49,039 bases of DNA, taken from Acidimicrobiia bacterium. GTDB lineage: Bacteria; Actinomycetota; Acidimicrobiia; Acidimicrobiales; CATQHL01. The stretch is taken from assembly GCA_021296415.1 (NCBI GenBank), contig JAGWAL010000018.1:1-49039 (forward strand), in the 5' to 3' direction. Below the pieces are notes generated by a model. That model searched no databases. It saw only the letters and a program-made list of their open reading frames with translations, and was not told where the DNA came from. Positions 1-49,039 of this stretch are shown here, in pieces. The translations under genes and the position numbers were made by a program. Position 1 is the first letter of the stretch. The number at the start of each line of letters is the position of its first letter.

Positions 1-1206
1 GAACAGCACGCCCACCCTCGCTCCGTCCGCTACGAGCCCCTCGCGGTGAGCCGCCAGCAGTCCCGCCAGGCCGGCCGTACCCGTCGGATCCACCGGCACG
101 TCGGTCCAGCGCCGGGCCAGGGCGTGGGCCTCGGCCACCAGGTGCTCCGGGGCCACCACCACGTCGCCTCCCGTGGCCGCCAAACCCCAGGCGATCGGCA
201 GCCAGTCGTAGGTCACGTCGTCGAGGATTCCCGTGGCAATGCTCTGGGGGGTGTCTCCCTGCGGCGGCGCCCACGGCTGCATGAAGCGTCCGGGTTCGCC
301 CGCGGCAACCTCCAGGGCGGCGTCGATCCCCCGATCCGCGCCAAGCGCCGAGAGCCGGTCCCAGGCCTGACGCAGCGGAGCGCAACCCTCGGTCTGCACC
401 GCGTAGAACGCCGGCAGCCGGCCGATGGCACCCGCATCGGCTGCCTCGACGAAACCCTGCACCACGCTGGACGCAAGCGCCCCGCCGCCCACCTGCACGA
501 ACACAGCGTCCAGGTCTCCCGTCCCCCCCAGTGACTCGATCATCTCGAACGCCAGCGTGCGCCCGCCGTCGATGGTCCAGACGTTCTCGGCGGCGACCGC
601 ACAGAACGGGAGGGCGCCCGCCGCCACCGCATCCCGGAACCGACCGAAGCACGGGTCGCCGGCCTCGCCGCCGACCCGCGGGCAGACCTGGATCCTCGCC
701 CCCAGCACGTCCAGCGCCTCGACGATGGTCTCATCGGCCCATGGGGGGATGAAGACGTCCAGCGGGCGGTTTGCGGCGCGCGCCACGGTCGCCGCCGCCA
801 GGGCGGCGTTCCCACAGGAGGCAATGGCCAAACGCCTCCCGGCAGCCACCCCCTCGGCCTCGAGGTGCAACGCCAGGCCCATGAGATGGCGCGCCTTGTG
901 GGTGCGCGTGACATTGTCGGTCTCGGCCTTGACCCAGAGTTCGACCCCCAACCGCTCGCCCAGGGCCCGTGCCCGCGACGTCGGGGTCACCCGGAATCCC
1001 CGCCCGTCGATCTCGGCAATCCGGCGGTCGAGGCGTTCGACGGTCGCCACGAAGTCGGCGTCGCCGCCCCCGGACTCGGCGAACCGCCGGTGGGCCCAGA
1101 GCATGCGCCGGTAGCGCAGGAAGGGGTTGTGGCTGCCGGTGTCGACGTCGTAGCGGGCACCGGCCGGCGATCCCAACCAGCCGTTCTCGGCCGTGAGACG
1201 GTTCAT
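1..1206 (-). CDS. PLP-dependent fold-type II enzyme, threonine synthase/dehydratase-like (3' end cut by window)
   Basis: The frame is open from an ATG at 1206 to the window edge, giving 402 residues without a stop, so the C-terminus is missing. The sequence looks like a fold-type II PLP enzyme (threonine synthase, Ser/Thr dehydratase or diaminopropionate ammonia-lyase relatives). The motif TRTHKARH carries the probable Schiff-base lysine at about residue 104. ASCGNAALAAAT follows, matching the S-x-GN substrate loop, and VQVGGGALASS resembles the phosphate-binding glycine loop. The start lies 19 bp after the stop of a second PLP enzyme, so the two are probably co-transcribed. The reaction cannot be assigned; an amino-acid lyase or beta-replacement enzyme is inferred. 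Confidence 0.8.
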   Translation of the reverse strand, partial: MNRLTAENGWLGSPAGARYDVDTGSHNPFLRYRRMLWAHRRFAESGGGDADFVATVERLDRRIAEIDGRGFRVTPTSRARALGERLGVELWVKAETDNVTRTHKARHLMGLALHLEAEGVAAGRRLAIASCGNAALAAATVARAANRPLDVFIPPWADETIVEALDVLGARIQVCPRVGGEAGDPCFGRFRDAVAAGALPFCAVAAENVWTIDGGRTLAFEMIESLGGTGDLDAVFVQVGGGALASSVVQGFVEAADAGAIGRLPAFYAVQTEGCAPLRQAWDRLSALGADRGIDAALEVAAGEPGRFMQPWAPPQGDTPQSIATGILDDVTYDWLPIAWGLAATGGDVVVAPEHLVAEAHALARRWTDVPVDPTGTAGLAGLLAAHREGLVADGARVGVLF

Positions 1207-1225
1207 CGGCTGACCCCGGGCCCGC

Positions 1226-2752
1226 TCAACTGCCGATCGTGGCTCCGCTGCGGGCGTTGAACTCGTCGATCATGGCGTCCCACTCCGGCGCCGTGGCATG
1301 CAATCGGTCCCAGAACGCCGGCGCGCGGCGCGCCTCGAAGTCCTCCAGCGATATGCCTTGCTGCTCCACCCACGTGAAGTAGCCGAGATTGAAGATCCGG
1401 CTACGCCCGACGTCGTCGAGAAGCAGGACGTGGGAGCTGTCGGCGCCGACCAGGTGCCGCTCTATCTGGGTCACCGCGTCGCCTCCATCGAACGAACCAC
1501 CGAAACGCGCGCCGGTCAGTCTCGGCCGCTCGCTCTCGTACAGCGCCGCGCCGTCGGTGGCAACGGTGATCACCACATCGTCGCCGCCCAGCCCCGCCGT
1601 CCGGGCGTACTTGATAGCGGCGAGCACGTTGCAGATGCTCGACAGCCCGAAGTGGCGCAGAGACGCCAGCACGTCATCCGGGACCCCGCTCTCGGTGAGG
1701 AACCGGCGCCCGGACTCGTGCCCGAAGGCCATGAACAACCCGTCGGTGGCCGCGTCGGAGATCGCCACGGCGGCGTCGGTACCCATGACGTTGTGCACAA
1801 GCGGGATGTGCTTGTCGCCGATCCCCTGGATGTTGTGCTCGCCGAAGCCGTTATAGAGCATCGTCGGGCATTCCAGAGCCTCGACCGCCACGGTGTGCGT
1901 GCCGTGGCGCTCCTTGAGGTAGTCGCCGGCACCGAGGGTCCCCGATGAGCCGGAGGCCGCCACGAAGGCCGCCAGACGCAAGGCCGACCGGCTCCCGGCG
2001 TGGTGCTCGAAGACGTGCTCGAGGGCGGGACCTGTCACCGCGTAGTGACCCACGTGATTGGAGAACTCGGAGAACTGATTGAAGATGACGTTGCGCGGGT
2101 CCGCCGCGATCTCCGCGCAGGCGTCGTAGATCTCCTTGACGTTGCTCTCCGAGCCGGGCGTGGCAATGATGTCCGCGGGGTCGCTCACCCAGCTGCGGAG
2201 CCATTCGAAACGCTCGCGGCTCATGTTCTCGGGCAGGACGGCCACGCCGCGGCACCCCATGATCCGGCTTATGGCCACACCACCGCGCGCGTAGTTGCCG
2301 GTGGACGGCCACACGGCTCGCTGCGCGGTGGGGTCGAAGGCTCCCGTGACCAGGCGGGGAACGAGGCAGGCGTAGGCGGCCAGCACCTTGTGTGCGCCGA
2401 TCATGGGGAAGGTGTCACCGAAGGCGACCAGGATCCGAGGAGCCACCCCCGTGAACTCCGAAGGCAGGACGACGTGTTCGGGGACGTCGCGCAGCCCAGC
2501 GGAAACGGTGTCGTTGTACCAGTGCACCCGCCAGAGATTGCGCGCATCGGCGTCGTCATGGCCGACGTGAGCGAGGCCCGCCAGCGCTCCGGGCGGCATC
2601 CGCCGAGGATCCGCCAGCTGCGCAAAGGTGGGCAGCACGATCCCCTGGTCGCCGAAGCGACGCGCCGCCCGAGCCAGGACCTCGGGATGGGTCACGGCCG
2701 TGCCGGCGCCCGACGGCGAGCCGGGTACATCGTCGAATTCCTGATCGCCCAT
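1226..2752 (-). CDS. PLP-dependent enzyme, cysteine synthase/threonine synthase beta-family
   Basis: This 508-residue protein fits the fold-type II PLP (tryptophan synthase beta) superfamily. MIGAHKVLAAY has the likely PLP lysine near residue 122, PSTGNYARGG is the substrate loop, and AASGSSGTLGAGDYL is the glycine-rich phosphate loop. It is longer than typical cysteine synthases (about 310 residues), with about 90 residues before the catalytic lysine region and a long C-terminal part. Similar proteins are usually annotated only as pyridoxal-5-phosphate-dependent subunit beta, so the substrate is unknown. It lies 12 bp after the beta-propeller gene and 19 bp before another PLP enzyme, which suggests one operon. 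Confidence 0.82.
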   Translation of the reverse strand: MGDQEFDDVPGSPSGAGTAVTHPEVLARAARRFGDQGIVLPTFAQLADPRRMPPGALAGLAHVGHDDADARNLWRVHWYNDTVSAGLRDVPEHVVLPSEFTGVAPRILVAFGDTFPMIGAHKVLAAYACLVPRLVTGAFDPTAQRAVWPSTGNYARGGVAISRIMGCRGVAVLPENMSRERFEWLRSWVSDPADIIATPGSESNVKEIYDACAEIAADPRNVIFNQFSEFSNHVGHYAVTGPALEHVFEHHAGSRSALRLAAFVAASGSSGTLGAGDYLKERHGTHTVAVEALECPTMLYNGFGEHNIQGIGDKHIPLVHNVMGTDAAVAISDAATDGLFMAFGHESGRRFLTESGVPDDVLASLRHFGLSSICNVLAAIKYARTAGLGGDDVVITVATDGAALYESERPRLTGARFGGSFDGGDAVTQIERHLVGADSSHVLLLDDVGRSRIFNLGYFTWVEQQGISLEDFEARRAPAFWDRLHATAPEWDAMIDEFNARSGATIGS

Positions 2753-2764
2753 GGAACGCTCACG

Positions 2765-4420
2765 CTACCGGGCGGCGGTGTCGCCGACGGCGTACATGGC
2801 GCCGCTGCGCCCCCCCACGTAGATCACGCCGTCCCAGATCACCGGGGACGACTCGAAGCGCCATTCCTTGTCGACCTGCAACTGCCAGGTGACCGGCGGC
2901 TCGATCGAGGTGTCGCTCACGTCGTAGGCGGTGAGCCTGCCGGCGCCGTCGGCGAGTATCAGCGTCTCGTCGACGACGATCGGACTGCTCCAGAGCAGGT
3001 CACCGAACAGCTTCTCCCAGCGGATCTCCCCCGTTTCCCGGTCGATACCCCAGAACCTGCCGGTGTGTGTCGTGGCGTACACCATGTCGCGCCATACCAC
3101 CGGCGTGCTCCAGACACCCCGCGTTGCGCCCTGGGAACGGTCATGCACCGACCACACGATGGGATCCGCGGGGCGAGACGGGTCGAGCTTGACGAGTTGG
3201 CCCACCTCGCGTGCGCGGGGCGTCTCCCGTGCCTCGTACTCCACACCCACGTACAGATACCCCTCCTCGTCGACGACAGGCGTGGCGTCGATGTCGTCGC
3301 CGGCCCAGAACCGGAAGACCTGTTCGGGCATGACCCCGTCGCGGAGCCCCGAGATGTCCCAGCCGGTCACAAGACCACCCGAATTGGCAAAGTAGAGGGT
3401 GTCACCCCAGACGGCGGGAGAGGACTCGATGGCGACGTTGTAGTGGCCCTGGTCGGATTCCTCGAGATCGGCGAGGAGTTGGTCGTCCCAGCCCGCCCAG
3501 TGGAAGACGACCTCCGGATCCACTGTGACGAGCCCGTCGTCGCCATAGCCGCGGTTGAGGCGGATCACGAAGAATCTGCTGTTCTCCCCACCCAGGAAGA
3601 GGTAGTCGTCCAGCACGAGAGGAGTCGAGTCCCAGTCGTCGTTCCACAGCCACGGTCCGTGGTCGTACGCCCCCAGACTCCACAGTTCGGTGGGCGCGGA
3701 GCGGTCGAACGCCACGATCCGGAAGAAGTTGTCGCGCGAGCCGAAGTAGGCGAGGGGATGCTCGTCGGGGTCGATCACGACCGACGTCTTGATGAGGTCT
3801 CCGGTCTCGAAGTCCGGCAGCAGCCGCTCTCCCGTGGCCGCGTCGAGGAAGTGCACGTTGTTGTCGAAAGCCCCGAACACCACCCACGTGCGCCCGTCGC
3901 GCTCGAACACCGCCGCTTGGCCGGTCCAGCCGGTTCCGCACCACTCGATCTCCTCGCCCCGGTAGCTGGAGAAGGAGCACATGTTCTCGTTACGCGGGAA
4001 CCGCCAGAGCCGGATCGGGCTCTGAGGCGCCGGGCCCGTCCCGTACCAACTGCGGGTCGGCGAGCCGCGGAAGGTGAGGACCCCCTGCGTGGCGCCGGGG
4101 GGCGCCAGGCCGAACGTTCCCGGGTCCACCCAGACCTCCGGCGGCTCCGGGACATCGGGTTCACCAGGTGCCGGCTCCTCCGGGGTCGCTTCGGCCGGCG
4201 AGTTGTCCGGCGGCTGCTGCGCGGCATCCGATGACGGCTCGGCCGACTCGGCAGGCGCCGCCGCTGGTGTGAGGGGTGGGGCGTCGTGGGTCGCTCCGGC
4301 CGATACCTCGCCCGACCGCTCGGAGGTGCCGATCAGGAGCACCGGCAGGGCGAGGCCCAGCACCGCCAGGACCACCGGCAACGCGAAGCGGGCACGGACC
4401 GCCCATGAGGAGGAGTTCAC
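2765..4420 (-). CDS. Membrane-anchored PQQ-like beta-propeller protein
   Basis: This 551-residue protein starts at GTG 4420. Residues about 11-31 form a hydrophobic helix that could be a signal anchor. Next is a Pro/Ala/Glu-rich linker (about 35-100), then repeated propeller blades with phrases such as STPLVLDDYLFLGG, ESSPAVWGDTLYFAN, STPVVWRDMVYATT, SSPIVVDETLILADG and SSPVIWDGVIYVGG. These spaced blades are typical of PQQ-binding-like or BamB-like WD domains, which often serve as extracytoplasmic scaffolds. No PQQ dehydrogenase catalytic motif was recognised, so a structural or binding role is inferred. It sits 34 bp after the DUF3499-like gene and 12 bp before the PLP enzymes. Confidence 0.8.
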   Translation of the reverse strand: MNSSSWAVRARFALPVVLAVLGLALPVLLIGTSERSGEVSAGATHDAPPLTPAAAPAESAEPSSDAAQQPPDNSPAEATPEEPAPGEPDVPEPPEVWVDPGTFGLAPPGATQGVLTFRGSPTRSWYGTGPAPQSPIRLWRFPRNENMCSFSSYRGEEIEWCGTGWTGQAAVFERDGRTWVVFGAFDNNVHFLDAATGERLLPDFETGDLIKTSVVIDPDEHPLAYFGSRDNFFRIVAFDRSAPTELWSLGAYDHGPWLWNDDWDSTPLVLDDYLFLGGENSRFFVIRLNRGYGDDGLVTVDPEVVFHWAGWDDQLLADLEESDQGHYNVAIESSPAVWGDTLYFANSGGLVTGWDISGLRDGVMPEQVFRFWAGDDIDATPVVDEEGYLYVGVEYEARETPRAREVGQLVKLDPSRPADPIVWSVHDRSQGATRGVWSTPVVWRDMVYATTHTGRFWGIDRETGEIRWEKLFGDLLWSSPIVVDETLILADGAGRLTAYDVSDTSIEPPVTWQLQVDKEWRFESSPVIWDGVIYVGGRSGAMYAVGDTAAR

Positions 4421-4454
4421 CGAACCCGCAGTGTGCCGTCTGGCGGCGGCGCCG

Positions 4455-4901
4455 TCAGGTCAAGGCTTGCGACGTTGTGCGAAATGCCCGGCTCAGTAGC
4501 GGCGTCGGGATCGGCTCGGCAACCGCCGGGGAGTCGCCACTTCGAGAGTTATCGGACCCGTCCGGACCGGGCGCCGTCGCCTCCGGTCCGCTCGATCCGG
4601 CGGCGCCGCCAACCACTCGCTGCTCGACCGGGCTGCGCTGGTCGGAGAGATCCCAGCCCATCGGCGGCCGGAACCGATCGGCGTGCGCCGTGCACATGGG
4701 AAGCCCGCGGGGCGCCGTACCTGCGACATCCACCAGCCAGGCGGTGGCGACACGAGGATCGAACAGCAGGAACGCGGCCGCAGGCTCGCGGCACAACATG
4801 TGCGCGCACTCACCCGCTTCGCTCGTGCCGTTTCGGGTAAGCGCACGGATGCGCGCCGCCACGCCGACACCCGCCGGATCTGTCGCAAGGACCCCGTCCA
4901 T
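4455..4901 (-). CDS. DUF3499-like zinc-binding protein
   Basis: This 148-residue protein has a central block GECAHMLCREPAAAFL, then FDPRVATAWLVDVAG, then LPMCTAHADRFRPPMGW. This matches the actinobacterial DUF3499 pattern (CxxxxC, a strand ending in D, then CxxHAxRxxxPxGW), which probably binds zinc through Cys/His. Function is unknown. The C-terminal 55 or so residues are Ser/Pro/Gly-rich and probably disordered. The ATG at 4901 is preceded by TACGTT six bases upstream, so the transcript may be leaderless. It is the first gene of the operon that continues into the beta-propeller and the PLP enzymes. Confidence 0.72.
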   Translation of the reverse strand: MDGVLATDPAGVGVAARIRALTRNGTSEAGECAHMLCREPAAAFLLFDPRVATAWLVDVAGTAPRGLPMCTAHADRFRPPMGWDLSDQRSPVEQRVVGGAAGSSGPEATAPGPDGSDNSRSGDSPAVAEPIPTPLLSRAFRTTSQALT

Positions 4902-4907
4902 GCAACA

Positions 4908-4913
4908 AACGTA
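4908..4913 (-). promoter_or_regulatory. Candidate -10 box of a leaderless promoter (DUF3499-like gene)
   Basis: TACGTT on the minus strand lies six bases before the ATG at 4901. This is the distance expected if transcription begins at or beside the start codon. No Shine-Dalgarno sequence is seen. The same arrangement recurs at several other starts in this window. No convincing -35 box was identified. Confidence 0.45.
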
Positions 4914-4986
4914 CCCCTCGGCCCTGCTCGACCGGGGGATTTGCCCGTCAGGGCTCGGTATCCCCTAGTCCCCCGAACGGCGAGTG

Positions 4987-4992
4987 TAGGCT
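4987..4992 (+). promoter_or_regulatory. Candidate -10 box of a leaderless promoter (first LysM lipoprotein)
   Basis: TAGGCT is followed by exactly seven bases and then the ATG at 5000. There is no purine-rich ribosome-binding site in the gap. TSS and ATG would nearly coincide, giving a leaderless mRNA. Confidence 0.5.
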
Positions 4993-4999
4993 CGGGGGT

Positions 5000-5449
5000 A
5001 TGAGTCGCAGCCGCTATCGCAGAGTTTTGGCCCTCATCGCACTGGCAGTCGGGATTGCACTTGTCCTCACTTCGTGCTTCGGCGGGGACGACGAGACGGA
5101 CGACACGACGACCACCACCCAGGCATCCACACCGACACCTCCGCCGGCTGCGGGCACCGAGCCGCCACCGCCACCGCCACCGGTGGTCGTCGAGCCGGCG
5201 CCACCGCCGCCCCCGGTGGTCGTCGAGCCGCCACCGCCACCACCCCCGGTGGTCGTCGAGCCGCCAGCCCCACCGCCCCCGGTGGACGTCGACGAGCCGC
5301 TCATCTACACGGTGCAGCAAGGCGACACGCTGTTCAGCATCGCCACGCAGTTCGGCGTGAGCGTGGACGACCTCATTGCAGCCAACAACATCGACAATCC
5401 CGACATCATTTACGTCGACGACACGTTGACCATCCCGCCACCCGGCTGA
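5000..5449 (+). CDS. Proline-rich LysM-domain lipoprotein (first of a pair)
   Basis: This 149-residue protein begins with basic residues, then a hydrophobic stretch ending in LVLTSC, a lipobox with Cys26 as the likely lipidated residue. An acidic/Thr-rich spacer is followed by a Pro-Val-Glu repeat region (about residues 50-100) that probably spans the cell wall. The C-terminus is one LysM domain (about 104-147, YTVQQGDTLFSIATQFGVS to LTIP), a family that binds peptidoglycan or chitin-type glycans. The likely role is a membrane-tethered, wall-binding protein. A paralog of the same design lies 103 bp downstream. Confidence 0.85.
   Translation: MSRSRYRRVLALIALAVGIALVLTSCFGGDDETDDTTTTTQASTPTPPPAAGTEPPPPPPPVVVEPAPPPPPVVVEPPPPPPPVVVEPPAPPPPVDVDEPLIYTVQQGDTLFSIATQFGVSVDDLIAANNIDNPDIIYVDDTLTIPPPG
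5182..5292 (+). repeat. 33-bp tandem repeats encoding an 11-residue Pro/Val/Glu unit
   Basis: The phrase ggtggtcgtcgag recurs at 5182, 5215 and 5248, and a variant (ggtggacgtcgac) begins at 5281, giving a strict 33-bp period. It encodes a PPPPPVVVEP-type spacer inside the first LysM lipoprotein. Such in-frame repeats can change copy number and so change spacer length. Confidence 0.8.
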
Positions 5450-5453
5450 ACCC

Positions 5454-5470
5454 GAGCCACGTGCTGGCTC
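5454..5470 (+). terminator. Weak stem-loop after the first LysM gene
   Basis: GAGCCA-CGTGC-TGGCTC forms a perfect 6-bp stem with a 5-base loop a few bases after the stop at 5449. There is no T-tract, so this may be only a U-less, actinobacterial-type terminator or an mRNA-stabilising hairpin. Confidence 0.35.
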
Positions 5471-5539
5471 ACCGCTACAAAGGGCTCGGCAACCTGTGAG
5501 CTAGCCCGGCCGGTCCTTTTGCCGGATCGCCAAGTCGTG

Positions 5540-5545
5540 TAGCGT
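5540..5545 (+). promoter_or_regulatory. Candidate -10 box of a leaderless promoter (second LysM lipoprotein)
   Basis: TAGCGT is followed by seven bases and a GTG at 5553. The more upstream in-frame GTG at 5544 overlaps the box itself. A TTTGCC-type -35 candidate lies about 16 bases upstream (5518-5523). This spacing favours 5553 as the true start. Confidence 0.5.
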
Positions 5546-5552
5546 GCTGCTC

Positions 5553-5978
5553 GTGCTGCGAACCGTGCCAAGAGCACGCATCGTTCTGGCCGGATTCTCC
5601 GTCGGGCTGGCCCTGACGCTCGTCGCCTGTTTCGGCGGGGACGATGACACTGACGGTCCCACGACGGACACCGGCGGCTCCAGCAGCAACACGGTCGTCA
5701 CACTTGCGCCCCCGCCCCCGCCGGTGACGCAGACCACGACGACCATCCAGCAGCCGCCGCCCCCGCCACCGACCCAGCAGCCGCCGCCCCCGCCACCGAC
5801 CCAGCCGGAACGGCCGCCCGGCGGCGAACTCGTCTACACGATCGAACAGGGCGACACCCTGTTCAGCATCGCCGGGCAGTTCGGCGTCAGCGTCGACTCC
5901 CTCATCGAACTCAACAACATCGCCAACCCGGACGTCATCCGCGCCGGTGACGAATTGTTCATCCCGCCGCCTGAGTGA
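5553..5978 (+). CDS. Proline-rich LysM-domain lipoprotein (second of a pair)
   Basis: This is a 141-residue paralog of the upstream gene. From GTG 5553 the lipobox LTLVAC puts the lipid-anchored Cys at residue 26, the same position as in the first copy, and both continue with FGGDD. The middle has a PPPPPPTQQ repeat (two 24-bp copies near 5750-5800). The C-terminus is a single LysM domain (YTIEQGDTLFSIAGQFGVS to LFIP). I chose 5553 over the in-frame GTG 5544 because a TAGCGT box overlaps 5544. The inferred role is surface attachment to peptidoglycan. Confidence 0.83.
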   Translation: MLRTVPRARIVLAGFSVGLALTLVACFGGDDDTDGPTTDTGGSSSNTVVTLAPPPPPVTQTTTTIQQPPPPPPTQQPPPPPPTQPERPPGGELVYTIEQGDTLFSIAGQFGVSVDSLIELNNIANPDVIRAGDELFIPPPE

Positions 5979-6043
5979 GTCGGGCGCCGGTCGCTCCCTG
6001 AGGGGTCCGGCCGGGCATCCACCACCCCGATCAGGGGCCTGCG

Positions 6044-6049
6044 TACAAT
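6044..6049 (+). promoter_or_regulatory. Candidate -10 box for the small zinc-ribbon gene
   Basis: TACAAT lies nine bases before the GTG at 6059. It is the closest match to the TATAAT consensus in this intergenic stretch. No -35 box is obvious. It would give a leaderless or near-leaderless mRNA. Confidence 0.45.
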
Positions 6050-6058
6050 CCGACGCCG

Positions 6059-6250
6059 GTGGAGACAGCAGACAGCACCGGGGCCGCGGCCGACGCCACG
6101 GGCGACGAGGGAACTCTCACTGTGATGGCCTGCGGAATCTGCGAGGTCACCTGGCGCGGCCGGCTCGGTGACAGTTGCTGGGCGTGCGGGCATTCGGCAC
6201 ACACTGTGATTGCACCCCCTCTGCAGGTCAAAGTCCCCGCGCCGGCGTAG
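6059..6250 (+). CDS. Small zinc-ribbon protein
   Basis: This 63-residue ORF starts at GTG 6059. Two CxxC pairs (CGIC at 25-28 and CWAC at 40-43), separated by 11 residues, form a likely zinc ribbon, followed by GHSAHTV. An alternative start is the in-frame ATG at 6125, giving just the ribbon and tail. The promoter-like TACAAT box just upstream supports expression. Function is unknown; small ribbons of this kind often bind nucleic acid or a partner protein. It lies 55 bp before the next plus-strand ORF. Confidence 0.5.
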   Translation: METADSTGAAADATGDEGTLTVMACGICEVTWRGRLGDSCWACGHSAHTVIAPPLQVKVPAPA

Positions 6251-6305
6251 GCAGCGCCGGCACCGCGCCGATGCCCGGATCCGCCGGCTGCTCTGACCCG
6301 ACGAA

Positions 6306-6818
6306 GTGACCAGCATCTACGTCCGCTACCTCCTGCCGGCCCTGGTCATCGCCGCGTGCGCGGTTCTCGCCCTCGCCCGCCGGAGGCGGAGCCGGCGACG
6401 TGCCGCGGTCACCGAACACGCCGACCGGCTCGTCAGCGCGGCGCCCGGCCCGGCGCCGACGGATCCCGCCGCCGAGCAGGCATGGCACCAGTTGCACGCC
6501 CCCGAACTGGAAGCCTGGCTGTCGGCGCACGAACAGCTCCTCGACCGCGCCAGCGCCGACGGCTTCTCCGATGTCCACGCGGCGCTGGAATCGTCGGATC
6601 ATGCCGCCGCGGGTCAGATCGACGCGATCGTCGCGGCGCACCCCAACCCGCTGCGGCGGGCCGAACTCAGCGCCCTGCTGGCCGCCGCCCGGTCGACACT
6701 GGCCGCAGTCGGCCAGTCCGACTATGCCCGGGCACGGCACCATCACCTCGTGTACCGCGACTACCGGGAAATCTGTCGCCGGCACGCGGCGACGGCGAGC
6801 GACAGCGCAGAATCCTGA
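6306..6818 (+). CDS. Membrane-anchored protein of unknown function
   Basis: This 170-residue protein starts at GTG 6306. Residues about 6-24 form one hydrophobic helix followed by a strongly basic stop-transfer segment, so the helical remainder should be cytoplasmic (N-out). The soluble part is rich in Ala, His, Asp and Glu (for example ELEAWLSAHEQLLDRA and RARHHHLVYRDYREICRRH). I recognise no family. It converges with the SGNH hydrolase gene, whose stop lies only 15 bp away, with no clear terminator between them. Confidence 0.62.
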   Translation: MTSIYVRYLLPALVIAACAVLALARRRRSRRRAAVTEHADRLVSAAPGPAPTDPAAEQAWHQLHAPELEAWLSAHEQLLDRASADGFSDVHAALESSDHAAAGQIDAIVAAHPNPLRRAELSALLAAARSTLAAVGQSDYARARHHHLVYRDYREICRRHAATASDSAES

Positions 6819-6833
6819 GGCGCCGCGGCCCGC

Positions 6834-8096
6834 TCACTCCCGGGGTGTCGACAAGGCGGCGGCCACGGCCGCGGCGATGGCAGCCACGCCGTCGCCGGTC
6901 GGGTGGATGCAGTCGAGGGAACTGATCCACGAGCCCGACGGGTCGTCCTCGGAGCAGTAGGCCCGCACCTGCACGCCGAGGATCGCCTCGATCGGCTCGC
7001 GCAGCCAATCGGGCCCCAGGGCATCGCCCGCCTCGTGGCCACCGAACAGCGAGGCGACGTCCACCAGGTGCACCCGCGAGCCGTGGCGCGCCGCGGCGCC
7101 GGCCAGCGCCTCGTTGAGGGCGTCGTGCACAACGGTCCCCTTGTCGACGAAGCACTCGCCGCGACATCCGGGGATCCCGGTCGGCCTGATCGCCGTCGGG
7201 TTGTAGTAGGTGGTGAGAGCGATCCGGGCGTCGGTTCGCGCCACCAACTCGTCGAGCAGGTACCCGACTCCGCCCGCCACGGCCTCGAGACGTCTGTCCA
7301 GTTCGGGGCGGTCCAGCTCACCGCCCTCGAAGATCGACAGATCCACGACACCCACGTCGTTCGCCCCCACCGTGAGGGTGACGTAACCAGGATTGAGATG
7401 GACGGCCCAGTCGAGCTGACTCCAGCCGGGCTCGCCGAACTCCTCGGGCGCGCCGGGGGGTCGCCACGTCGGGTTCGCCCACACGTCAACGGTGGAGCTT
7501 CCGGCGCACGCCGCCAGAACGACCCGCGCCTCGTCGGCGAACGGCACCCTGCCCTCGGTGACAAGTCGATCCATCACGCCCCTGGGGTACGCCGCGCCCG
7601 GCGCTCGCCAGCAGGGATCGCCCAGTAGCGCATCGGTGAGATCGAGGCCGAATCCCGCCGCCACCGAATCGCCCAGCGCCACCAGCACGTTCTGGCGGTA
7701 CCGGTGGCGGGCGATGAAGGTGACATCGGAGGTCGTGGTGGCTCCGTCGTCGTCGGTGGCCGAAACCTGCCCTTGCCACGTCCCGGCAACGGGAGGCGTC
7801 CAGGAGAACGAGTCGTCGGCACCACCGGGGGAACTGAAGCCTGGCGGGGGACGGTACCAAGTGATCCTCGTCACGAAGCCGTCCGGATCGACAGCGGCCA
7901 GGCGCGCCTCGAGACGCTCACCGACGGTCCACACGAAGGAGTCCACGTGGAGGTCCGGTGGCTGGTTCGAGGGCTCTGTGGTCGTCGGGGAGGCGGTGGG
8001 CTCGACGGATTCCCCCAACCCCGTACCGCCATCGTCGGGGCAGCCGGTCGCCGCCACCGAGATCACGGCCAGTGTGACGATCAGGGGAAGCAGCAA
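6834..8096 (-). CDS. SGNH/GDSL-type hydrolase lipoprotein
   Basis: The conservative in-frame start is TTG 8096 (420 residues), giving a hydrophobic leader ending in AATGC, a lipobox. After a Thr/Pro linker there is an Ig/PKD-like domain (VDSFVWTVGERLEARLAAVDPDG to TTTSDVTF). An SGNH hydrolase domain follows: block I VALGDSVAAGFG (Ser nucleophile), block III VGANDVG and block V DCIHPTGDG (catalytic Asp and His). It probably cleaves an ester, for example a lipid or acetylated glycan, at the outer membrane face. The frame stays open to 8360, but that would overlap the peroxiredoxin. A GTG at 8121 in another frame gives a far better signal peptide, so a frameshift is possible (see findings). Confidence 0.78.
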   Translation of the reverse strand: MLLPLIVTLAVISVAATGCPDDGGTGLGESVEPTASPTTTEPSNQPPDLHVDSFVWTVGERLEARLAAVDPDGFVTRITWYRPPPGFSSPGGADDSFSWTPPVAGTWQGQVSATDDDGATTTSDVTFIARHRYRQNVLVALGDSVAAGFGLDLTDALLGDPCWRAPGAAYPRGVMDRLVTEGRVPFADEARVVLAACAGSSTVDVWANPTWRPPGAPEEFGEPGWSQLDWAVHLNPGYVTLTVGANDVGVVDLSIFEGGELDRPELDRRLEAVAGGVGYLLDELVARTDARIALTTYYNPTAIRPTGIPGCRGECFVDKGTVVHDALNEALAGAAARHGSRVHLVDVASLFGGHEAGDALGPDWLREPIEAILGVQVRAYCSEDDPSGSWISSLDCIHPTGDGVAAIAAAVAAALSTPRE

Positions 8097-8128
8097 ACGG
8101 CCTCGCGTGGCGCCGATCCACGACCCGT

Positions 8129-8156
8129 TTGTATTCCCGCTGGTCCGCGCTAGCCT
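8129..8156 (+). promoter_or_regulatory. Candidate promoter of the peroxiredoxin gene
   Basis: A TTGTAT -35 element (8129-8134) and TAGCCT -10 element (8151-8156) are separated by 16 bp. Transcription would give a leader of about 60 bases, in which GGGAGGA precedes the ATG at 8224. The placement and spacing are reasonable, but neither box is a strong consensus match. Confidence 0.45.
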
Positions 8157-8223
8157 GATTGCCGACAAAATCGGTCTGGAATTACCGGTCACGCAACCAC
8201 CGACCAAGGGAGGACACGGCACC

Positions 8224-8859
8224 ATGACAGTGCAGCTGGGGGATGTCGCCCCCGACTTTACGGCAGACACCACGGAGGGCACCATCAGCTTCCACGAGTG
8301 GAAGAGCGGCAGTTGGGCGGTGCTGTTCTCGCACCCCAAGGACTTCACGCCGGTCTGCACGACCGAGTTGGGCTACACCGCGAAGCTCCGGAGCGAGTTC
8401 GCCAGCCGCAACGTGAAGGTCATCGGCCTCTCCTGCGACTCGGTGGAGGATCACCGGGCGTGGTCGCAGGACATCCGGGACACGCAGGGTATTTCGCCCA
8501 ACTTCCCGATGATCGGCGACCCCGACGCCAGCGTCGCCAACCTCTACGGCATGATCCACCCCAACGCCAGCGACACGATGACCGTCCGGTCGGTGTTCGT
8601 GATCGGTCCCGACAACCTGGTGAAGCTGATGATCACGTATCCGGCGAGCACGGGCCGCAACTTCGACGAGGTGCTCCGGGTCATCGACTCGCTGCAGCTG
8701 ACGGCCAACCACAAGGTGGCCACCCCGGTGAACTGGAAGCACGGCGAGGACGTCATCATCGTGCCGGCGCTCAGCAACGAGGAGGCCGCGGAGCGGTTCC
8801 CCGGCGGCTGGGACGAGCAGAAGCCCTACCTGCGGGTGGTCGCTCAGCCCACCGGCTGA
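8224..8859 (+). CDS. 1-Cys peroxiredoxin (Prx6/AhpC-TSA family)
   Basis: This 211-residue thiol peroxidase reduces hydrogen peroxide and organic hydroperoxides. The catalytic block SHPKDFTPVCTTELG has the peroxidatic Cys45, with the conserved Thr and Pro before it. The long C-terminal domain (to about 210, with PVNWKHGEDVIIVP and FPGGW) is characteristic of the Prx6 subfamily rather than 2-Cys AhpC. Another Cys (LSCDS, about residue 71) is not at a typical resolving position. GGGAGGA lies upstream of the ATG. It is divergent from the SGNH lipoprotein and followed by a strong hairpin. Confidence 0.95.
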   Translation: MTVQLGDVAPDFTADTTEGTISFHEWKSGSWAVLFSHPKDFTPVCTTELGYTAKLRSEFASRNVKVIGLSCDSVEDHRAWSQDIRDTQGISPNFPMIGDPDASVANLYGMIHPNASDTMTVRSVFVIGPDNLVKLMITYPASTGRNFDEVLRVIDSLQLTANHKVATPVNWKHGEDVIIVPALSNEEAAERFPGGWDEQKPYLRVVAQPTG

Positions 8860-8887
8860 GCACACGATCCATCGCTCCAACCGACGC

Positions 8888-8909
8888 GCCCCCGGCTTGA
8901 GCCGGGGGC
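8888..8909 (+). terminator. Hairpin terminator after the peroxiredoxin gene
   Basis: GCCCCCGGC-TTGA-GCCGGGGGC is a perfect 9-bp GC stem with a tetraloop, 28 bp after the stop. It lacks a T-tract, as is common for actinobacterial terminators. Nothing else is recognised in the 210 bp up to the ABC transporter except a possible TAGGCT -10 box at 9026-9031. Confidence 0.65.
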
Positions 8910-9069
8910 AAGGATCGATCCAGCGAGGTGCGGCCGTAGCGGAACCCTGTTGATGCCGCCCGATGAGCGATCTCTGCGTCGGTAATTTCTTGGTAAGGAC
9001 CGCTCGGGGCGCGAGAGCCGCCCGGTAGGCTCGCCGGAGTTTCGAGCGGGCGACCGTGGAGGGCCGAGA

Positions 9070-9825
9070 GTGACGACCGACGGGCACGGACCGGCAGCGA
9101 ACGGCGCGGCGGCACGCGCTGTCGGGGCCATCAAGATCTACGGCAGCGGCGAGACCGAGGTGCGCGCCCTCGATGGCGTGGACGTGACCTTCGACACCGG
9201 GCGGTTGACCACCATCATGGGGCCGTCCGGCTCCGGCAAGTCGACGCTCATGCACTGCATGGCGGGCCTCGACGCGCTCACCAACGGCCAGGTCTTCATC
9301 GGCGACACCGAACTCGGCGCCCTCAGCGAGCGCGACCTGACCCTGCTGCGCCGCCGGCAGGTCGGCTTCATCTTCCAGGCGTACAACCTCCTGCCCACCC
9401 TCACGGCGCTGGAGAACATGACCCTGCCCATCTCGCTGGCCGGGGAGGACCCCGACGGCGCCTGGCTCACCGAGGTGGTGGATGCCGTCGGCCTCGGCGA
9501 CCGCCTGACGCACCGGCCGAACGAACTGTCCGGCGGCCAGCAGCAGCGAGTGGCGGTGGCGCGGGCGCTCGTGAGCCGTCCAACCATCATCTTCGCCGAC
9601 GAGCCCACCGGGAACCTGGACTCCCGCACCGGCGCCGAGGTCCTGGAGTTCCTGCGGCGGGCGGCACAGCAACTGGGCCAGACGATCGTGATGGTCACCC
9701 ACGACGCCGGGGCCGCCAGCTACAGCGACCGGGTCGTGTTCCTGAACGACGGCCGGGTCGTCGACGAGATGAGCGAACCCACTGTCGACGGTGTGCTCGA
9801 CAAGGTCAGGACCATCGGTGCCTGA
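9070..9825 (+). CDS. ABC transporter ATP-binding protein, MacB/LolD-like
   Basis: This 251-residue ATPase starts at GTG 9070 with a purine-rich site upstream. Seen motifs: Walker A GPSGSGKST, Q-loop FQAYNLLPTLTALENM, signature LSGGQQQRVAVARAL, Walker B IIFADEPTGNLD and the switch His in MVTHDAGAASY. This pattern is that of the MacB/LolD/FtsE class, which couples to FtsX-fold permeases for lipoprotein, peptide or mechanotransmission work rather than small-solute import. The cognate permease follows 61 bp downstream. Confidence 0.94.
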   Translation: MTTDGHGPAANGAAARAVGAIKIYGSGETEVRALDGVDVTFDTGRLTTIMGPSGSGKSTLMHCMAGLDALTNGQVFIGDTELGALSERDLTLLRRRQVGFIFQAYNLLPTLTALENMTLPISLAGEDPDGAWLTEVVDAVGLGDRLTHRPNELSGGQQQRVAVARALVSRPTIIFADEPTGNLDSRTGAEVLEFLRRAAQQLGQTIVMVTHDAGAASYSDRVVFLNDGRVVDEMSEPTVDGVLDKVRTIGA

Positions 9826-9886
9826 GGCTCCGAGCCAGCCTCACCGAGCCACCGCCGCGGCACTCCTGAGAGGCTGAACCGCCGCC

Positions 9887-12592
9887 ATGTTCCTGCTGCG
9901 ACTGACCCTCAAGAACATCGCCGCCAGGAAGTTCCTGTTCCTGGGCACGGCGCTGAGCGTCGTGCTGGGCGTGGCCTTCGTGGTGGGCGTCTTCATCGTG
10001 ACCGACAGCCTGCGCGCCACGTTCGACGACATCGCCGACGACATCGCCGGGTCGATCGACCTGAGGGTTCGCAGCGAGATCGAGTTCGGCGATCGGCTGA
10101 ACGCCCCCGAGGTGGACCCCGCGCTCGCCGACGAGATCGCCGGGATCGACGGGGTCGCGGCGGTCACCGGTGGTGTCGGCGCCTGGAACGTGGTCATCAT
10201 CGACCCCGACGGCGAGCCGCTGCGATCCGTCGGTCCGCCCCAGTTCGGTGTGAGCTGGTCCGACGAGGAGGCTCTCACCGAACTGTTCCTGGCCGAGGGC
10301 CGGCCGCCGGCCGGCCCGGACGAGTTCGCCACCAACTCCGGAACCGCCGAGTTCGCTGATCTGGTGATCGGCGAGACGTACCGTGTCAGCCTCCCCGAGG
10401 GTACGCGCGCCTTCGAACTGGTGGGAACGGTCAACTGGGCCGACCCGGACGAGGACCAGTCACAGGGCGTGCAATTCTCCGTCTTCGACCTGGCCACCGC
10501 CACGGAACTGCTGAACGGCGGAGGGGGCTGGGACGAGATCCTGGTGGACGTCGACCGGGAGGCCGACATCGCCGCCGTCGCCGCCGCGCTCCGCGGGGCG
10601 CTGCCGGCGGGACACGAGGTGCTGACCGTCGAGGAGGTGGCCGAGGAGCAGAGCGCCGAATTCGACGCGTTCATCACGATCTTCCAGAACATCCTGCTGG
10701 CGTTCGCCATCATCACGCTCGTGGTGTCGGCGTTCCTGGTCAACAACGTCTTCTCCATCGTCATCGGCCAGCGCATCCGCGAGCTTGGGCTGCTTCGCGT
10801 CGTGGGCGCCACAGGTGTCCAGATCAGGCGGTCGGTGCTGGGAGAGGCGGCTGTGGTGGGCCTGATCGCGACCGGGCTCGGCCTCGGCGGAGGGATCGGC
10901 GTGTCGGCGGCGCTGAAGGCCATCTTCGGCGCCCTCGGCGGCGAGTTGCCCATCGACCCGCTGCTGCTGTCGGGGCGCACGGTTGGCGTGGCCATCGCCG
11001 TCGGCGTGGGCATCACCGTGCTTGCCGCGCTCTCGCCGGCGCTCAAAGCCCGGCGGATCACGCCCGTGGAGGCCCTGCGGGAGGACGCCCGGCTCTCCAG
11101 CCCGGTCGTCGCCCGGCGCCCGCTGGTGGGCAGCCTGGCTCTCATCGCGGGCGTGGCGTTGCTGGCGCTGGGCCTGGCCGGCGACTGGCCGACGCTCATC
11201 CCGCTGGGGCTGCTGGCCGCGATCCTCGCCAACTGGGGGGGCAAGCGGATCGTCTGGTGGGCCGGGCGCTTGGCGGTGGCCGCCGTCGGCCTGGCGCTGC
11301 TCCTCACCGCCGTCTTTGCGGATCTCGACACGACGCATCTGCTGGTGGCCCTCTCGATCGGCGTGCTGACGGTGTTCGTGGGCATCAACATGACCAGCCC
11401 CCTGTTCGCACGACCGATGGCCCGAGCGCTGGGCGCTCCGCTGGCACGCATCGACGGCATGCCGGGGCACCTGGCGCGCCAGAACGCGGCCCGCAGCCCG
11501 CGCCGCACGTCCTCCACGGCGGCGGCCCTCATGATCGGCCTGGCGCTCGTCGTGACCGTGAGCGTCGTGGCCGACTCGTTGAAGAGCAGCGTCGCGAAGG
11601 TGCTCGACGAGCAGGCGAACGCCGACTGGTTCGTCTGCATCGGCGACTGCACCAACCAGTTGAACGGGTTCAGCCCCCGCCTCGGCGAGGAGCTCGAAGC
11701 GCTGCCGGAGGTGGGCTCGGTGGCGACGTACCGCTGGCTGAGCGCCGCCTTCCGCACCCCCGACGGCACCGTGCACGGGCTGATGTCGGTGAACACAACC
11801 GAACTCGAGGCGCACGTGGACGTCGACCCTGTCGCCGGGGAGGTGAACGACTCGGCCTACGGCGAGATACTCGCCCATGAGGATCAGGCCACCGAGTACG
11901 GACTCTCCGTCGGCGACAGCCTGGAGGTCGAGGTCCTCGGCGGCGAGCGAGTCACCTGGAGCGTCGCCGGCGTCTACGCCGACGACGCCATCGTCGGCCC
12001 GTGGGTCGTGTCGCCGAGCACCTGGGACCGCTATTTCGACACCAACGTGGACCAGTTCGTGTCGATCCTGACCGCCGCAGGCGTGAGCGAGGAGGCGGCG
12101 CGGGCAGCCATCTCCGAGACAGCGGCCGACTACCCGCAGGTGGGCGTGCAGTCGCGCGCCGAATTCCGCGACAGCGCCGCCGACAACATCGACCAGGCGC
12201 TGATCGTCGTGAACGTGTTCCTGGGGCTGTCGCTGGTGATCGCCGTGCTGGGCATCGTGGCCACCCTGGCGCTGTCCGTCGTCGAACGCACGCGGGAGCT
12301 GGGCCTCCTGCGGGCGGTCGGCATGACGCGGGGCCAGATGCGCCGCATGGTCTGCTGGGAGGGCCTCGTCGTGGCCACCTTCGGCGGGATCCTGGGCACC
12401 GTGCTCGGAGTGGCCTTCGGCGTCCTGGCGGCTGACATCATCCCCGACTCGGTCGTGAGCACACTCTCCATCCCCGGTGGCCAGATCATCATCTACTTGG
12501 TCATCGCAGCGCTGGCCGGACTCGCCAGCGGGGTGCTGCCAGCCATCTGGGCGGGCCGCCTAAAGGTGCTGGAGGCCATCGGCTACGAGTAG
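9887..12592 (+). CDS. ABC transporter permease, double FtsX domain
   Basis: This 901-residue permease has an N-terminal helix (LTLKNIAARKFLFLGTALSV), a large extracytoplasmic MacB-like domain (about 45-255), then an FtsX transmembrane core (about 260-390, with RIRELGLLRVVGATG). A second set of hydrophobic helices, another extracytoplasmic domain (about 565-755) and a second FtsX core near the C-terminus (RTRELGLLRAVGMTR) follow. The duplicated RELGLLRxVGxT coupling motif should contact the ATPase. One chain thus supplies both halves usually given by two FtsX subunits. The substrate is unknown; lipoprotein or surface-molecule export, or wall-hydrolase control, are possible. Confidence 0.92.
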   Translation: MFLLRLTLKNIAARKFLFLGTALSVVLGVAFVVGVFIVTDSLRATFDDIADDIAGSIDLRVRSEIEFGDRLNAPEVDPALADEIAGIDGVAAVTGGVGAWNVVIIDPDGEPLRSVGPPQFGVSWSDEEALTELFLAEGRPPAGPDEFATNSGTAEFADLVIGETYRVSLPEGTRAFELVGTVNWADPDEDQSQGVQFSVFDLATATELLNGGGGWDEILVDVDREADIAAVAAALRGALPAGHEVLTVEEVAEEQSAEFDAFITIFQNILLAFAIITLVVSAFLVNNVFSIVIGQRIRELGLLRVVGATGVQIRRSVLGEAAVVGLIATGLGLGGGIGVSAALKAIFGALGGELPIDPLLLSGRTVGVAIAVGVGITVLAALSPALKARRITPVEALREDARLSSPVVARRPLVGSLALIAGVALLALGLAGDWPTLIPLGLLAAILANWGGKRIVWWAGRLAVAAVGLALLLTAVFADLDTTHLLVALSIGVLTVFVGINMTSPLFARPMARALGAPLARIDGMPGHLARQNAARSPRRTSSTAAALMIGLALVVTVSVVADSLKSSVAKVLDEQANADWFVCIGDCTNQLNGFSPRLGEELEALPEVGSVATYRWLSAAFRTPDGTVHGLMSVNTTELEAHVDVDPVAGEVNDSAYGEILAHEDQATEYGLSVGDSLEVEVLGGERVTWSVAGVYADDAIVGPWVVSPSTWDRYFDTNVDQFVSILTAAGVSEEAARAAISETAADYPQVGVQSRAEFRDSAADNIDQALIVVNVFLGLSLVIAVLGIVATLALSVVERTRELGLLRAVGMTRGQMRRMVCWEGLVVATFGGILGTVLGVAFGVLAADIIPDSVVSTLSIPGGQIIIYLVIAALAGLASGVLPAIWAGRLKVLEAIGYE

Positions 12593-12618
12593 CCGGCCAC
12601 CGAAACGCCAACAGGCCC

Positions 12619-12624
12619 CATACT
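12619..12624 (+). promoter_or_regulatory. Candidate -10 box of a leaderless promoter (12632 gene)
   Basis: CATACT is followed by seven bases and the ATG at 12632, the same spacing as at the LysM and S1 genes. It implies that the small membrane protein can be transcribed independently of the ABC transporter. Confidence 0.4.
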
Positions 12625-12631
12625 TGTCGGT

Positions 12632-13105
12632 ATGCCGGTCGCACCTGGCCTCTCGCTGAACCCCAGACGAGCCATTCTGGTGGGTCTCGTGGGTGTCGCC
12701 GCCGGGGTCGGGCTGGTTTGGGGCATGAGCCGCCTCGCCAGCACCGGCGACGTGACGGTGCGCCTCGGCGATGACACGTTCGAGGCCGGCGATCCCGTCG
12801 AGATGAGTCGCGTCATCGCCCGGGACGGGCCGATCCTGTACGCCGATGCCGCCGGGGGCAAGCGCGACATCTGGCTGCAGCACCTCGGGGCGGGCCCGAA
12901 CGGCGGCTGGTACGCCTTCGACGCCCACCGGCCCGGCGCGGGCAGGGACTGCACCCTCCAGTGGCAGGCGGCGGCCGCGGTGTTCACCGACCCCTGCGAC
13001 GGGGCGGTCGTGGCACCTCACGGCGAGGGCCTGCCCGCCTACGAGGTCCGCATCGACGACGGCGAGTTGATCGTGGATCTCAACGCCGTGGGCGAGGGTG
13101 ACTAG
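12632..13105 (+). CDS. Small membrane-anchored protein of unknown function
   Basis: This 157-residue protein has one hydrophobic helix (about 14-32) after a short basic N-terminus, then a soluble, probably extracytoplasmic domain. Phrases such as MSRVIARDGPILYADAAGG, DIWLQHLG and CTLQWQAAAAVFTDPCDG suggest a compact beta fold with two Cys (in CTLQW and DPCDG) that could form a disulfide. I do not recognise the family. It is 39 bp after the permease and has its own promoter-like box. Its TAG stop overlaps the TAG stop of the convergent helicase gene. Confidence 0.7.
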   Translation: MPVAPGLSLNPRRAILVGLVGVAAGVGLVWGMSRLASTGDVTVRLGDDTFEAGDPVEMSRVIARDGPILYADAAGGKRDIWLQHLGAGPNGGWYAFDAHRPGAGRDCTLQWQAAAAVFTDPCDGAVVAPHGEGLPAYEVRIDDGELIVDLNAVGEGD

Positions 13106-15312
13106 GGAACAACCCGCTCCAGAGGTGCCCAGGCCACCAGCAACCGCTTCTCCCCGACATCGGGGAAGCGAACGGTCACCTCGGCGTCGTCGCCCGCACC
13201 GGCGGCGTCGATGACCACGCCGGTCCCCCAAGCCGGATGCCGCACGTCGCTGCCCACCGGGAGCTCCGCGGCCCCGGGGGCACTCCCCGACGCGGCGCCG
13301 GTCCCGGACCTGGCGCGGAGCGCACTCTCGACCTCGGACTCTCGCCGCGCCGTGCGGCGCGCGCCGAACCGATCAGGGTGGTCTCGCCGCGGGACGCGCT
13401 CGGGACGACCCGACACCTCGTGCAACAGCTCGGCGGGGATCTCCTCGAGGAACCGGCTCGGAAGATTGAACTGCGTGCTGCCCCACATGGTCCGCCGCTG
13501 GGCATCGCTCAGGTAGAGCAGCTGGCGGGCACGAGTGACGCCCACGTACGCCAACCGGCGTTCCTCTTCCATCTCCTCGGGATCGTCGAGCGCCTGCATC
13601 CTGGGGAACATCCCCTCCTCGAGGCCACAGAGGAACACCACGGGGAACTCCAACCCCTTGGCGGCGTGGGCGGTGAGCAGCACAACCTTGGGCTCGTCGC
13701 GATCCAGTTCGTCGGCGGGCGACACAAGAGCGGTCTGCTCCAGGAAGTCGCCCACTGTCTCGTACTCGTTCGCCAGGCCCAGGAGTTCGGCCAGGTTCTC
13801 GAGGCGGCCCTCAGCCTCCATGCTGTGCTGCTCGGCCTCCTCGTGCAGTTCCGCCAGGTAGCCGCTGCGGGTCAGCAGGAAGTCCAGAGCCGGTCCGGGG
13901 CCCTGGTCGAGCCACCCCGCGGCCTCGTCCAGCAGCGCCGTGAACCGCTCCAGACCGGCCAGCGCCCCGCCGGAGACACCGGCCTCGGCAGGCCGCCGCA
14001 GTGCCTCGCTGAAGGGCAGCCCGCTGCCGGCGGCCCAGGCGTCGAGGCGCTCGACCGACCGGTCACCGATGCCGCGCCGAGGCACGTTCAGGACCCGCTT
14101 CAGGCTCACCTCGTCGGCGGGATTCACCACGGCGCGCAGGTACGCCAGCGCGTCGCGCACCTCGCGCCGGTCGTAGAACGCCGTCGCGCCGATGACCTGG
14201 TAGGGGAGATCCTCACCGTTCAGGGCGGTCTCCAATGCCCGACTCTGGGCGTTGATCCGGTACATCACGGCGACGTCGCTGAGCGCATGGCCGTGCGTGG
14301 TGAGCCGTCCGATCTCCCGCACCACCCAGCGGGCCTCGTCGTCCTCGTCGGTGGCCCGGTACCAGGTGATCGGCTCGCCCCGGTCGGCGTCGGTCCACAG
14401 CCGCTTCGGGTGGCGGCCGAGGTTGTGGGCGATCACGGCGTTGGCGGCATCCAGGACGTTCTGCGTCGAGCGGTAGTTCTGCTCCAGCAGGATGACCGTC
14501 GTCTCCTCGAAGGCGTCCTCGAAGTCCAGGATGTTGCGCATCGTGGCGCCGCGGAACCGGTAGATGGACTGGTCGGCGTCTCCCACCACGAAAACGTTGC
14601 GATGACGGGCGCCGAGCATCAGCACCAGATCGTTCTGCGCCCGGTTGGTGTCCTGGTACTCGTCCACGAGGATGTGCTGGAACCGGTCCTGGTAGCCGGC
14701 CAGCACGTCGGGGTGCTCACGGAACAGGCGGACCGTCTGGCCCAGCAGGTCGTCGAAGTCCATCGCCCCCGCACGGTGCAGGCGGCGCTCGTACTCGGCG
14801 TAGACCTGCGCCGTCTCGGCCGCCAGGCGAGCCGGCCGGGCGGCGGTCTCGGCGAAGGCTCCGGGACCGATGAGGTCGTTCTTGGCGGCACTGATCCGGC
14901 CGTGGACGGACTGGGGGGTGGAGCGGCGGGTGTCGAGCCCCAGATCGGCCATGACATAACGGGTCAGGCGCACCGAGTCGGCCTGATCGTAGATGCTGAA
15001 CGCCGTGGGATAGCCGATTCTCTCGGCCTCGCGGCGCAGGATCCGGGCGCAGGCCGAGTGGAACGTGCGCACCCACATGCTGTTGGCCACCGGTCCCACC
15101 AGTTCCACGACGCGGCCGCGCATCTCGTCGGCCGCCTTGTTGGTGAACGTGATGGCCAGGATGGCGAACGGTGAGACATCGCGGTCGGTGATGAGGTGGG
15201 CGATCCGGTAGGTCAGCACCCGCGTCTTGCCCGACCCGGCGCCGGCGCTGACCAGCAGCGGACCCTGTTCGTGCAGGACGGCGTCGTACTGGGCGGGGTT
15301 GAGCAGCGCCAT
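13102..15312 (-). CDS. pcrA: ATP-dependent DNA helicase, UvrD/PcrA family
   Basis: This 736-residue superfamily 1A helicase unwinds DNA 3' to 5' in nucleotide excision repair, mismatch repair or removal of RecA filaments. Seen motifs: Q-motif LNPAQYDAV, Walker A AGAGSGKT (residues 23-30), motif Ia TFTNKAADEM, motif II DEYQDTNRAQ, motif III VGDADQSIYRFRGA, motif IV EQNYRST, and VVLLTAHAAKGLEFPVVF plus RRLAYVGVTRA near the C-terminus. The open frame extends upstream to 16623, but ATG 15312 matches the family N-terminus and has a TAGGGT box seven bases before it. The 3' end shares CTAG with the opposing gene. Confidence 0.95.
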   Translation of the reverse strand: MALLNPAQYDAVLHEQGPLLVSAGAGSGKTRVLTYRIAHLITDRDVSPFAILAITFTNKAADEMRGRVVELVGPVANSMWVRTFHSACARILRREAERIGYPTAFSIYDQADSVRLTRYVMADLGLDTRRSTPQSVHGRISAAKNDLIGPGAFAETAARPARLAAETAQVYAEYERRLHRAGAMDFDDLLGQTVRLFREHPDVLAGYQDRFQHILVDEYQDTNRAQNDLVLMLGARHRNVFVVGDADQSIYRFRGATMRNILDFEDAFEETTVILLEQNYRSTQNVLDAANAVIAHNLGRHPKRLWTDADRGEPITWYRATDEDDEARWVVREIGRLTTHGHALSDVAVMYRINAQSRALETALNGEDLPYQVIGATAFYDRREVRDALAYLRAVVNPADEVSLKRVLNVPRRGIGDRSVERLDAWAAGSGLPFSEALRRPAEAGVSGGALAGLERFTALLDEAAGWLDQGPGPALDFLLTRSGYLAELHEEAEQHSMEAEGRLENLAELLGLANEYETVGDFLEQTALVSPADELDRDEPKVVLLTAHAAKGLEFPVVFLCGLEEGMFPRMQALDDPEEMEEERRLAYVGVTRARQLLYLSDAQRRTMWGSTQFNLPSRFLEEIPAELLHEVSGRPERVPRRDHPDRFGARRTARRESEVESALRARSGTGAASGSAPGAAELPVGSDVRHPAWGTGVVIDAAGAGDDAEVTVRFPDVGEKRLLVAWAPLERVVP

Positions 15313-15319
15313 CGTCGGC

Positions 15320-15325
15320 ACCCTA
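15320..15325 (-). promoter_or_regulatory. Candidate -10 box of a leaderless promoter (helicase gene)
   Basis: TAGGGT on the minus strand, then exactly seven bases, then ATG 15312. There is no ribosome-binding site between. It faces a mirror-image module for the S1-domain gene in the same 94-bp divergent region. Confidence 0.5.
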
Positions 15326-15393
15326 TCCGTGGGCGCCGACAGCCCCCTCCCCCGATCCGGGGTCACGATGCGGGGAGCCGCACAGGTGGGCGG

Positions 15394-15399
15394 TACCAT
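15394..15399 (+). promoter_or_regulatory. Candidate -10 box of a leaderless promoter (S1-domain gene)
   Basis: TACCAT followed by exactly seven bases and GTG 15407, with no Shine-Dalgarno sequence. It supports 15407 rather than any of the upstream in-frame start codons (the frame is open from 15227). Confidence 0.5.
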
Positions 15400-15406
15400 C
15401 GGCGCC

Positions 15407-16927
15407 GTGACAGAACGAGCCGACCAACCCGCGATCACCGACGCCGACTCGCCGATTGCCGAGCAGTCCGCATCCGACGCAGGGGTCGCGGGCGGCGAGG
15501 CCGCCGACGTCTCCGCCCCCACCGAGGCCCCCGAAGGCGCCCCCGAAGCCTCCGGCGGCGCCGGGAGCCACAGCACCGAGCCTGACGGCGACGCCGCAGG
15601 AGAGACATCCGAAGCGGTGGCCGGCGACCCGGCCGGAGACGCGGCCGCTTCCCCGGAGCCCGACGATGGCCCTGCCGGAGGCACAGCCGCTTCCCCGGAG
15701 CCCGACGATGGCAGTGCCGGAGAGGCAGCCGGGGTGGCCGCGCCGGATGGCGGCGCCACCGGCGAGGAACCCGCCGCGGCTGCAGACGACGCCGAGGTCG
15801 ATCCGGCTCCGGAGCCTCCCGCGGACAGCCCCACACCACCCCCGGCGCCGGCTCCGGCCGCGGACGACCGCAGTACGGGAATCGGCACGCCGATCCCGTC
15901 CGCGGCCACCACGGGTGGCCTCAGCAGCGGTGACATCATCACCGGGGTCGTCAGTTCCGTCGAGCGCCGGGAGCTGGAACTGGATCTGGGGTCGGGGCGT
16001 GTCGGCGTGATCGGCAGCCGGCATTGGGCGGCGGGTCTCGACGTCGATCTCACCGTCGAGGCGAAGGTCGGCGACACCGTCGAGGCGGCGGTCCTCGTGC
16101 GCGAGGACCACAAGCAGCGCATCGTCCTATCGCGTAGCTGGGGCCGCCAGCAGCGAGCCTGGGAGACGGCCGAGAACGCCCGCAAGACCGGAGAGATCAT
16201 CTCGGGCACCGTGACCGACGCCGTCGCCGCGGGCATCACCGTGGACATCGGCGTCCGGGCGTTCGTACCCGCCTCGATGGCGGGATCCGACGACCTGGAG
16301 TCGCTGGTCGGCACCACGGTGGAATGCAAGGTCACCGAAGTGAACCAGCTGAAGGGTCGCTGCATCCTGTCCCGGAAGGCGGCGTCACGGACCCGCGAGC
16401 GCCAGGCCGCCCGGAAGCGACTGGCGGAACTGGAGCCGGGGACGATGCTGCGCGCCAGGGTCACGAAGGTCGAGGACTTCGGTGCGCTGGTGCTCGCCGA
16501 CGGCGACCTGCGGGGCCGGATCCGCCGCAGCGAGCTGAGTTGGTTCCGCGTCCGCCGCCCGAACGACGTCGTGTCGGTGGGCGACGAGTTGGAGGCCCGG
16601 GTGCTGCAGACCGCCCCCGCCAAGATGAGCCTCGACCTGTCCCTGCGGATCGGCGACGACCCCCTGGCCGGGATCAGTCCCGGCGAGCGGCATCAGGCCA
16701 CCGTCACCTCACTGGCGCCGTTCGGGGCCTTCGTGGCCGTCGGCGAGGGGATCAGGGGGCTCGTGCCGACCGCTGAGTTGTCCGAGCACCCCATCCGCCA
16801 TCCGAGGGAGGTGGTGGTGCCCGGTGACAGCGTGCTCACCGAGGTCACGAAGGTGGACCGCCAGCGACGCGAGCTGGAGTTCTCGGTGAACCTGGCGATG
16901 CTCGTGCGACCCTCCGAGTGGGAGTGA
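15407..16927 (+). CDS. S1 RNA-binding domain protein with acidic low-complexity N-terminus
   Basis: This 506-residue protein has an acidic, Ala/Pro/Glu/Asp-rich, probably disordered N-terminus (about 1-165) containing a duplicated AASPEPDDG unit. Four S1-type OB domains follow. Typical phrases are SGDIITGVVSSVERRELEL, TGEIISGTVTDAVAAGITVD, PGTMLRARVTKVEDFGALVL and PGERHQATVTSLAPFGAFVA. It resembles ribosomal protein bS1 (RpsA), which helps mRNA bind the 30S subunit. However, bS1 normally carries its S1 domains from near the N-terminus, so an RpsA paralog or Tex-like RNA-binding factor is also possible. It is divergent from pcrA and converges with guaA. Confidence 0.8.
   Translation: MTERADQPAITDADSPIAEQSASDAGVAGGEAADVSAPTEAPEGAPEASGGAGSHSTEPDGDAAGETSEAVAGDPAGDAAASPEPDDGPAGGTAASPEPDDGSAGEAAGVAAPDGGATGEEPAAAADDAEVDPAPEPPADSPTPPPAPAPAADDRSTGIGTPIPSAATTGGLSSGDIITGVVSSVERRELELDLGSGRVGVIGSRHWAAGLDVDLTVEAKVGDTVEAAVLVREDHKQRIVLSRSWGRQQRAWETAENARKTGEIISGTVTDAVAAGITVDIGVRAFVPASMAGSDDLESLVGTTVECKVTEVNQLKGRCILSRKAASRTRERQAARKRLAELEPGTMLRARVTKVEDFGALVLADGDLRGRIRRSELSWFRVRRPNDVVSVGDELEARVLQTAPAKMSLDLSLRIGDDPLAGISPGERHQATVTSLAPFGAFVAVGEGIRGLVPTAELSEHPIRHPREVVVPGDSVLTEVTKVDRQRRELEFSVNLAMLVRPSEWE
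15645..15728 (+). repeat. Two 42-bp tandem repeats in the S1 protein's N-terminus
   Basis: The phrase ccgcttccccggagcccgac occurs at 15645 and again at 15687, an in-frame 42-bp (14-residue) period encoding AASPEPDDG plus a Gly/Ala-rich part. It lies in the disordered N-terminal region. Confidence 0.75.
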
Positions 16928-16948
16928 CGCCTCCCCGACCGGACGGCC

Positions 16949-18499
16949 TCACTCCCACTCGATGGTGCCGGGAGGCTTGGACGTGACGTCGTAGACGACT
17001 CTGTTGACGCCGGGCACCTCGGCCACGATCCGCCCGGCCATGGCTTCGAGCACGTCGTACGGCAGACGCGCGAAGTCGGCGGTCATGGCATCCGCGCTGG
17101 TCACGGCGCGGATCACGATCGGGTGACCGTAGGTGCGCTCGTCGCCCATGACGCCCACCGAGCGGACGTCCAGCAGCACCGCCAACACCTGCCAAACCTC
17201 GCGGTCGAGCCCGCCGCGGCGGATCTCGGCGCGCACGATGGCATCCGCGGCGCGTACCGTCTCGACCCGCGCCGGGGTTACCTCGCCGACGATGCGCACG
17301 GCGAGTCCCGGCCCGGGGAACGGGTGGCGCCAGATCACCTCGGACGGGAGGCCGAGCCGCTCGCCCACGAGGCGCACCTCGTCCTTGAACAGATCCCGCA
17401 GGGGCTCCACGAGTTCCAGCTGCATGTCGTCGGGGAGCCCCCCGACGTTGTGGTGGCTCTTTATCCTGGCCGCCACGTCGCCCCCGGACTCGATCACGTC
17501 GGGGTACAGCGTGCCCTGCACGAGGAAGTCCACATCGCCGAGCTCCCGGGCCTCGGCCTCGAAGACGCGCACGAACAGCTCGCCGATGGTGCGCCGCTTC
17601 GCCTCCGGGTCGGCCACGCCGGCGAGTGCCGCCAGGAACCGGTCGGCGGCATCCACGAACACGAACCCGTCGCCCCCGAAGACCTCGCGCACCTGGTCGG
17701 TCTCGCCGGCGCGCATCAGCCCGGTGTCGACGAACACACAGGTGAGGCGGTCGCCGATGGCTTGGCGCACCAGCGAAGCGGCAACCGCCGAGTCGACCCC
17801 GCCGGAGAGCCCGCAGACGGCCCGCCCGTCACCAACCTGGTCCCGGATAGCGGCGACCGAGGTCTCGACGATGCAGTCGGGGGTCCATGCGGGGGCACAG
17901 CCGCAAGCCTCGTACAGGAAGTTCTCCAGCATGCTCTGACCGTGCGGGGTGTGCGCCACCTCAGGGTGGAACTGCACACCGAACAGGCCGCGGTCGGCGT
18001 CCTCGAACGCCGCGGCCGGCGAGTCGGCGGTCACGGCGGTCACCACCGCACCGCTCGGGGGGCGCACCACCGCATCGCGATGACTCATCCAGACCTCCTG
18101 CGCGGCGGGAAGGCCGCCGGAAACCACCCGTCCCGGCCAGGTCACGTCGAGCCGTACCCGGCCGTACTCCGCCAGGCCGCTGCGGTCCACCTTGCCGCCG
18201 AGTTCGTGCGCCAGGAGTTGTGCCCCGTAGCAGATGCCCAGAACGGGGATCCCCAGCGCCAGGATCTCGGGATCGAGGCGGGGGGCGCCGGGTGCATGCA
18301 CCGACTCGGGTCCGCCGCTGAGGATCAGACCCGTGGGCCGGCGCCGGCGCACGGCCGCGGCACCGATGTCGTGCGCGACGATCTCGCTGTACACACGGGC
18401 CTCGCGCACGCGCCGTGCGATGAGTTGCGCGTACTGGGCGCCGAAGTCCAAGACGAGCACGCCGCCGCGCCCGCCGCCGGCGTCGCCGGTGGCGGTCAC
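16949..18499 (-). CDS. guaA: GMP synthase (glutamine-hydrolysing)
   Basis: This 516-residue enzyme converts XMP to GMP using ATP and glutamine. The class I glutamine amidotransferase domain is N-terminal ([35 protein letters not shown] with the nucleophilic Cys, FHPEVAHT with His/Glu). The ATP pyrophosphatase domain follows (PP-loop [10 protein letters not shown]). The C-terminal dimerisation part ends in KPPGTIEWE, the family terminus. The GTG start overlaps the guaB3 TGA by 4 bp (GTGA), so the two are translationally coupled and together complete guanine nucleotide synthesis. Confidence 0.97.
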
Positions 18500-19662
18500 C
18501 GGCCCATGCCCACGCCCTGCTGGTGTTGCAGGCCCTTCCCCTCACTGGCAATCGAGGGAGCCACCATCACGTCGGCCTTCTGGAGTTCCTTGAGCGTGGC
18601 GTAGCCGCTCGCCGCCATCGTGGTCGCCAGGGCCCCGAACAGGTTGCTGCGCCCGTCGGCCTCCCGCGCCGGACCCAGGAGGATCTCCTCCAGCGGGGCG
18701 CGCCGCCCGACGTGCACACGGGCGCCGCGGGGCAGCGCCGCGTGCGGCGTCGCCATCCCCCAGTGGTAGCCGCCGCCCGGCGCCTCGAACGCCGCCGCCA
18801 GGGGGGAGCCCAGCATCACCGCGTCGGCGCCGCAGGCGACGGCCTTGGCGATGTCGCCGCCGGTGGCCATGCCGCCGTCGGCGATGATGTTGACGTACAC
18901 GCCGGTCTCGTCGAGGTGGCGCATGCGGGCCGCCCGCACGTCGGCAATTGCGGTGGCCTGCGGGACGCCGATGCCCAGCACGCCGCGGCTCGTGCAGGCG
19001 GCGCCCGGCCCCACACCCACCAGCACACCGGACGCCCCGGTCCGCATGAGATGCAGCCCGGCCTCGTAGCTGGCACAGCCGCCCACGACGACCGGTATCG
19101 GAAGCTCGCGCACGACCTTCTTGAGGTTCAGCGGTTTGCGGGTGCGGGACTTGTGCTCCGCGGTCACGACCGTGCCCTGGATGACCAGCAGATCCACCTC
19201 CGCGGAGGCGAGCTGGCCGAGCAGTTCGGTGGCCCGCTGCGGCGTGACGGCGGCACTCACCAGCGTCGAGTGCTCCCTGATCTGCCGCACCCGCTCGCCG
19301 ATCAGTTCGGGGTTCACCGGCGGCGCGTACACCTCCTGCAGGCAGGCGGTGGCGTTCTCGACGGGCGCGTTCCGGATCGCCTCGAAGGCCGGGGTCGGGT
19401 CCTCGTAGCGTGTCCACAGACCCTCGATGTTCAGCACGCCGATACCCCCGAGGCGGCCGATCATCTCGGCAACGTCCGGCGAGACCACGCTGTCCATGGC
19501 CGAGGCGAGCAGCGGCAGCGGCCGGCGGTAGGCGTCGATCTCCCAGGAGATGTCCACATCGTCGGGGTCGCGGGTGCGCCGCGCCGGCACGATGGTGATC
19601 TCGTCGAGCCCGTAGGCCCGGCGCCCGCTCTTGCCGAAACCGATCTCGATGTCCGCCACCAC
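18496..19662 (-). CDS. guaB3: GuaB3 family IMP dehydrogenase-related protein
   Basis: This protein of about 388 residues belongs to the IMP dehydrogenase/GMP reductase family, subgroup GuaB3, found in actinobacteria beside guaA. Seen: [20 protein letters not shown] near the N-terminus, the substrate loop [20 protein letters not shown] with the catalytic Cys, and [21 protein letters not shown]. There is no CBS pair. Members may act as IMP dehydrogenase or GMP reductase; the in vivo reaction is uncertain. GGAGGGAGGT precedes two consecutive GTG codons (19662 and 19659) and either could be the start. The longer open frame to 21075 is an overlap artefact. Confidence 0.9.
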
Positions 19663-19715
19663 TCGCACCTCCCTCCGCGGAGCATAGGCAGTGCCGCCCC
19701 GACCGGCAGGAATGC

Positions 19716-21185
19716 TCAGAGCTTGGCGGCTGCCTCGGCGATGGCCTCCCAGGCGGCCTCGACGTGATGGGCGCGCGTGGCGACGGTGCCCACGGAGAGG
19801 CGCAGTGTGTAGTGACCGTCCAGGACGGTGTGCGTGAGGTAGAAGCTCCCGGAGTCGTTCAACTCGGCCAGGATGCGCCGGTTGGCCTCGTCGCCGGCCC
19901 GGTGACGAAAGCACACGAGGTTGAGCGGCGCGGGAGCGGCGAGGTCGAAGTCGGGGTGCTCGGACACCCAGCCGGCGAACCGCTGCGCCCAGGAGACCCC
20001 GGAGCGGATGTGGGCCTGCAGGCCCGTCGCTCCGTACCAGCGGAGGACCAGCCACAGCTTGAGAGAGCGGAAGCGGCGCCCCAGCGGCACCTGCCAGTCC
20101 CGGTAGTCGATCACCGTTCCCTGCTCGGTGGCGGGGTTGCGCAGATACTCGGGCGTCACGCTGAGGGCATCCGTGAGGGCCTTGCGGTCGGCCACCCACA
20201 TGGCCGTGCAGTCGAGGTTGGTGAGTAACCACTTGTGGGGATTGAAGCAGTAGCTGTCCACCGCGCCGAGCCCCCGGTTCACGAAGCGGAACTCCGGGCA
20301 GACCGCCGCGGCACCGGCCAGGGCACCGTCCACGTGGATCCACATCCCCTCGTCTCGGGCCAGGGCCGCCAGACGCGCCACCGGGTCGAATGCCAGCGAG
20401 GAGGTGGTTCCCGCGGTGGCAACGACGGCACAGGGCACCAGGCCGGCGGCGCGGTCGGCACCGACCGCGTCCGCCAGTGCCTCCACACTCATGGCATAGG
20501 CGGCGGCGCCGCCGACGAACCGGATCCTGTCGGCACCGAAGCCGGCAATGCGGGCGCTCTTGTAGATCGACGAGTGGGCGTGCTCGGAGGTGTAGATCAC
20601 CAGGTCGGCGAGGCTTGCGCCGCCCGCTGCGGCCAGCGCCCGCTCCCGGGCGGCGACGAGCGCACACAGCGCCGAACTGGACGCCGAGTCCTGGATGACC
20701 CCGCCACCGGCACCCTCGCTTCGGAAACGCCGGGGGAGGCCGCACAGCTCCACCAGCCAGTCCATGACGCGGGTCTCGAGTTCGGTGCACGCCGGACTGG
20801 AAGCCCACAGCATTCCCTGCACCCCCAGGCCCGACGACAGCAAATCGCCGAGGATCGCGGGACCGGTCGCGGGCGTGGGGAAGAAGGCGAAGAAGCCCGG
20901 CGCCTGCCAGTGCGTGAGCCCCGGGACGACGACTTGGTCGAGGTCCTCTAGCACGGTGTCGAACCCTTCCGGCTCGGCGGGCGGCGACTGCGGGAGCCCG
21001 GCGGCCACCTCGCCGGGGCGCACCCTGGACAGCACCGGGTAACTCTCGATCCGCTCGTGATAGCCGGCCACCCACTCCAGGAACCGCTCACCCCACAGGC
21101 GCAACTCCTCGGGCGTCATGTGCGGCGCCGCCGGCACAGGTCCCCCTGGCGGCGGACGGTCGCCCTCGTGCTCGACGAAGTCCAT
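19716..21185 (-). CDS. Group II PLP-dependent amino acid decarboxylase, aromatic L-amino acid decarboxylase-like
   Basis: This 489-residue enzyme matches the DOPA/tryptophan decarboxylase family. LTHWQAPGFFAFFPTPAT and MLWASSPACTELETRVMDW are the conserved N-terminal blocks, SEHAHSSIYKSA has the ring-stacking His, WIHVDGALAGAA has the PLP-binding Asp, and FNPHKWLLTN has the PLP lysine (about residue 318). Family members decarboxylate tyrosine, DOPA, tryptophan or phenylalanine, or form aldehydes; the substrate is not predictable here. An alternative start is the Met at residue 23 (MTPEEL). It lies 53 bp upstream of guaB3 on the same strand, but shared function is not evident. Confidence 0.88.
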   Translation of the reverse strand: MDFVEHEGDRPPPGGPVPAAPHMTPEELRLWGERFLEWVAGYHERIESYPVLSRVRPGEVAAGLPQSPPAEPEGFDTVLEDLDQVVVPGLTHWQAPGFFAFFPTPATGPAILGDLLSSGLGVQGMLWASSPACTELETRVMDWLVELCGLPRRFRSEGAGGGVIQDSASSSALCALVAARERALAAAGGASLADLVIYTSEHAHSSIYKSARIAGFGADRIRFVGGAAAYAMSVEALADAVGADRAAGLVPCAVVATAGTTSSLAFDPVARLAALARDEGMWIHVDGALAGAAAVCPEFRFVNRGLGAVDSYCFNPHKWLLTNLDCTAMWVADRKALTDALSVTPEYLRNPATEQGTVIDYRDWQVPLGRRFRSLKLWLVLRWYGATGLQAHIRSGVSWAQRFAGWVSEHPDFDLAAPAPLNLVCFRHRAGDEANRRILAELNDSGSFYLTHTVLDGHYTLRLSVGTVATRAHHVEAAWEAIAEAAAKL

Positions 21186-21356
21186 GCGCCATGTCTAGCG
21201 CCTCCGGCAACGGTGGCACGCCAGGCAGAACGCTCCGTCGGCGCCGGGGTGGCAGCATCGCGCCCAATCCCCCTGCGGCTCGAGCCTGCCATCCGGGGGC
21301 GAGACCGGCATCACGGCTGCGGGGCCCGGTGTGCCGCCACCCCGGCCCCGAGTTCG

Positions 21357-22073
21357 TCAGCGCGCCGTCAGGCCCGTGGCGAGGACGAGGAGTTGCCGGA
21401 GGATTGCCGCCGTGGCGCCCCAGATGGTGTCGCCGGGGATCTCGAAGAAACTGATCGGCCGCAGGGTGCCGTCTCGAGGCCAGAGCTCCTGACGGTAGAT
21501 CTCCGGCGCCAGCAGCTCGCTCAGCGGCACGTGGAGGATCTTCTCGACCTCGGCGGGATCGGGACGCAACCCCTCGGGGCGGCCCGCGGGCAGCTCGGCA
21601 ACGTACGAATACACCAGCGAGTCGCTGCCAACCGTGAAGAACGGGGTCAACTCGCCGATGCGGACCGCGGCGGCGGGATCCAGCCCGATCTCCTCCTGCG
21701 CCTCCCGGCGGGCGGTCGCCCAGAGGTCGGCGTCGGCCGGTTCGCGGCCGCCGCCGGGGAACGACACCTCGCGACCGTGGGTGCGCAGGTGCGATGCGCG
21801 CCGGGTGAGAATGACGGTGGTCTCGCCCCGATCCAGGTAGAGCGGGATCAGCACCGCCGAGAGCCGTTGCGAAGTCTCCGCGGAGCGCACCGCGGGAGGC
21901 TGCTCCTGTAGCCGGCGCGCCAGGGCATCCAGTTCGACCCGGCGCGCCGCCCCCGGGAGTTCCGACCACGGCGCGGGCGCACCCGGGCGCGCGCCGGCCG
22001 GGCGCGGGATGAATTGGGGACCGCCGTGGCCGGCGGGGATCGCGGCGAGAGGTGGCGGGGGCTCGCTGCTCAC
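21357..22073 (-). CDS. NUDIX hydrolase, CoA pyrophosphatase type
   Basis: This 238-residue protein carries the NUDIX box GGGREPADADLWATARREAQEEIGL (split here: GGGREPADADLWATA then REAQEEIGL), preceded by LTRRASHLRTHGREVSFPGG, a signature of the CoA diphosphatase (NudL/PCD1) subgroup that hydrolyses CoA to phosphopantetheine and adenosine 3',5'-bisphosphate. The Pro-rich first 40 residues are probably disordered. The GTG start overlaps the stop of the P1 peptidase gene by 4 bp. The following 171 bp to the decarboxylase gene hold no recognised gene. Confidence 0.88.
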   Translation of the reverse strand: MSSEPPPPLAAIPAGHGGPQFIPRPAGARPGAPAPWSELPGAARRVELDALARRLQEQPPAVRSAETSQRLSAVLIPLYLDRGETTVILTRRASHLRTHGREVSFPGGGREPADADLWATARREAQEEIGLDPAAAVRIGELTPFFTVGSDSLVYSYVAELPAGRPEGLRPDPAEVEKILHVPLSELLAPEIYRQELWPRDGTLRPISFFEIPGDTIWGATAAILRQLLVLATGLTAR

Positions 22074-23002
22074 GAAGTGCCGCCGGATCCGGTGCCGGTG
22101 TCCTCGGCCCGCGCAACGGCGGCGCGCACGGCGTCGGCTACCGCAACCGTGGCGGCGACCCGCACGGTGTCGATGGAGGCCTCCACATCGCCGACGGACG
22201 CCGCGATCAGGGCGTCGCCGTCGAAGCGGGTGTGCGCCGGCAGCAGGGCGCGCGCCAGGCCGTCGTGGCCACTCTGCGCTACGAGCAGGCAGTCGAGCTT
22301 GGTGAGGCGCACGTTGGTGCAGATGAGACCGATCGTTGTGCTCGTGCCGAGCGGCGGACGCTCGGGAGGCTGGAACCTCCCCGAGCGCAGCGAGTGTTCC
22401 ACCGAATCGCCGTCGAGATCACCTGCGGCATTGACCGCCAGCAGCGCGACCACGATGGCCTCCCCGCTGCCTGTCGCTGCGAACCGCAACTGCGCCGAGC
22501 CCAGCCCGCTGGGTGCCCGCGTCGAGCGCCAAGAGCCCACGGTGGCACCGGCGCCGGCGCCGAACGGCCCCGCCGGCCAGCCGCCGGCGGGACCGGGCCC
22601 GGCCGGCACCGAGGCCGTGCGGGCCGCCTCGTAACCGGCGTCGGCTCCGGGCCAGACAGGGGGTTCACCGGGACGCAGGTCGTACAGGGACAGCCCGGCG
22701 ACGATGGGCACGGGCCCGGCCGGCGTCGGGTAGCCACGCCCGGCCTCGGCGCAGTAGCGCATGACACCCTCGGCGGTCGCCAGCCCGAAGGCCGAGCCGC
22801 CGGATAGCACGACCGCGTCGATTCCCGGCACGGTCCGCTCGGGTGCCAGCAGATCCAACTCGCGGCTGGCGGGCGCGCCGCCGCGGACCTCGACCGACGC
22901 GACGGTTCCCTCGGGCAGCAGCACAACGGTGCAGCCGGTGCACCCGCTCGGGTGCGTCCAGTGGCCGACGCGCACTCCGTCGAGGGCCCGACGCCCGCTC
23001 AT
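22070..23002 (-). CDS. P1 family peptidase (S58, DmpA/OAT-like fold)
   Basis: This 310-residue protein resembles the DmpA/beta-peptidyl aminopeptidase family of self-cleaving N-terminal nucleophile hydrolases. Seen: GVRVGHWTHPSGCTGCTVVLLPEG, DAVVLSGGSAFGLATAEGVM, and SGLGSAQLRF, where the Ser in GLGSA is the expected autocleavage site and nucleophile. Near the C-terminus, GDALIAASVGDVEASIDTVR is typical. Substrates are N-terminal residues of amides or small peptides, not further predictable. GGGAG precedes the ATG at 23002. It overlaps the NUDIX gene by 4 bp. Confidence 0.87.
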   Translation of the reverse strand: MSGRRALDGVRVGHWTHPSGCTGCTVVLLPEGTVASVEVRGGAPASRELDLLAPERTVPGIDAVVLSGGSAFGLATAEGVMRYCAEAGRGYPTPAGPVPIVAGLSLYDLRPGEPPVWPGADAGYEAARTASVPAGPGPAGGWPAGPFGAGAGATVGSWRSTRAPSGLGSAQLRFAATGSGEAIVVALLAVNAAGDLDGDSVEHSLRSGRFQPPERPPLGTSTTIGLICTNVRLTKLDCLLVAQSGHDGLARALLPAHTRFDGDALIAASVGDVEASIDTVRVAATVAVADAVRAAVARAEDTGTGSGGTS

Positions 23003-23118
23003 GAGGCTCCCGCACTCACCGGCGACCGGCGGCCGCCCGCGGGACTCCGGGCCCGGCGAGCTGTCCTCGGCCGTGGCTCGGAACGAGAGAGGTGTGCACG
23101 GTCAGCGGGTCTTCGGTC

Positions 23119-24270
23119 TCAGCAATAGTGCCGACGGACCCGCCGGCCCACGTCGCAGACCACCTCGTACGGGATCGTGCCCAGGCTGTCGGCCACGTCG
23201 GCGGCGCTGATGCTCTGATCGCCCTGCGTGCCGATCAGCACGGCTTCGTCACCGACGGACACGTCGCTCTCCTGCCCGCAATCCACCATGAGTTGGTCCA
23301 TCGTCACGACCCCCACCACAGGCCGCCGCCGGCCCCTGATCAGCACGGCTCCACCGCGCAGCCCGTAGTCGCGCCGGACTCCGTCCGCGTAGCCGATGGG
23401 CAGCGTGGCCACATCACTGTCGGAGTCGAGCCGGTACGCCAACCCGTAGGAGACACCCTCACCTGCGGCAACGCTCTTGACGAACGAAACCTGCGTCTGC
23501 AGTTGCATGACGGGACGCAGCCCCTGCACCTCGTTCCGGAGTTCGGCACTGGGCGGCAGCCCGTACAGGGCGATCCCGGCCCGGACCATGTCGTAGCGGC
23601 CGCGGCGCCGGATGGGTGAGGCATCCGGCCGGCCGGCGGCCAGGAGCAGGGCAGAGTTGGCGGCATGGCGGCGGAACGATCCCGGCTCGGGCGCGCCGAG
23701 ATCGGCCTCGAGAGCCTTCAGCACCTGCTCGTAGCGTTCCAACTGCACGTCGGTGTGGGGATTCCCCAACTCGTCGGCCACGGCGCAGTGCGTCCAGACA
23801 CCTTCCAGATGCAGTTGCGCCCTGGCCTCGATGGCACTCGCCAGCAGCGCCACGTCGTCGGGGTGGGCACCGACCCGGTTCATGCCGGTGTCCACCTTGA
23901 GGTGCACCCGGAGTCGACGGTCGCCCGTCGTGGCCGCCGCGGCCGCCGCCGCCAGTCCGGTGGCGCTGTAGACCGATGGGCGCAGGTCGTAGGCCACCAC
24001 CTCCACCATCTCGGTGGGCCGTGGCTCGGACAGCAGCAGGATCGGTGCCGTCACACCCGCCTGGCGCAACTCGATGCCCTCCTCCACGAGAGCCACCGCC
24101 AGCCAGGTGGCTCCGCCGGCGAGCGCGGCCCTGGCGGTGGCCACTGCCCCGTGCCCGTAACCGTCGGCCTTGACCACGGCACACAACCCCGCAGGGGCCG
24201 CCCGGCGGGCAAGTTCGGCGGCGTTGGCCTGCAATGCCGCCAGGTCCACGATGGCCGAGGTGGGTCGCAT
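23119..24270 (-). CDS. alr: Alanine racemase
   Basis: This 383-residue PLP enzyme interconverts L- and D-alanine for peptidoglycan. The N-terminal TIM-barrel block LCAVVKADGYGHGA has the PLP lysine, and VDTGMNRVG lies mid-barrel. The C-terminal part includes GVSYGLAYRLDSDS with the catalytic Tyr, ATLPIGYADGVRR, and VTMDQLMVDCG. The length matches the family. The ATG shares one base with the nnr stop (TGATG), so it is coupled to nnr. Confidence 0.96.
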   Translation of the reverse strand: MRPTSAIVDLAALQANAAELARRAAPAGLCAVVKADGYGHGAVATARAALAGGATWLAVALVEEGIELRQAGVTAPILLLSEPRPTEMVEVVAYDLRPSVYSATGLAAAAAAATTGDRRLRVHLKVDTGMNRVGAHPDDVALLASAIEARAQLHLEGVWTHCAVADELGNPHTDVQLERYEQVLKALEADLGAPEPGSFRRHAANSALLLAAGRPDASPIRRRGRYDMVRAGIALYGLPPSAELRNEVQGLRPVMQLQTQVSFVKSVAAGEGVSYGLAYRLDSDSDVATLPIGYADGVRRDYGLRGGAVLIRGRRRPVVGVVTMDQLMVDCGQESDVSVGDEAVLIGTQGDQSISAADVADSLGTIPYEVVCDVGRRVRRHYC

Positions 24271-25715
24271 CAGCGGGCGACGATCCCTTGATCGACCGGG
24301 CGCGACGACGGCTCGAGCGCCGCGGCCAGCGCTGCGGGGATGGCTCCCAGCAGATCCCCGGCGATGAGGCCCACCGGCGGCGAGAGGGAGCCGGCCATGC
24401 CGTGCACGTGCGCGGCCAGGGAGGCGGCGTCCAGCGGCTCGGCGCCCTGCGCCAGCAGAGCGCCGATCATCCCGGCCAGCACGTCCCCGGTGCCCGCCGT
24501 GGCCAGGCGGGCGTCGCCGGAGGTGATCAGGCGGGCCGCGCCGTCGGGCGCGGCGACGACGGTCGTGGGTCCCTTCAGGAGGACGTGGGCACCGGCCGCG
24601 GCAAGCGACCGCGCCGCCGCCGGACGGTCGGGCCCGGCGCGCCGGCCTGCCAGCAACTCGTACTCACCGTCGTGCGGCGTCAGCACCACCGGCGCACGCG
24701 CCGCCGCCAGGACCGACGCCGGGTCTCCGCCGAGGGCCGCCAGGGCGTCGCCGTCCAGCACCAGCGGCACCGTCGCCCGGGTGACCAGCGCCCGCACAGC
24801 GGTCGCCGTCTGCGGATCTCTCCCCAGGCCGGGACCGACCACGAGCGATCCGAACCGCGAGGTGTCCATCCGCTCGTGCCAGGCCGCTGCGGGCAGCGGG
24901 TGGAACACCACCTCGGTGGGGACGGCGGCGTCGGGCTCGCCGCCCGGCACCGAGAGCCGCACATAGCCCGCGCCCGAGCGCAGAGCCGCCAGGGATGCCA
25001 GGGCCGCCGCGCCGCGCATCGTCGACGAGCCCGCCACCACCCAGCAGGCCGAGCGCCACTTGTGCGCGTCGTCGGGCCGCCGCGGCCACGACCCGGTGAC
25101 GTCGCCGGTGGTCACGAGGTGCGCCGTGGCCGAAGCCACGTCCAGGCCGATGTCCGCGATGCTCACCGACCCCGCCAAGCGGCGTCCCGGCTGCAGCAGC
25201 AGTCCCGGCTTCAGGGCGGCGAACGTGACCGTCCGCGTCGCCGCCAGCACACCGCCGCGCACCTCCCCTGTTAGGCCGTCCACCCCCGAGGGGATGTCAG
25301 TGGCCAGCACCGGCATCCCCGACGTCAGGGGCGGCGGCGTCCAGGGCCGGTTCAGCCCGGTGCCGTACGCAGCGTCGATCAGTAGATCACCCGGCGGGAT
25401 CGCGGCGACGTCGGGGGCGATCACGCGGCACTCGGCGCCGGCGCGCTGCAGGTGGCGGGCCGCAGCCCGGCCGTCGGCGCCGTTGTTGCCGCGCCCTGCG
25501 AGGACGACCACCCGGCGACCCGCCAGCGCCTTCCGGCGCGTGCCCGAGGTCCGCCCGCCTTCGAGGATCCTGGCAGCACCCTCGCTGGTGCAGGTCAGCA
25601 TCTCCGCGGCGGCGACGGCGACCGCGGCCCCGGCCCGCTCCACGAGCACGTCCGTGCCCTCGGGGGCGGCGGCGTCGATGGCCGCCATCTCCGCAGGGGT
25701 GACGACCGGGATCAC
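24270..25715 (-). CDS. nnr: Bifunctional NAD(P)H-hydrate epimerase / ADP-dependent dehydratase
   Basis: This 481-residue fusion repairs damaged NAD(P)H hydrates. The N-terminal YjeF_N epimerase domain (about 1-210) has VVLAGRGNNGADGRAAARHL and ATDIPSGVDGLTGE. The C-terminal ribokinase-fold dehydratase (about 225-475) has VVGPGLGRDPQT, VLTPHDGEYELLAG and TAGTGDVLAGMIGALL with the catalytic Asp. The NNGADG loop has Ala where NNGGDG is usual. The GTG start lies 121 bp after acpS, and the gap contains a perfect inverted repeat. Confidence 0.93.
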   Translation of the reverse strand: MIPVVTPAEMAAIDAAAPEGTDVLVERAGAAVAVAAAEMLTCTSEGAARILEGGRTSGTRRKALAGRRVVVLAGRGNNGADGRAAARHLQRAGAECRVIAPDVAAIPPGDLLIDAAYGTGLNRPWTPPPLTSGMPVLATDIPSGVDGLTGEVRGGVLAATRTVTFAALKPGLLLQPGRRLAGSVSIADIGLDVASATAHLVTTGDVTGSWPRRPDDAHKWRSACWVVAGSSTMRGAAALASLAALRSGAGYVRLSVPGGEPDAAVPTEVVFHPLPAAAWHERMDTSRFGSLVVGPGLGRDPQTATAVRALVTRATVPLVLDGDALAALGGDPASVLAAARAPVVLTPHDGEYELLAGRRAGPDRPAAARSLAAAGAHVLLKGPTTVVAAPDGAARLITSGDARLATAGTGDVLAGMIGALLAQGAEPLDAASLAAHVHGMAGSLSPPVGLIAGDLLGAIPAALAAALEPSSRPVDQGIVAR

Positions 25716-25792
25716 GACGGGCTGCCTCCCCCGGCGGCCCGATGATGGCCGAGAGGCGGGTGGCCGGTGCAGGCCCAGTCGCTGGACGGTGG

Positions 25793-25812
25793 ATCCCGGC
25801 CTTCGCCGGGAT
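25793..25812. repeat. Perfect inverted repeat, REP-like hairpin
   Basis: ATCCCGGC-CTTC-GCCGGGAT forms an 8-bp perfect stem with a CTTC loop, followed by GACC. The flanking phrase resembles short intergenic palindromes found in many copies in other bacteria. It lies in the 121-bp acpS-nnr gap and could stabilise or attenuate the operon mRNA. No T-tract is present. Only one copy was seen in this window. Confidence 0.6.
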
Positions 25813-25836
25813 GACCGATGGGGCTGGCGGCGCGGG

Positions 25837-26244
25837 TCACGTCTCGTTGCCGTTCTCGAGTGGGCCCGGCTCGGGTGCGCCCGGGACGACGGCCACGGCC
25901 ACGGCGACAGCCAGATCGGCCGTGTGCGACAGGCTCAGATGCCAGCCCGTCACTCCGGCATCGGTGGCGCGCGCCGCCGCCCGACCGCTCAGTCGCAGGC
26001 CGACCTGACCGCTGCGGGCGCGGGTGACCTCGACCTCCCTGAACGCCACGTCCCCGAACCCGGCGCCCAGCGCCTTCATGGCCGCTTCCTTGGCGGCGAA
26101 CCGCACCGCCAGGCGCTCGGCCGGATCGGAGCGGCCCTCGGCGTAGGCCCGCTCGGCAGGAGTGAACAGCCGCTCAGTGATGCGCGGGCGGCGCGCCAGC
26201 AGCGCACGGAACCGCGGTACCTCCACGATGTCCACGCCGATCAT
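25837..26244 (-). CDS. acpS: Holo-[acyl-carrier-protein] synthase
   Basis: This 135-residue enzyme transfers 4'-phosphopantetheine from CoA to the acyl carrier protein. Seen: MIGVDIVEVPRFRALL with the metal-binding Asp, FTPAERAYAEG, RFAAKEAAMKALGAGFG with the second metal ligand Glu and the conserved Lys, and WHLSLSHTADLAVAVAVAV. The C-terminus runs about 12 residues past the usual end (PGAPEPGPLENGNET). The ATG overlaps the stop of the large GlmS-like gene by 4 bp (ATGA). Confidence 0.95.
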   Translation of the reverse strand: MIGVDIVEVPRFRALLARRPRITERLFTPAERAYAEGRSDPAERLAVRFAAKEAAMKALGAGFGDVAFREVEVTRARSGQVGLRLSGRAAARATDAGVTGWHLSLSHTADLAVAVAVAVVPGAPEPGPLENGNET

Positions 26245-29200
26245 GGCGCCGCTTCGCGCCAGCGCGCGGCCACAGCGCCGATGTCGCCGGCCAGCAGTTC
26301 CACGGTGGGCACCGCCGCGAGGAGCGCCTCGTCGAAGGACGACTCGGTCTCGGTGACCGCGTAACGGAGCCGGCTGTACCGATCGCGATAGCGGCGCAGC
26401 ACGGTGGCGGCGGTCGCGGCGGGCAGGCGCTCGTGCAGGTCCACGTGGAGCAGCACCAAGCCCACGGTCTCCCCGCCCTTGATCTGGGGCACCAGGACGA
26501 TGAGGCGCCCGTCCCGCAGGCCCTTCGTCAGCAACACCCGTTGCTCCCGGCTCACCTGGCGCTTCGTGCCGCGCAACGTGGGGTCGCGGCTGACGCGCGA
26601 CTCGATCCCGGCCGCCACGCCGGACCGGTCGACGATCTCGATCCGCTCGTCGTCGATGACATAGCGGATGTAGCCGGTCACCGCCGCGACGGCCGGATCG
26701 AGTCCCGTCAGCGTCGACAGCGTGTCGTAGCTGAGGCGTTCGGGAGCTGCGCCCGCGGCCCGGACGGCCGCCACCAGCGGCACGCTCCACAACGCATCCT
26801 CGCTGCGGGAGATCCCCACGGTGACCGTCTTGGCCTGGTGACGTATGGCGTCGACGGGGCGGGCCAGTTCCTCGGCGGCCTCGGTCAGCGCGGCCAGCAG
26901 CCGCTCGAGTACCCCCGCGGGCGTCCCCATCTCGCCGTAGTCAATCTCGAAGGCAGCCAGCGGGAGTACGCCAGTGGCATAGCGGAACAGGCCATCCAAC
27001 TGCGCGGCGGTTCCCGCGGGCAGGTGACCGTCGTAGCGACCCGCGCGCAGTTGCCGACCGAATTGCTCGGCCCCGGCGGCGATCTCCGTCGACAGGCCGG
27101 CGAGCAGATCCTCCGCATCGGCGACGGCGCCGTCGGGTGCGGCGTCGAAGGCGGCCTCGATCGACCCCCGGGTGCGCCGCAGCGGCTCGGCACCCGCATC
27201 GATCGCCAGAGCCGCCTCGTAGCCGAAGAGGTGGCCGGCCACGGTGACCAGCACGAACGACAGGTCCGGGTGGACGGCGGGCAGCAGCACCGAGTCCCCG
27301 GTGGCGCGCGCCAACTCGGCGTCGTCGGTCAACACCACCGGGGCCGCCCGGTGCGCCGCGTAGATGGCGATCTCCTTGGCGACGTCGCGCGCCGTGGAGC
27401 GTTCCAAGCCCGCGGCGCAGACCAGGACCAACGGCTCGGCCGAGAGATCGATGTGCTTCTTGTCCTCCGTGACGTCGCACGCCACCGACCGGTAGCACAA
27501 CTCCGAGAGCTTGATGCGCAATTCTTCCGCCGCCAGCCGGTTGCGCCCGTTGCCGACGGTGGCCCAGTGGCGCCGCGCCGGGGCGAGTCGCTGGGCGATG
27601 TCGGCGATCCGCGAGCGTGACTCCAGAACCTCCGCCATGGCGGTGGGCAGATGTTCGAGAGCCTCCAGCAGCCCTTGGCGGCGATCGGGATCCACGGGCG
27701 GCAGCCCGAAGCCGTCGACGATGGCATAGGCCAGCAGGAAGCCCGCCGCGACCTGGGCGTAGAAGGCTTTGGTGGAGGCCACGCTCATCTCGACGTCGCG
27801 GCCATCGGAGGTGTACAGCACTGCGTCGGCGCGCGCGGCCAGGTCACTCTCCCGGCGGTTCACGACAGCGATCACCGAGGCGCCCCGGGCCTGGACCAGG
27901 TCGACGGTGCGGTTGGTGTCGGTGGTCGTGCCCGACTGGCTCACCGCAACCACGAGGTGGTCCGACATGTCGTCCGCCAGCCCGAAGCCGGACAGTTCGC
28001 TGGCCAGGCAGGCCGAGACCTCCACGCCGGCGCCGGACAACTCCGCGCCGATGATGTCGGCAATGGCCCGGGCGGCCACCGCCGCGGTGCCCTGCCCGAT
28101 CACGAGGATCCGTCGCGGCAACTCCCCCTCTGCCGGCAGGATCCCGTCCAGGGCCACGCTGCGCCGAGCAGGATCTCCCGCCAGCCGGCCGCGGAGCGTC
28201 TTGGCGAAAGAGCCGGGGGACTCGCTGATCTCCTTCAGCAGGAAGTGCGGGTAGCCGCGGCGGTCTATGTCGCGCGTCGTGATGACCGCCGTGCTCACCG
28301 GTGGCAACGGCACTTCGGCACCGTCGTAGGACCAGCGCGCCACACCATCGATCCGGCCCGCATCGGCGGCGTCCAGCCGCACGAGCTCGCCCTCGCCTGC
28401 GGAGCCGCCGCCGTCGGCACCGTCGAAGCGAAGATAAGCGCTGGTCTGCTCCACCAACCCGTACGGTTCGGAGGCCACCACGAAGGCGTCGCTCGCCAGG
28501 CCCACGTACAGCGCCTGACCGCTGCCCCGCCGGGCGAGCAGCAGGCGTCCGGGGACGTCCGTGGCCACCGACACGATGGCGTGCGAACCTTCGCATGCCC
28601 CGACCGCGTCGGCAAACGCCGCGGTGTCGGATCCGCCCGGTCGGCGCAGGCGGCGGGTGAGCCCGGGGACCACCCGAGCGTCGGTGGTGACGGCTCGGGG
28701 ATAGGTCAGGTCGTACCGGGTACCCACGGCGGCGTAGTTGTCGATGTCGCCGTTGACCGCGGCGAACACCCAGGGCGGTCCGTCGCCTGTGAGCGAGGCG
28801 ACGGGATGGGCGTTGGGCTCGGTGATCAGGCCGACGCTGGCCCAGCGGGTGTGCGCCAGGACCGCGCAGTGCGCGCCCGGCCGCGCCAGCGCCGCCCGCA
28901 AGGACCCATCGCCGGCGAGGGCCGACCTCAGAACCTGCGTGTTGTCGCCCAGGTCACCGACCTCGATCGCCGTCTTGTAGACATAGACCGAGGTGCCGGC
29001 GTCGTGCCAGCGGCTCCCGGTACGCCCCAGGACGTCGGATGCCGCGGCGTCCGGATCCAGCGGCTCATCGGCGGAGACGACCACCGCGATTCCCGCCGAG
29101 TCCCGGCCGCGCACCTCCAGGCGGTCCAGGGCCGACAGCGCCACTTGGATCGACCACCAGGCCGCCACGAGCCCCTCCGTGGCGGCCGGCGCATCCTCGC

Positions 29201-29498
29201 CGAGGAGGTCGGCCACCGCCGAAGCGCCCGCCAGCCGGTCCTCGCGGATGCACCAGAGCGGGTCGGCCAGTGGGCCATCGTCGTCAGCGAGGCGCCCGAC
29301 CGACTCCGCCACCTCGGCGCGCAGCGCCGCGTCGCGCACGAGACAGGTCAGCCCCGCCGGTCCGGCGAGCCGCTCCGCCAGCGCCGGCGCGCCGCTGCGC
29401 AACTCGTCTCCCTGCCCACCGAGCAACCGCCGGATCTCCGAGGCGTCGGCCGGTCGGCGGCTCGGGGGGCGGCTGAGGACCGCCACGATCCCGCACAT
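26241..29498 (-). CDS. glmS: Oversized GlmS-like protein (glutamine-fructose-6-phosphate transaminase, 1085 residues)
   Basis: Canonical GlmS is about 610 residues. This one has the N-terminal nucleophile Cys2 (MCGIVAVL) and then an insertion of about 115 residues before VRGRDSAGIAVV (about 129-140, usually YRGYDSAG near residue 30). The amidotransferase continues with LAHTRWASVG, PNAHP and NGDIDNY. LLKEISESPGSF starts the isomerase part, SIS1 has AVSQSGTTTDTNRT and EMSVASTKAF, and SIS2 has VGNGRNRLAAEELRIKLSEL and KKHIDLSAEP. About 275 further C-terminal residues (about 810-1085) have no recognised family. The context after glmM supports glucosamine-6-phosphate synthesis, but the activity of this variant is inferred. 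It overlaps glmM by 1 bp and acpS by 4 bp. Confidence 0.85.
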   Translation of the reverse strand: MCGIVAVLSRPPSRRPADASEIRRLLGGQGDELRSGAPALAERLAGPAGLTCLVRDAALRAEVAESVGRLADDDGPLADPLWCIREDRLAGASAVADLLGEDAPAATEGLVAAWWSIQVALSALDRLEVRGRDSAGIAVVVSADEPLDPDAAASDVLGRTGSRWHDAGTSVYVYKTAIEVGDLGDNTQVLRSALAGDGSLRAALARPGAHCAVLAHTRWASVGLITEPNAHPVASLTGDGPPWVFAAVNGDIDNYAAVGTRYDLTYPRAVTTDARVVPGLTRRLRRPGGSDTAAFADAVGACEGSHAIVSVATDVPGRLLLARRGSGQALYVGLASDAFVVASEPYGLVEQTSAYLRFDGADGGGSAGEGELVRLDAADAGRIDGVARWSYDGAEVPLPPVSTAVITTRDIDRRGYPHFLLKEISESPGSFAKTLRGRLAGDPARRSVALDGILPAEGELPRRILVIGQGTAAVAARAIADIIGAELSGAGVEVSACLASELSGFGLADDMSDHLVVAVSQSGTTTDTNRTVDLVQARGASVIAVVNRRESDLAARADAVLYTSDGRDVEMSVASTKAFYAQVAAGFLLAYAIVDGFGLPPVDPDRRQGLLEALEHLPTAMAEVLESRSRIADIAQRLAPARRHWATVGNGRNRLAAEELRIKLSELCYRSVACDVTEDKKHIDLSAEPLVLVCAAGLERSTARDVAKEIAIYAAHRAAPVVLTDDAELARATGDSVLLPAVHPDLSFVLVTVAGHLFGYEAALAIDAGAEPLRRTRGSIEAAFDAAPDGAVADAEDLLAGLSTEIAAGAEQFGRQLRAGRYDGHLPAGTAAQLDGLFRYATGVLPLAAFEIDYGEMGTPAGVLERLLAALTEAAEELARPVDAIRHQAKTVTVGISRSEDALWSVPLVAAVRAAGAAPERLSYDTLSTLTGLDPAVAAVTGYIRYVIDDERIEIVDRSGVAAGIESRVSRDPTLRGTKRQVSREQRVLLTKGLRDGRLIVLVPQIKGGETVGLVLLHVDLHERLPAATAATVLRRYRDRYSRLRYAVTETESSFDEALLAAVPTVELLAGDIGAVAARWREAAP

Positions 29499-30784
29499 CA
29501 GCCGGCCCGCCGCGCGACTTCGGCCGCCAGGGATTGCGCCGTCGACGCGGCCTCCGCCTCGCTGGGTGCCTCCACCATCACACGGATCAGCGGCTCGGTT
29601 CCCGACGCCCGCACCAGCACCCGGCCCCGCTCGCCCAACTCCTCGCGCGCCTTGCGGACGGCGGGCTCGATGGCTTCCAGCACGTCCGTGGCCCCGCGAC
29701 CGGTGGCCACGTTGCGCAACACCTGGGGGTAACGCGTCATCGCGGCCGCCGCCAGGTCCCCCGGCCGCTCCCCCCGCCGAGCCGCCACATCCAACAGCTG
29801 CACGGCCGTGAGCAGGCCGTCACCCGTGGTGGCGAGATCCCGGAAGATCACGTGGCCGGACTGCTCGCCGCCCAACTCCCAGCCCCCGGCTTCCAGCGCG
29901 CTGAGGACGTGCCGATCGCCCACCGGCGTGGTCACGACGTCGATACCGGCCTCGGCCATGGACCGGTGCAGGCCGATGTTGCTCATGACCGTCACGACAA
30001 TCGTCGAGCCCGCCAGCCGACCGCGTTCGTGGCGGTCGATCCCGCAGAGGGCGATGATGTGGTCACCGTCGATCAACCGCCGATCGTAGGCCACGACCCG
30101 GTCGCCGTCGCCGTCGAACGCCAAGCCGATCTCACCGGGTCGCGTCTCGCCGGCGATCATGCCGGGCGAGGCCGCCCCGCAGCCGTCGTTGATGTTCCGC
30201 CCGTTCGGCGCGCAGGCGACGGTGCGCACGGAAGCGCCCAGGCGCCGCAGCAGTGCCGGCGCCGGCAGCGAGGTCGCTCCGTTGGCACCGTCGACCACAA
30301 GCCGCATCCCCTCGAGTGCGCCGGGCCGCACCGTCGCCGCCACCGCGTCGAGGTACGCCTCCAGCCGGCCCGAGGCGTCGACGCCGACCGCGCGGGAGGC
30401 ACGCGGGTCGGCGGCTGCCTCGAGGGCGGCGGCCACCGCCTCCTGCTCGCCGTCGCTGAGCTTCCGTCCCCCGGGTCCGAAGATCTTCACCCCGTTGTCC
30501 TGGTACAGGTTGTGCGACGCCGACACCACGATGCCCGGCACCTCGTCGGTGGCGCTGAGAAACGCCACGGCGGGCGTGGGGGCCACGCCCAGCAGGTCCA
30601 CCTGGGTGCCACCCAGCCCGCGCAGCAACCCGTCGATGAGGTCTCCCGCAGAGGACCGTGGATCGTGCCCCAGAACCACCCGCTCGCAACCGAAGGTGGC
30701 GACGACCGCGGCGCCGATCCGGGCGGCGATCCGGGGGGTCACGTCCCGGTAGGCGCGCCCCCGTATGCCGTCTGTACCGAACAC
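29498..30784 (-). CDS. glmM: Phosphoglucosamine mutase
   Basis: This 428-residue enzyme converts glucosamine-6-phosphate to glucosamine-1-phosphate for UDP-GlcNAc. Seen: MFGTDGIRGRA at the N-terminus, VVSASHNLYQDNG with the phosphorylated Ser (about 90), metal site AFDGDGDRVV, sugar loop WELGGEQSGH, and phosphate-binding RASGTEPLIRVM. The stop shares one base with the next ATG (TGATG). It lies 10 bp after rpsI. The glmM-glmS pair feeds the first amino-sugar precursors of the cell wall. Confidence 0.96.
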   Translation of the reverse strand: MFGTDGIRGRAYRDVTPRIAARIGAAVVATFGCERVVLGHDPRSSAGDLIDGLLRGLGGTQVDLLGVAPTPAVAFLSATDEVPGIVVSASHNLYQDNGVKIFGPGGRKLSDGEQEAVAAALEAAADPRASRAVGVDASGRLEAYLDAVAATVRPGALEGMRLVVDGANGATSLPAPALLRRLGASVRTVACAPNGRNINDGCGAASPGMIAGETRPGEIGLAFDGDGDRVVAYDRRLIDGDHIIALCGIDRHERGRLAGSTIVVTVMSNIGLHRSMAEAGIDVVTTPVGDRHVLSALEAGGWELGGEQSGHVIFRDLATTGDGLLTAVQLLDVAARRGERPGDLAAAAMTRYPQVLRNVATGRGATDVLEAIEPAVRKAREELGERGRVLVRASGTEPLIRVMVEAPSEAEAASTAQSLAAEVARRAG

Positions 30785-30794
30785 GTCCGAACCG

Positions 30795-31211
30795 CTACGA
30801 CGGCTCGTGGCGGCGCAGGCGCCTCTTGGAGTACTGCGGAGCCTTCCGAGCCTTCTTCAGCCCGTACTTCTTGGACTCCTTCTTGCGCGGGTCCCGGGTC
30901 AGCAAGCCGGCACGCTTGAGCTTCTCGCGGCAATCTCCGTCGAGAGTCTCGAGCGAGCGGGCGATACCGAGGCGGAGCGCCCCCGACTGGCCCGTGAGAC
31001 CCCCGCCCGAGATCGTGGCATCCACGTCGTACACCGAGGCGGTGTCGGTCACGCGGAGGGCCTCGATGGCACCGGAGCGGTGGGCGGGCGACGGGAAGTA
31101 GTCCTCGAGGTCCCGACCGTTGATGACGACCCGGCCTTCGCCCGGCCGGATACGGACACGGGCCACGGCCCGCTTGCGGCGACCTGTGGCTTGGACGAGC
31201 GGCGGTGTCAT
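30795..31211 (-). CDS. rpsI: 30S ribosomal protein S9 (uS9) with extended C-terminus
   Basis: This 138-residue uS9 has [14 protein letters not shown] at its start and [17 protein letters not shown] near its end. In known bacterial uS9 the chain stops at the Ser-Lys-Arg whose terminal Arg touches P-site tRNA. Here eight more residues (RLRRHEPS) follow before TAG. The sequence was checked codon by codon in the given strand. The ATG overlaps the rplM stop by 4 bp. Confidence 0.95.
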
Positions 31212-31651
31212 GGAGTTCTCCTGCCGAGGGGCAGCGGCTGCGGTTTCTGGGCTTCGTGGGGATGGGCCGGTCCGGCGTAGACCTTGAGCTTCCGGAGCAT
31301 CTGGCGACCCAGGCGGGTGTGGGGCAGCATCCCGCGGATGCTACGGCGCACGAGCTCGGCGGGTCGCCGCTGCAGCGCGGTTCCCAGGGTCTCCGATCGC
31401 AGGCCACCGGGATAGCCCGAGTGCCGGTACAGGACCTTCCGCTCGGCCTTGCCCGCGGTCGTGACGACCTTCTCGGCGTTCACGATGATCACGTGGTCAC
31501 CGCAGTCCAGATGCGGGGTGTAGATCGGCTTGTGCTTGCCCCGCAGGACGCGAGCCACCTCGGTCGCCATACGTCCGAGCACCTGACCCTCGGCGTCGAC
31601 GATCCACCAGGCGCGATCCAATTCCGAAGCCTTGGGGCTGTACGTATGCAC
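31208..31651 (-). CDS. rplM: 50S ribosomal protein L13 (uL13)
   Basis: This 147-residue protein matches uL13: [60 protein letters not shown] and [20 protein letters not shown]. The start is GTG 31651; the open frame continues upstream into truA but lacks homology. A TATCCT box six bases before the GTG implies its own leaderless promoter, opening the rplM-rpsI-glmM-glmS-acpS-nnr-alr series. It is separated from truA by 50 bp. Confidence 0.95.
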
Positions 31652-31657
31652 ACCGCA

Positions 31658-31663
31658 AGGATA
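31658..31663 (-). promoter_or_regulatory. Candidate -10 box of a leaderless promoter (rplM)
   Basis: TATCCT on the minus strand, six bases before GTG 31651. It is in the 50-bp truA-rplM gap and would separate rplM-rpsI and the downstream cell-wall genes from the alpha operon. Confidence 0.5.
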
Positions 31664-31701
31664 CGGGGTGGACGTCGGAATCGGCTGCGGACCGGGCCGG
31701 C

Positions 31702-32475
31702 TCATGCGTAGGCCACCGACTGCAGGCACAGGCCGTGCGGCGGGGCCACCGGCCCTGCCACCGCCCGATCCCTGCTCGCCAGGATCCGACGCATGTCGCC
31801 GGCGGGTCGACGACCCCGACCCACTTCGGTGAGGGTCCCGACGATCGAGCGCACCATCTGCCGGCAGAAGGAGTTGGCGGCGATGTCGAACAGCAGGACG
31901 CCGCGCTCGGGGGTGCTCCAGACGGCGTGCAGGACCCGCCGCGTGGTGGGAGCGACCCGCTCGGTGCCGTCGACGGTCTGCGTCGCCTTCGAGCAGAACG
32001 AAGCGAAGTCGTGCTCGCCCACCAGCAACGCCGCGGCCTCGACCATGGGAGCGACCTCGAGAGGGTCGGGGATGTGCCAGGACACCGCCCGGCGGAAGAC
32101 GTCGGGTTCCGGCGCGTTCCAGATCGTGTAGCGATAGGCCCGAGACAGCGCCGAGAAGCGAGCGTCGAAGTCGCCGGACACCTGCTCGATCGCCAGGACG
32201 GCCACGTCGGGTCCGCACATGCGGCTCAGCCCGCTGCCGAGAGCCTCGAGCCGTCCGGCCGACGCGTCCTCGTCGGCAACGTCCAAGCTCACGACCTGCC
32301 CGCGCGCATGAACGCCGGCGTCGGTGCGCCCGGCGCACGTCAACTGCACCGGGTAGCCCAGCCGTCGCCCGAGTGCGTCGGCGAGGACACCGCCGACCGT
32401 CCGCACACCGGGGTTCGGGGTGAAGCCGCGAAAGGCCCCTCCGTCGTAGGCGACCCGAAGGCGCAGGCGGGCCAC
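31702..32475 (-). CDS. truA: tRNA pseudouridine synthase A
   Basis: This 257-residue enzyme modifies uridines 38-40 in the anticodon arm. Seen: LRVAYDGGAFRGFTPNPG at the N-terminus, CAGRTDAGVHARGQVVSLD with the catalytic Asp, SRAYRYTIWNAPEPDVF, LLVGEHDFASFCSK and DIAANSFCRQMVRSIVGTLTEVG. The length and motif order match TruA. It lies 15 bp after rplQ, in the place commonly seen in actinobacterial alpha operons. Confidence 0.95.
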   Translation of the reverse strand: MARLRLRVAYDGGAFRGFTPNPGVRTVGGVLADALGRRLGYPVQLTCAGRTDAGVHARGQVVSLDVADEDASAGRLEALGSGLSRMCGPDVAVLAIEQVSGDFDARFSALSRAYRYTIWNAPEPDVFRRAVSWHIPDPLEVAPMVEAAALLVGEHDFASFCSKATQTVDGTERVAPTTRRVLHAVWSTPERGVLLFDIAANSFCRQMVRSIVGTLTEVGRGRRPAGDMRRILASRDRAVAGPVAPPHGLCLQSVAYA

Positions 32476-32490
32476 GCCGCGGTGCGCCGG

Positions 32491-32844
32491 CTAGACGAGT
32501 TCGATTCGGGCCATCGGGGCGTTGTCCCCGTAGCGCGGGCCCATCCGCAGGATCCGGGTGCAGCCGCCGGCGCGATTCGCGTAGCGCGGACCGATGTCGG
32601 AGATCAGCTTGTCGGCGATCTCGCGGTCGTGGAGAAACGCCACGATCTGGCGGTGGTTGTGCAGACCGCCCTTGCGCGCCTTGGTGATCAGCTTCTCGGC
32701 GACGGGCTGCATGGCCTTCGCCTTGGCCTCGGTGGTCACGATGGATTCGGCCGCCACGAGGGAGGCGACGAGGTTGGCCAGCATCAGCTTCTGGTGTGAG
32801 GCGCTTCCGCCGAGGCGGCGGCCCTTGCGGGGTCGGCCGGGCAT
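32491..32844 (-). CDS. rplQ: 50S ribosomal protein L17 (bL17)
   Basis: This 117-residue protein has the bL17 signatures RKGRRLGGSASHQKLMLANL, LVAAESIVTTEAKAKAM, EKLITKARKG and GGCTRILRMGPRYGDNAPMA, ending in IELV. It assembles near the polypeptide exit tunnel. It follows rpoA by 13 bp, as in the standard alpha operon. Confidence 0.96.
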   Translation of the reverse strand: MPGRPRKGRRLGGSASHQKLMLANLVASLVAAESIVTTEAKAKAMQPVAEKLITKARKGGLHNHRQIVAFLHDREIADKLISDIGPRYANRAGGCTRILRMGPRYGDNAPMARIELV

Positions 32845-32857
32845 GATCGTCTCGACC

Positions 32858-33790
32858 TCAGTCCGCTGACGCCAGAGCGAGACCCAACTCGTCGAGACGG
32901 GCCGTCACCTCGTCCAGCGACTTCTCGCCGAAGTTGGGGATCGCCAGCAGCTCGAGCGGCGTCCTCTCCAGGAGCGCGCCGACCGTCGTGACCTGCGCCC
33001 GCTTCAGGCAGTTGCGCGGCCGTTCCGAGAGCCCCAACTCGTCGATCGGCCGCTGCAGATCCGAGGGCAAATCGGGCGCGGCCGCCGGGTCCAGGCTGTC
33101 GGGCAGCGACACCTCGGCCAGATTCTCCACGAGCTGCGCCAGCCGGCGCAGGATGCCGCCCGCCGTGGCCATCGCCTCCGACGGCGTGATCGTCCCGTCG
33201 GTGAGCACGTCCACCACCAGCTCGTCGAAGGTGATGTCCCGCTCCCCGGGCGACGGCTCCACCTCGAAGGCAACGCGGCGCACCGGCGAGAAGAGGGCGT
33301 CCACCGGTACGTCGCCGATGGTGCCGCTGCCGGGACGGCTCTCGGCGCCCAGGTAGCCGATTCCCTGCTCCACGGTGACGTCGGCGGCGAAGCGCGCCCG
33401 GCCGTTGAGCGTGGCGATATGGAGTTCGGGGTTCAACACCTCGACGTCGGGGTTGACACCGAAGTGCGCGCCCGTGACCTCCGCCGGACCTAGCACGTCG
33501 ATACGCAACTGCACCGGTTCGGGGCTGTGGCTGTGCAGGACCAGGTCCTTGAGGTTCAGGATGATGTCGGAGATGTCCTCGACCACCCCGTCCAGCGTGT
33601 CGAACTCGTGCAGCGCCTCGTCGAAGCGGACGTGCGTCACCGCTGCACCCGGGATCGACGAGAGCAGCGTGCGCCGCAGCGCGTTGCCGATCGTGTAGCC
33701 GAATCCCGGCTCGAGCGGGCCGATGACGAACTTCTGCCGGTTGTCCTCGGCAGTCCCCACAGAGACGGCGGGATGTTTGATCTCAAGCAT
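32858..33790 (-). CDS. rpoA: DNA-directed RNA polymerase subunit alpha
   Basis: This 310-residue alpha subunit nucleates core polymerase assembly and contacts UP elements and activators. The NTD has FVIGPLEPGFGYTIGNALRR and TLLSSIPGAAVTHVRFDEAL. The CTD (about 245-305) has LSERPRNCLKRAQVTTVGAL and IPNFGEKSLDEVTARL. I chose ATG 33790, which begins MLEIKHP; the frame is open further upstream but without homology. The gap from rpsD is 17 bp. Confidence 0.97.
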   Translation of the reverse strand: MLEIKHPAVSVGTAEDNRQKFVIGPLEPGFGYTIGNALRRTLLSSIPGAAVTHVRFDEALHEFDTLDGVVEDISDIILNLKDLVLHSHSPEPVQLRIDVLGPAEVTGAHFGVNPDVEVLNPELHIATLNGRARFAADVTVEQGIGYLGAESRPGSGTIGDVPVDALFSPVRRVAFEVEPSPGERDITFDELVVDVLTDGTITPSEAMATAGGILRRLAQLVENLAEVSLPDSLDPAAAPDLPSDLQRPIDELGLSERPRNCLKRAQVTTVGALLERTPLELLAIPNFGEKSLDEVTARLDELGLALASAD

Positions 33791-33807
33791 GTACAACCTC
33801 GCTGGAG

Positions 33808-34425
33808 CTACTTGCTGTAGAGCTCGACAATCAACTGCTCGCGGATGGGAACGTCGATCTGATCCCGCGTGGGTACCGACACCACGTTCGCGGCCCAGCC
33901 CTCCTCGACGACGTCGAGCCAGATCGGCGGTACCCGATCCAGGACATCGACGTTCCACTGCAGAATTGTCATGGCGCGCGCCTTGTCGCGCACGGAGACG
34001 ACATCGTCGGCGGTCACGCGGTAACTCGGGATCGTGACCCGACGATCATTGACCGACACGTGGCCGTGCCCCACGAACTGCCGCGCCTGGGGGCGGGTGG
34101 CCGCCCAGCCCGCTCGATACACCACGTTGTCGAGGCGCAACTCGAGGTAGCTGAGCATGTTCTCCCCGGTGACACCCGAGCGGCGGCTGGCCTCGGCATA
34201 GAGATTGCGGAACTGGCGCTCGGTGAGGCCGTAGGTGAAGCGGGCCTTCTGCTTCTCCTGGAGTTGGACAAGGTATTCCGAGGCGGTCGTCCGGCGCCGC
34301 GAGCGGCCGTGCTCGCCCGGCGGGTAGGGGCGCTTGTCGAGCGCCACCGTCTCGCCCTTGGTGCCGAAGATGTTGATGCCCAGGCGGCGCGACACCCGTG
34401 ACTTGGGCCCGGTGTAGCGCGACAT
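33808..34425 (-). CDS. rpsD: 30S ribosomal protein S4 (uS4), zinc-free type
   Basis: This 205-residue protein begins [20 protein letters not shown] and has KRPYPPGEHG, EKQKARFTYGLTERQFRNLY and the S4 domain RLDNVVYRAGWAATRPQARQ. The N-terminal region has no Cys, so it is the zinc-free (C-minus) form. uS4 starts 30S assembly and often regulates its operon. The ATG shares a base with the rpsK stop (TGATG). Confidence 0.96.
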   Translation of the reverse strand: MSRYTGPKSRVSRRLGINIFGTKGETVALDKRPYPPGEHGRSRRRTTASEYLVQLQEKQKARFTYGLTERQFRNLYAEASRRSGVTGENMLSYLELRLDNVVYRAGWAATRPQARQFVGHGHVSVNDRRVTIPSYRVTADDVVSVRDKARAMTILQWNVDVLDRVPPIWLDVVEEGWAANVVSVPTRDQIDVPIREQLIVELYSK

Positions 34426-34817
34426 CAGACCCGCCGCCTCTTCGGTGGCCGGCACCCGTTGTGCGGGACGGGGGTGACGTCCTTGATGCCGGTGACCTCC
34501 AGGCCGAGGTTCTGCAGCGAGCGGATGGCGGTCTCGCGGCCCGATCCCGGCCCCCGCACCTGGACGTCCACCTTGCGCACGCCGAACTCCATGGCCCGCC
34601 GAGCCACCTCCTCGGCCGCCATCTGCGCGGCGTACGGCGTCGACTTGCGTGATCCCTTGAATCCCACGTTGCCGGCCGAGGCCCAGGCGACCACGTTCCC
34701 CCGCAGGTCCGTGACGGTGATGATCGTGTTGTTGAACGAACTCTTGATGTGCACGACGCCGTGCCCGATGTTCCGGCGCTCGCGGCGGCGTGGCCGCCGT
34801 GCCTGTCTTTCTGCCAT
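34425..34817 (-). CDS. rpsK: 30S ribosomal protein S11 (uS11)
   Basis: This 130-residue protein matches uS11: [57 protein letters not shown] and the end [13 protein letters not shown]. It sits at the 30S platform and helps shape the mRNA exit channel. It is followed by rpsD with a 1-bp overlap. The 105-bp gap to rpsM is the longest in this part of the alpha operon and holds only weak palindromes. Confidence 0.97.
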
Positions 34818-34922
34818 GACCCCTCGGTACGTCTCTTGAGCGGTGCGATGCCGCGACCAACTGACCGCGGTTACCGATCGTGGTGGTTCGGCGCCCCGAT
34901 CAGCGCCGCTGCCACTTCTGCC

Positions 34923-35306
34923 TTACTTCCTCTTCATGACGGTCTTCTTGCCCGCCACCGTCTTGCGCGGCCCCTTGCGCGTCCGGGCATTGGTATGGGT
35001 GCGCTGACCACGCACCGGAAGGCCCCGGCGGTGCCGGATGCCCTGGTAGCAGCCGATTTCCAGCTTGCGACTGATGTCCTGGCCGATGCGGCGGCGCAGG
35101 TCACCCTCGACCTTGAGATTGCGCTCGATGTACGCCCGGAGGCGGGCCACCTCCTGCTCGGTGAGATCCTTCACGCGCACGTCGGGGCCGATGCCGACCT
35201 CCTCGCAGGTCTGCGCGGCAACGCTGGCACCGATGCCGAAGATGTACGTGAGCGACACCACGGCCCGCTTGTTGCGCGGGATGTCGACGCCGGCGATGCG
35301 CGCCAC
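34923..35306 (-). CDS. rpsM: 30S ribosomal protein S13 (uS13)
   Basis: This 127-residue protein has [59 protein letters not shown] and the basic tail [19 protein letters not shown]. uS13 is in the 30S head and contacts P-site tRNA and uL5 across the subunit interface. The start lies 1 bp after the rpmJ stop. Confidence 0.97.
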
Positions 35307-35307
35307 G

Positions 35308-35421
35308 TCAGCCCTGCCTCTGGCGGTGCCGCGGGTTGTCGCAAATCACCCGCACACGACCATGGCGACGGATGACTCTGCACTTGTCACACATTGCCTT
35401 CACGCTGGGGCGCACTTTCAT
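35308..35421 (-). CDS. rpmJ: 50S ribosomal protein L36 (bL36), zinc form
   Basis: This 37-residue protein begins [19 protein letters not shown]. The zinc ligands Cys11, Cys14, Cys27 and His32 are all present, so this is the C-plus form. The open frame extends upstream to 35523, but the ATG at 35421 gives the universal N-terminus. It is between infA and rpsM as is usual. Confidence 0.96.
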
Positions 35422-35494
35422 CTCCGTATCCGCCTCGTCTCGTCGTCTGCTCAACCGCCGAGCGGGGCGCGACTCTCGCTCGCTTCGGGGGTTG

Positions 35495-35719
35495 CTACTT
35501 GTACCGGTAAGTGATGCGCCCACGCTGCAGGTCGTACGGCGTGAACTCCACCTGCACGCGGTCGCCGGGAAGGATGCGGATGTAATGCATCCTCATCTTC
35601 CCCGAGATGTGCGCCAGCACTTGGTGTCCGTTGTCGAACTCGACCCTGAACATGGCATTGGGGAGGGACTCGAGGACCTTCCCTTCCATGAGGATTGCGT
35701 CCTGCTTCGATTTCGCCAG
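35495..35719 (-). CDS. infA: Translation initiation factor IF-1, probable CTG start
   Basis: IF-1 occupies the 30S A site during initiation. [40 protein letters not shown] and [13 protein letters not shown] are diagnostic. The only nearby ATG (35689) gives 64 residues and removes the usual first strand. Reading back in frame gives [14 protein letters not shown], matching the normal MAKxxxAIxxEG N-terminus, with CTG at 35719 in the Met position and GGGAG seven bases before it. No ATG, GTG or TTG is available there. I therefore call 74 residues from CTG; an assembly error in that codon is the alternative. Confidence 0.85.
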
Positions 35720-35726
35720 AACTCTA

Positions 35727-35731
35727 CTCCC
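35727..35731 (-). promoter_or_regulatory. Ribosome-binding site deciding the infA CTG start
   Basis: GGGAG on the minus strand lies seven bases before CTG 35719. For the ATG at 35689 the nearest purine run (AGGA) is ten bases away and inside the conserved N-terminal codons. Confidence 0.6.
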
Positions 35732-35753
35732 GCCTCGAACGCGACCTACCAGG

Positions 35754-36335
35754 CTACCGCGACAACCTCAGCGGCACCAACCCGCCGATGGCGGCCGCGA
35801 GCCGGTCGAACACCTCCGCCGGCTCCCCGGTTCCGTCGACCGTCTGCAGCAGGCCCCGGTCGGCGAACCACTCCACCAGGGGCGCCGTCTGCGCCTCGTA
35901 GAGCTCGAGGCGCCGGGCGATGCCCGCGGCGGTGTCGTCGCCGCGGCCCCGGGCCAGCATCCGCTCGGAGACCTCCGCCACGCAGACCTCCAGAAGCACC
36001 GCGCCCCGCAGTCCGCCGGATGCGGTCATCCCGGCGAGGGCCTCGGCCTGCGCCGGGGTCCGGGGGAAGCCGTCGAGCAGGACGGTGGCTCCGGAATCCT
36101 CCAGCGCGGCGAGCCGCTCGGCAACCACATCGCACATCACGTCGTCGGGCACCAACTCGCCGGCGGCCATGATGGCGCCCGCCCGACGACCCAGCGGGGT
36201 GTCCAGGGCTGCGGCGTCCCGCAGCATGTCGCCGGTCGACACGTGGACCACCGTGTCGAAACGCTCGGCGAGCATCGCACACTGCGTGCCCTTGCCGGCA
36301 CCCTGGCGCCCGAGGACGGCGATCACGCCGCCCAT
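35754..36335 (-). CDS. adk: Adenylate kinase
   Basis: This 193-residue enzyme catalyses ATP + AMP = 2 ADP. Seen: P-loop [31 protein letters not shown], the AMP-binding [15 protein letters not shown] and the short lid region around [20 protein letters not shown]. The lid is the short, zinc-free type common in actinobacteria. It starts 1 bp after the secY stop. The methionine aminopeptidase gene often found between adk and infA is missing here. Confidence 0.96.
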
Positions 36336-36336
36336 G

Positions 36337-37659
36337 TCAGGAACTCCCGTAGTTGCGCAGCATCAGCTGGCTGTCGATCTGCTTCATCGTCTCGAGCGCT
36401 ACGCCCACGGCGATCAGGATCGAGATCCCGGTGAAGCTGAAGATGCCCTGTGTGCTGGTGGGCACGATGTTCCCGATCACCACGGCGGGCGTCAGGGCGA
36501 TGAGCGCCAGGAAGAGTGACCCGGGCAGCGTGATGCGCGACAGGATGTGCGCCAGATAGCGCTCGGTGGGCCGACCGGGCCGGATGCCCGGCACGAACCC
36601 GCCCTGCTTGCGGATGTTGTCGGCCTGCTTGACCGGATCGAAGCTGATGGCTGTGTAGAAGTAGGCGAAGCCGATGATGAGCAGGCCGAAGAAGACCAGG
36701 TAGAACGGGTCGTCGTAGCGCAGCAGGTGATCGTTGACCCAGGTGCGGGTCGCCTCGCCCCACCCGCCGGACGGGAGCACCACGACGACCAGCTGCGGCA
36801 GGTAGAGAACCGAACTGGCGAAGATGATCGGGATCACGCCCGACTGGTTCACCTTCAGCGGTATGTAGGTGCTGCCGCCGGTGGTCATCCGGCGTCCGAC
36901 GACGCGCTTGGCGAACTGCACCGGGATGCGCCGCTGGCCCTGCTCGACGAACACGATCAGCACGAGCAGCACGAGGTACATCGCCAGGACCTCGAAGACG
37001 CCCGGCCAGCCCGAGTTGCCCTTCACGAGCGAGAACTGGTTGGGCAGCGAGCTCACCACGGCGGCGAAGATGATGATCGACATCCCGTTGCCGATGCCCT
37101 TCTGCGTGATCAACTCGCCCATCCACATCAACAGGGCTGTCCCGGCGGTGAGCGTCAGCACGACCAGCCCCACCCGCGGTGCGGTGAACTCCGGCAGCAG
37201 GTCGGGGATGCCGGTGCTGCCGGCCAGGCCACCGCCCTGGTTGTGGAAGAGGAAGGCGAACCCCGTGGACTGGATCAGCGCGATCCCGATCGTCAGGTAG
37301 CGCGTCCACTGGTTGATCTTGCGCTGGCCGATCGCACCCTGCTGCTGCCACTGCTCGATGCGCGGCACCACGACGCCCATCACCTGCATGATGATCGAAG
37401 CGGTGATGTACGGGAATATCCCCAGCGAGAAGATGGCGAACTGCGTGAGCGCGCCGCCCGAGAAGAGCTGCAGGAAGTTGAGGATCCCGCCGTCCTCGGC
37501 TGCCTCCTGGAGGGGGCGGATGGCCTCCAGGTTGATCCCGGGCGCCGGAATGAAGGCCCCCAGCCGGTACACCACCAGCATGCCGAGCGTGAAGAGGATC
37601 TTGCTCCGCAGATCCTCGATGCGGAAGATGTTGGCGATGTTCTGGAGGATTCGGGCCAC
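36337..37659 (-). CDS. secY: Protein translocase subunit SecY
   Basis: This 440-residue membrane protein forms the Sec channel with SecE and SecG. About ten hydrophobic helices are visible. Seen: LRSKILFTLGMLVVYRLGAF at the first helix, ALTQFAIFSLGIFPYITASI at helix 2b, the cytoplasmic loop VVGRRMTTGGSTYIPLKVNQ, and GGFVPGIRPGRPTERYLAHI near the C-terminal loops that bind SecA and the ribosome. It follows rplO by 33 bp and precedes adk. Confidence 0.97.
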   Translation of the reverse strand: MARILQNIANIFRIEDLRSKILFTLGMLVVYRLGAFIPAPGINLEAIRPLQEAAEDGGILNFLQLFSGGALTQFAIFSLGIFPYITASIIMQVMGVVVPRIEQWQQQGAIGQRKINQWTRYLTIGIALIQSTGFAFLFHNQGGGLAGSTGIPDLLPEFTAPRVGLVVLTLTAGTALLMWMGELITQKGIGNGMSIIIFAAVVSSLPNQFSLVKGNSGWPGVFEVLAMYLVLLVLIVFVEQGQRRIPVQFAKRVVGRRMTTGGSTYIPLKVNQSGVIPIIFASSVLYLPQLVVVVLPSGGWGEATRTWVNDHLLRYDDPFYLVFFGLLIIGFAYFYTAISFDPVKQADNIRKQGGFVPGIRPGRPTERYLAHILSRITLPGSLFLALIALTPAVVIGNIVPTSTQGIFSFTGISILIAVGVALETMKQIDSQLMLRNYGSS

Positions 37660-37692
37660 GGGGCGATTCTCCCTCCGGCAGTTCGGCGACCG

Positions 37693-38181
37693 CTAGCGAT
37701 TGGTGAGGGCGTTGCCCCGCGCCGGCGGCCGGCGGTCGCCCCATGGCAGCGGTAGGACCTCGATGGTCGCCCCGACCGCCTCGAGAGCAGCGCGAGCCCC
37801 TTCGGAGAACGCGTGGGCGCGCACGGTGACCGCACGGGTCACCTCGCCTCGAGCGAGCACCTTGACCAGCGCACCCTTGCTCACGAGCCCGCGAGCGTAC
37901 AGAGTCTCCGGCGTCACCTCGTCGAGGTCCGAGGACTCGATCACGTCGAGGTTGACCGGTTGGTAGGTCACCCGGAACGGGTTGTTGAAACCGCGCAGCT
38001 TGGGGATCCGGCGCTGGAGAGGCATCTGGCCCCCCTCGAAGCCGACCGGCACCTTGCCGCGGGCCTTCTGGCCCTTGGTGCCGCGCCCGGCAGTCTTGCC
38101 TCCCTTGCCACCGATGCCCCGACCGGGGCGCCGGCGCGCCGTGCGGCTCCCGGGCGGGGGCTTCAGGTCGTGGACCTTCAC
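37693..38181 (-). CDS. rplO: 50S ribosomal protein L15 (uL15)
   Basis: This 162-residue protein has MKVHDLKPPPGSRTARRRPG, GRGIGGKGGKTAGRGTKGQK, FEGGQMPLQRRIPKLRGFNN and a C-terminal globular part with VRAHAFSEGARAALEAVGAT. It is slightly longer than the family (about 145), with a short tail PPARGNALTNR. The ATG overlaps the rpmD stop by 4 bp. Confidence 0.96.
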   Translation of the reverse strand: MKVHDLKPPPGSRTARRRPGRGIGGKGGKTAGRGTKGQKARGKVPVGFEGGQMPLQRRIPKLRGFNNPFRVTYQPVNLDVIESSDLDEVTPETLYARGLVSKGALVKVLARGEVTRAVTVRAHAFSEGARAALEAVGATIEVLPLPWGDRRPPARGNALTNR

Positions 38182-38363
38182 GATTCGGGCACCTCCTCGA
38201 CTTCGACCAGGTGCGAGACCGCCGCCAGCATGCCCCGCACATCGGGACGGTCGCTGAGGACTCTCGACTTGCCGACCCTCCCGAGTCCCAGGGCGCGCAG
38301 CGTGCCGCGCTGCGGGGGCTTGCGCCCGATCCCGGAACGGACCTGCGTCACGCGCAGCGCCAC
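38178..38363 (-). CDS. rpmD: 50S ribosomal protein L30 (uL30)
   Basis: This 61-residue protein from GTG 38363 begins MALRVTQVRSGIGRKPPQRG and contains LRALGLGRVGKSRVL. I chose the GTG next to the rpsE stop because it gives the normal N-terminus. An ATG at 38381 would add six residues and overlap rpsE. It overlaps rplO by 4 bp. Confidence 0.9.
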   Translation of the reverse strand: MALRVTQVRSGIGRKPPQRGTLRALGLGRVGKSRVLSDRPDVRGMLAAVSHLVEVEEVPES

Positions 38364-38364
38364 G

Positions 38365-38943
38365 TCATCCCTCCTCGCCACGCAGGGCCAGGCGCCGGGT
38401 GCGCTCGGTCTCGTTGTAGGCCGCCAGCAGCGCCGGCGGGACGAACTCGCTGGGATCCAGACCGCGCAGGCGCGCCACGTGGTCGGGGCGCATCAACGAA
38501 CGCAGGCCGGCAATCGTTGCCCGGGCAACGTTGATGTGGTTGGCCGAGCCCAACGATTTGCACAGCACGTCGCCGACACCGGCCTCCTCGAGGATGGCGC
38601 GGGCGGCGCCACCGGCGATGACGCCGGTACCGGGTGCCGCCGGCTTGAGCAGCACCTTGCCGGCACCCCAGCGTCCGAGGACGGGATGCACGATCGTCGT
38701 GCCCGCCAGGGGCACGGCGAACAGCGAGTTGCGTGCCTCCTCGGTGCCCTTCTGGATGGCCAGGGGCACCTCTTTGGCCTTGCCGTAGCCCAGACCGACG
38801 TGACCGGCGCCGTCGCCCACGACGACGAGAGCGGAGAACGAGAAGCGCCGCCCGCCCTTGACCACCTTGGCGACCCGGTTGATGTGGATGACGCGGGAAT
38901 CGCGCAACTGCAGGCGCGAGGCCAGCGCACCGGCGGGTGCCAT
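38365..38943 (-). CDS. rpsE: 30S ribosomal protein S5 (uS5)
   Basis: This 192-residue protein has [59 protein letters not shown] and [20 protein letters not shown]. uS5 is at the mRNA entry site and affects decoding accuracy. The ATG shares one base with the rplR stop. Confidence 0.97.
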
Positions 38944-39308
38944 CAGAATCGCATCCCGGCTTCGCGGGCGGCATCGGCGAGCGCTGCCACTCGCCCGTGG
39001 TAGCGGTAGCCGCCGCGGTCGAAGGTGACCGTCGTGATGCCGGCGACCGCGGCTCGTTCCGCAATCAGGCGTCCGACGGCGTCGGCGGCGCTCACACCGC
39101 CGGCTTCGCTCTGCCGAACGTCCGACTCCAGGGTCGAGGCGGCCACCAGGGTGTGTCCGCTGGTGTCGTCGATGATCTGCGCCGCCGTGTGGCGGTTGGA
39201 GCGGTACACCGCGAGGCGCGGGCGCTCGGCCGTCCCGACGATCTTCTTGCGCACCCTCCGGTGGCGCCGGAGCCGGCTCTGCCGCCGTTCTGCGGACACG
39301 TTCGTCAT
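38943..39308 (-). CDS. rplR: 50S ribosomal protein L18 (uL18)
   Basis: This 121-residue protein has [60 protein letters not shown] and the C-terminal [20 protein letters not shown]. It binds 5S rRNA. I chose ATG 39308; the open frame extends upstream into rplF out of homology. Confidence 0.96.
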
Positions 39309-39336
39309 TGCTCTGCTCCCTGCCTCGGCGGCGGAC

Positions 39337-39876
39337 TCACTTGGCGGCCTTGCCCGCCTTGCGGCGGACATACTCCCCGGCGTAGCGGATTCCCTTGCCC
39401 TTGTAGGGTTCGGGCTTGCGCAGCGCGCGGATCTGCGCGGCCACCTGTCCGACCGCCTGCTTGTCGATCCCCAGGACCCTGATGGCGGTCTGTGACGGCA
39501 CCTCGAAGGTGATCCCCTCGGGCGCCTCCACGAAGACCGGATGGCTGAAGCCCAACTGCAGCTCCAGGCGCCCGGGGCTCTTGGCGGTGGCGCGATAGCC
39601 GACGCCGATGATCTCGAGGTCCTTCCGGTATCCCTCGTGCACACCGACCACCATGTTGTTGACGAGGGCGCGCGTCAGGCCGTGCAGTGCACGCGACTCG
39701 CGCTCCTCGTCGGCGCGCGTCACGACCAGCGCCGCGCCCTCCTGATGCACGGCGATCACCGGCGGAACCGTGTGCCGCAGCGTGCCCTTCGGCCCTGCGA
39801 CGGTGACCTCGCCGTCCGCCACGGTGACCGAGACGCCCGGAGGCACCGGGATCGGCGACTTACCCACACGAGACAC
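39337..39876 (-). CDS. rplF: 50S ribosomal protein L6 (uL6)
   Basis: This 179-residue protein begins [20 protein letters not shown] and has [34 protein letters not shown] and [20 protein letters not shown] near the end. It lies at the GTPase-associated centre side of 23S rRNA. It follows rpsH by 7 bp. Confidence 0.97.
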
Positions 39877-39883
39877 GACGCAC

Positions 39884-40285
39884 CTACCAGACGTAGCAGA
39901 GGATCTCGCCGCCGATACGCCGCCTGCGAGCCTCCTGATCGGTCATCAGGCCCTTGCTGGTGGACAGGACCGCCATACCGAGACCGCCCTGCACCCGCGG
40001 CACGCGGTCGGCCTTGGTGTACACACGCAGCCCGGCCTTGGAGACCCGCCGGAGACCCCTGATGACCCGCTCGCGATCCGGCGAGTACTTCATATCGATG
40101 GTCAGCAAGCGCCCCGGGCCATCGATGTCGGCCACCTGATAGCCGTGAATGTAACCCTCGCGCCGCAACACCTCCGCCAGGGCCTCCTTCAGCTTCGAGG
40201 AGGGCATGTGCACCTCCTCGTGCATGGCCACGTTGGCGTTGCGGATTCGAGTCAGCATGTCGGCGATCGGATCGGTCATGGTCAT
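39884..40285 (-). CDS. rpsH: 30S ribosomal protein S8 (uS8)
   Basis: This 133-residue protein begins [20 protein letters not shown]. Two ATGs (40285 and 40279) are both plausible and the first gives the common MTMTDP start. KPGLRVY-type phrase [20 protein letters not shown] and [20 protein letters not shown] complete the family pattern. uS8 is a primary 16S binder and often represses the spc operon. Confidence 0.96.
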
Positions 40286-40298
40286 CGGCGACAACCCC

Positions 40299-40484
40299 CT
40301 ACCAGCTGGCCTTCGTAAGTCCGGGGATCTCCCCGGCATGGGCGAGTTCGCGCAGGCAGATGCGGCACAACCCGAACTTCCGGTAGACCGAGCGCGGTCG
40401 GCCGCACCGGCGGCAGCGGGTGTACGCCCGCACCCGGTACTTCGGCGTTCGCTTCTGCTTGTTGATCAGTGCCTGCTTTGCCAT
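40299..40484 (-). CDS. rpsN: 30S ribosomal protein S14 type Z (uS14)
   Basis: This 61-residue zinc form begins [20 protein letters not shown]. Cys24, Cys27, Cys40 and Cys43 form the zinc site (CRRC and CRIC), and the end is [11 protein letters not shown]. The frame is open upstream but ATG 40484 gives the family N-terminus. Both this and bL36 are zinc-dependent versions. Confidence 0.97.
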
Positions 40485-40530
40485 GTCGTCTCTCTCGCCA
40501 ATCGCTGCGTCGAACCGTTCGCCGAGTCCC

Positions 40531-41100
40531 TCAGCCCATCTCCCGCCGGAGCGGGAAGCCGAACGACTCCAGGAGCGCCCGCGCCACGGCATCGTCGGAT
40601 GCCGTGGTCACCAGGGTGATGTCCATGCCGCGGACGGTGTCGATCTTGTCGTAGTCGATCTCGGGGAAGATCAACTGCTCGGAAACGCCGAAGGAGAAGT
40701 TGCCGTTCCCGTCGAAGGAGTTGAGGGACAGGCCGCGGAAGTCGCGGATGCGCGGGATCGCCAGGTTGATCAGCCGGTCGAAGAACTCCCACATGCGATC
40801 GCCCCGGAGCGTGACCTTCACCCCCACGGCATTGCCCTCCCGCAGGCGGAAGCCGGCGATCGAGCGCTTCGCCCTGGTCGTCACAGGCCGCTGGCCGGCG
40901 ATGATGGTCATGTCGGCGATGGCGCCCTCCAGCAGGCGGGCCTGGCGCGAGGCGTCGCCGACGCCCATGTTCAGGACGATCTTCTCCAGCGTGGGCACCT
41001 GCATGACGTTGGCGAGGCCCAGTTCCGACTGCAGCCGGGCACGTAACTCGTCCCGGTACAACCGCTTCAGGCGCGGCTCCATGGTCGCTGCCGCCGTCAT
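40531..41100 (-). CDS. rplE: 50S ribosomal protein L5 (uL5)
   Basis: This 189-residue protein has [26 protein letters not shown]-type phrase [40 protein letters not shown] and [20 protein letters not shown]. It binds 5S rRNA and contacts P-site tRNA. The start overlaps the rplX stop by 4 bp. Confidence 0.97.
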
Positions 41101-41414
41101 GGGATGTCCGCTCCGGTGCGGCGGCAGACCCGCACCTTGGCGCCGTCGGGCGCGATCCGGAACCCCACGCGTGTGGGCTTGCCGTCCTCGGGACTGATGA
41201 GCGCCACCCGGGAGATGGGGATGGGCATGTCCTTGTCGATGATGCCACCCTGCATGACACCGGACTGATTGGGCTTGCGATGCTTGCGGACGACGTTGAC
41301 GCCGTCGACGAGAAGGGTGCCCTTGGTGGGGAAGACGGCCGAGACCACTCCCTCCTTGCCGCGATCCTTCCCCGAGAGCACCACGACGCGGTCGCCCTTG
41401 CGGATCTTGGCCAT
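41097..41414 (-). CDS. rplX: 50S ribosomal protein L24 (uL24)
   Basis: This 105-residue protein has the KOW motif [20 protein letters not shown], then [20 protein letters not shown] and a C-terminal [20 protein letters not shown]. It initiates 50S assembly. ATG 41414 gives the family start and shares one base with the rplN stop. Confidence 0.96.
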
Positions 41415-41782
41415 CACAGCACCTCCGGGGCGAGTGAGACGATGCGCATGAAACGCTTCTCGCGCAACTCCCGACCCACGGGGCCGAAGATGCGCGTCCC
41501 GCGAGGCTGATCGTTCTCGTCGAGCACGACCGCGGCGTTCTCGTCGAAGCGGATGTAGCTGCCGTCGGGCCGGCGCTTCTCCTTGCGCGTGCGGACCACG
41601 ACGCAGCGCACCACGTCGCCCTTGCGAACCTTGGCCCCGGGGATGGCGTCCTTCACCGTTGCCACGAACACGTCGCCGATCGAGGCGTAGCGGCGGCGCG
41701 AGCCGCCCAGCACCTTGATGCACAGAACCTCGCGGGCGCCGGAGTTGTCCGCCACCCGGAGGCGCGTCTCCTGCTGGATCAC
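41414..41782 (-). CDS. rplN: 50S ribosomal protein L14 (uL14)
   Basis: This 122-residue protein from GTG 41782 begins [20 protein letters not shown], with [20 protein letters not shown] and [20 protein letters not shown]. It contacts the 30S subunit at an intersubunit bridge. The gap to rpsQ is 13 bp. Confidence 0.97.
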
Positions 41783-41795
41783 CCTGCCCCCCCTC

Positions 41796-42146
41796 TCAGC
41801 GCGCCCGCTCGAGGATCTGCACGAGTCGCCAGCGCTTGAGCTTGGAGAGCGGGCGGGTCTCCGCCACCCGGACGCGGTCGCCGACGCGCAGATCGTTGTC
41901 CTCATCGTGGACGTAGAGGCGCTTGTGGCGGCGAACCGTCTTGTTGTAGCGCCGGTGGCGCACCTGCTCGGTCACCACCACGACGGCCGTGCGGTCCATG
42001 GACGCGGACGCCACGACGCCCTCGCGGCTCTTGCGGCGGCTGCGCCCTGTTGCGGCCGGTCCGGTGGCCGGTGCGGCGGCTCCCGCAGCCTCGGCGGCGG
42101 GCGACTGCTCGGGGGTTGGATCGGTCATCTGTGCTTCTTCAGTCAT
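41796..42146 (-). CDS. rpsQ: 30S ribosomal protein S17 (uS17) with N-terminal extension
   Basis: This 116-residue protein has a low-complexity Ala/Pro/Thr extension of about 38 residues (to [10 protein letters not shown]) before the uS17 core: [40 protein letters not shown] and [13 protein letters not shown]. Family members are usually about 85 residues. A shorter start at the Met in AQMTDP is possible. It overlaps rpmC by 8 bp. Confidence 0.93.
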
Positions 42147-42447
42147 CGCGGCGGCGCCTCCTCTTGAACACCCGTGGCGCGCCGGTGGCGTCGGTCTCGA
42201 CCTCGGCGGATGCGTCCGCGTCGTCGGCCTGGCGCGTCGTGACCATCTCGGCGGTGCTGATCTCGCGGGCGCGGAGCTCCGTCAGGATGCGTGCCACCTG
42301 CTTGCGGGAACCTGCGATCAGGTTGACGTTGTCGAGCTGTCCCGTCACGTGCTGGAAGCGGAGGTTCGTGGCCTCGTCCTTCGCCTGATCCAGCATGCCC
42401 AGCAACTCGACGTCGCTCAGGTCAGCCAGTGATTTGGAGCGGGCCAC
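42139..42447 (-). CDS. rpmC: 50S ribosomal protein L29 (uL29) with C-terminal extension
   Basis: This 102-residue protein from GTG 42447 has the uL29 helix pair LADLSDVELLGMLDQAKDEA, TNLRFQHVTGQLDN and RKQVARILTELRARE. About 35 additional residues follow, acidic then ending in KRRRRRDD, where the family usually stops near 65-75. The start is 2 bp after the rplP stop. Confidence 0.92.
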   Translation of the reverse strand: MARSKSLADLSDVELLGMLDQAKDEATNLRFQHVTGQLDNVNLIAGSRKQVARILTELRAREISTAEMVTTRQADDADASAEVETDATGAPRVFKRRRRRDD

Positions 42448-42449
42448 GA

Positions 42450-42866
42450 CTACACCGGCTGGTGCCGGGACACGAACCGCGCCCGGACCGGAAGCTTCTG
42501 GATGGCGCGCTCGATGGCCTCCCGCGCCACGACAGGGTCGGAGTAGGAGAGTTCGAACAGCACCCGACCGGGACGCACCACCGCCACCCAGCGCTCGGGG
42601 TTTCCCTTGCCGGATCCCATCCTGGTCTCGGCAGGCTTCTGGGTGACCGGCTTGTCGGGGAAGACGTTGATCCAGACCTTTCCGCCGCGGCGCACGTGGC
42701 GGGTCATCGCCACACGGGCGGCCTCTATCTGCGGCGCGGTGATCCAGCCCGGCTCGAGGGCCTGGATCCCGTAGTCGCCGAAGGCCACGGTGGTGCCGCC
42801 CTTGGCGACACCCTTCGTGCGGCCGCGGTGATGCTTGCGGTGTGCGACCTTCTTGGGCATCAACAT
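42450..42866 (-). CDS. rplP: 50S ribosomal protein L16 (uL16)
   Basis: This 138-residue protein has [60 protein letters not shown] and [20 protein letters not shown]. uL16 binds near the peptidyl-transferase centre and A-site tRNA. Its first codons (ATG TTG ATG) are reached by two tandem upstream copies of its own start region. The second mini-ORF stop TGA lies inside this start, which suggests coupled reinitiation. Confidence 0.97.
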
Positions 42867-42937
42867 GATCGGTCAACATCCTCCGTGCGGACTCGGTGAT
42901 GCTTGCGGTGCGCCAGAGCTTCCTTCGGCATCAACAT
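42860..42937 (-). CDS. Mini-ORF B: 25-codon imitation of the uL16 N-terminus
   Basis: From ATG 42937 the frame encodes 25 residues beginning [18 protein letters not shown] and ending in DRSC before TGA 42862-42860. It resembles uL16 residues 1-17 ([17 protein letters not shown]) with one extra codon. The TGA overlaps the ATG TTG ATG start of rplP, so translation could pass from this ORF to rplP by stop/restart. GGAGGA lies 12 bases before its ATG. Whether it is translated is unknown. Confidence 0.4.
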
Positions 42938-43008
42938 GATCGGTCAACATCCTCCGCGCGGCCGCGGTGATGCTTGCGGTGCGCCAGAGCTTCCTTCGGC
43001 ATCAACAT
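42867..43008 (-). repeat. Two tandem 71-bp copies of the rplP start region
   Basis: Copy A (43008-42938) and copy B (42937-42867) are each 71 bp and differ at three positions. The unit contains an rplP-like first 17 or so codons followed by GGAGGATGTTGACCGATC, whose end resembles the last bases of rpsC (GGGGGATGCCGACTGATC). A diverged third relative is the true rplP start (42866 downwards). The structure looks like repeated duplication of the rpsC-rplP junction. Confidence 0.88.
42931..43008 (-). CDS. Mini-ORF A: 25-codon imitation of the uL16 N-terminus
   Basis: From ATG 43008, two bases after the rpsC stop codon, the frame encodes 25 residues beginning [18 protein letters not shown] and ending in DRSC before TGA 42933-42931. 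It overlaps the start of mini-ORF B by seven bases in the same TGTTGATG arrangement. The peptide is basic and His-rich like the rRNA-binding N-terminus of uL16. It may be translated by ribosomes finishing rpsC, but no coding-potential test can decide on 25 codons. Confidence 0.4.
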   Translation of the reverse strand: MLMPKEALAHRKHHRGRAEDVDRSC

Positions 43009-43010
43009 GA

Positions 43011-43940
43011 TCAGTCGGCATCCCCCGGTCGGAAATGGGGCGTCTCGTGCTGCTCCCGGGAGGCCCGCTCGATTTCCTCCTCCTGTTCGAGGAGGCGCTC
43101 GAATTCCTCGTCGGCCTCGGCCACCAGGGGACGCAATTCCTCCAGCTCGGTCGGGAATTCCTGCTCCTCCGGCTCAGGCGCCGGCGCCGGCGTCGGCGTC
43201 GGCGTCGGCGTCTGCGGGGCGCCCCGCCGTCGAGCCGCCGAGGACACGACCTTGCGCGAGCGGGCGGGCCCGGCGGTCTCGCCGACGGCCATCGCCGCCT
43301 CGCGGTTGATCCTCTCGTCGGTGTCGAGGCGGTAGGGCAGGATGTCACCCTTGTAGGTCCACACCTTCACACCGATGCGCCCGTAGGTCGTGTGCGCCTC
43401 CCTGAAGCCGTAGTCGATGTCGGCGCGGAGCGTGTGCAGCGGCACGCGGCCCTCGCGGTACCACTCGGTGCGCGCCATCTCCGAGCCGCCGAGCCGGCCC
43501 GAGCACTGCACCCGGATACCCTGCGCGCCGGCCTTCTGGGCGTTCTGGACGGCGCGTTTCATGGCCCGGCGGAACGCCACCCTGCCGGTGAGCTGGTCGG
43601 CGATGCCCTGGGCGATGAGCGCCGCGTCCAACTCCGGCTGCTTGATCTCCTGGACGTTGAGTTGGACCCGCTTGTTCCCCGTGATCTCGGCGAGACCCGC
43701 CCGCAGACGGTCGGCGATGCCGGGGCGGGCGGTGTGCACGTCGATGCGCAGCCGATCCCTCGTGCGCTCCACCTCGATGCGGCTGATGGCGGCATGCGGC
43801 AGTTCGCCCATGAGGTAGTCGCGGATCTTCCAGTCCTCGATCACGAACTCCTGGTACTCCTGGCGCGTGGCGAACCAGCGCGACTTCCAGTCGGTCGTGA
43901 TTCCCAGGCGGAACCCGTAGGGGTTGACCTTCTGACCCAT
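43011..43940 (-). CDS. rpsC: 30S ribosomal protein S3 (uS3) with long C-terminal tail
   Basis: This 309-residue protein starts [20 protein letters not shown] and has the KH domain ([20 protein letters not shown]) and the C-terminal domain with [20 protein letters not shown] and [14 protein letters not shown]. The core ends near residue 215. A further 90 or so residues hold a Thr-Pro/Ala-Pro run and a Glu-rich stretch, ending PGDAD. Family members are usually 210-280 residues. The ATG shares a base with the rplV stop. Confidence 0.96.
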
Positions 43941-44521
43941 CAGATCTCCTTGTCGCCGTCGCCAGGGTCCGGGTCCTGGTCAGCGGCGTCCTGCTCCATC
44001 ACGGTGTCCTGCTCCCCGACGTCGGCCTCCTGCTCGAGGGCGTCCTGCTCCTCGATGGCGGCCTCCTCCTCGGCGGCGGCACGGCTGGCCGCCACGCGGC
44101 GGCGCCTCACCTCGGCCGCGGCACTGCTGCCGACACCCCGCTCGGCGCGGGCTTCGCGCTCGGTCATGGAGTAGCGCTCCAGCACGATCGTGATGTGGCA
44201 CGTCCGCTTCATGATGGGCGTCGCCCGGCCGCGGGCGCGCGGCCGCCAGCGCTTCAGCGTGGGGCCCTCGTCGGCGTAGCAGACCGACACGAACAACTCC
44301 TCGGCGGGAAGGCTGGCGTTGTGCTCGGCGTTGGCGGCCGCCGAATCCAGGCATCGCGCCACCGTGTGGGCGATCCGGCGCTCGGAGAACCGCAGGATCT
44401 CGCTGGCGCGCTCGTAGGACTCGCCACGGATCAGATCCAGCACGGCACGGACCTTGGAGGCGGAGCTGCGCACGTAACGCGCCGAGGCGCGTGCGGTGGG
44501 AGCAGCGAGATCGGTGGCCAT
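43940..44521 (-). CDS. rplV: 50S ribosomal protein L22 (uL22) with acidic C-terminal tail
   Basis: This 193-residue protein has [40 protein letters not shown] and the tunnel loop [20 protein letters not shown] followed by TCHITIVLE, ending the family core near residue 115. About 78 residues follow, rich in Ala, Glu, Gln and Asp. The tail would emerge from the globular end of uL22 near the exit tunnel. It overlaps rpsS and rpsC by 1 bp each. Confidence 0.95.
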
Positions 44522-44799
44522 CAGCGCCTGCCCCCTCGCTCCTGGCCGGCGTGGAACCGGAACGTGCGGGTGGGGGCGAACTCACCGAGCTTGTGGCCCA
44601 CCATGGCCTCGGTGATGTACACCGGGACGTGCTTGCGCCCGTCGTGCACGGCGAGCGTGTGGCCGACCATGTCGGGAATGATCGTGGAGCGGCGCGACCA
44701 CGTACGGATGACGCGCCTCTCGCCCGAGTCGTTCAGCTCGTCCACCTTGGCAAGCAGGTGATGGTCGACGAACGGGCCCTTCTTCAGGCTTCTGGGCAT
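44521..44799 (-). CDS. rpsS: 30S ribosomal protein S19 (uS19)
   Basis: This 92-residue protein begins [20 protein letters not shown] and has [40 protein letters not shown] and [20 protein letters not shown]. It sits in the 30S head with uS13. Its length matches the family. Confidence 0.97.
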
Positions 44800-44809
44800 C
44801 GTGAGCCTC

Positions 44810-45646
44810 CTACCGCCGGCGCCCGCGGGTGCGCCTGCGGCGCACGATCATCTGCGACGACTGCTTCTTGGGGTTGCGGGTGCGACCTTCCGGCTTGCCC
44901 CACGGCGACACCGGGTGCCGGCCGCCGGAGCTCTTGCCCTCGCCGCCGCCGAGAGGGTGATCCACCGGGTTCATGGCCACACCCCGGGTCTGGGGGCGGA
45001 CACCCCTGTGTCGGTTGCGTCCGGCCTTGCCGATCTGGACGAGTTCGTGCTCGGCGTTGCCCACCGCGCCCACCGTGGCCCGGCAGTCGATGGGCACCCG
45101 CCGCATCTCGGTGCTGGGCAGCCGCAGGGTGGCCTCGCTGCCCTCCTTGGCCACGAGCTGGATGCGGCTTCCCGCGGCACGGCCCATGCGCCCGCCGGCG
45201 CCCGGCTTCAACTCCACGTTGTGCACGACGGTGCCCACCGGGATGTAGCGCAGCGGCAGGGCGTTGCCCGGGCGGATCTCCACGCCGGTGCCCGACTCGA
45301 GCACGTGGCCGACGGCGATCCCGTCGGGCGCCAGGATGTAGGACTTCGCCCCGTCGTAGTAGTGCAGCAGAGCGATGCGGCAACTCCGGTTGGGGTCGTA
45401 CTCGATGGACGCCACCTTCGCCGGAACACCATCCTTGCGACGGTGGAAGTCGATGACCCGGTAGCGGCGCTTGTGGCCGCCGCCGCGGTGCCGTGCCGTC
45501 TTGCGGCCCGCGTTGTTCCGCCCGCCGGTGGAGGGCCGGGGGGCCAGCAGCGACTTCTCCGGCGTGCTGCGGGTGATCTCGGAGAAGTCGTGCGACGTCT
45601 GGAAGCGGCGTCCCGGACTGGTGGGCTTGCGGCGCCGGATGCTCAT
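44810..45646 (-). CDS. rplB: 50S ribosomal protein L2 (uL2)
   Basis: This 278-residue protein has [40 protein letters not shown] and the C-terminal [20 protein letters not shown] with the conserved His needed for peptidyl transfer, then [20 protein letters not shown]. It ends in a basic tail RGRRR. It lies 10 bp before rpsS. Confidence 0.98.
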
Positions 45647-45650
45647 GACC

Positions 45651-45941
45651 TCACACCTCGAAGAGTTCGATCGAGTCGCCCTCGGCGAGGGTGACCATGG
45701 CCCTCTTGGTGTCCGGCCGGCGGCCGTAAGTGAGGCGGCGGCGGTTCCGGATGCGCTTGCCGCGGCGACGGAGCGTGTTCACGTTGAGGACGTGGACGTC
45801 GAAGATCTGCTCGACCGCCTTGGCGATCTCGGGCTTCGAACTCGACGGGTGGACCTTGAACGTGTACACGTTCTGCTCCAGCAGCGAGAACGCCTTCTCG
45901 CTGATGACCGGCTCCAGGATCACGTCACGGGCGTCCTTCAC
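45651..45941 (-). CDS. rplW: 50S ribosomal protein L23 (uL23)
   Basis: This 96-residue protein from GTG 45941 has [40 protein letters not shown] and the internal [20 protein letters not shown]. It is at the exit tunnel and binds trigger factor and SRP. The GTG overlaps the rplD stop by 4 bp. Confidence 0.96.
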
Positions 45942-46555
45942 GGCCGGTTCACCTCCGCCAGGCTCGCGCTGGTGAAGACGACGACGTCGCTCGCCAGCAC
46001 GTCGTAGGTGTTGAGCTGGTCGGCGGGCAGGCTGTGCACGCGCGGCAGGTTGCGGAAGCTCTTGTGGGCCGCCACGTCGTCGCGCTCGAGCACGACGAGA
46101 ACCCGGCCGTGCGCGCCGAGTGCGTCCAGCTTCCGAACCGCCGACGCAGTGGACGGCGATTCGAACCCCCAGTCCTCGACGACGATGATCCTGTCGTCGG
46201 CAGCGCGGTCCGAGAGCGCCGAGAGCAGCGCCCGACGCTTCATCTTCTTGGGGGTGGACTGGGCGTAGCTGCGCGGTTGGGGGCCGTGGGCGATGCCTCC
46301 GCCCCGCCAGAGCGGGGAGCGAATGGAGCCGTGCCGGGATCGACCCGTGCCCTTCTGGCGCCACGGCTTGCCGCCGCCACCGCGCACCTCCGAGCGGGTC
46401 TTGGTCTTGTGCGTACCGCTGCGACGTGCCGCCAGCTGCGCGGTCACCACCTGGTGCATCACCGCCACGTTGGGTTCGACGCCGAAGACGTCGGGCGAGA
46501 GTTCCACCGTGCCGGTCTCGGAGCCGGTGGGGGTGCGGACGGGAACGGCGACCAC
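45938..46555 (-). CDS. rplD: 50S ribosomal protein L4 (uL4)
   Basis: This 205-residue protein has [60 protein letters not shown] and the C-terminal half with [20 protein letters not shown]. In enterobacteria uL4 represses this operon through the mRNA leader. Whether it does so here is unknown. It follows rplC by 6 bp. Confidence 0.97.
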
Positions 46556-46561
46556 GGCTCG

Positions 46562-47200
46562 CTACGCCTGCTTCACCGCGTTGCGGATGACGACCCGGCC
46601 GCCGCGGGGACCGGGCACGGAGCCCCTCACGAGCAGCAGGTTCCTCTCGGCGTCGGTCTTGACGACCCGGAGATTGAGGGTGGTGGTCCGGCGTGCGCCG
46701 TGACGGCCCGGCATCTTGCGGCCCTTGAAGATGCGAGACGGGGTGGCGCACTGGCCGACCGCCCCCGGCGCGCGGTGAACCTTGTGGGCGCCGTGGGAGG
46801 CCTTCTGGCCGCTGAACCCGTGGCGCTTCATCACGCCGGCGAACCCCTTGCCCTTGCTGACGGCGGTCACGTCCACCAACTCGCCGTCGGTGAGGATGTC
46901 GACGGTGATCTCCTGCCCGATGGCGTAGTCGCTCACGTCATCAAGGCGGAGCTCCACGAGCGTTCGGCCCGGCTCGGCGCCGTGGCGCTCGAAATGGCCG
47001 ACTTCGGGGCTGTTGAGCTTGACCGCGTCGGCATACCCCCACGTGACCTGCAGCGCCGAGTAGCCGTCGGTCTCCGGGGTCTTGAGTTGAACCACCCGGC
47101 ACGGCTCGACGCGCAGGACCGTGACCGGGACGACGCAGTCGCTGTCGTCCCAGACCTGGGTCATGCCCACCTTCTCGCCGATGATCGCCTTGCTCGCCAT
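46562..47200 (-). CDS. rplC: 50S ribosomal protein L3 (uL3)
   Basis: This 212-residue protein begins [20 protein letters not shown] and has the central [20 protein letters not shown] and [20 protein letters not shown], the loop near the peptidyl-transferase centre. It is the first gene of the ribosomal block here; rpsJ, which usually comes first, is absent. A long structured leader lies upstream. Confidence 0.97.
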
Positions 47201-47233
47201 GTCGTCGCCGTGGTCGTTGCCCTGCTCGTCTCC

Positions 47234-47259
47234 GTTCGCGTCCCCGTGGGTACGCGAAC
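47234..47259 (-). promoter_or_regulatory. Leader stem-loop 1 upstream of rplC
   Basis: A perfect 8-bp stem (GTTCGCGT with ACGCGAAC) encloses a 10-base loop that contains CCC and GGGG runs. It is in the probable 5' leader, about 35 bases before the rplC ATG. It may be part of a ribosomal-protein autoregulatory structure. Confidence 0.6.
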
Positions 47260-47288
47260 GCTCCGCTCGGGCAGAGCCGGGCGGAGCG
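47259..47288 (-). promoter_or_regulatory. Leader stem-loop 2 upstream of rplC
   Basis: A perfect 8-bp stem (CGCTCCGC with GCGGAGCG) encloses 14 bases that can pair further as CGG/CCG. It abuts stem-loop 1 directly, so the two could stack. No start codon or small ORF was supported in the leader. Confidence 0.6.
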
Positions 47289-47411
47289 GGTCTCGGTTTG
47301 CTGCGTGGTTCCTGCGTGGGGTGATCCCCGTGCGGGGCGCCCCGGAGTCACGACCGCAGGCCTTCGCAGACGTCGATTCGTCCCTGGCATCGCTGCCGGG
47401 GGAAACGATGC

Positions 47412-47417
47412 ACTATA
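47412..47417 (-). promoter_or_regulatory. Candidate -10 box of the ribosomal operon promoter
   Basis: TATAGT on the minus strand is the best -10 match in the 280-bp gap between the molybdoenzyme and rplC. A -35 like GTGGTG is 17 bases upstream and weak. Transcription from about 47405 would give a leader of about 205 bases containing the two stem-loops. No gene is seen in 47201-47480. Confidence 0.5.
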
Positions 47418-47480
47418 CCGGCGGGGCCCCGGATCACCACGCTCGGGCCACCGGGCGTTGCGGTCGTGGCGCCGCCGCCG

Positions 47481-48551
47481 TCAGGTGAACGGGATCGGCG
47501 TCTGAACCCACCACGGCCGATCGCTGACGTGGATCTCGGTGACCCACTTCACCCACCAGAGGCCGCGGCGGCCGGGCGCCACGAGGCGGGCGGGAAAGCC
47601 GTGGCCGCGAGACAGGGGCGCACCGCCGACCTCGTGGGCCAGGATCATCCCATCGACGTCGCTGAGCGGGAAGCGGCGCCCGTAGCCGGTCGCCGAGCGA
47701 ACCTCCAGGCTGCGGCCCGTCACGTCGGGACCCAGCAGGTCGGCCAGCGGGACGCCCGTCCAGCGCTGGGTGCTGTACCACCCGCTCGTGCAGTCCAGCG
47801 TGGCCTCGGTCGTGCGGCTGTGGCCGACCAGTTCCCGGTAGCCCACGTCGCGCTCGACCGATCCTCGCAGCCGCAGCACCCAATCGTCGGGGTCGATGGT
47901 CGGTGGGGAATCGTCCAGCCACTGCACCACCGGCATCCGCCTCGGCTCGCCCGACCCCACCTCGTGCGAGCCGGTGAAGCGCCGTTCGGCGGCGAACAGC
48001 CACTCGAAGCCCGTGCGGGCCACGAGGGCGACCCCCGCCACGGCGAGCGCCTGCAGCGCGGTGCGCCGGGAGAGGTCCATGGGGCGGACCCGTTGTGGCC
48101 GACCGACGACGTGCCACGCCGCCAGGGGCACCGCGGCGATGGCGAAGATCAGGTGCAGTCCCATCGGCGACCACACGCCGATCGCCTGCCAGACCCCGAG
48201 CGCGTGCACGATCCCGGTCGCGAACGCCCCCGTGACGCAGATGCCCAGCGCCATCGAGGCGTACCGGCTGGGGCGGTGCCGGCGCAGGCCGCGGCGCACC
48301 ACGGGCACCTTCGGGCGGGCCAGGACCAGCACGGTGAATCCCACGACGCCGTGCATGATCACGATCCAGGCGGTCGAGGCGCCCCCGAGCAGGAATGCGC
48401 TTGCGCCGCTCACCCACGCCAGCACGAGCATCACCAGCAGAGCCAAGTTGGTCTTCCGGCTGCGGGTCCCGGTCCGTTCGGGTGCGGGCAGCCTGATGCG
48501 AGGCCAGCGAGAATCTGGCCGTTCGCTGCTGAGCCGGTCACCTGGGGGCAC
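47481..48551 (-). CDS. Membrane-anchored molybdopterin-dependent oxidoreductase with internal Tat motif
   Basis: This 356-residue fusion starts at GTG 48551. Residues about 34-150 hold four hydrophobic helices with His67, His116, His133 and His147, which could ligate b-type haem. Next is SRRTALQALAVAGVAL (161-176), a twin-arginine motif with a hydrophobic stretch. The C-terminal domain (about 205-356) is the sulfite oxidase/YedY-type molybdopterin fold, with TLDCTSGWYSTQRWTGVPLA containing the Mo-ligating Cys254 and RLVAPGRRGLWWVKWV. Four helices leave the Tat motif in the cytoplasm, so the folded Mo domain could be exported by Tat. The substrate is unknown. Confidence 0.88.
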   Translation of the reverse strand: MPPGDRLSSERPDSRWPRIRLPAPERTGTRSRKTNLALLVMLVLAWVSGASAFLLGGASTAWIVIMHGVVGFTVLVLARPKVPVVRRGLRRHRPSRYASMALGICVTGAFATGIVHALGVWQAIGVWSPMGLHLIFAIAAVPLAAWHVVGRPQRVRPMDLSRRTALQALAVAGVALVARTGFEWLFAAERRFTGSHEVGSGEPRRMPVVQWLDDSPPTIDPDDWVLRLRGSVERDVGYRELVGHSRTTEATLDCTSGWYSTQRWTGVPLADLLGPDVTGRSLEVRSATGYGRRFPLSDVDGMILAHEVGGAPLSRGHGFPARLVAPGRRGLWWVKWVTEIHVSDRPWWVQTPIPFT

Positions 48552-48560
48552 TCGCCGTCG

Positions 48561-48566
48561 AGATTA
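48561..48566 (-). promoter_or_regulatory. Candidate -10 box (molybdoenzyme gene)
   Basis: TAATCT on the minus strand, nine bases before GTG 48551, with no clear ribosome-binding site. It fits the leaderless pattern at slightly greater spacing. Confidence 0.4.
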
Positions 48567-48623
48567 CCGACCGCCGGAAACCCGCGGGCCGCGGACGGCT
48601 GGGCGGCACCGGTCCCGAGCGCG

Positions 48624-48629
48624 TACCGT
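48624..48629 (+). promoter_or_regulatory. Candidate -10 box (quinone oxidoreductase gene)
   Basis: TACCGT is 45 bases before GTG 48675. Here a normal leader is present and contains AAGGAGG at 48664-48670 just before the start, in contrast to the leaderless genes. Confidence 0.35.
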
Positions 48630-48674
48630 GGGCGGGCCGATCACCTTTCCGACCCAGCAACCCAAGGAGGCACT

Positions 48675-49039
48675 GTGCGCGCCATCCGGATCTCCGAAAA
48701 CGGCGGCCCCGAGGTTCTCTCCCTCACCGATCTCGGTGACCCCACTCCCGGCGCCGGCGAGATCGTCGTGGACGTCGCCGCCGCAGGGGTCAACTTCGTG
48801 GACACCTACCAGCGCATCGGCCTGTACCCCATCGCCGTGCCGTACACCGCCGGGTTGGAAGGCGCCGGGGCGGTCACGGCTGTCGGCGCCGAGGTGGCCG
48901 ACGTCTCGGTGGGCGACCGGGTGGCGTGGTGCGGCGGGCAGGGCTCCTACGCCGAACGCTGCGCCCTCGACGCCTCCGGCGTGGTGCCGGTTCCCGACGG
49001 GGTCTCACTCGACACCGCGGCCGCGGCCATGCTGCAGGG
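48675..49039 (+). CDS. NADPH:quinone oxidoreductase-like, zinc-free MDR family (5' part only)
   Basis: From GTG 48675 with AAGGAGG four bases upstream, 121 codons are visible before the window ends. MRAIRISENGGPEVLSLTDL, AAAGVNFVDTYQRIGLYPIA, LEGAGAVTAVGAEVADVSVG and DRVAWCGGQGSYAERCAL match the N-terminal GroES-like catalytic domain of QorA-type medium-chain reductases. The nucleotide-binding Rossmann domain lies outside the window. It probably reduces quinones or enones with NADPH. Confidence 0.9.
   Translation, partial: MRAIRISENGGPEVLSLTDLGDPTPGAGEIVVDVAAAGVNFVDTYQRIGLYPIAVPYTAGLEGAGAVTAVGAEVADVSVGDRVAWCGGQGSYAERCALDASGVVPVPDGVSLDTAAAAMLQ

Follow-up and report, generated by a model that had tools for sequence, protein, structure and literature searches.

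The 49,039-nucleotide stretch of Acidimicrobiia DNA analysed here (the window) carries, among cell wall genes, a glmS-like reading frame far longer than a canonical glmS. Since glucosamine-6-phosphate (GlcN6P) is the first amino sugar of the cell wall, the locus raises the question of whether this protein is the cell's own GlcN6P synthase, and what its additional parts might do. A preliminary description had proposed a GlmS of nearly twice the normal size, with Cys2 and the GlmS landmarks in order, encoded in a wall-precursor operon, and on all of these points it proved accurate. The frame is intact, begins with Met-Cys-Gly-Ile and is about 1.8 times as long as the canonical GlmS of class-mates (608-609 aa); glutaminase and isomerase landmarks follow one another as claimed; and Pfam matches and gene junctions place the gene in the canonical operon slot, glmM-glmS-acpS-nnr-alr (Table 1).

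An assembly or frameshift artefact was excluded because congeners encode proteins of equal length (72-79% identity) and the whole-gene dN/dS is 0.23; a fusion was likewise ruled out, the architecture being common to the congeners and 70 full-length loci (80 were found, 10 of them lacking the gene start at a contig end). Where enough flanking DNA was available, glmM/rpsI/rplM lie upstream in 59 of 64 full-length loci and acpS/nnr/alr downstream in 56 of 60, and the canonical glmS loci L031-L034 are also located between glmM and acpS or nnr.

Table 1. Features of the long-form glmS locus (positions in the window; residues of the encoded protein)
Feature	Residues	Position	Strand	Evidence or remark
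glmM		29498..30784	-	Pfam PGM_PMM I-IV; one-base overlap with glmS start (TGATG)
Long-form GlmS, 1085 aa + stop		26241..29498	-	ORF; NCBIfam GlmS models below cut-off; model aligns with GlmS/GFAT, Z 41-43
Class-II glutaminase (Ntn) domain with inserts	1-407	28278..29498	-	Pfam GATase_6 over cut-off
Nucleophile strand (MCGIVAVLS)	1-9	29472..29498	-	Cys2 = E. coli Cys1
N-terminal helical insert	11-117	29148..29468	-	Alignment with canonical GlmS
26-residue insert, glutaminase domain	141-166	29001..29078	-	Alignment with canonical GlmS
15-residue insert, glutaminase domain	192-206	28881..28925	-	Alignment with canonical GlmS
Double-SIS isomerase region	408-769	27192..28277	-	Pfam recognises one SIS
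112-residue helical insert before C-tail	770-881	26856..27191	-	Alignment with canonical GlmS
Catalytic C-tail, internal (VDAIRHQAKTVTVG)	882-895	26814..26855	-	Conservation and structural alignment
Predicted C-terminal PAS/GAF-like domain (190 residues)	896-1085	26244..26813	-	AlphaFold model; Foldseek and VIA matches
acpS	 	25837..26244	-	Pfam ACPS; acpS start overlaps glmS stop by four bases (ATGA)
nnr, NAD(P)HX epimerase/dehydratase		24270..25715	-	Pfam Carb_kinase + YjeF_N
alr, alanine racemase		23119..24270	-	Pfam Ala_racemase N + C

With canonical GlmS (TIGR01135, NF001484; E. coli 2j6h/1jxa) the long form shares the Ntn glutaminase and double-SIS isomerase, the catalytic residues, the C-tail peptide and the operon slot of class-mates; it differs in being about 476 residues longer, with added N-terminal, pre-C-tail and C-terminal parts, and in having its C-tail internal. 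The full structural model (pLDDT 87.8) superposes on 2j6h_A with Z 41.3 and rmsd 2.9 over 592 residues, model residues 2..892 matching chain residues 1..605. The top structural match to the whole model is human GFAT-1 (6r4j and others; Z 42.9, 611 residues, 20-24% identity over alignments), within 2 Z units of E. coli GlmS; the long form is set apart from GFAT-1 by its large additions after strand 1 and before and after the C-tail. Compared by VIA, the glutaminase domain matches 1xff_B (Z 30.9, 236 aligned, rmsd 1.8) and the isomerase region matches the 2zj3 isomerase domain (Z 42.8, 354 aligned, rmsd 2.4, model 412..894).

Catalytic sites are named here by E. coli residue numbers and roles. 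In the main alignment of 60 long forms (the window protein plus 59 loci, 5 GTG-start and 6 near-duplicate loci being omitted), the equivalents of Cys1, Arg73, Trp74, Asn98, Gly99, Asp123, Thr302, Ser347, Gln348, Ser349, Thr352, Val399, Lys485, Glu488, His504, Ala602 and Lys603 are all invariant, Lys485, Glu488 and His504 belonging to the double-SIS isomerase and Lys603 to the C-tail. The exception is Ser303, whose equivalent is Ala in 60/60, as it is in one canonical GlmS of Aquihabitans. This set was gathered with C-tail patterns and is biased towards a kept C-tail; in 30 long forms from a whole-protein search, Lys890 (E. coli Lys603) is kept in all, and among the residues checked only Thr352 varies (29/30). 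C-tail conservation likewise extends to 47 of 48 proteins of a wider set; the Ser347 equivalent is Thr in 13 of these 48. The nucleophile Cys and glutaminase residues occur in 60/60 and 30/30, both sets having started at the CGI motif, with the rows lacking CGI being contig-truncated. Every module is under purifying selection (dN/dS 0.18-0.44).

The stretch behind the second SIS domain had been described as about 275 unassigned residues, but 316 residues follow residue 769, and among them, behind an insert with model helices at 771-785, 795-801, 803-818, 828-842, 847-854 and 860-886, lies the catalytic C-tail peptide of ordinary GlmS, DAIRHQAKTVTVG. With the peptide that carries the catalytic lysine lying within it, the tail is more than the mere addition which that account had implied. 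Within 882-895, 12 of 14 positions are invariant in the whole-protein-search set and 10 of 14 in the main alignment; as to register, the structural alignment stops at model residue 892 (E. coli 605), and the end of the C-tail is among the least confident stretches of the model (891-900, under 50). Rather than ending freely, the chain runs on for 190 residues beyond 895. Glu608, the end of E. coli GlmS, corresponds to an invariant Gly895 in long forms, and at the candidate places for Arg331 no Arg is conserved (503 is Ser in 60/60, 506 is Arg in 9/60); thus, the Arg331-Glu608 anchor described for the E. coli enzyme in the available text of PMC8041777 is not kept. The GlmS of class-mates that were compared also lack Arg at column 506 but carry one (EFRYR) at the other candidate place.

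The window protein scores 230.7 against a curated GlmS cut-off of 381 bits and 214.4 against one of 418; all seven long forms scored fail, and a canonical control clears both cut-offs with 830.9 and 816. With scores so far below the cut-offs, the family models do not vouch for activity. Indirect support for GlcN6P synthase activity comes from either-or occurrence with canonical GlmS: in a sample of 296 Acidimicrobiia genomes, the long form occurs in 115, a GlmS scoring over the curated cut-off in 159, and the two together in none. The window's own genome (77.5% complete), for which the preliminary description had raised the question of a normal glmS, gave one match only, with no second glmS found and none over the GlmS cut-off. 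Strict exclusivity is broken outside the 296-genome sample by Aquihabitans sp. G128, whose canonical copy looks complete, and by one further genome (G372); a long form can therefore coexist with another GlmS.

The long-form gene therefore probably encodes the cell's own GlcN6P synthase, a distinct form whose internal C-tail is predicted to lead into a PAS/GAF-like domain. The synthase role is well supported at the level of sequence. Cys2 would hydrolyse glutamine, the ammonia would pass to the double-SIS isomerase, and Lys890 would take the part of E. coli Lys603 in opening or holding the sugar, giving the overall reaction of glutamine and fructose-6-phosphate to GlcN6P and glutamate. That the protein is instead a relative aminating another sugar phosphate appears highly improbable: the Ala at the Ser303 place, the Thr at the Ser347 place in part of the wider set, and a deep long-form branch (6.4 changes per column when the tree is drawn midpoint-rooted) would fit such a change, but the long form replaces canonical GlmS in the 115 class genomes, which have no other GlmS over the cut-off, glmM adjoins its gene, and the 60 long forms retain the other residues of the sugar and phosphate sites that were checked. 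The tree behind that branch comprised 53 rows: the window protein, 19 of the 70 full-length loci, 30 of the 47 proteins of L115-L161, and three of the four canonical proteins of L031-L034.

The last domain is modelled with confidence (AlphaFold, residues 889-1085: mean pLDDT 93.3, pTM 0.88), and its structural matches are middling. Among the 50 VIA matches listed, PAS/GAF rows have Z 6.7-8.8, most over 70-99 residues; the best VIA match has Z 8.8 with rmsd 5.0, and the best Foldseek match E 1.1e-3, none lying at 0.001 or below. Foldseek places first the PAS domain of mycobacterial large glutamate dehydrogenase (GDH; 7jsr), which also has the most residues aligned by VIA (162 of 197; the next, among the 50 matches listed, has 99), at 14% identity and with a Z tied with GAF domains (8.8 vs 8.7). 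Sequence profiles lend no support to homology with large GDH: against 20 actinobacterial GDH segments hhalign gave a probability of 0.3%, and hmmsearch gave a best E of 0.0066 (L174) and 0.042 in reverse, within these small sets. No large GDH was matched in the own genome. In Pfam, the tails of 63 members matched 13 families through any member, none of them PAS or GAF (best E 0.013), and two tail profiles found nothing credible among PDB sequences; the alignment behind the tail-domain profile held 63 of 65 possible rows. Weak matches in three genomes (G043, G290, G599; E about 2e-4), to what is presumably methylmalonyl-CoA mutase, were taken as chance and not as a second family with this domain, and plasmid records gave no match. 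The earlier suggestion that the tail could bind a partner agrees with the middling PAS/GAF matches, PAS and GAF being common sensor and dimerisation folds. For the extra parts as a whole, neither Pfam and NCBIfam nor the sequences of the PDB yielded a credible match; as to whether they belong to known, widely annotated GlmS architecture, they proved to be widespread but are not annotated in the libraries searched.

From this arrangement we infer a regulatory role, in which a sensor or dimerisation domain would be coupled to the mobile C-tail. The C-tail of ordinary GlmS, a mobile C-terminal element with residues of both active sites according to the available text of PMC8041777, is a free end that closes over both; in the long form it is preceded by the helical insert and continues into the predicted PAS/GAF-like domain, which may control its closure by dimerisation or through a bound metabolite. 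A feedback enzyme of this kind, in which binding of an end product or a nitrogen signal to the domain would lock or free the C-tail, is a possibility somewhat short of an even chance. It accords with the position of the domain directly after the mobile catalytic peptide, and with the 22 of 188 domain positions that are invariant in 60 sequences, the polar ones including Tyr924, Tyr946, Arg968, Lys979, Asp996, Arg998, His1018, Tyr1037, Arg1040 and Glu1050. An Rfam scan of 22000-36000 gave no match at the gathering score, and therefore no known glmS ribozyme lies there. The most-aligned VIA row is the PAS region of large GDH, for which a role as metabolic sensor is proposed in the accessible part of PMC8175468, but that link is by fold only and is tied in Z with GAF domains. 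A precedent for protein-level regulation of a GlmS-type enzyme is human GFAT-1, with UDP-GlcNAc feedback (PMC8041777, in its available text).

The same domain could equally belong to an enzyme of ordinary activity in which the additions serve purely to hold together the dimer or a larger assembly, without any part in signalling, an explanation of comparable, less than even, probability. PAS/GAF domains often dimerise, and the N-terminal insert is weakly conserved. According to the accessible part of PMC7948480, human GFAT2 is affected little or not at all by a C-terminal His tag, so a buried C-terminus need not have functional meaning. The invariant PAS-like positions, several of them polar, are nonetheless more numerous than a spacer should require. 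Gating of glutamine entry or ammonia by the N-terminal insert, as first proposed, is unlikely. This insert leaves the chain directly after the nucleophile strand and is helical in the model (19-26, 31-43, 46-55, 57-68, 78-105), as such a gate might be, but it is the least conserved large module (5 of 98 positions invariant, length 97-150, and the highest module dN/dS, 0.44), lacks a credible family match, and would suit a structural or docking role just as well. Pfam searches with the inserts of 30 members gave single chance matches only, and the matches of a PDB profile search, at E 0.0024 or worse, were chiefly to coiled coils of designed or viral proteins, MutL and others scoring weaker still; these are read as reflecting helix composition. 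The insertion itself is present where it had been reported, at a smaller size: about 103 extra residues (11-101 and 106-117) rather than about 115 separate the nucleophile strand from RGRDSAG, residues 102-105 aligning with canonical GlmS. Two smaller glutaminase inserts (141-166 and 192-206) had been overlooked.

The long form is a known enzyme in a new variant, and among the matches listed from titles and abstract openings of open-licence PMC articles none described a GlmS of this length whose C-tail lies inside the chain. It may be, though we regard this as tentative, that a whole GlmS lineage, extending over at least Actinomycetota and Planctomycetota, uses the C-tail as an internal tether to a metabolite-sensing PAS/GAF-like domain, a protein-level allosteric switch replacing the RNA-level control familiar from model bacteria; if true, the switch would act where synthesis of the wall amino sugars begins. 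A folded domain placed after the mobile C-tail makes C-tail control directly testable in a natural form.

The architecture occurs in many genomes of at least two phyla, Actinomycetota and Planctomycetota, a breadth that the preliminary description had missed. The Planctomycetota sample shows a greater diversity of long forms than Acidimicrobiia, a pattern suggestive of transfer. The existence of the long form also suggests that in many Acidimicrobiia and some Planctomycetota the GlcN6P synthase goes unrecognised when annotation relies on family models. In its available text, PMC10632474 reports glmSMU losses in most Planctomycetia and finds these genes essential in Planctopirus limnophila; the long form could bear on the reported losses. 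One planctomycete genome (G735) has a degenerate second GlmS homologue (L133) that exceeds the GlmS cut-off and is not a long form; lacking the Cys, Asn98, Trp74 and C-tail Lys equivalents, it looks inactive from its sequence.

The oversized GlmS noted in the preliminary description is real and of more interest than was stated there. In Pfam, the protein contains a single SIS domain and a single GATase_6 domain, both above cut-off. It also matched the NCBIfam GlmS models, but far below the cut-offs passed by a canonical GlmS of the same class used as a control (L032; 830.9 and 816 bits). Among PDB sequences it matched GlmS and GFAT, best across residues 211-765. Besides the inserts listed in the table, alignment with canonical GlmS revealed two of fewer than 10 residues each.

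Location of the long-form glmS gene and of the inserts in its product
Feature	Position	Strand	Details
Long-form GlmS ORF	26241-29498	(-)	1085 residues, begins MCGI
Inserts relative to canonical GlmS	residues 11-101 + 106-117, 141-166, 192-206, 770-881, 896-1085		from alignment

The region after the second SIS domain had been described as about 275 unassigned residues; this holds for a large C-terminal domain, which has no credible match in Pfam or PDB sequences, but not for the segment before it, where both sequence alignment and structural register place the canonical C-tail peptide. In an alignment with 30 long forms from a whole-protein search, the peptide DVDKPRNLAKTVTVE, with which the proteins of class-mates end, corresponds to DAIRHQAKTVTVGIS at window residues 883-897, and the chain extends 190 residues beyond position 895. 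Across these 30 proteins, 12 of the 14 C-tail positions (882-895) are invariant. Positions 880-897 are likewise gapless, with 14/18 invariant, in a 60-row alignment whose rows were collected using C-tail patterns, which bears on their conservation here. In a wider set of 48 long forms, 28 of them retrieved by profile search, 47 carry the peptide; the sole exception is L155, whose ORF ends before it. In a structural alignment, the full-length AlphaFold model (pLDDT 87.8, pTM 0.77) matched E. coli GlmS (2j6h_A) at Z 41.3 across 592 residues, with an rmsd of 2.9, stopping at model residue 892 and chain residue 605; the predicted register agrees with the sequence alignment in setting Lys890 opposite Lys603. 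Residues 891-900 are among the lowest-confidence stretches of this model, as might be expected for a mobile loop. The two most divergent long forms, L137 and L156 (open frames of 1232 and 1426 residues), both carry DAIKHQAKYITVG; the tail profile reaches only positions 233-234 of 316 in them, so their last domain may differ from that of other long forms.

Catalytic positions are given in E. coli numbering, with the roles they have in that enzyme. All glutaminase and isomerase residues examined are conserved in 60/60 long forms except Ser303, which is Ala in all 60; Thr352 is replaced by Ser in one row of the 30-protein set. Synthase chemistry as in GlmS is predicted with good support, and the long form is a known enzyme in variant form rather than a new kind of system. 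In E. coli GlmS, an Arg331-Glu608 bridge is described, in passages of PMC8041777, as restraining the C-tail. In the long forms, the position of Glu608 at the canonical end is occupied by the invariant Gly895, and the equivalent of Arg331 is ambiguous by alignment, neither candidate being a conserved Arg (position 503 is Ser in 60/60 and position 506 is Arg in 9/60). Thus, unlike the E. coli enzyme, the long forms lack this bridge, consistent with a chain that continues past the C-tail. In thirteen planctomycete long forms, Ser347 of the sugar-phosphate loop is replaced by Thr (TQSG; L148, L134, L151, L158, L153, L143, L136, L146, L149, L160, L157, L150, and L142). In contrast to the canonical GlmS proteins compared, which start Met-Cys, divergent Planctomycetota forms have about 35-60 residues, counted from a plausible Met, before the Cys aligned with Cys2 (L136, L137, L142, L143, L146, L149, L150, L151, L153, L156, L157, and L160); this stretch, often containing GTIVFFP or similar, looks propeptide-like.

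Neither the N-terminal insert nor the tail has a credible sequence match in Pfam or PDB. In the AlphaFold model, the first insert and that at 770-881 form helices, and the last domain, modeled alone from 63 sequences, was predicted very confidently (pLDDT 93.3, pTM 0.88). Its structural matches are PAS and GAF domains with middling scores; mycobacterial large glutamate dehydrogenase aligned over the most residues (162/197; Z 8.8, rmsd 5.0), nearly level in Z with a GAF domain (8.7), and the matched range would be the PAS region, judging from the published domain order of that enzyme. Despite this likeness of fold, comparison with 20 glutamate dehydrogenase N-terminal segments found no sequence homology, so that only a PAS/GAF fold class is suggested for the last domain. 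The mobile C-tail would be held on either side, by the helical insert before it and the PAS-like domain after it, and pairing of this domain, or a ligand, could therefore tune the ease of C-tail closure. A strong form of this proposal is weakened by human GFAT2, for which passages of PMC7948480 report little or no effect of a C-terminal His tag; sensing and plain scaffolding are about equally probable roles for the domain. dN/dS values from 28 pairs of eight congeneric sequences were 0.18 for SIS, 0.20 for the helical insert, 0.21 for the C-tail plus PAS-like domain, 0.25 for the glutaminase domain, and 0.44 for the N-terminal insert, which the preliminary description had placed at the glutamine site and which is the least constrained module; every module is under constraint.

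The long form takes the place of ordinary GlmS, in the canonical operon slot. Its gene overlaps glmM by 1 base (TGATG) and acpS by 4 bases (ATGA), and thus lies within a tightly packed glmM-glmS-acpS-nnr-alr run; at many loci, rpsI, rplM, and truA lie farther upstream. Of the full-length long-form loci with sufficient flanking sequence, 59/64 have glmM, rpsI, or rplM upstream and 56/60 have acpS, nnr, or alr downstream; among the exceptions are three planctomycete-titled loci that carry none of these genes. No searched wall-operon gene lies near the long form at planctomycete-titled L084, L091, L095, and L108 (the last titled Kuenenia). A search for a second glmS, proposed earlier, returned the long gene as the single match in its own genome (77.5% complete). 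Among 60 relatives including this genome, 38 carry the long form and 21 a canonical-type protein alone, while one has neither. In the class-wide sample of 296 genomes, 116 were matched by the tail profile (one match, in G043, was read as chance) and GlmS scored above cut-off in 159, giving 115 with the long form, 159 with the canonical one, none with both, and 22 with neither; for the overlap of the lists, 160 genomes with a best E ≤1e-120 were taken to represent the 159 canonical ones.

Scanning GTDB r220 contigs by pattern yielded at least 565 loci; most of the best 80 bear titles of Acidimicrobiia, Acidimicrobiales, or other Actinomycetota. In a sample of the bacterium's own phylum, 32/396 genomes matched (one, G599, read as chance), as did 38/294, two weakly, in the phylum of genome G691, taken as Planctomycetota. 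A midpoint-rooted tree from 595 core columns separated 48 long forms from five canonical-type rows (support 100/100). The window protein and the acidimicrobial set fall in a group of 27 with 100/100 support, together with some rows of the G691 phylum, whose other rows lie outside it. This placement favors an old long form that would have been transferred into Acidimicrobiia and then taken over the glmS slot, in a tree with several weak deeper forks (80/41, 87/83, 89/76) and long branches flagged by the program, drawn from two sampled phyla and metagenome bins.

Among tail-positive genomes of the Planctomycetota sample, 1/38 has another GlmS-type protein above cut-off. In this one, planctomycete G735, the homologue beside the long form (L133) lacks equivalents of the nucleophile Cys, Trp74, Asn98, Glu488, and the C-tail Lys, and appears to be a degenerate GlmS. 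Both forms are carried by G372, a genome from another class (one of nine in that check), and by Aquihabitans sp. G128 (one of 12 in its check). In the latter pair, L067 and L115, the long form occupies the operon slot, and elsewhere in the genome lies a canonical GlmS that looks complete; this strain is a natural test pair for the two forms.
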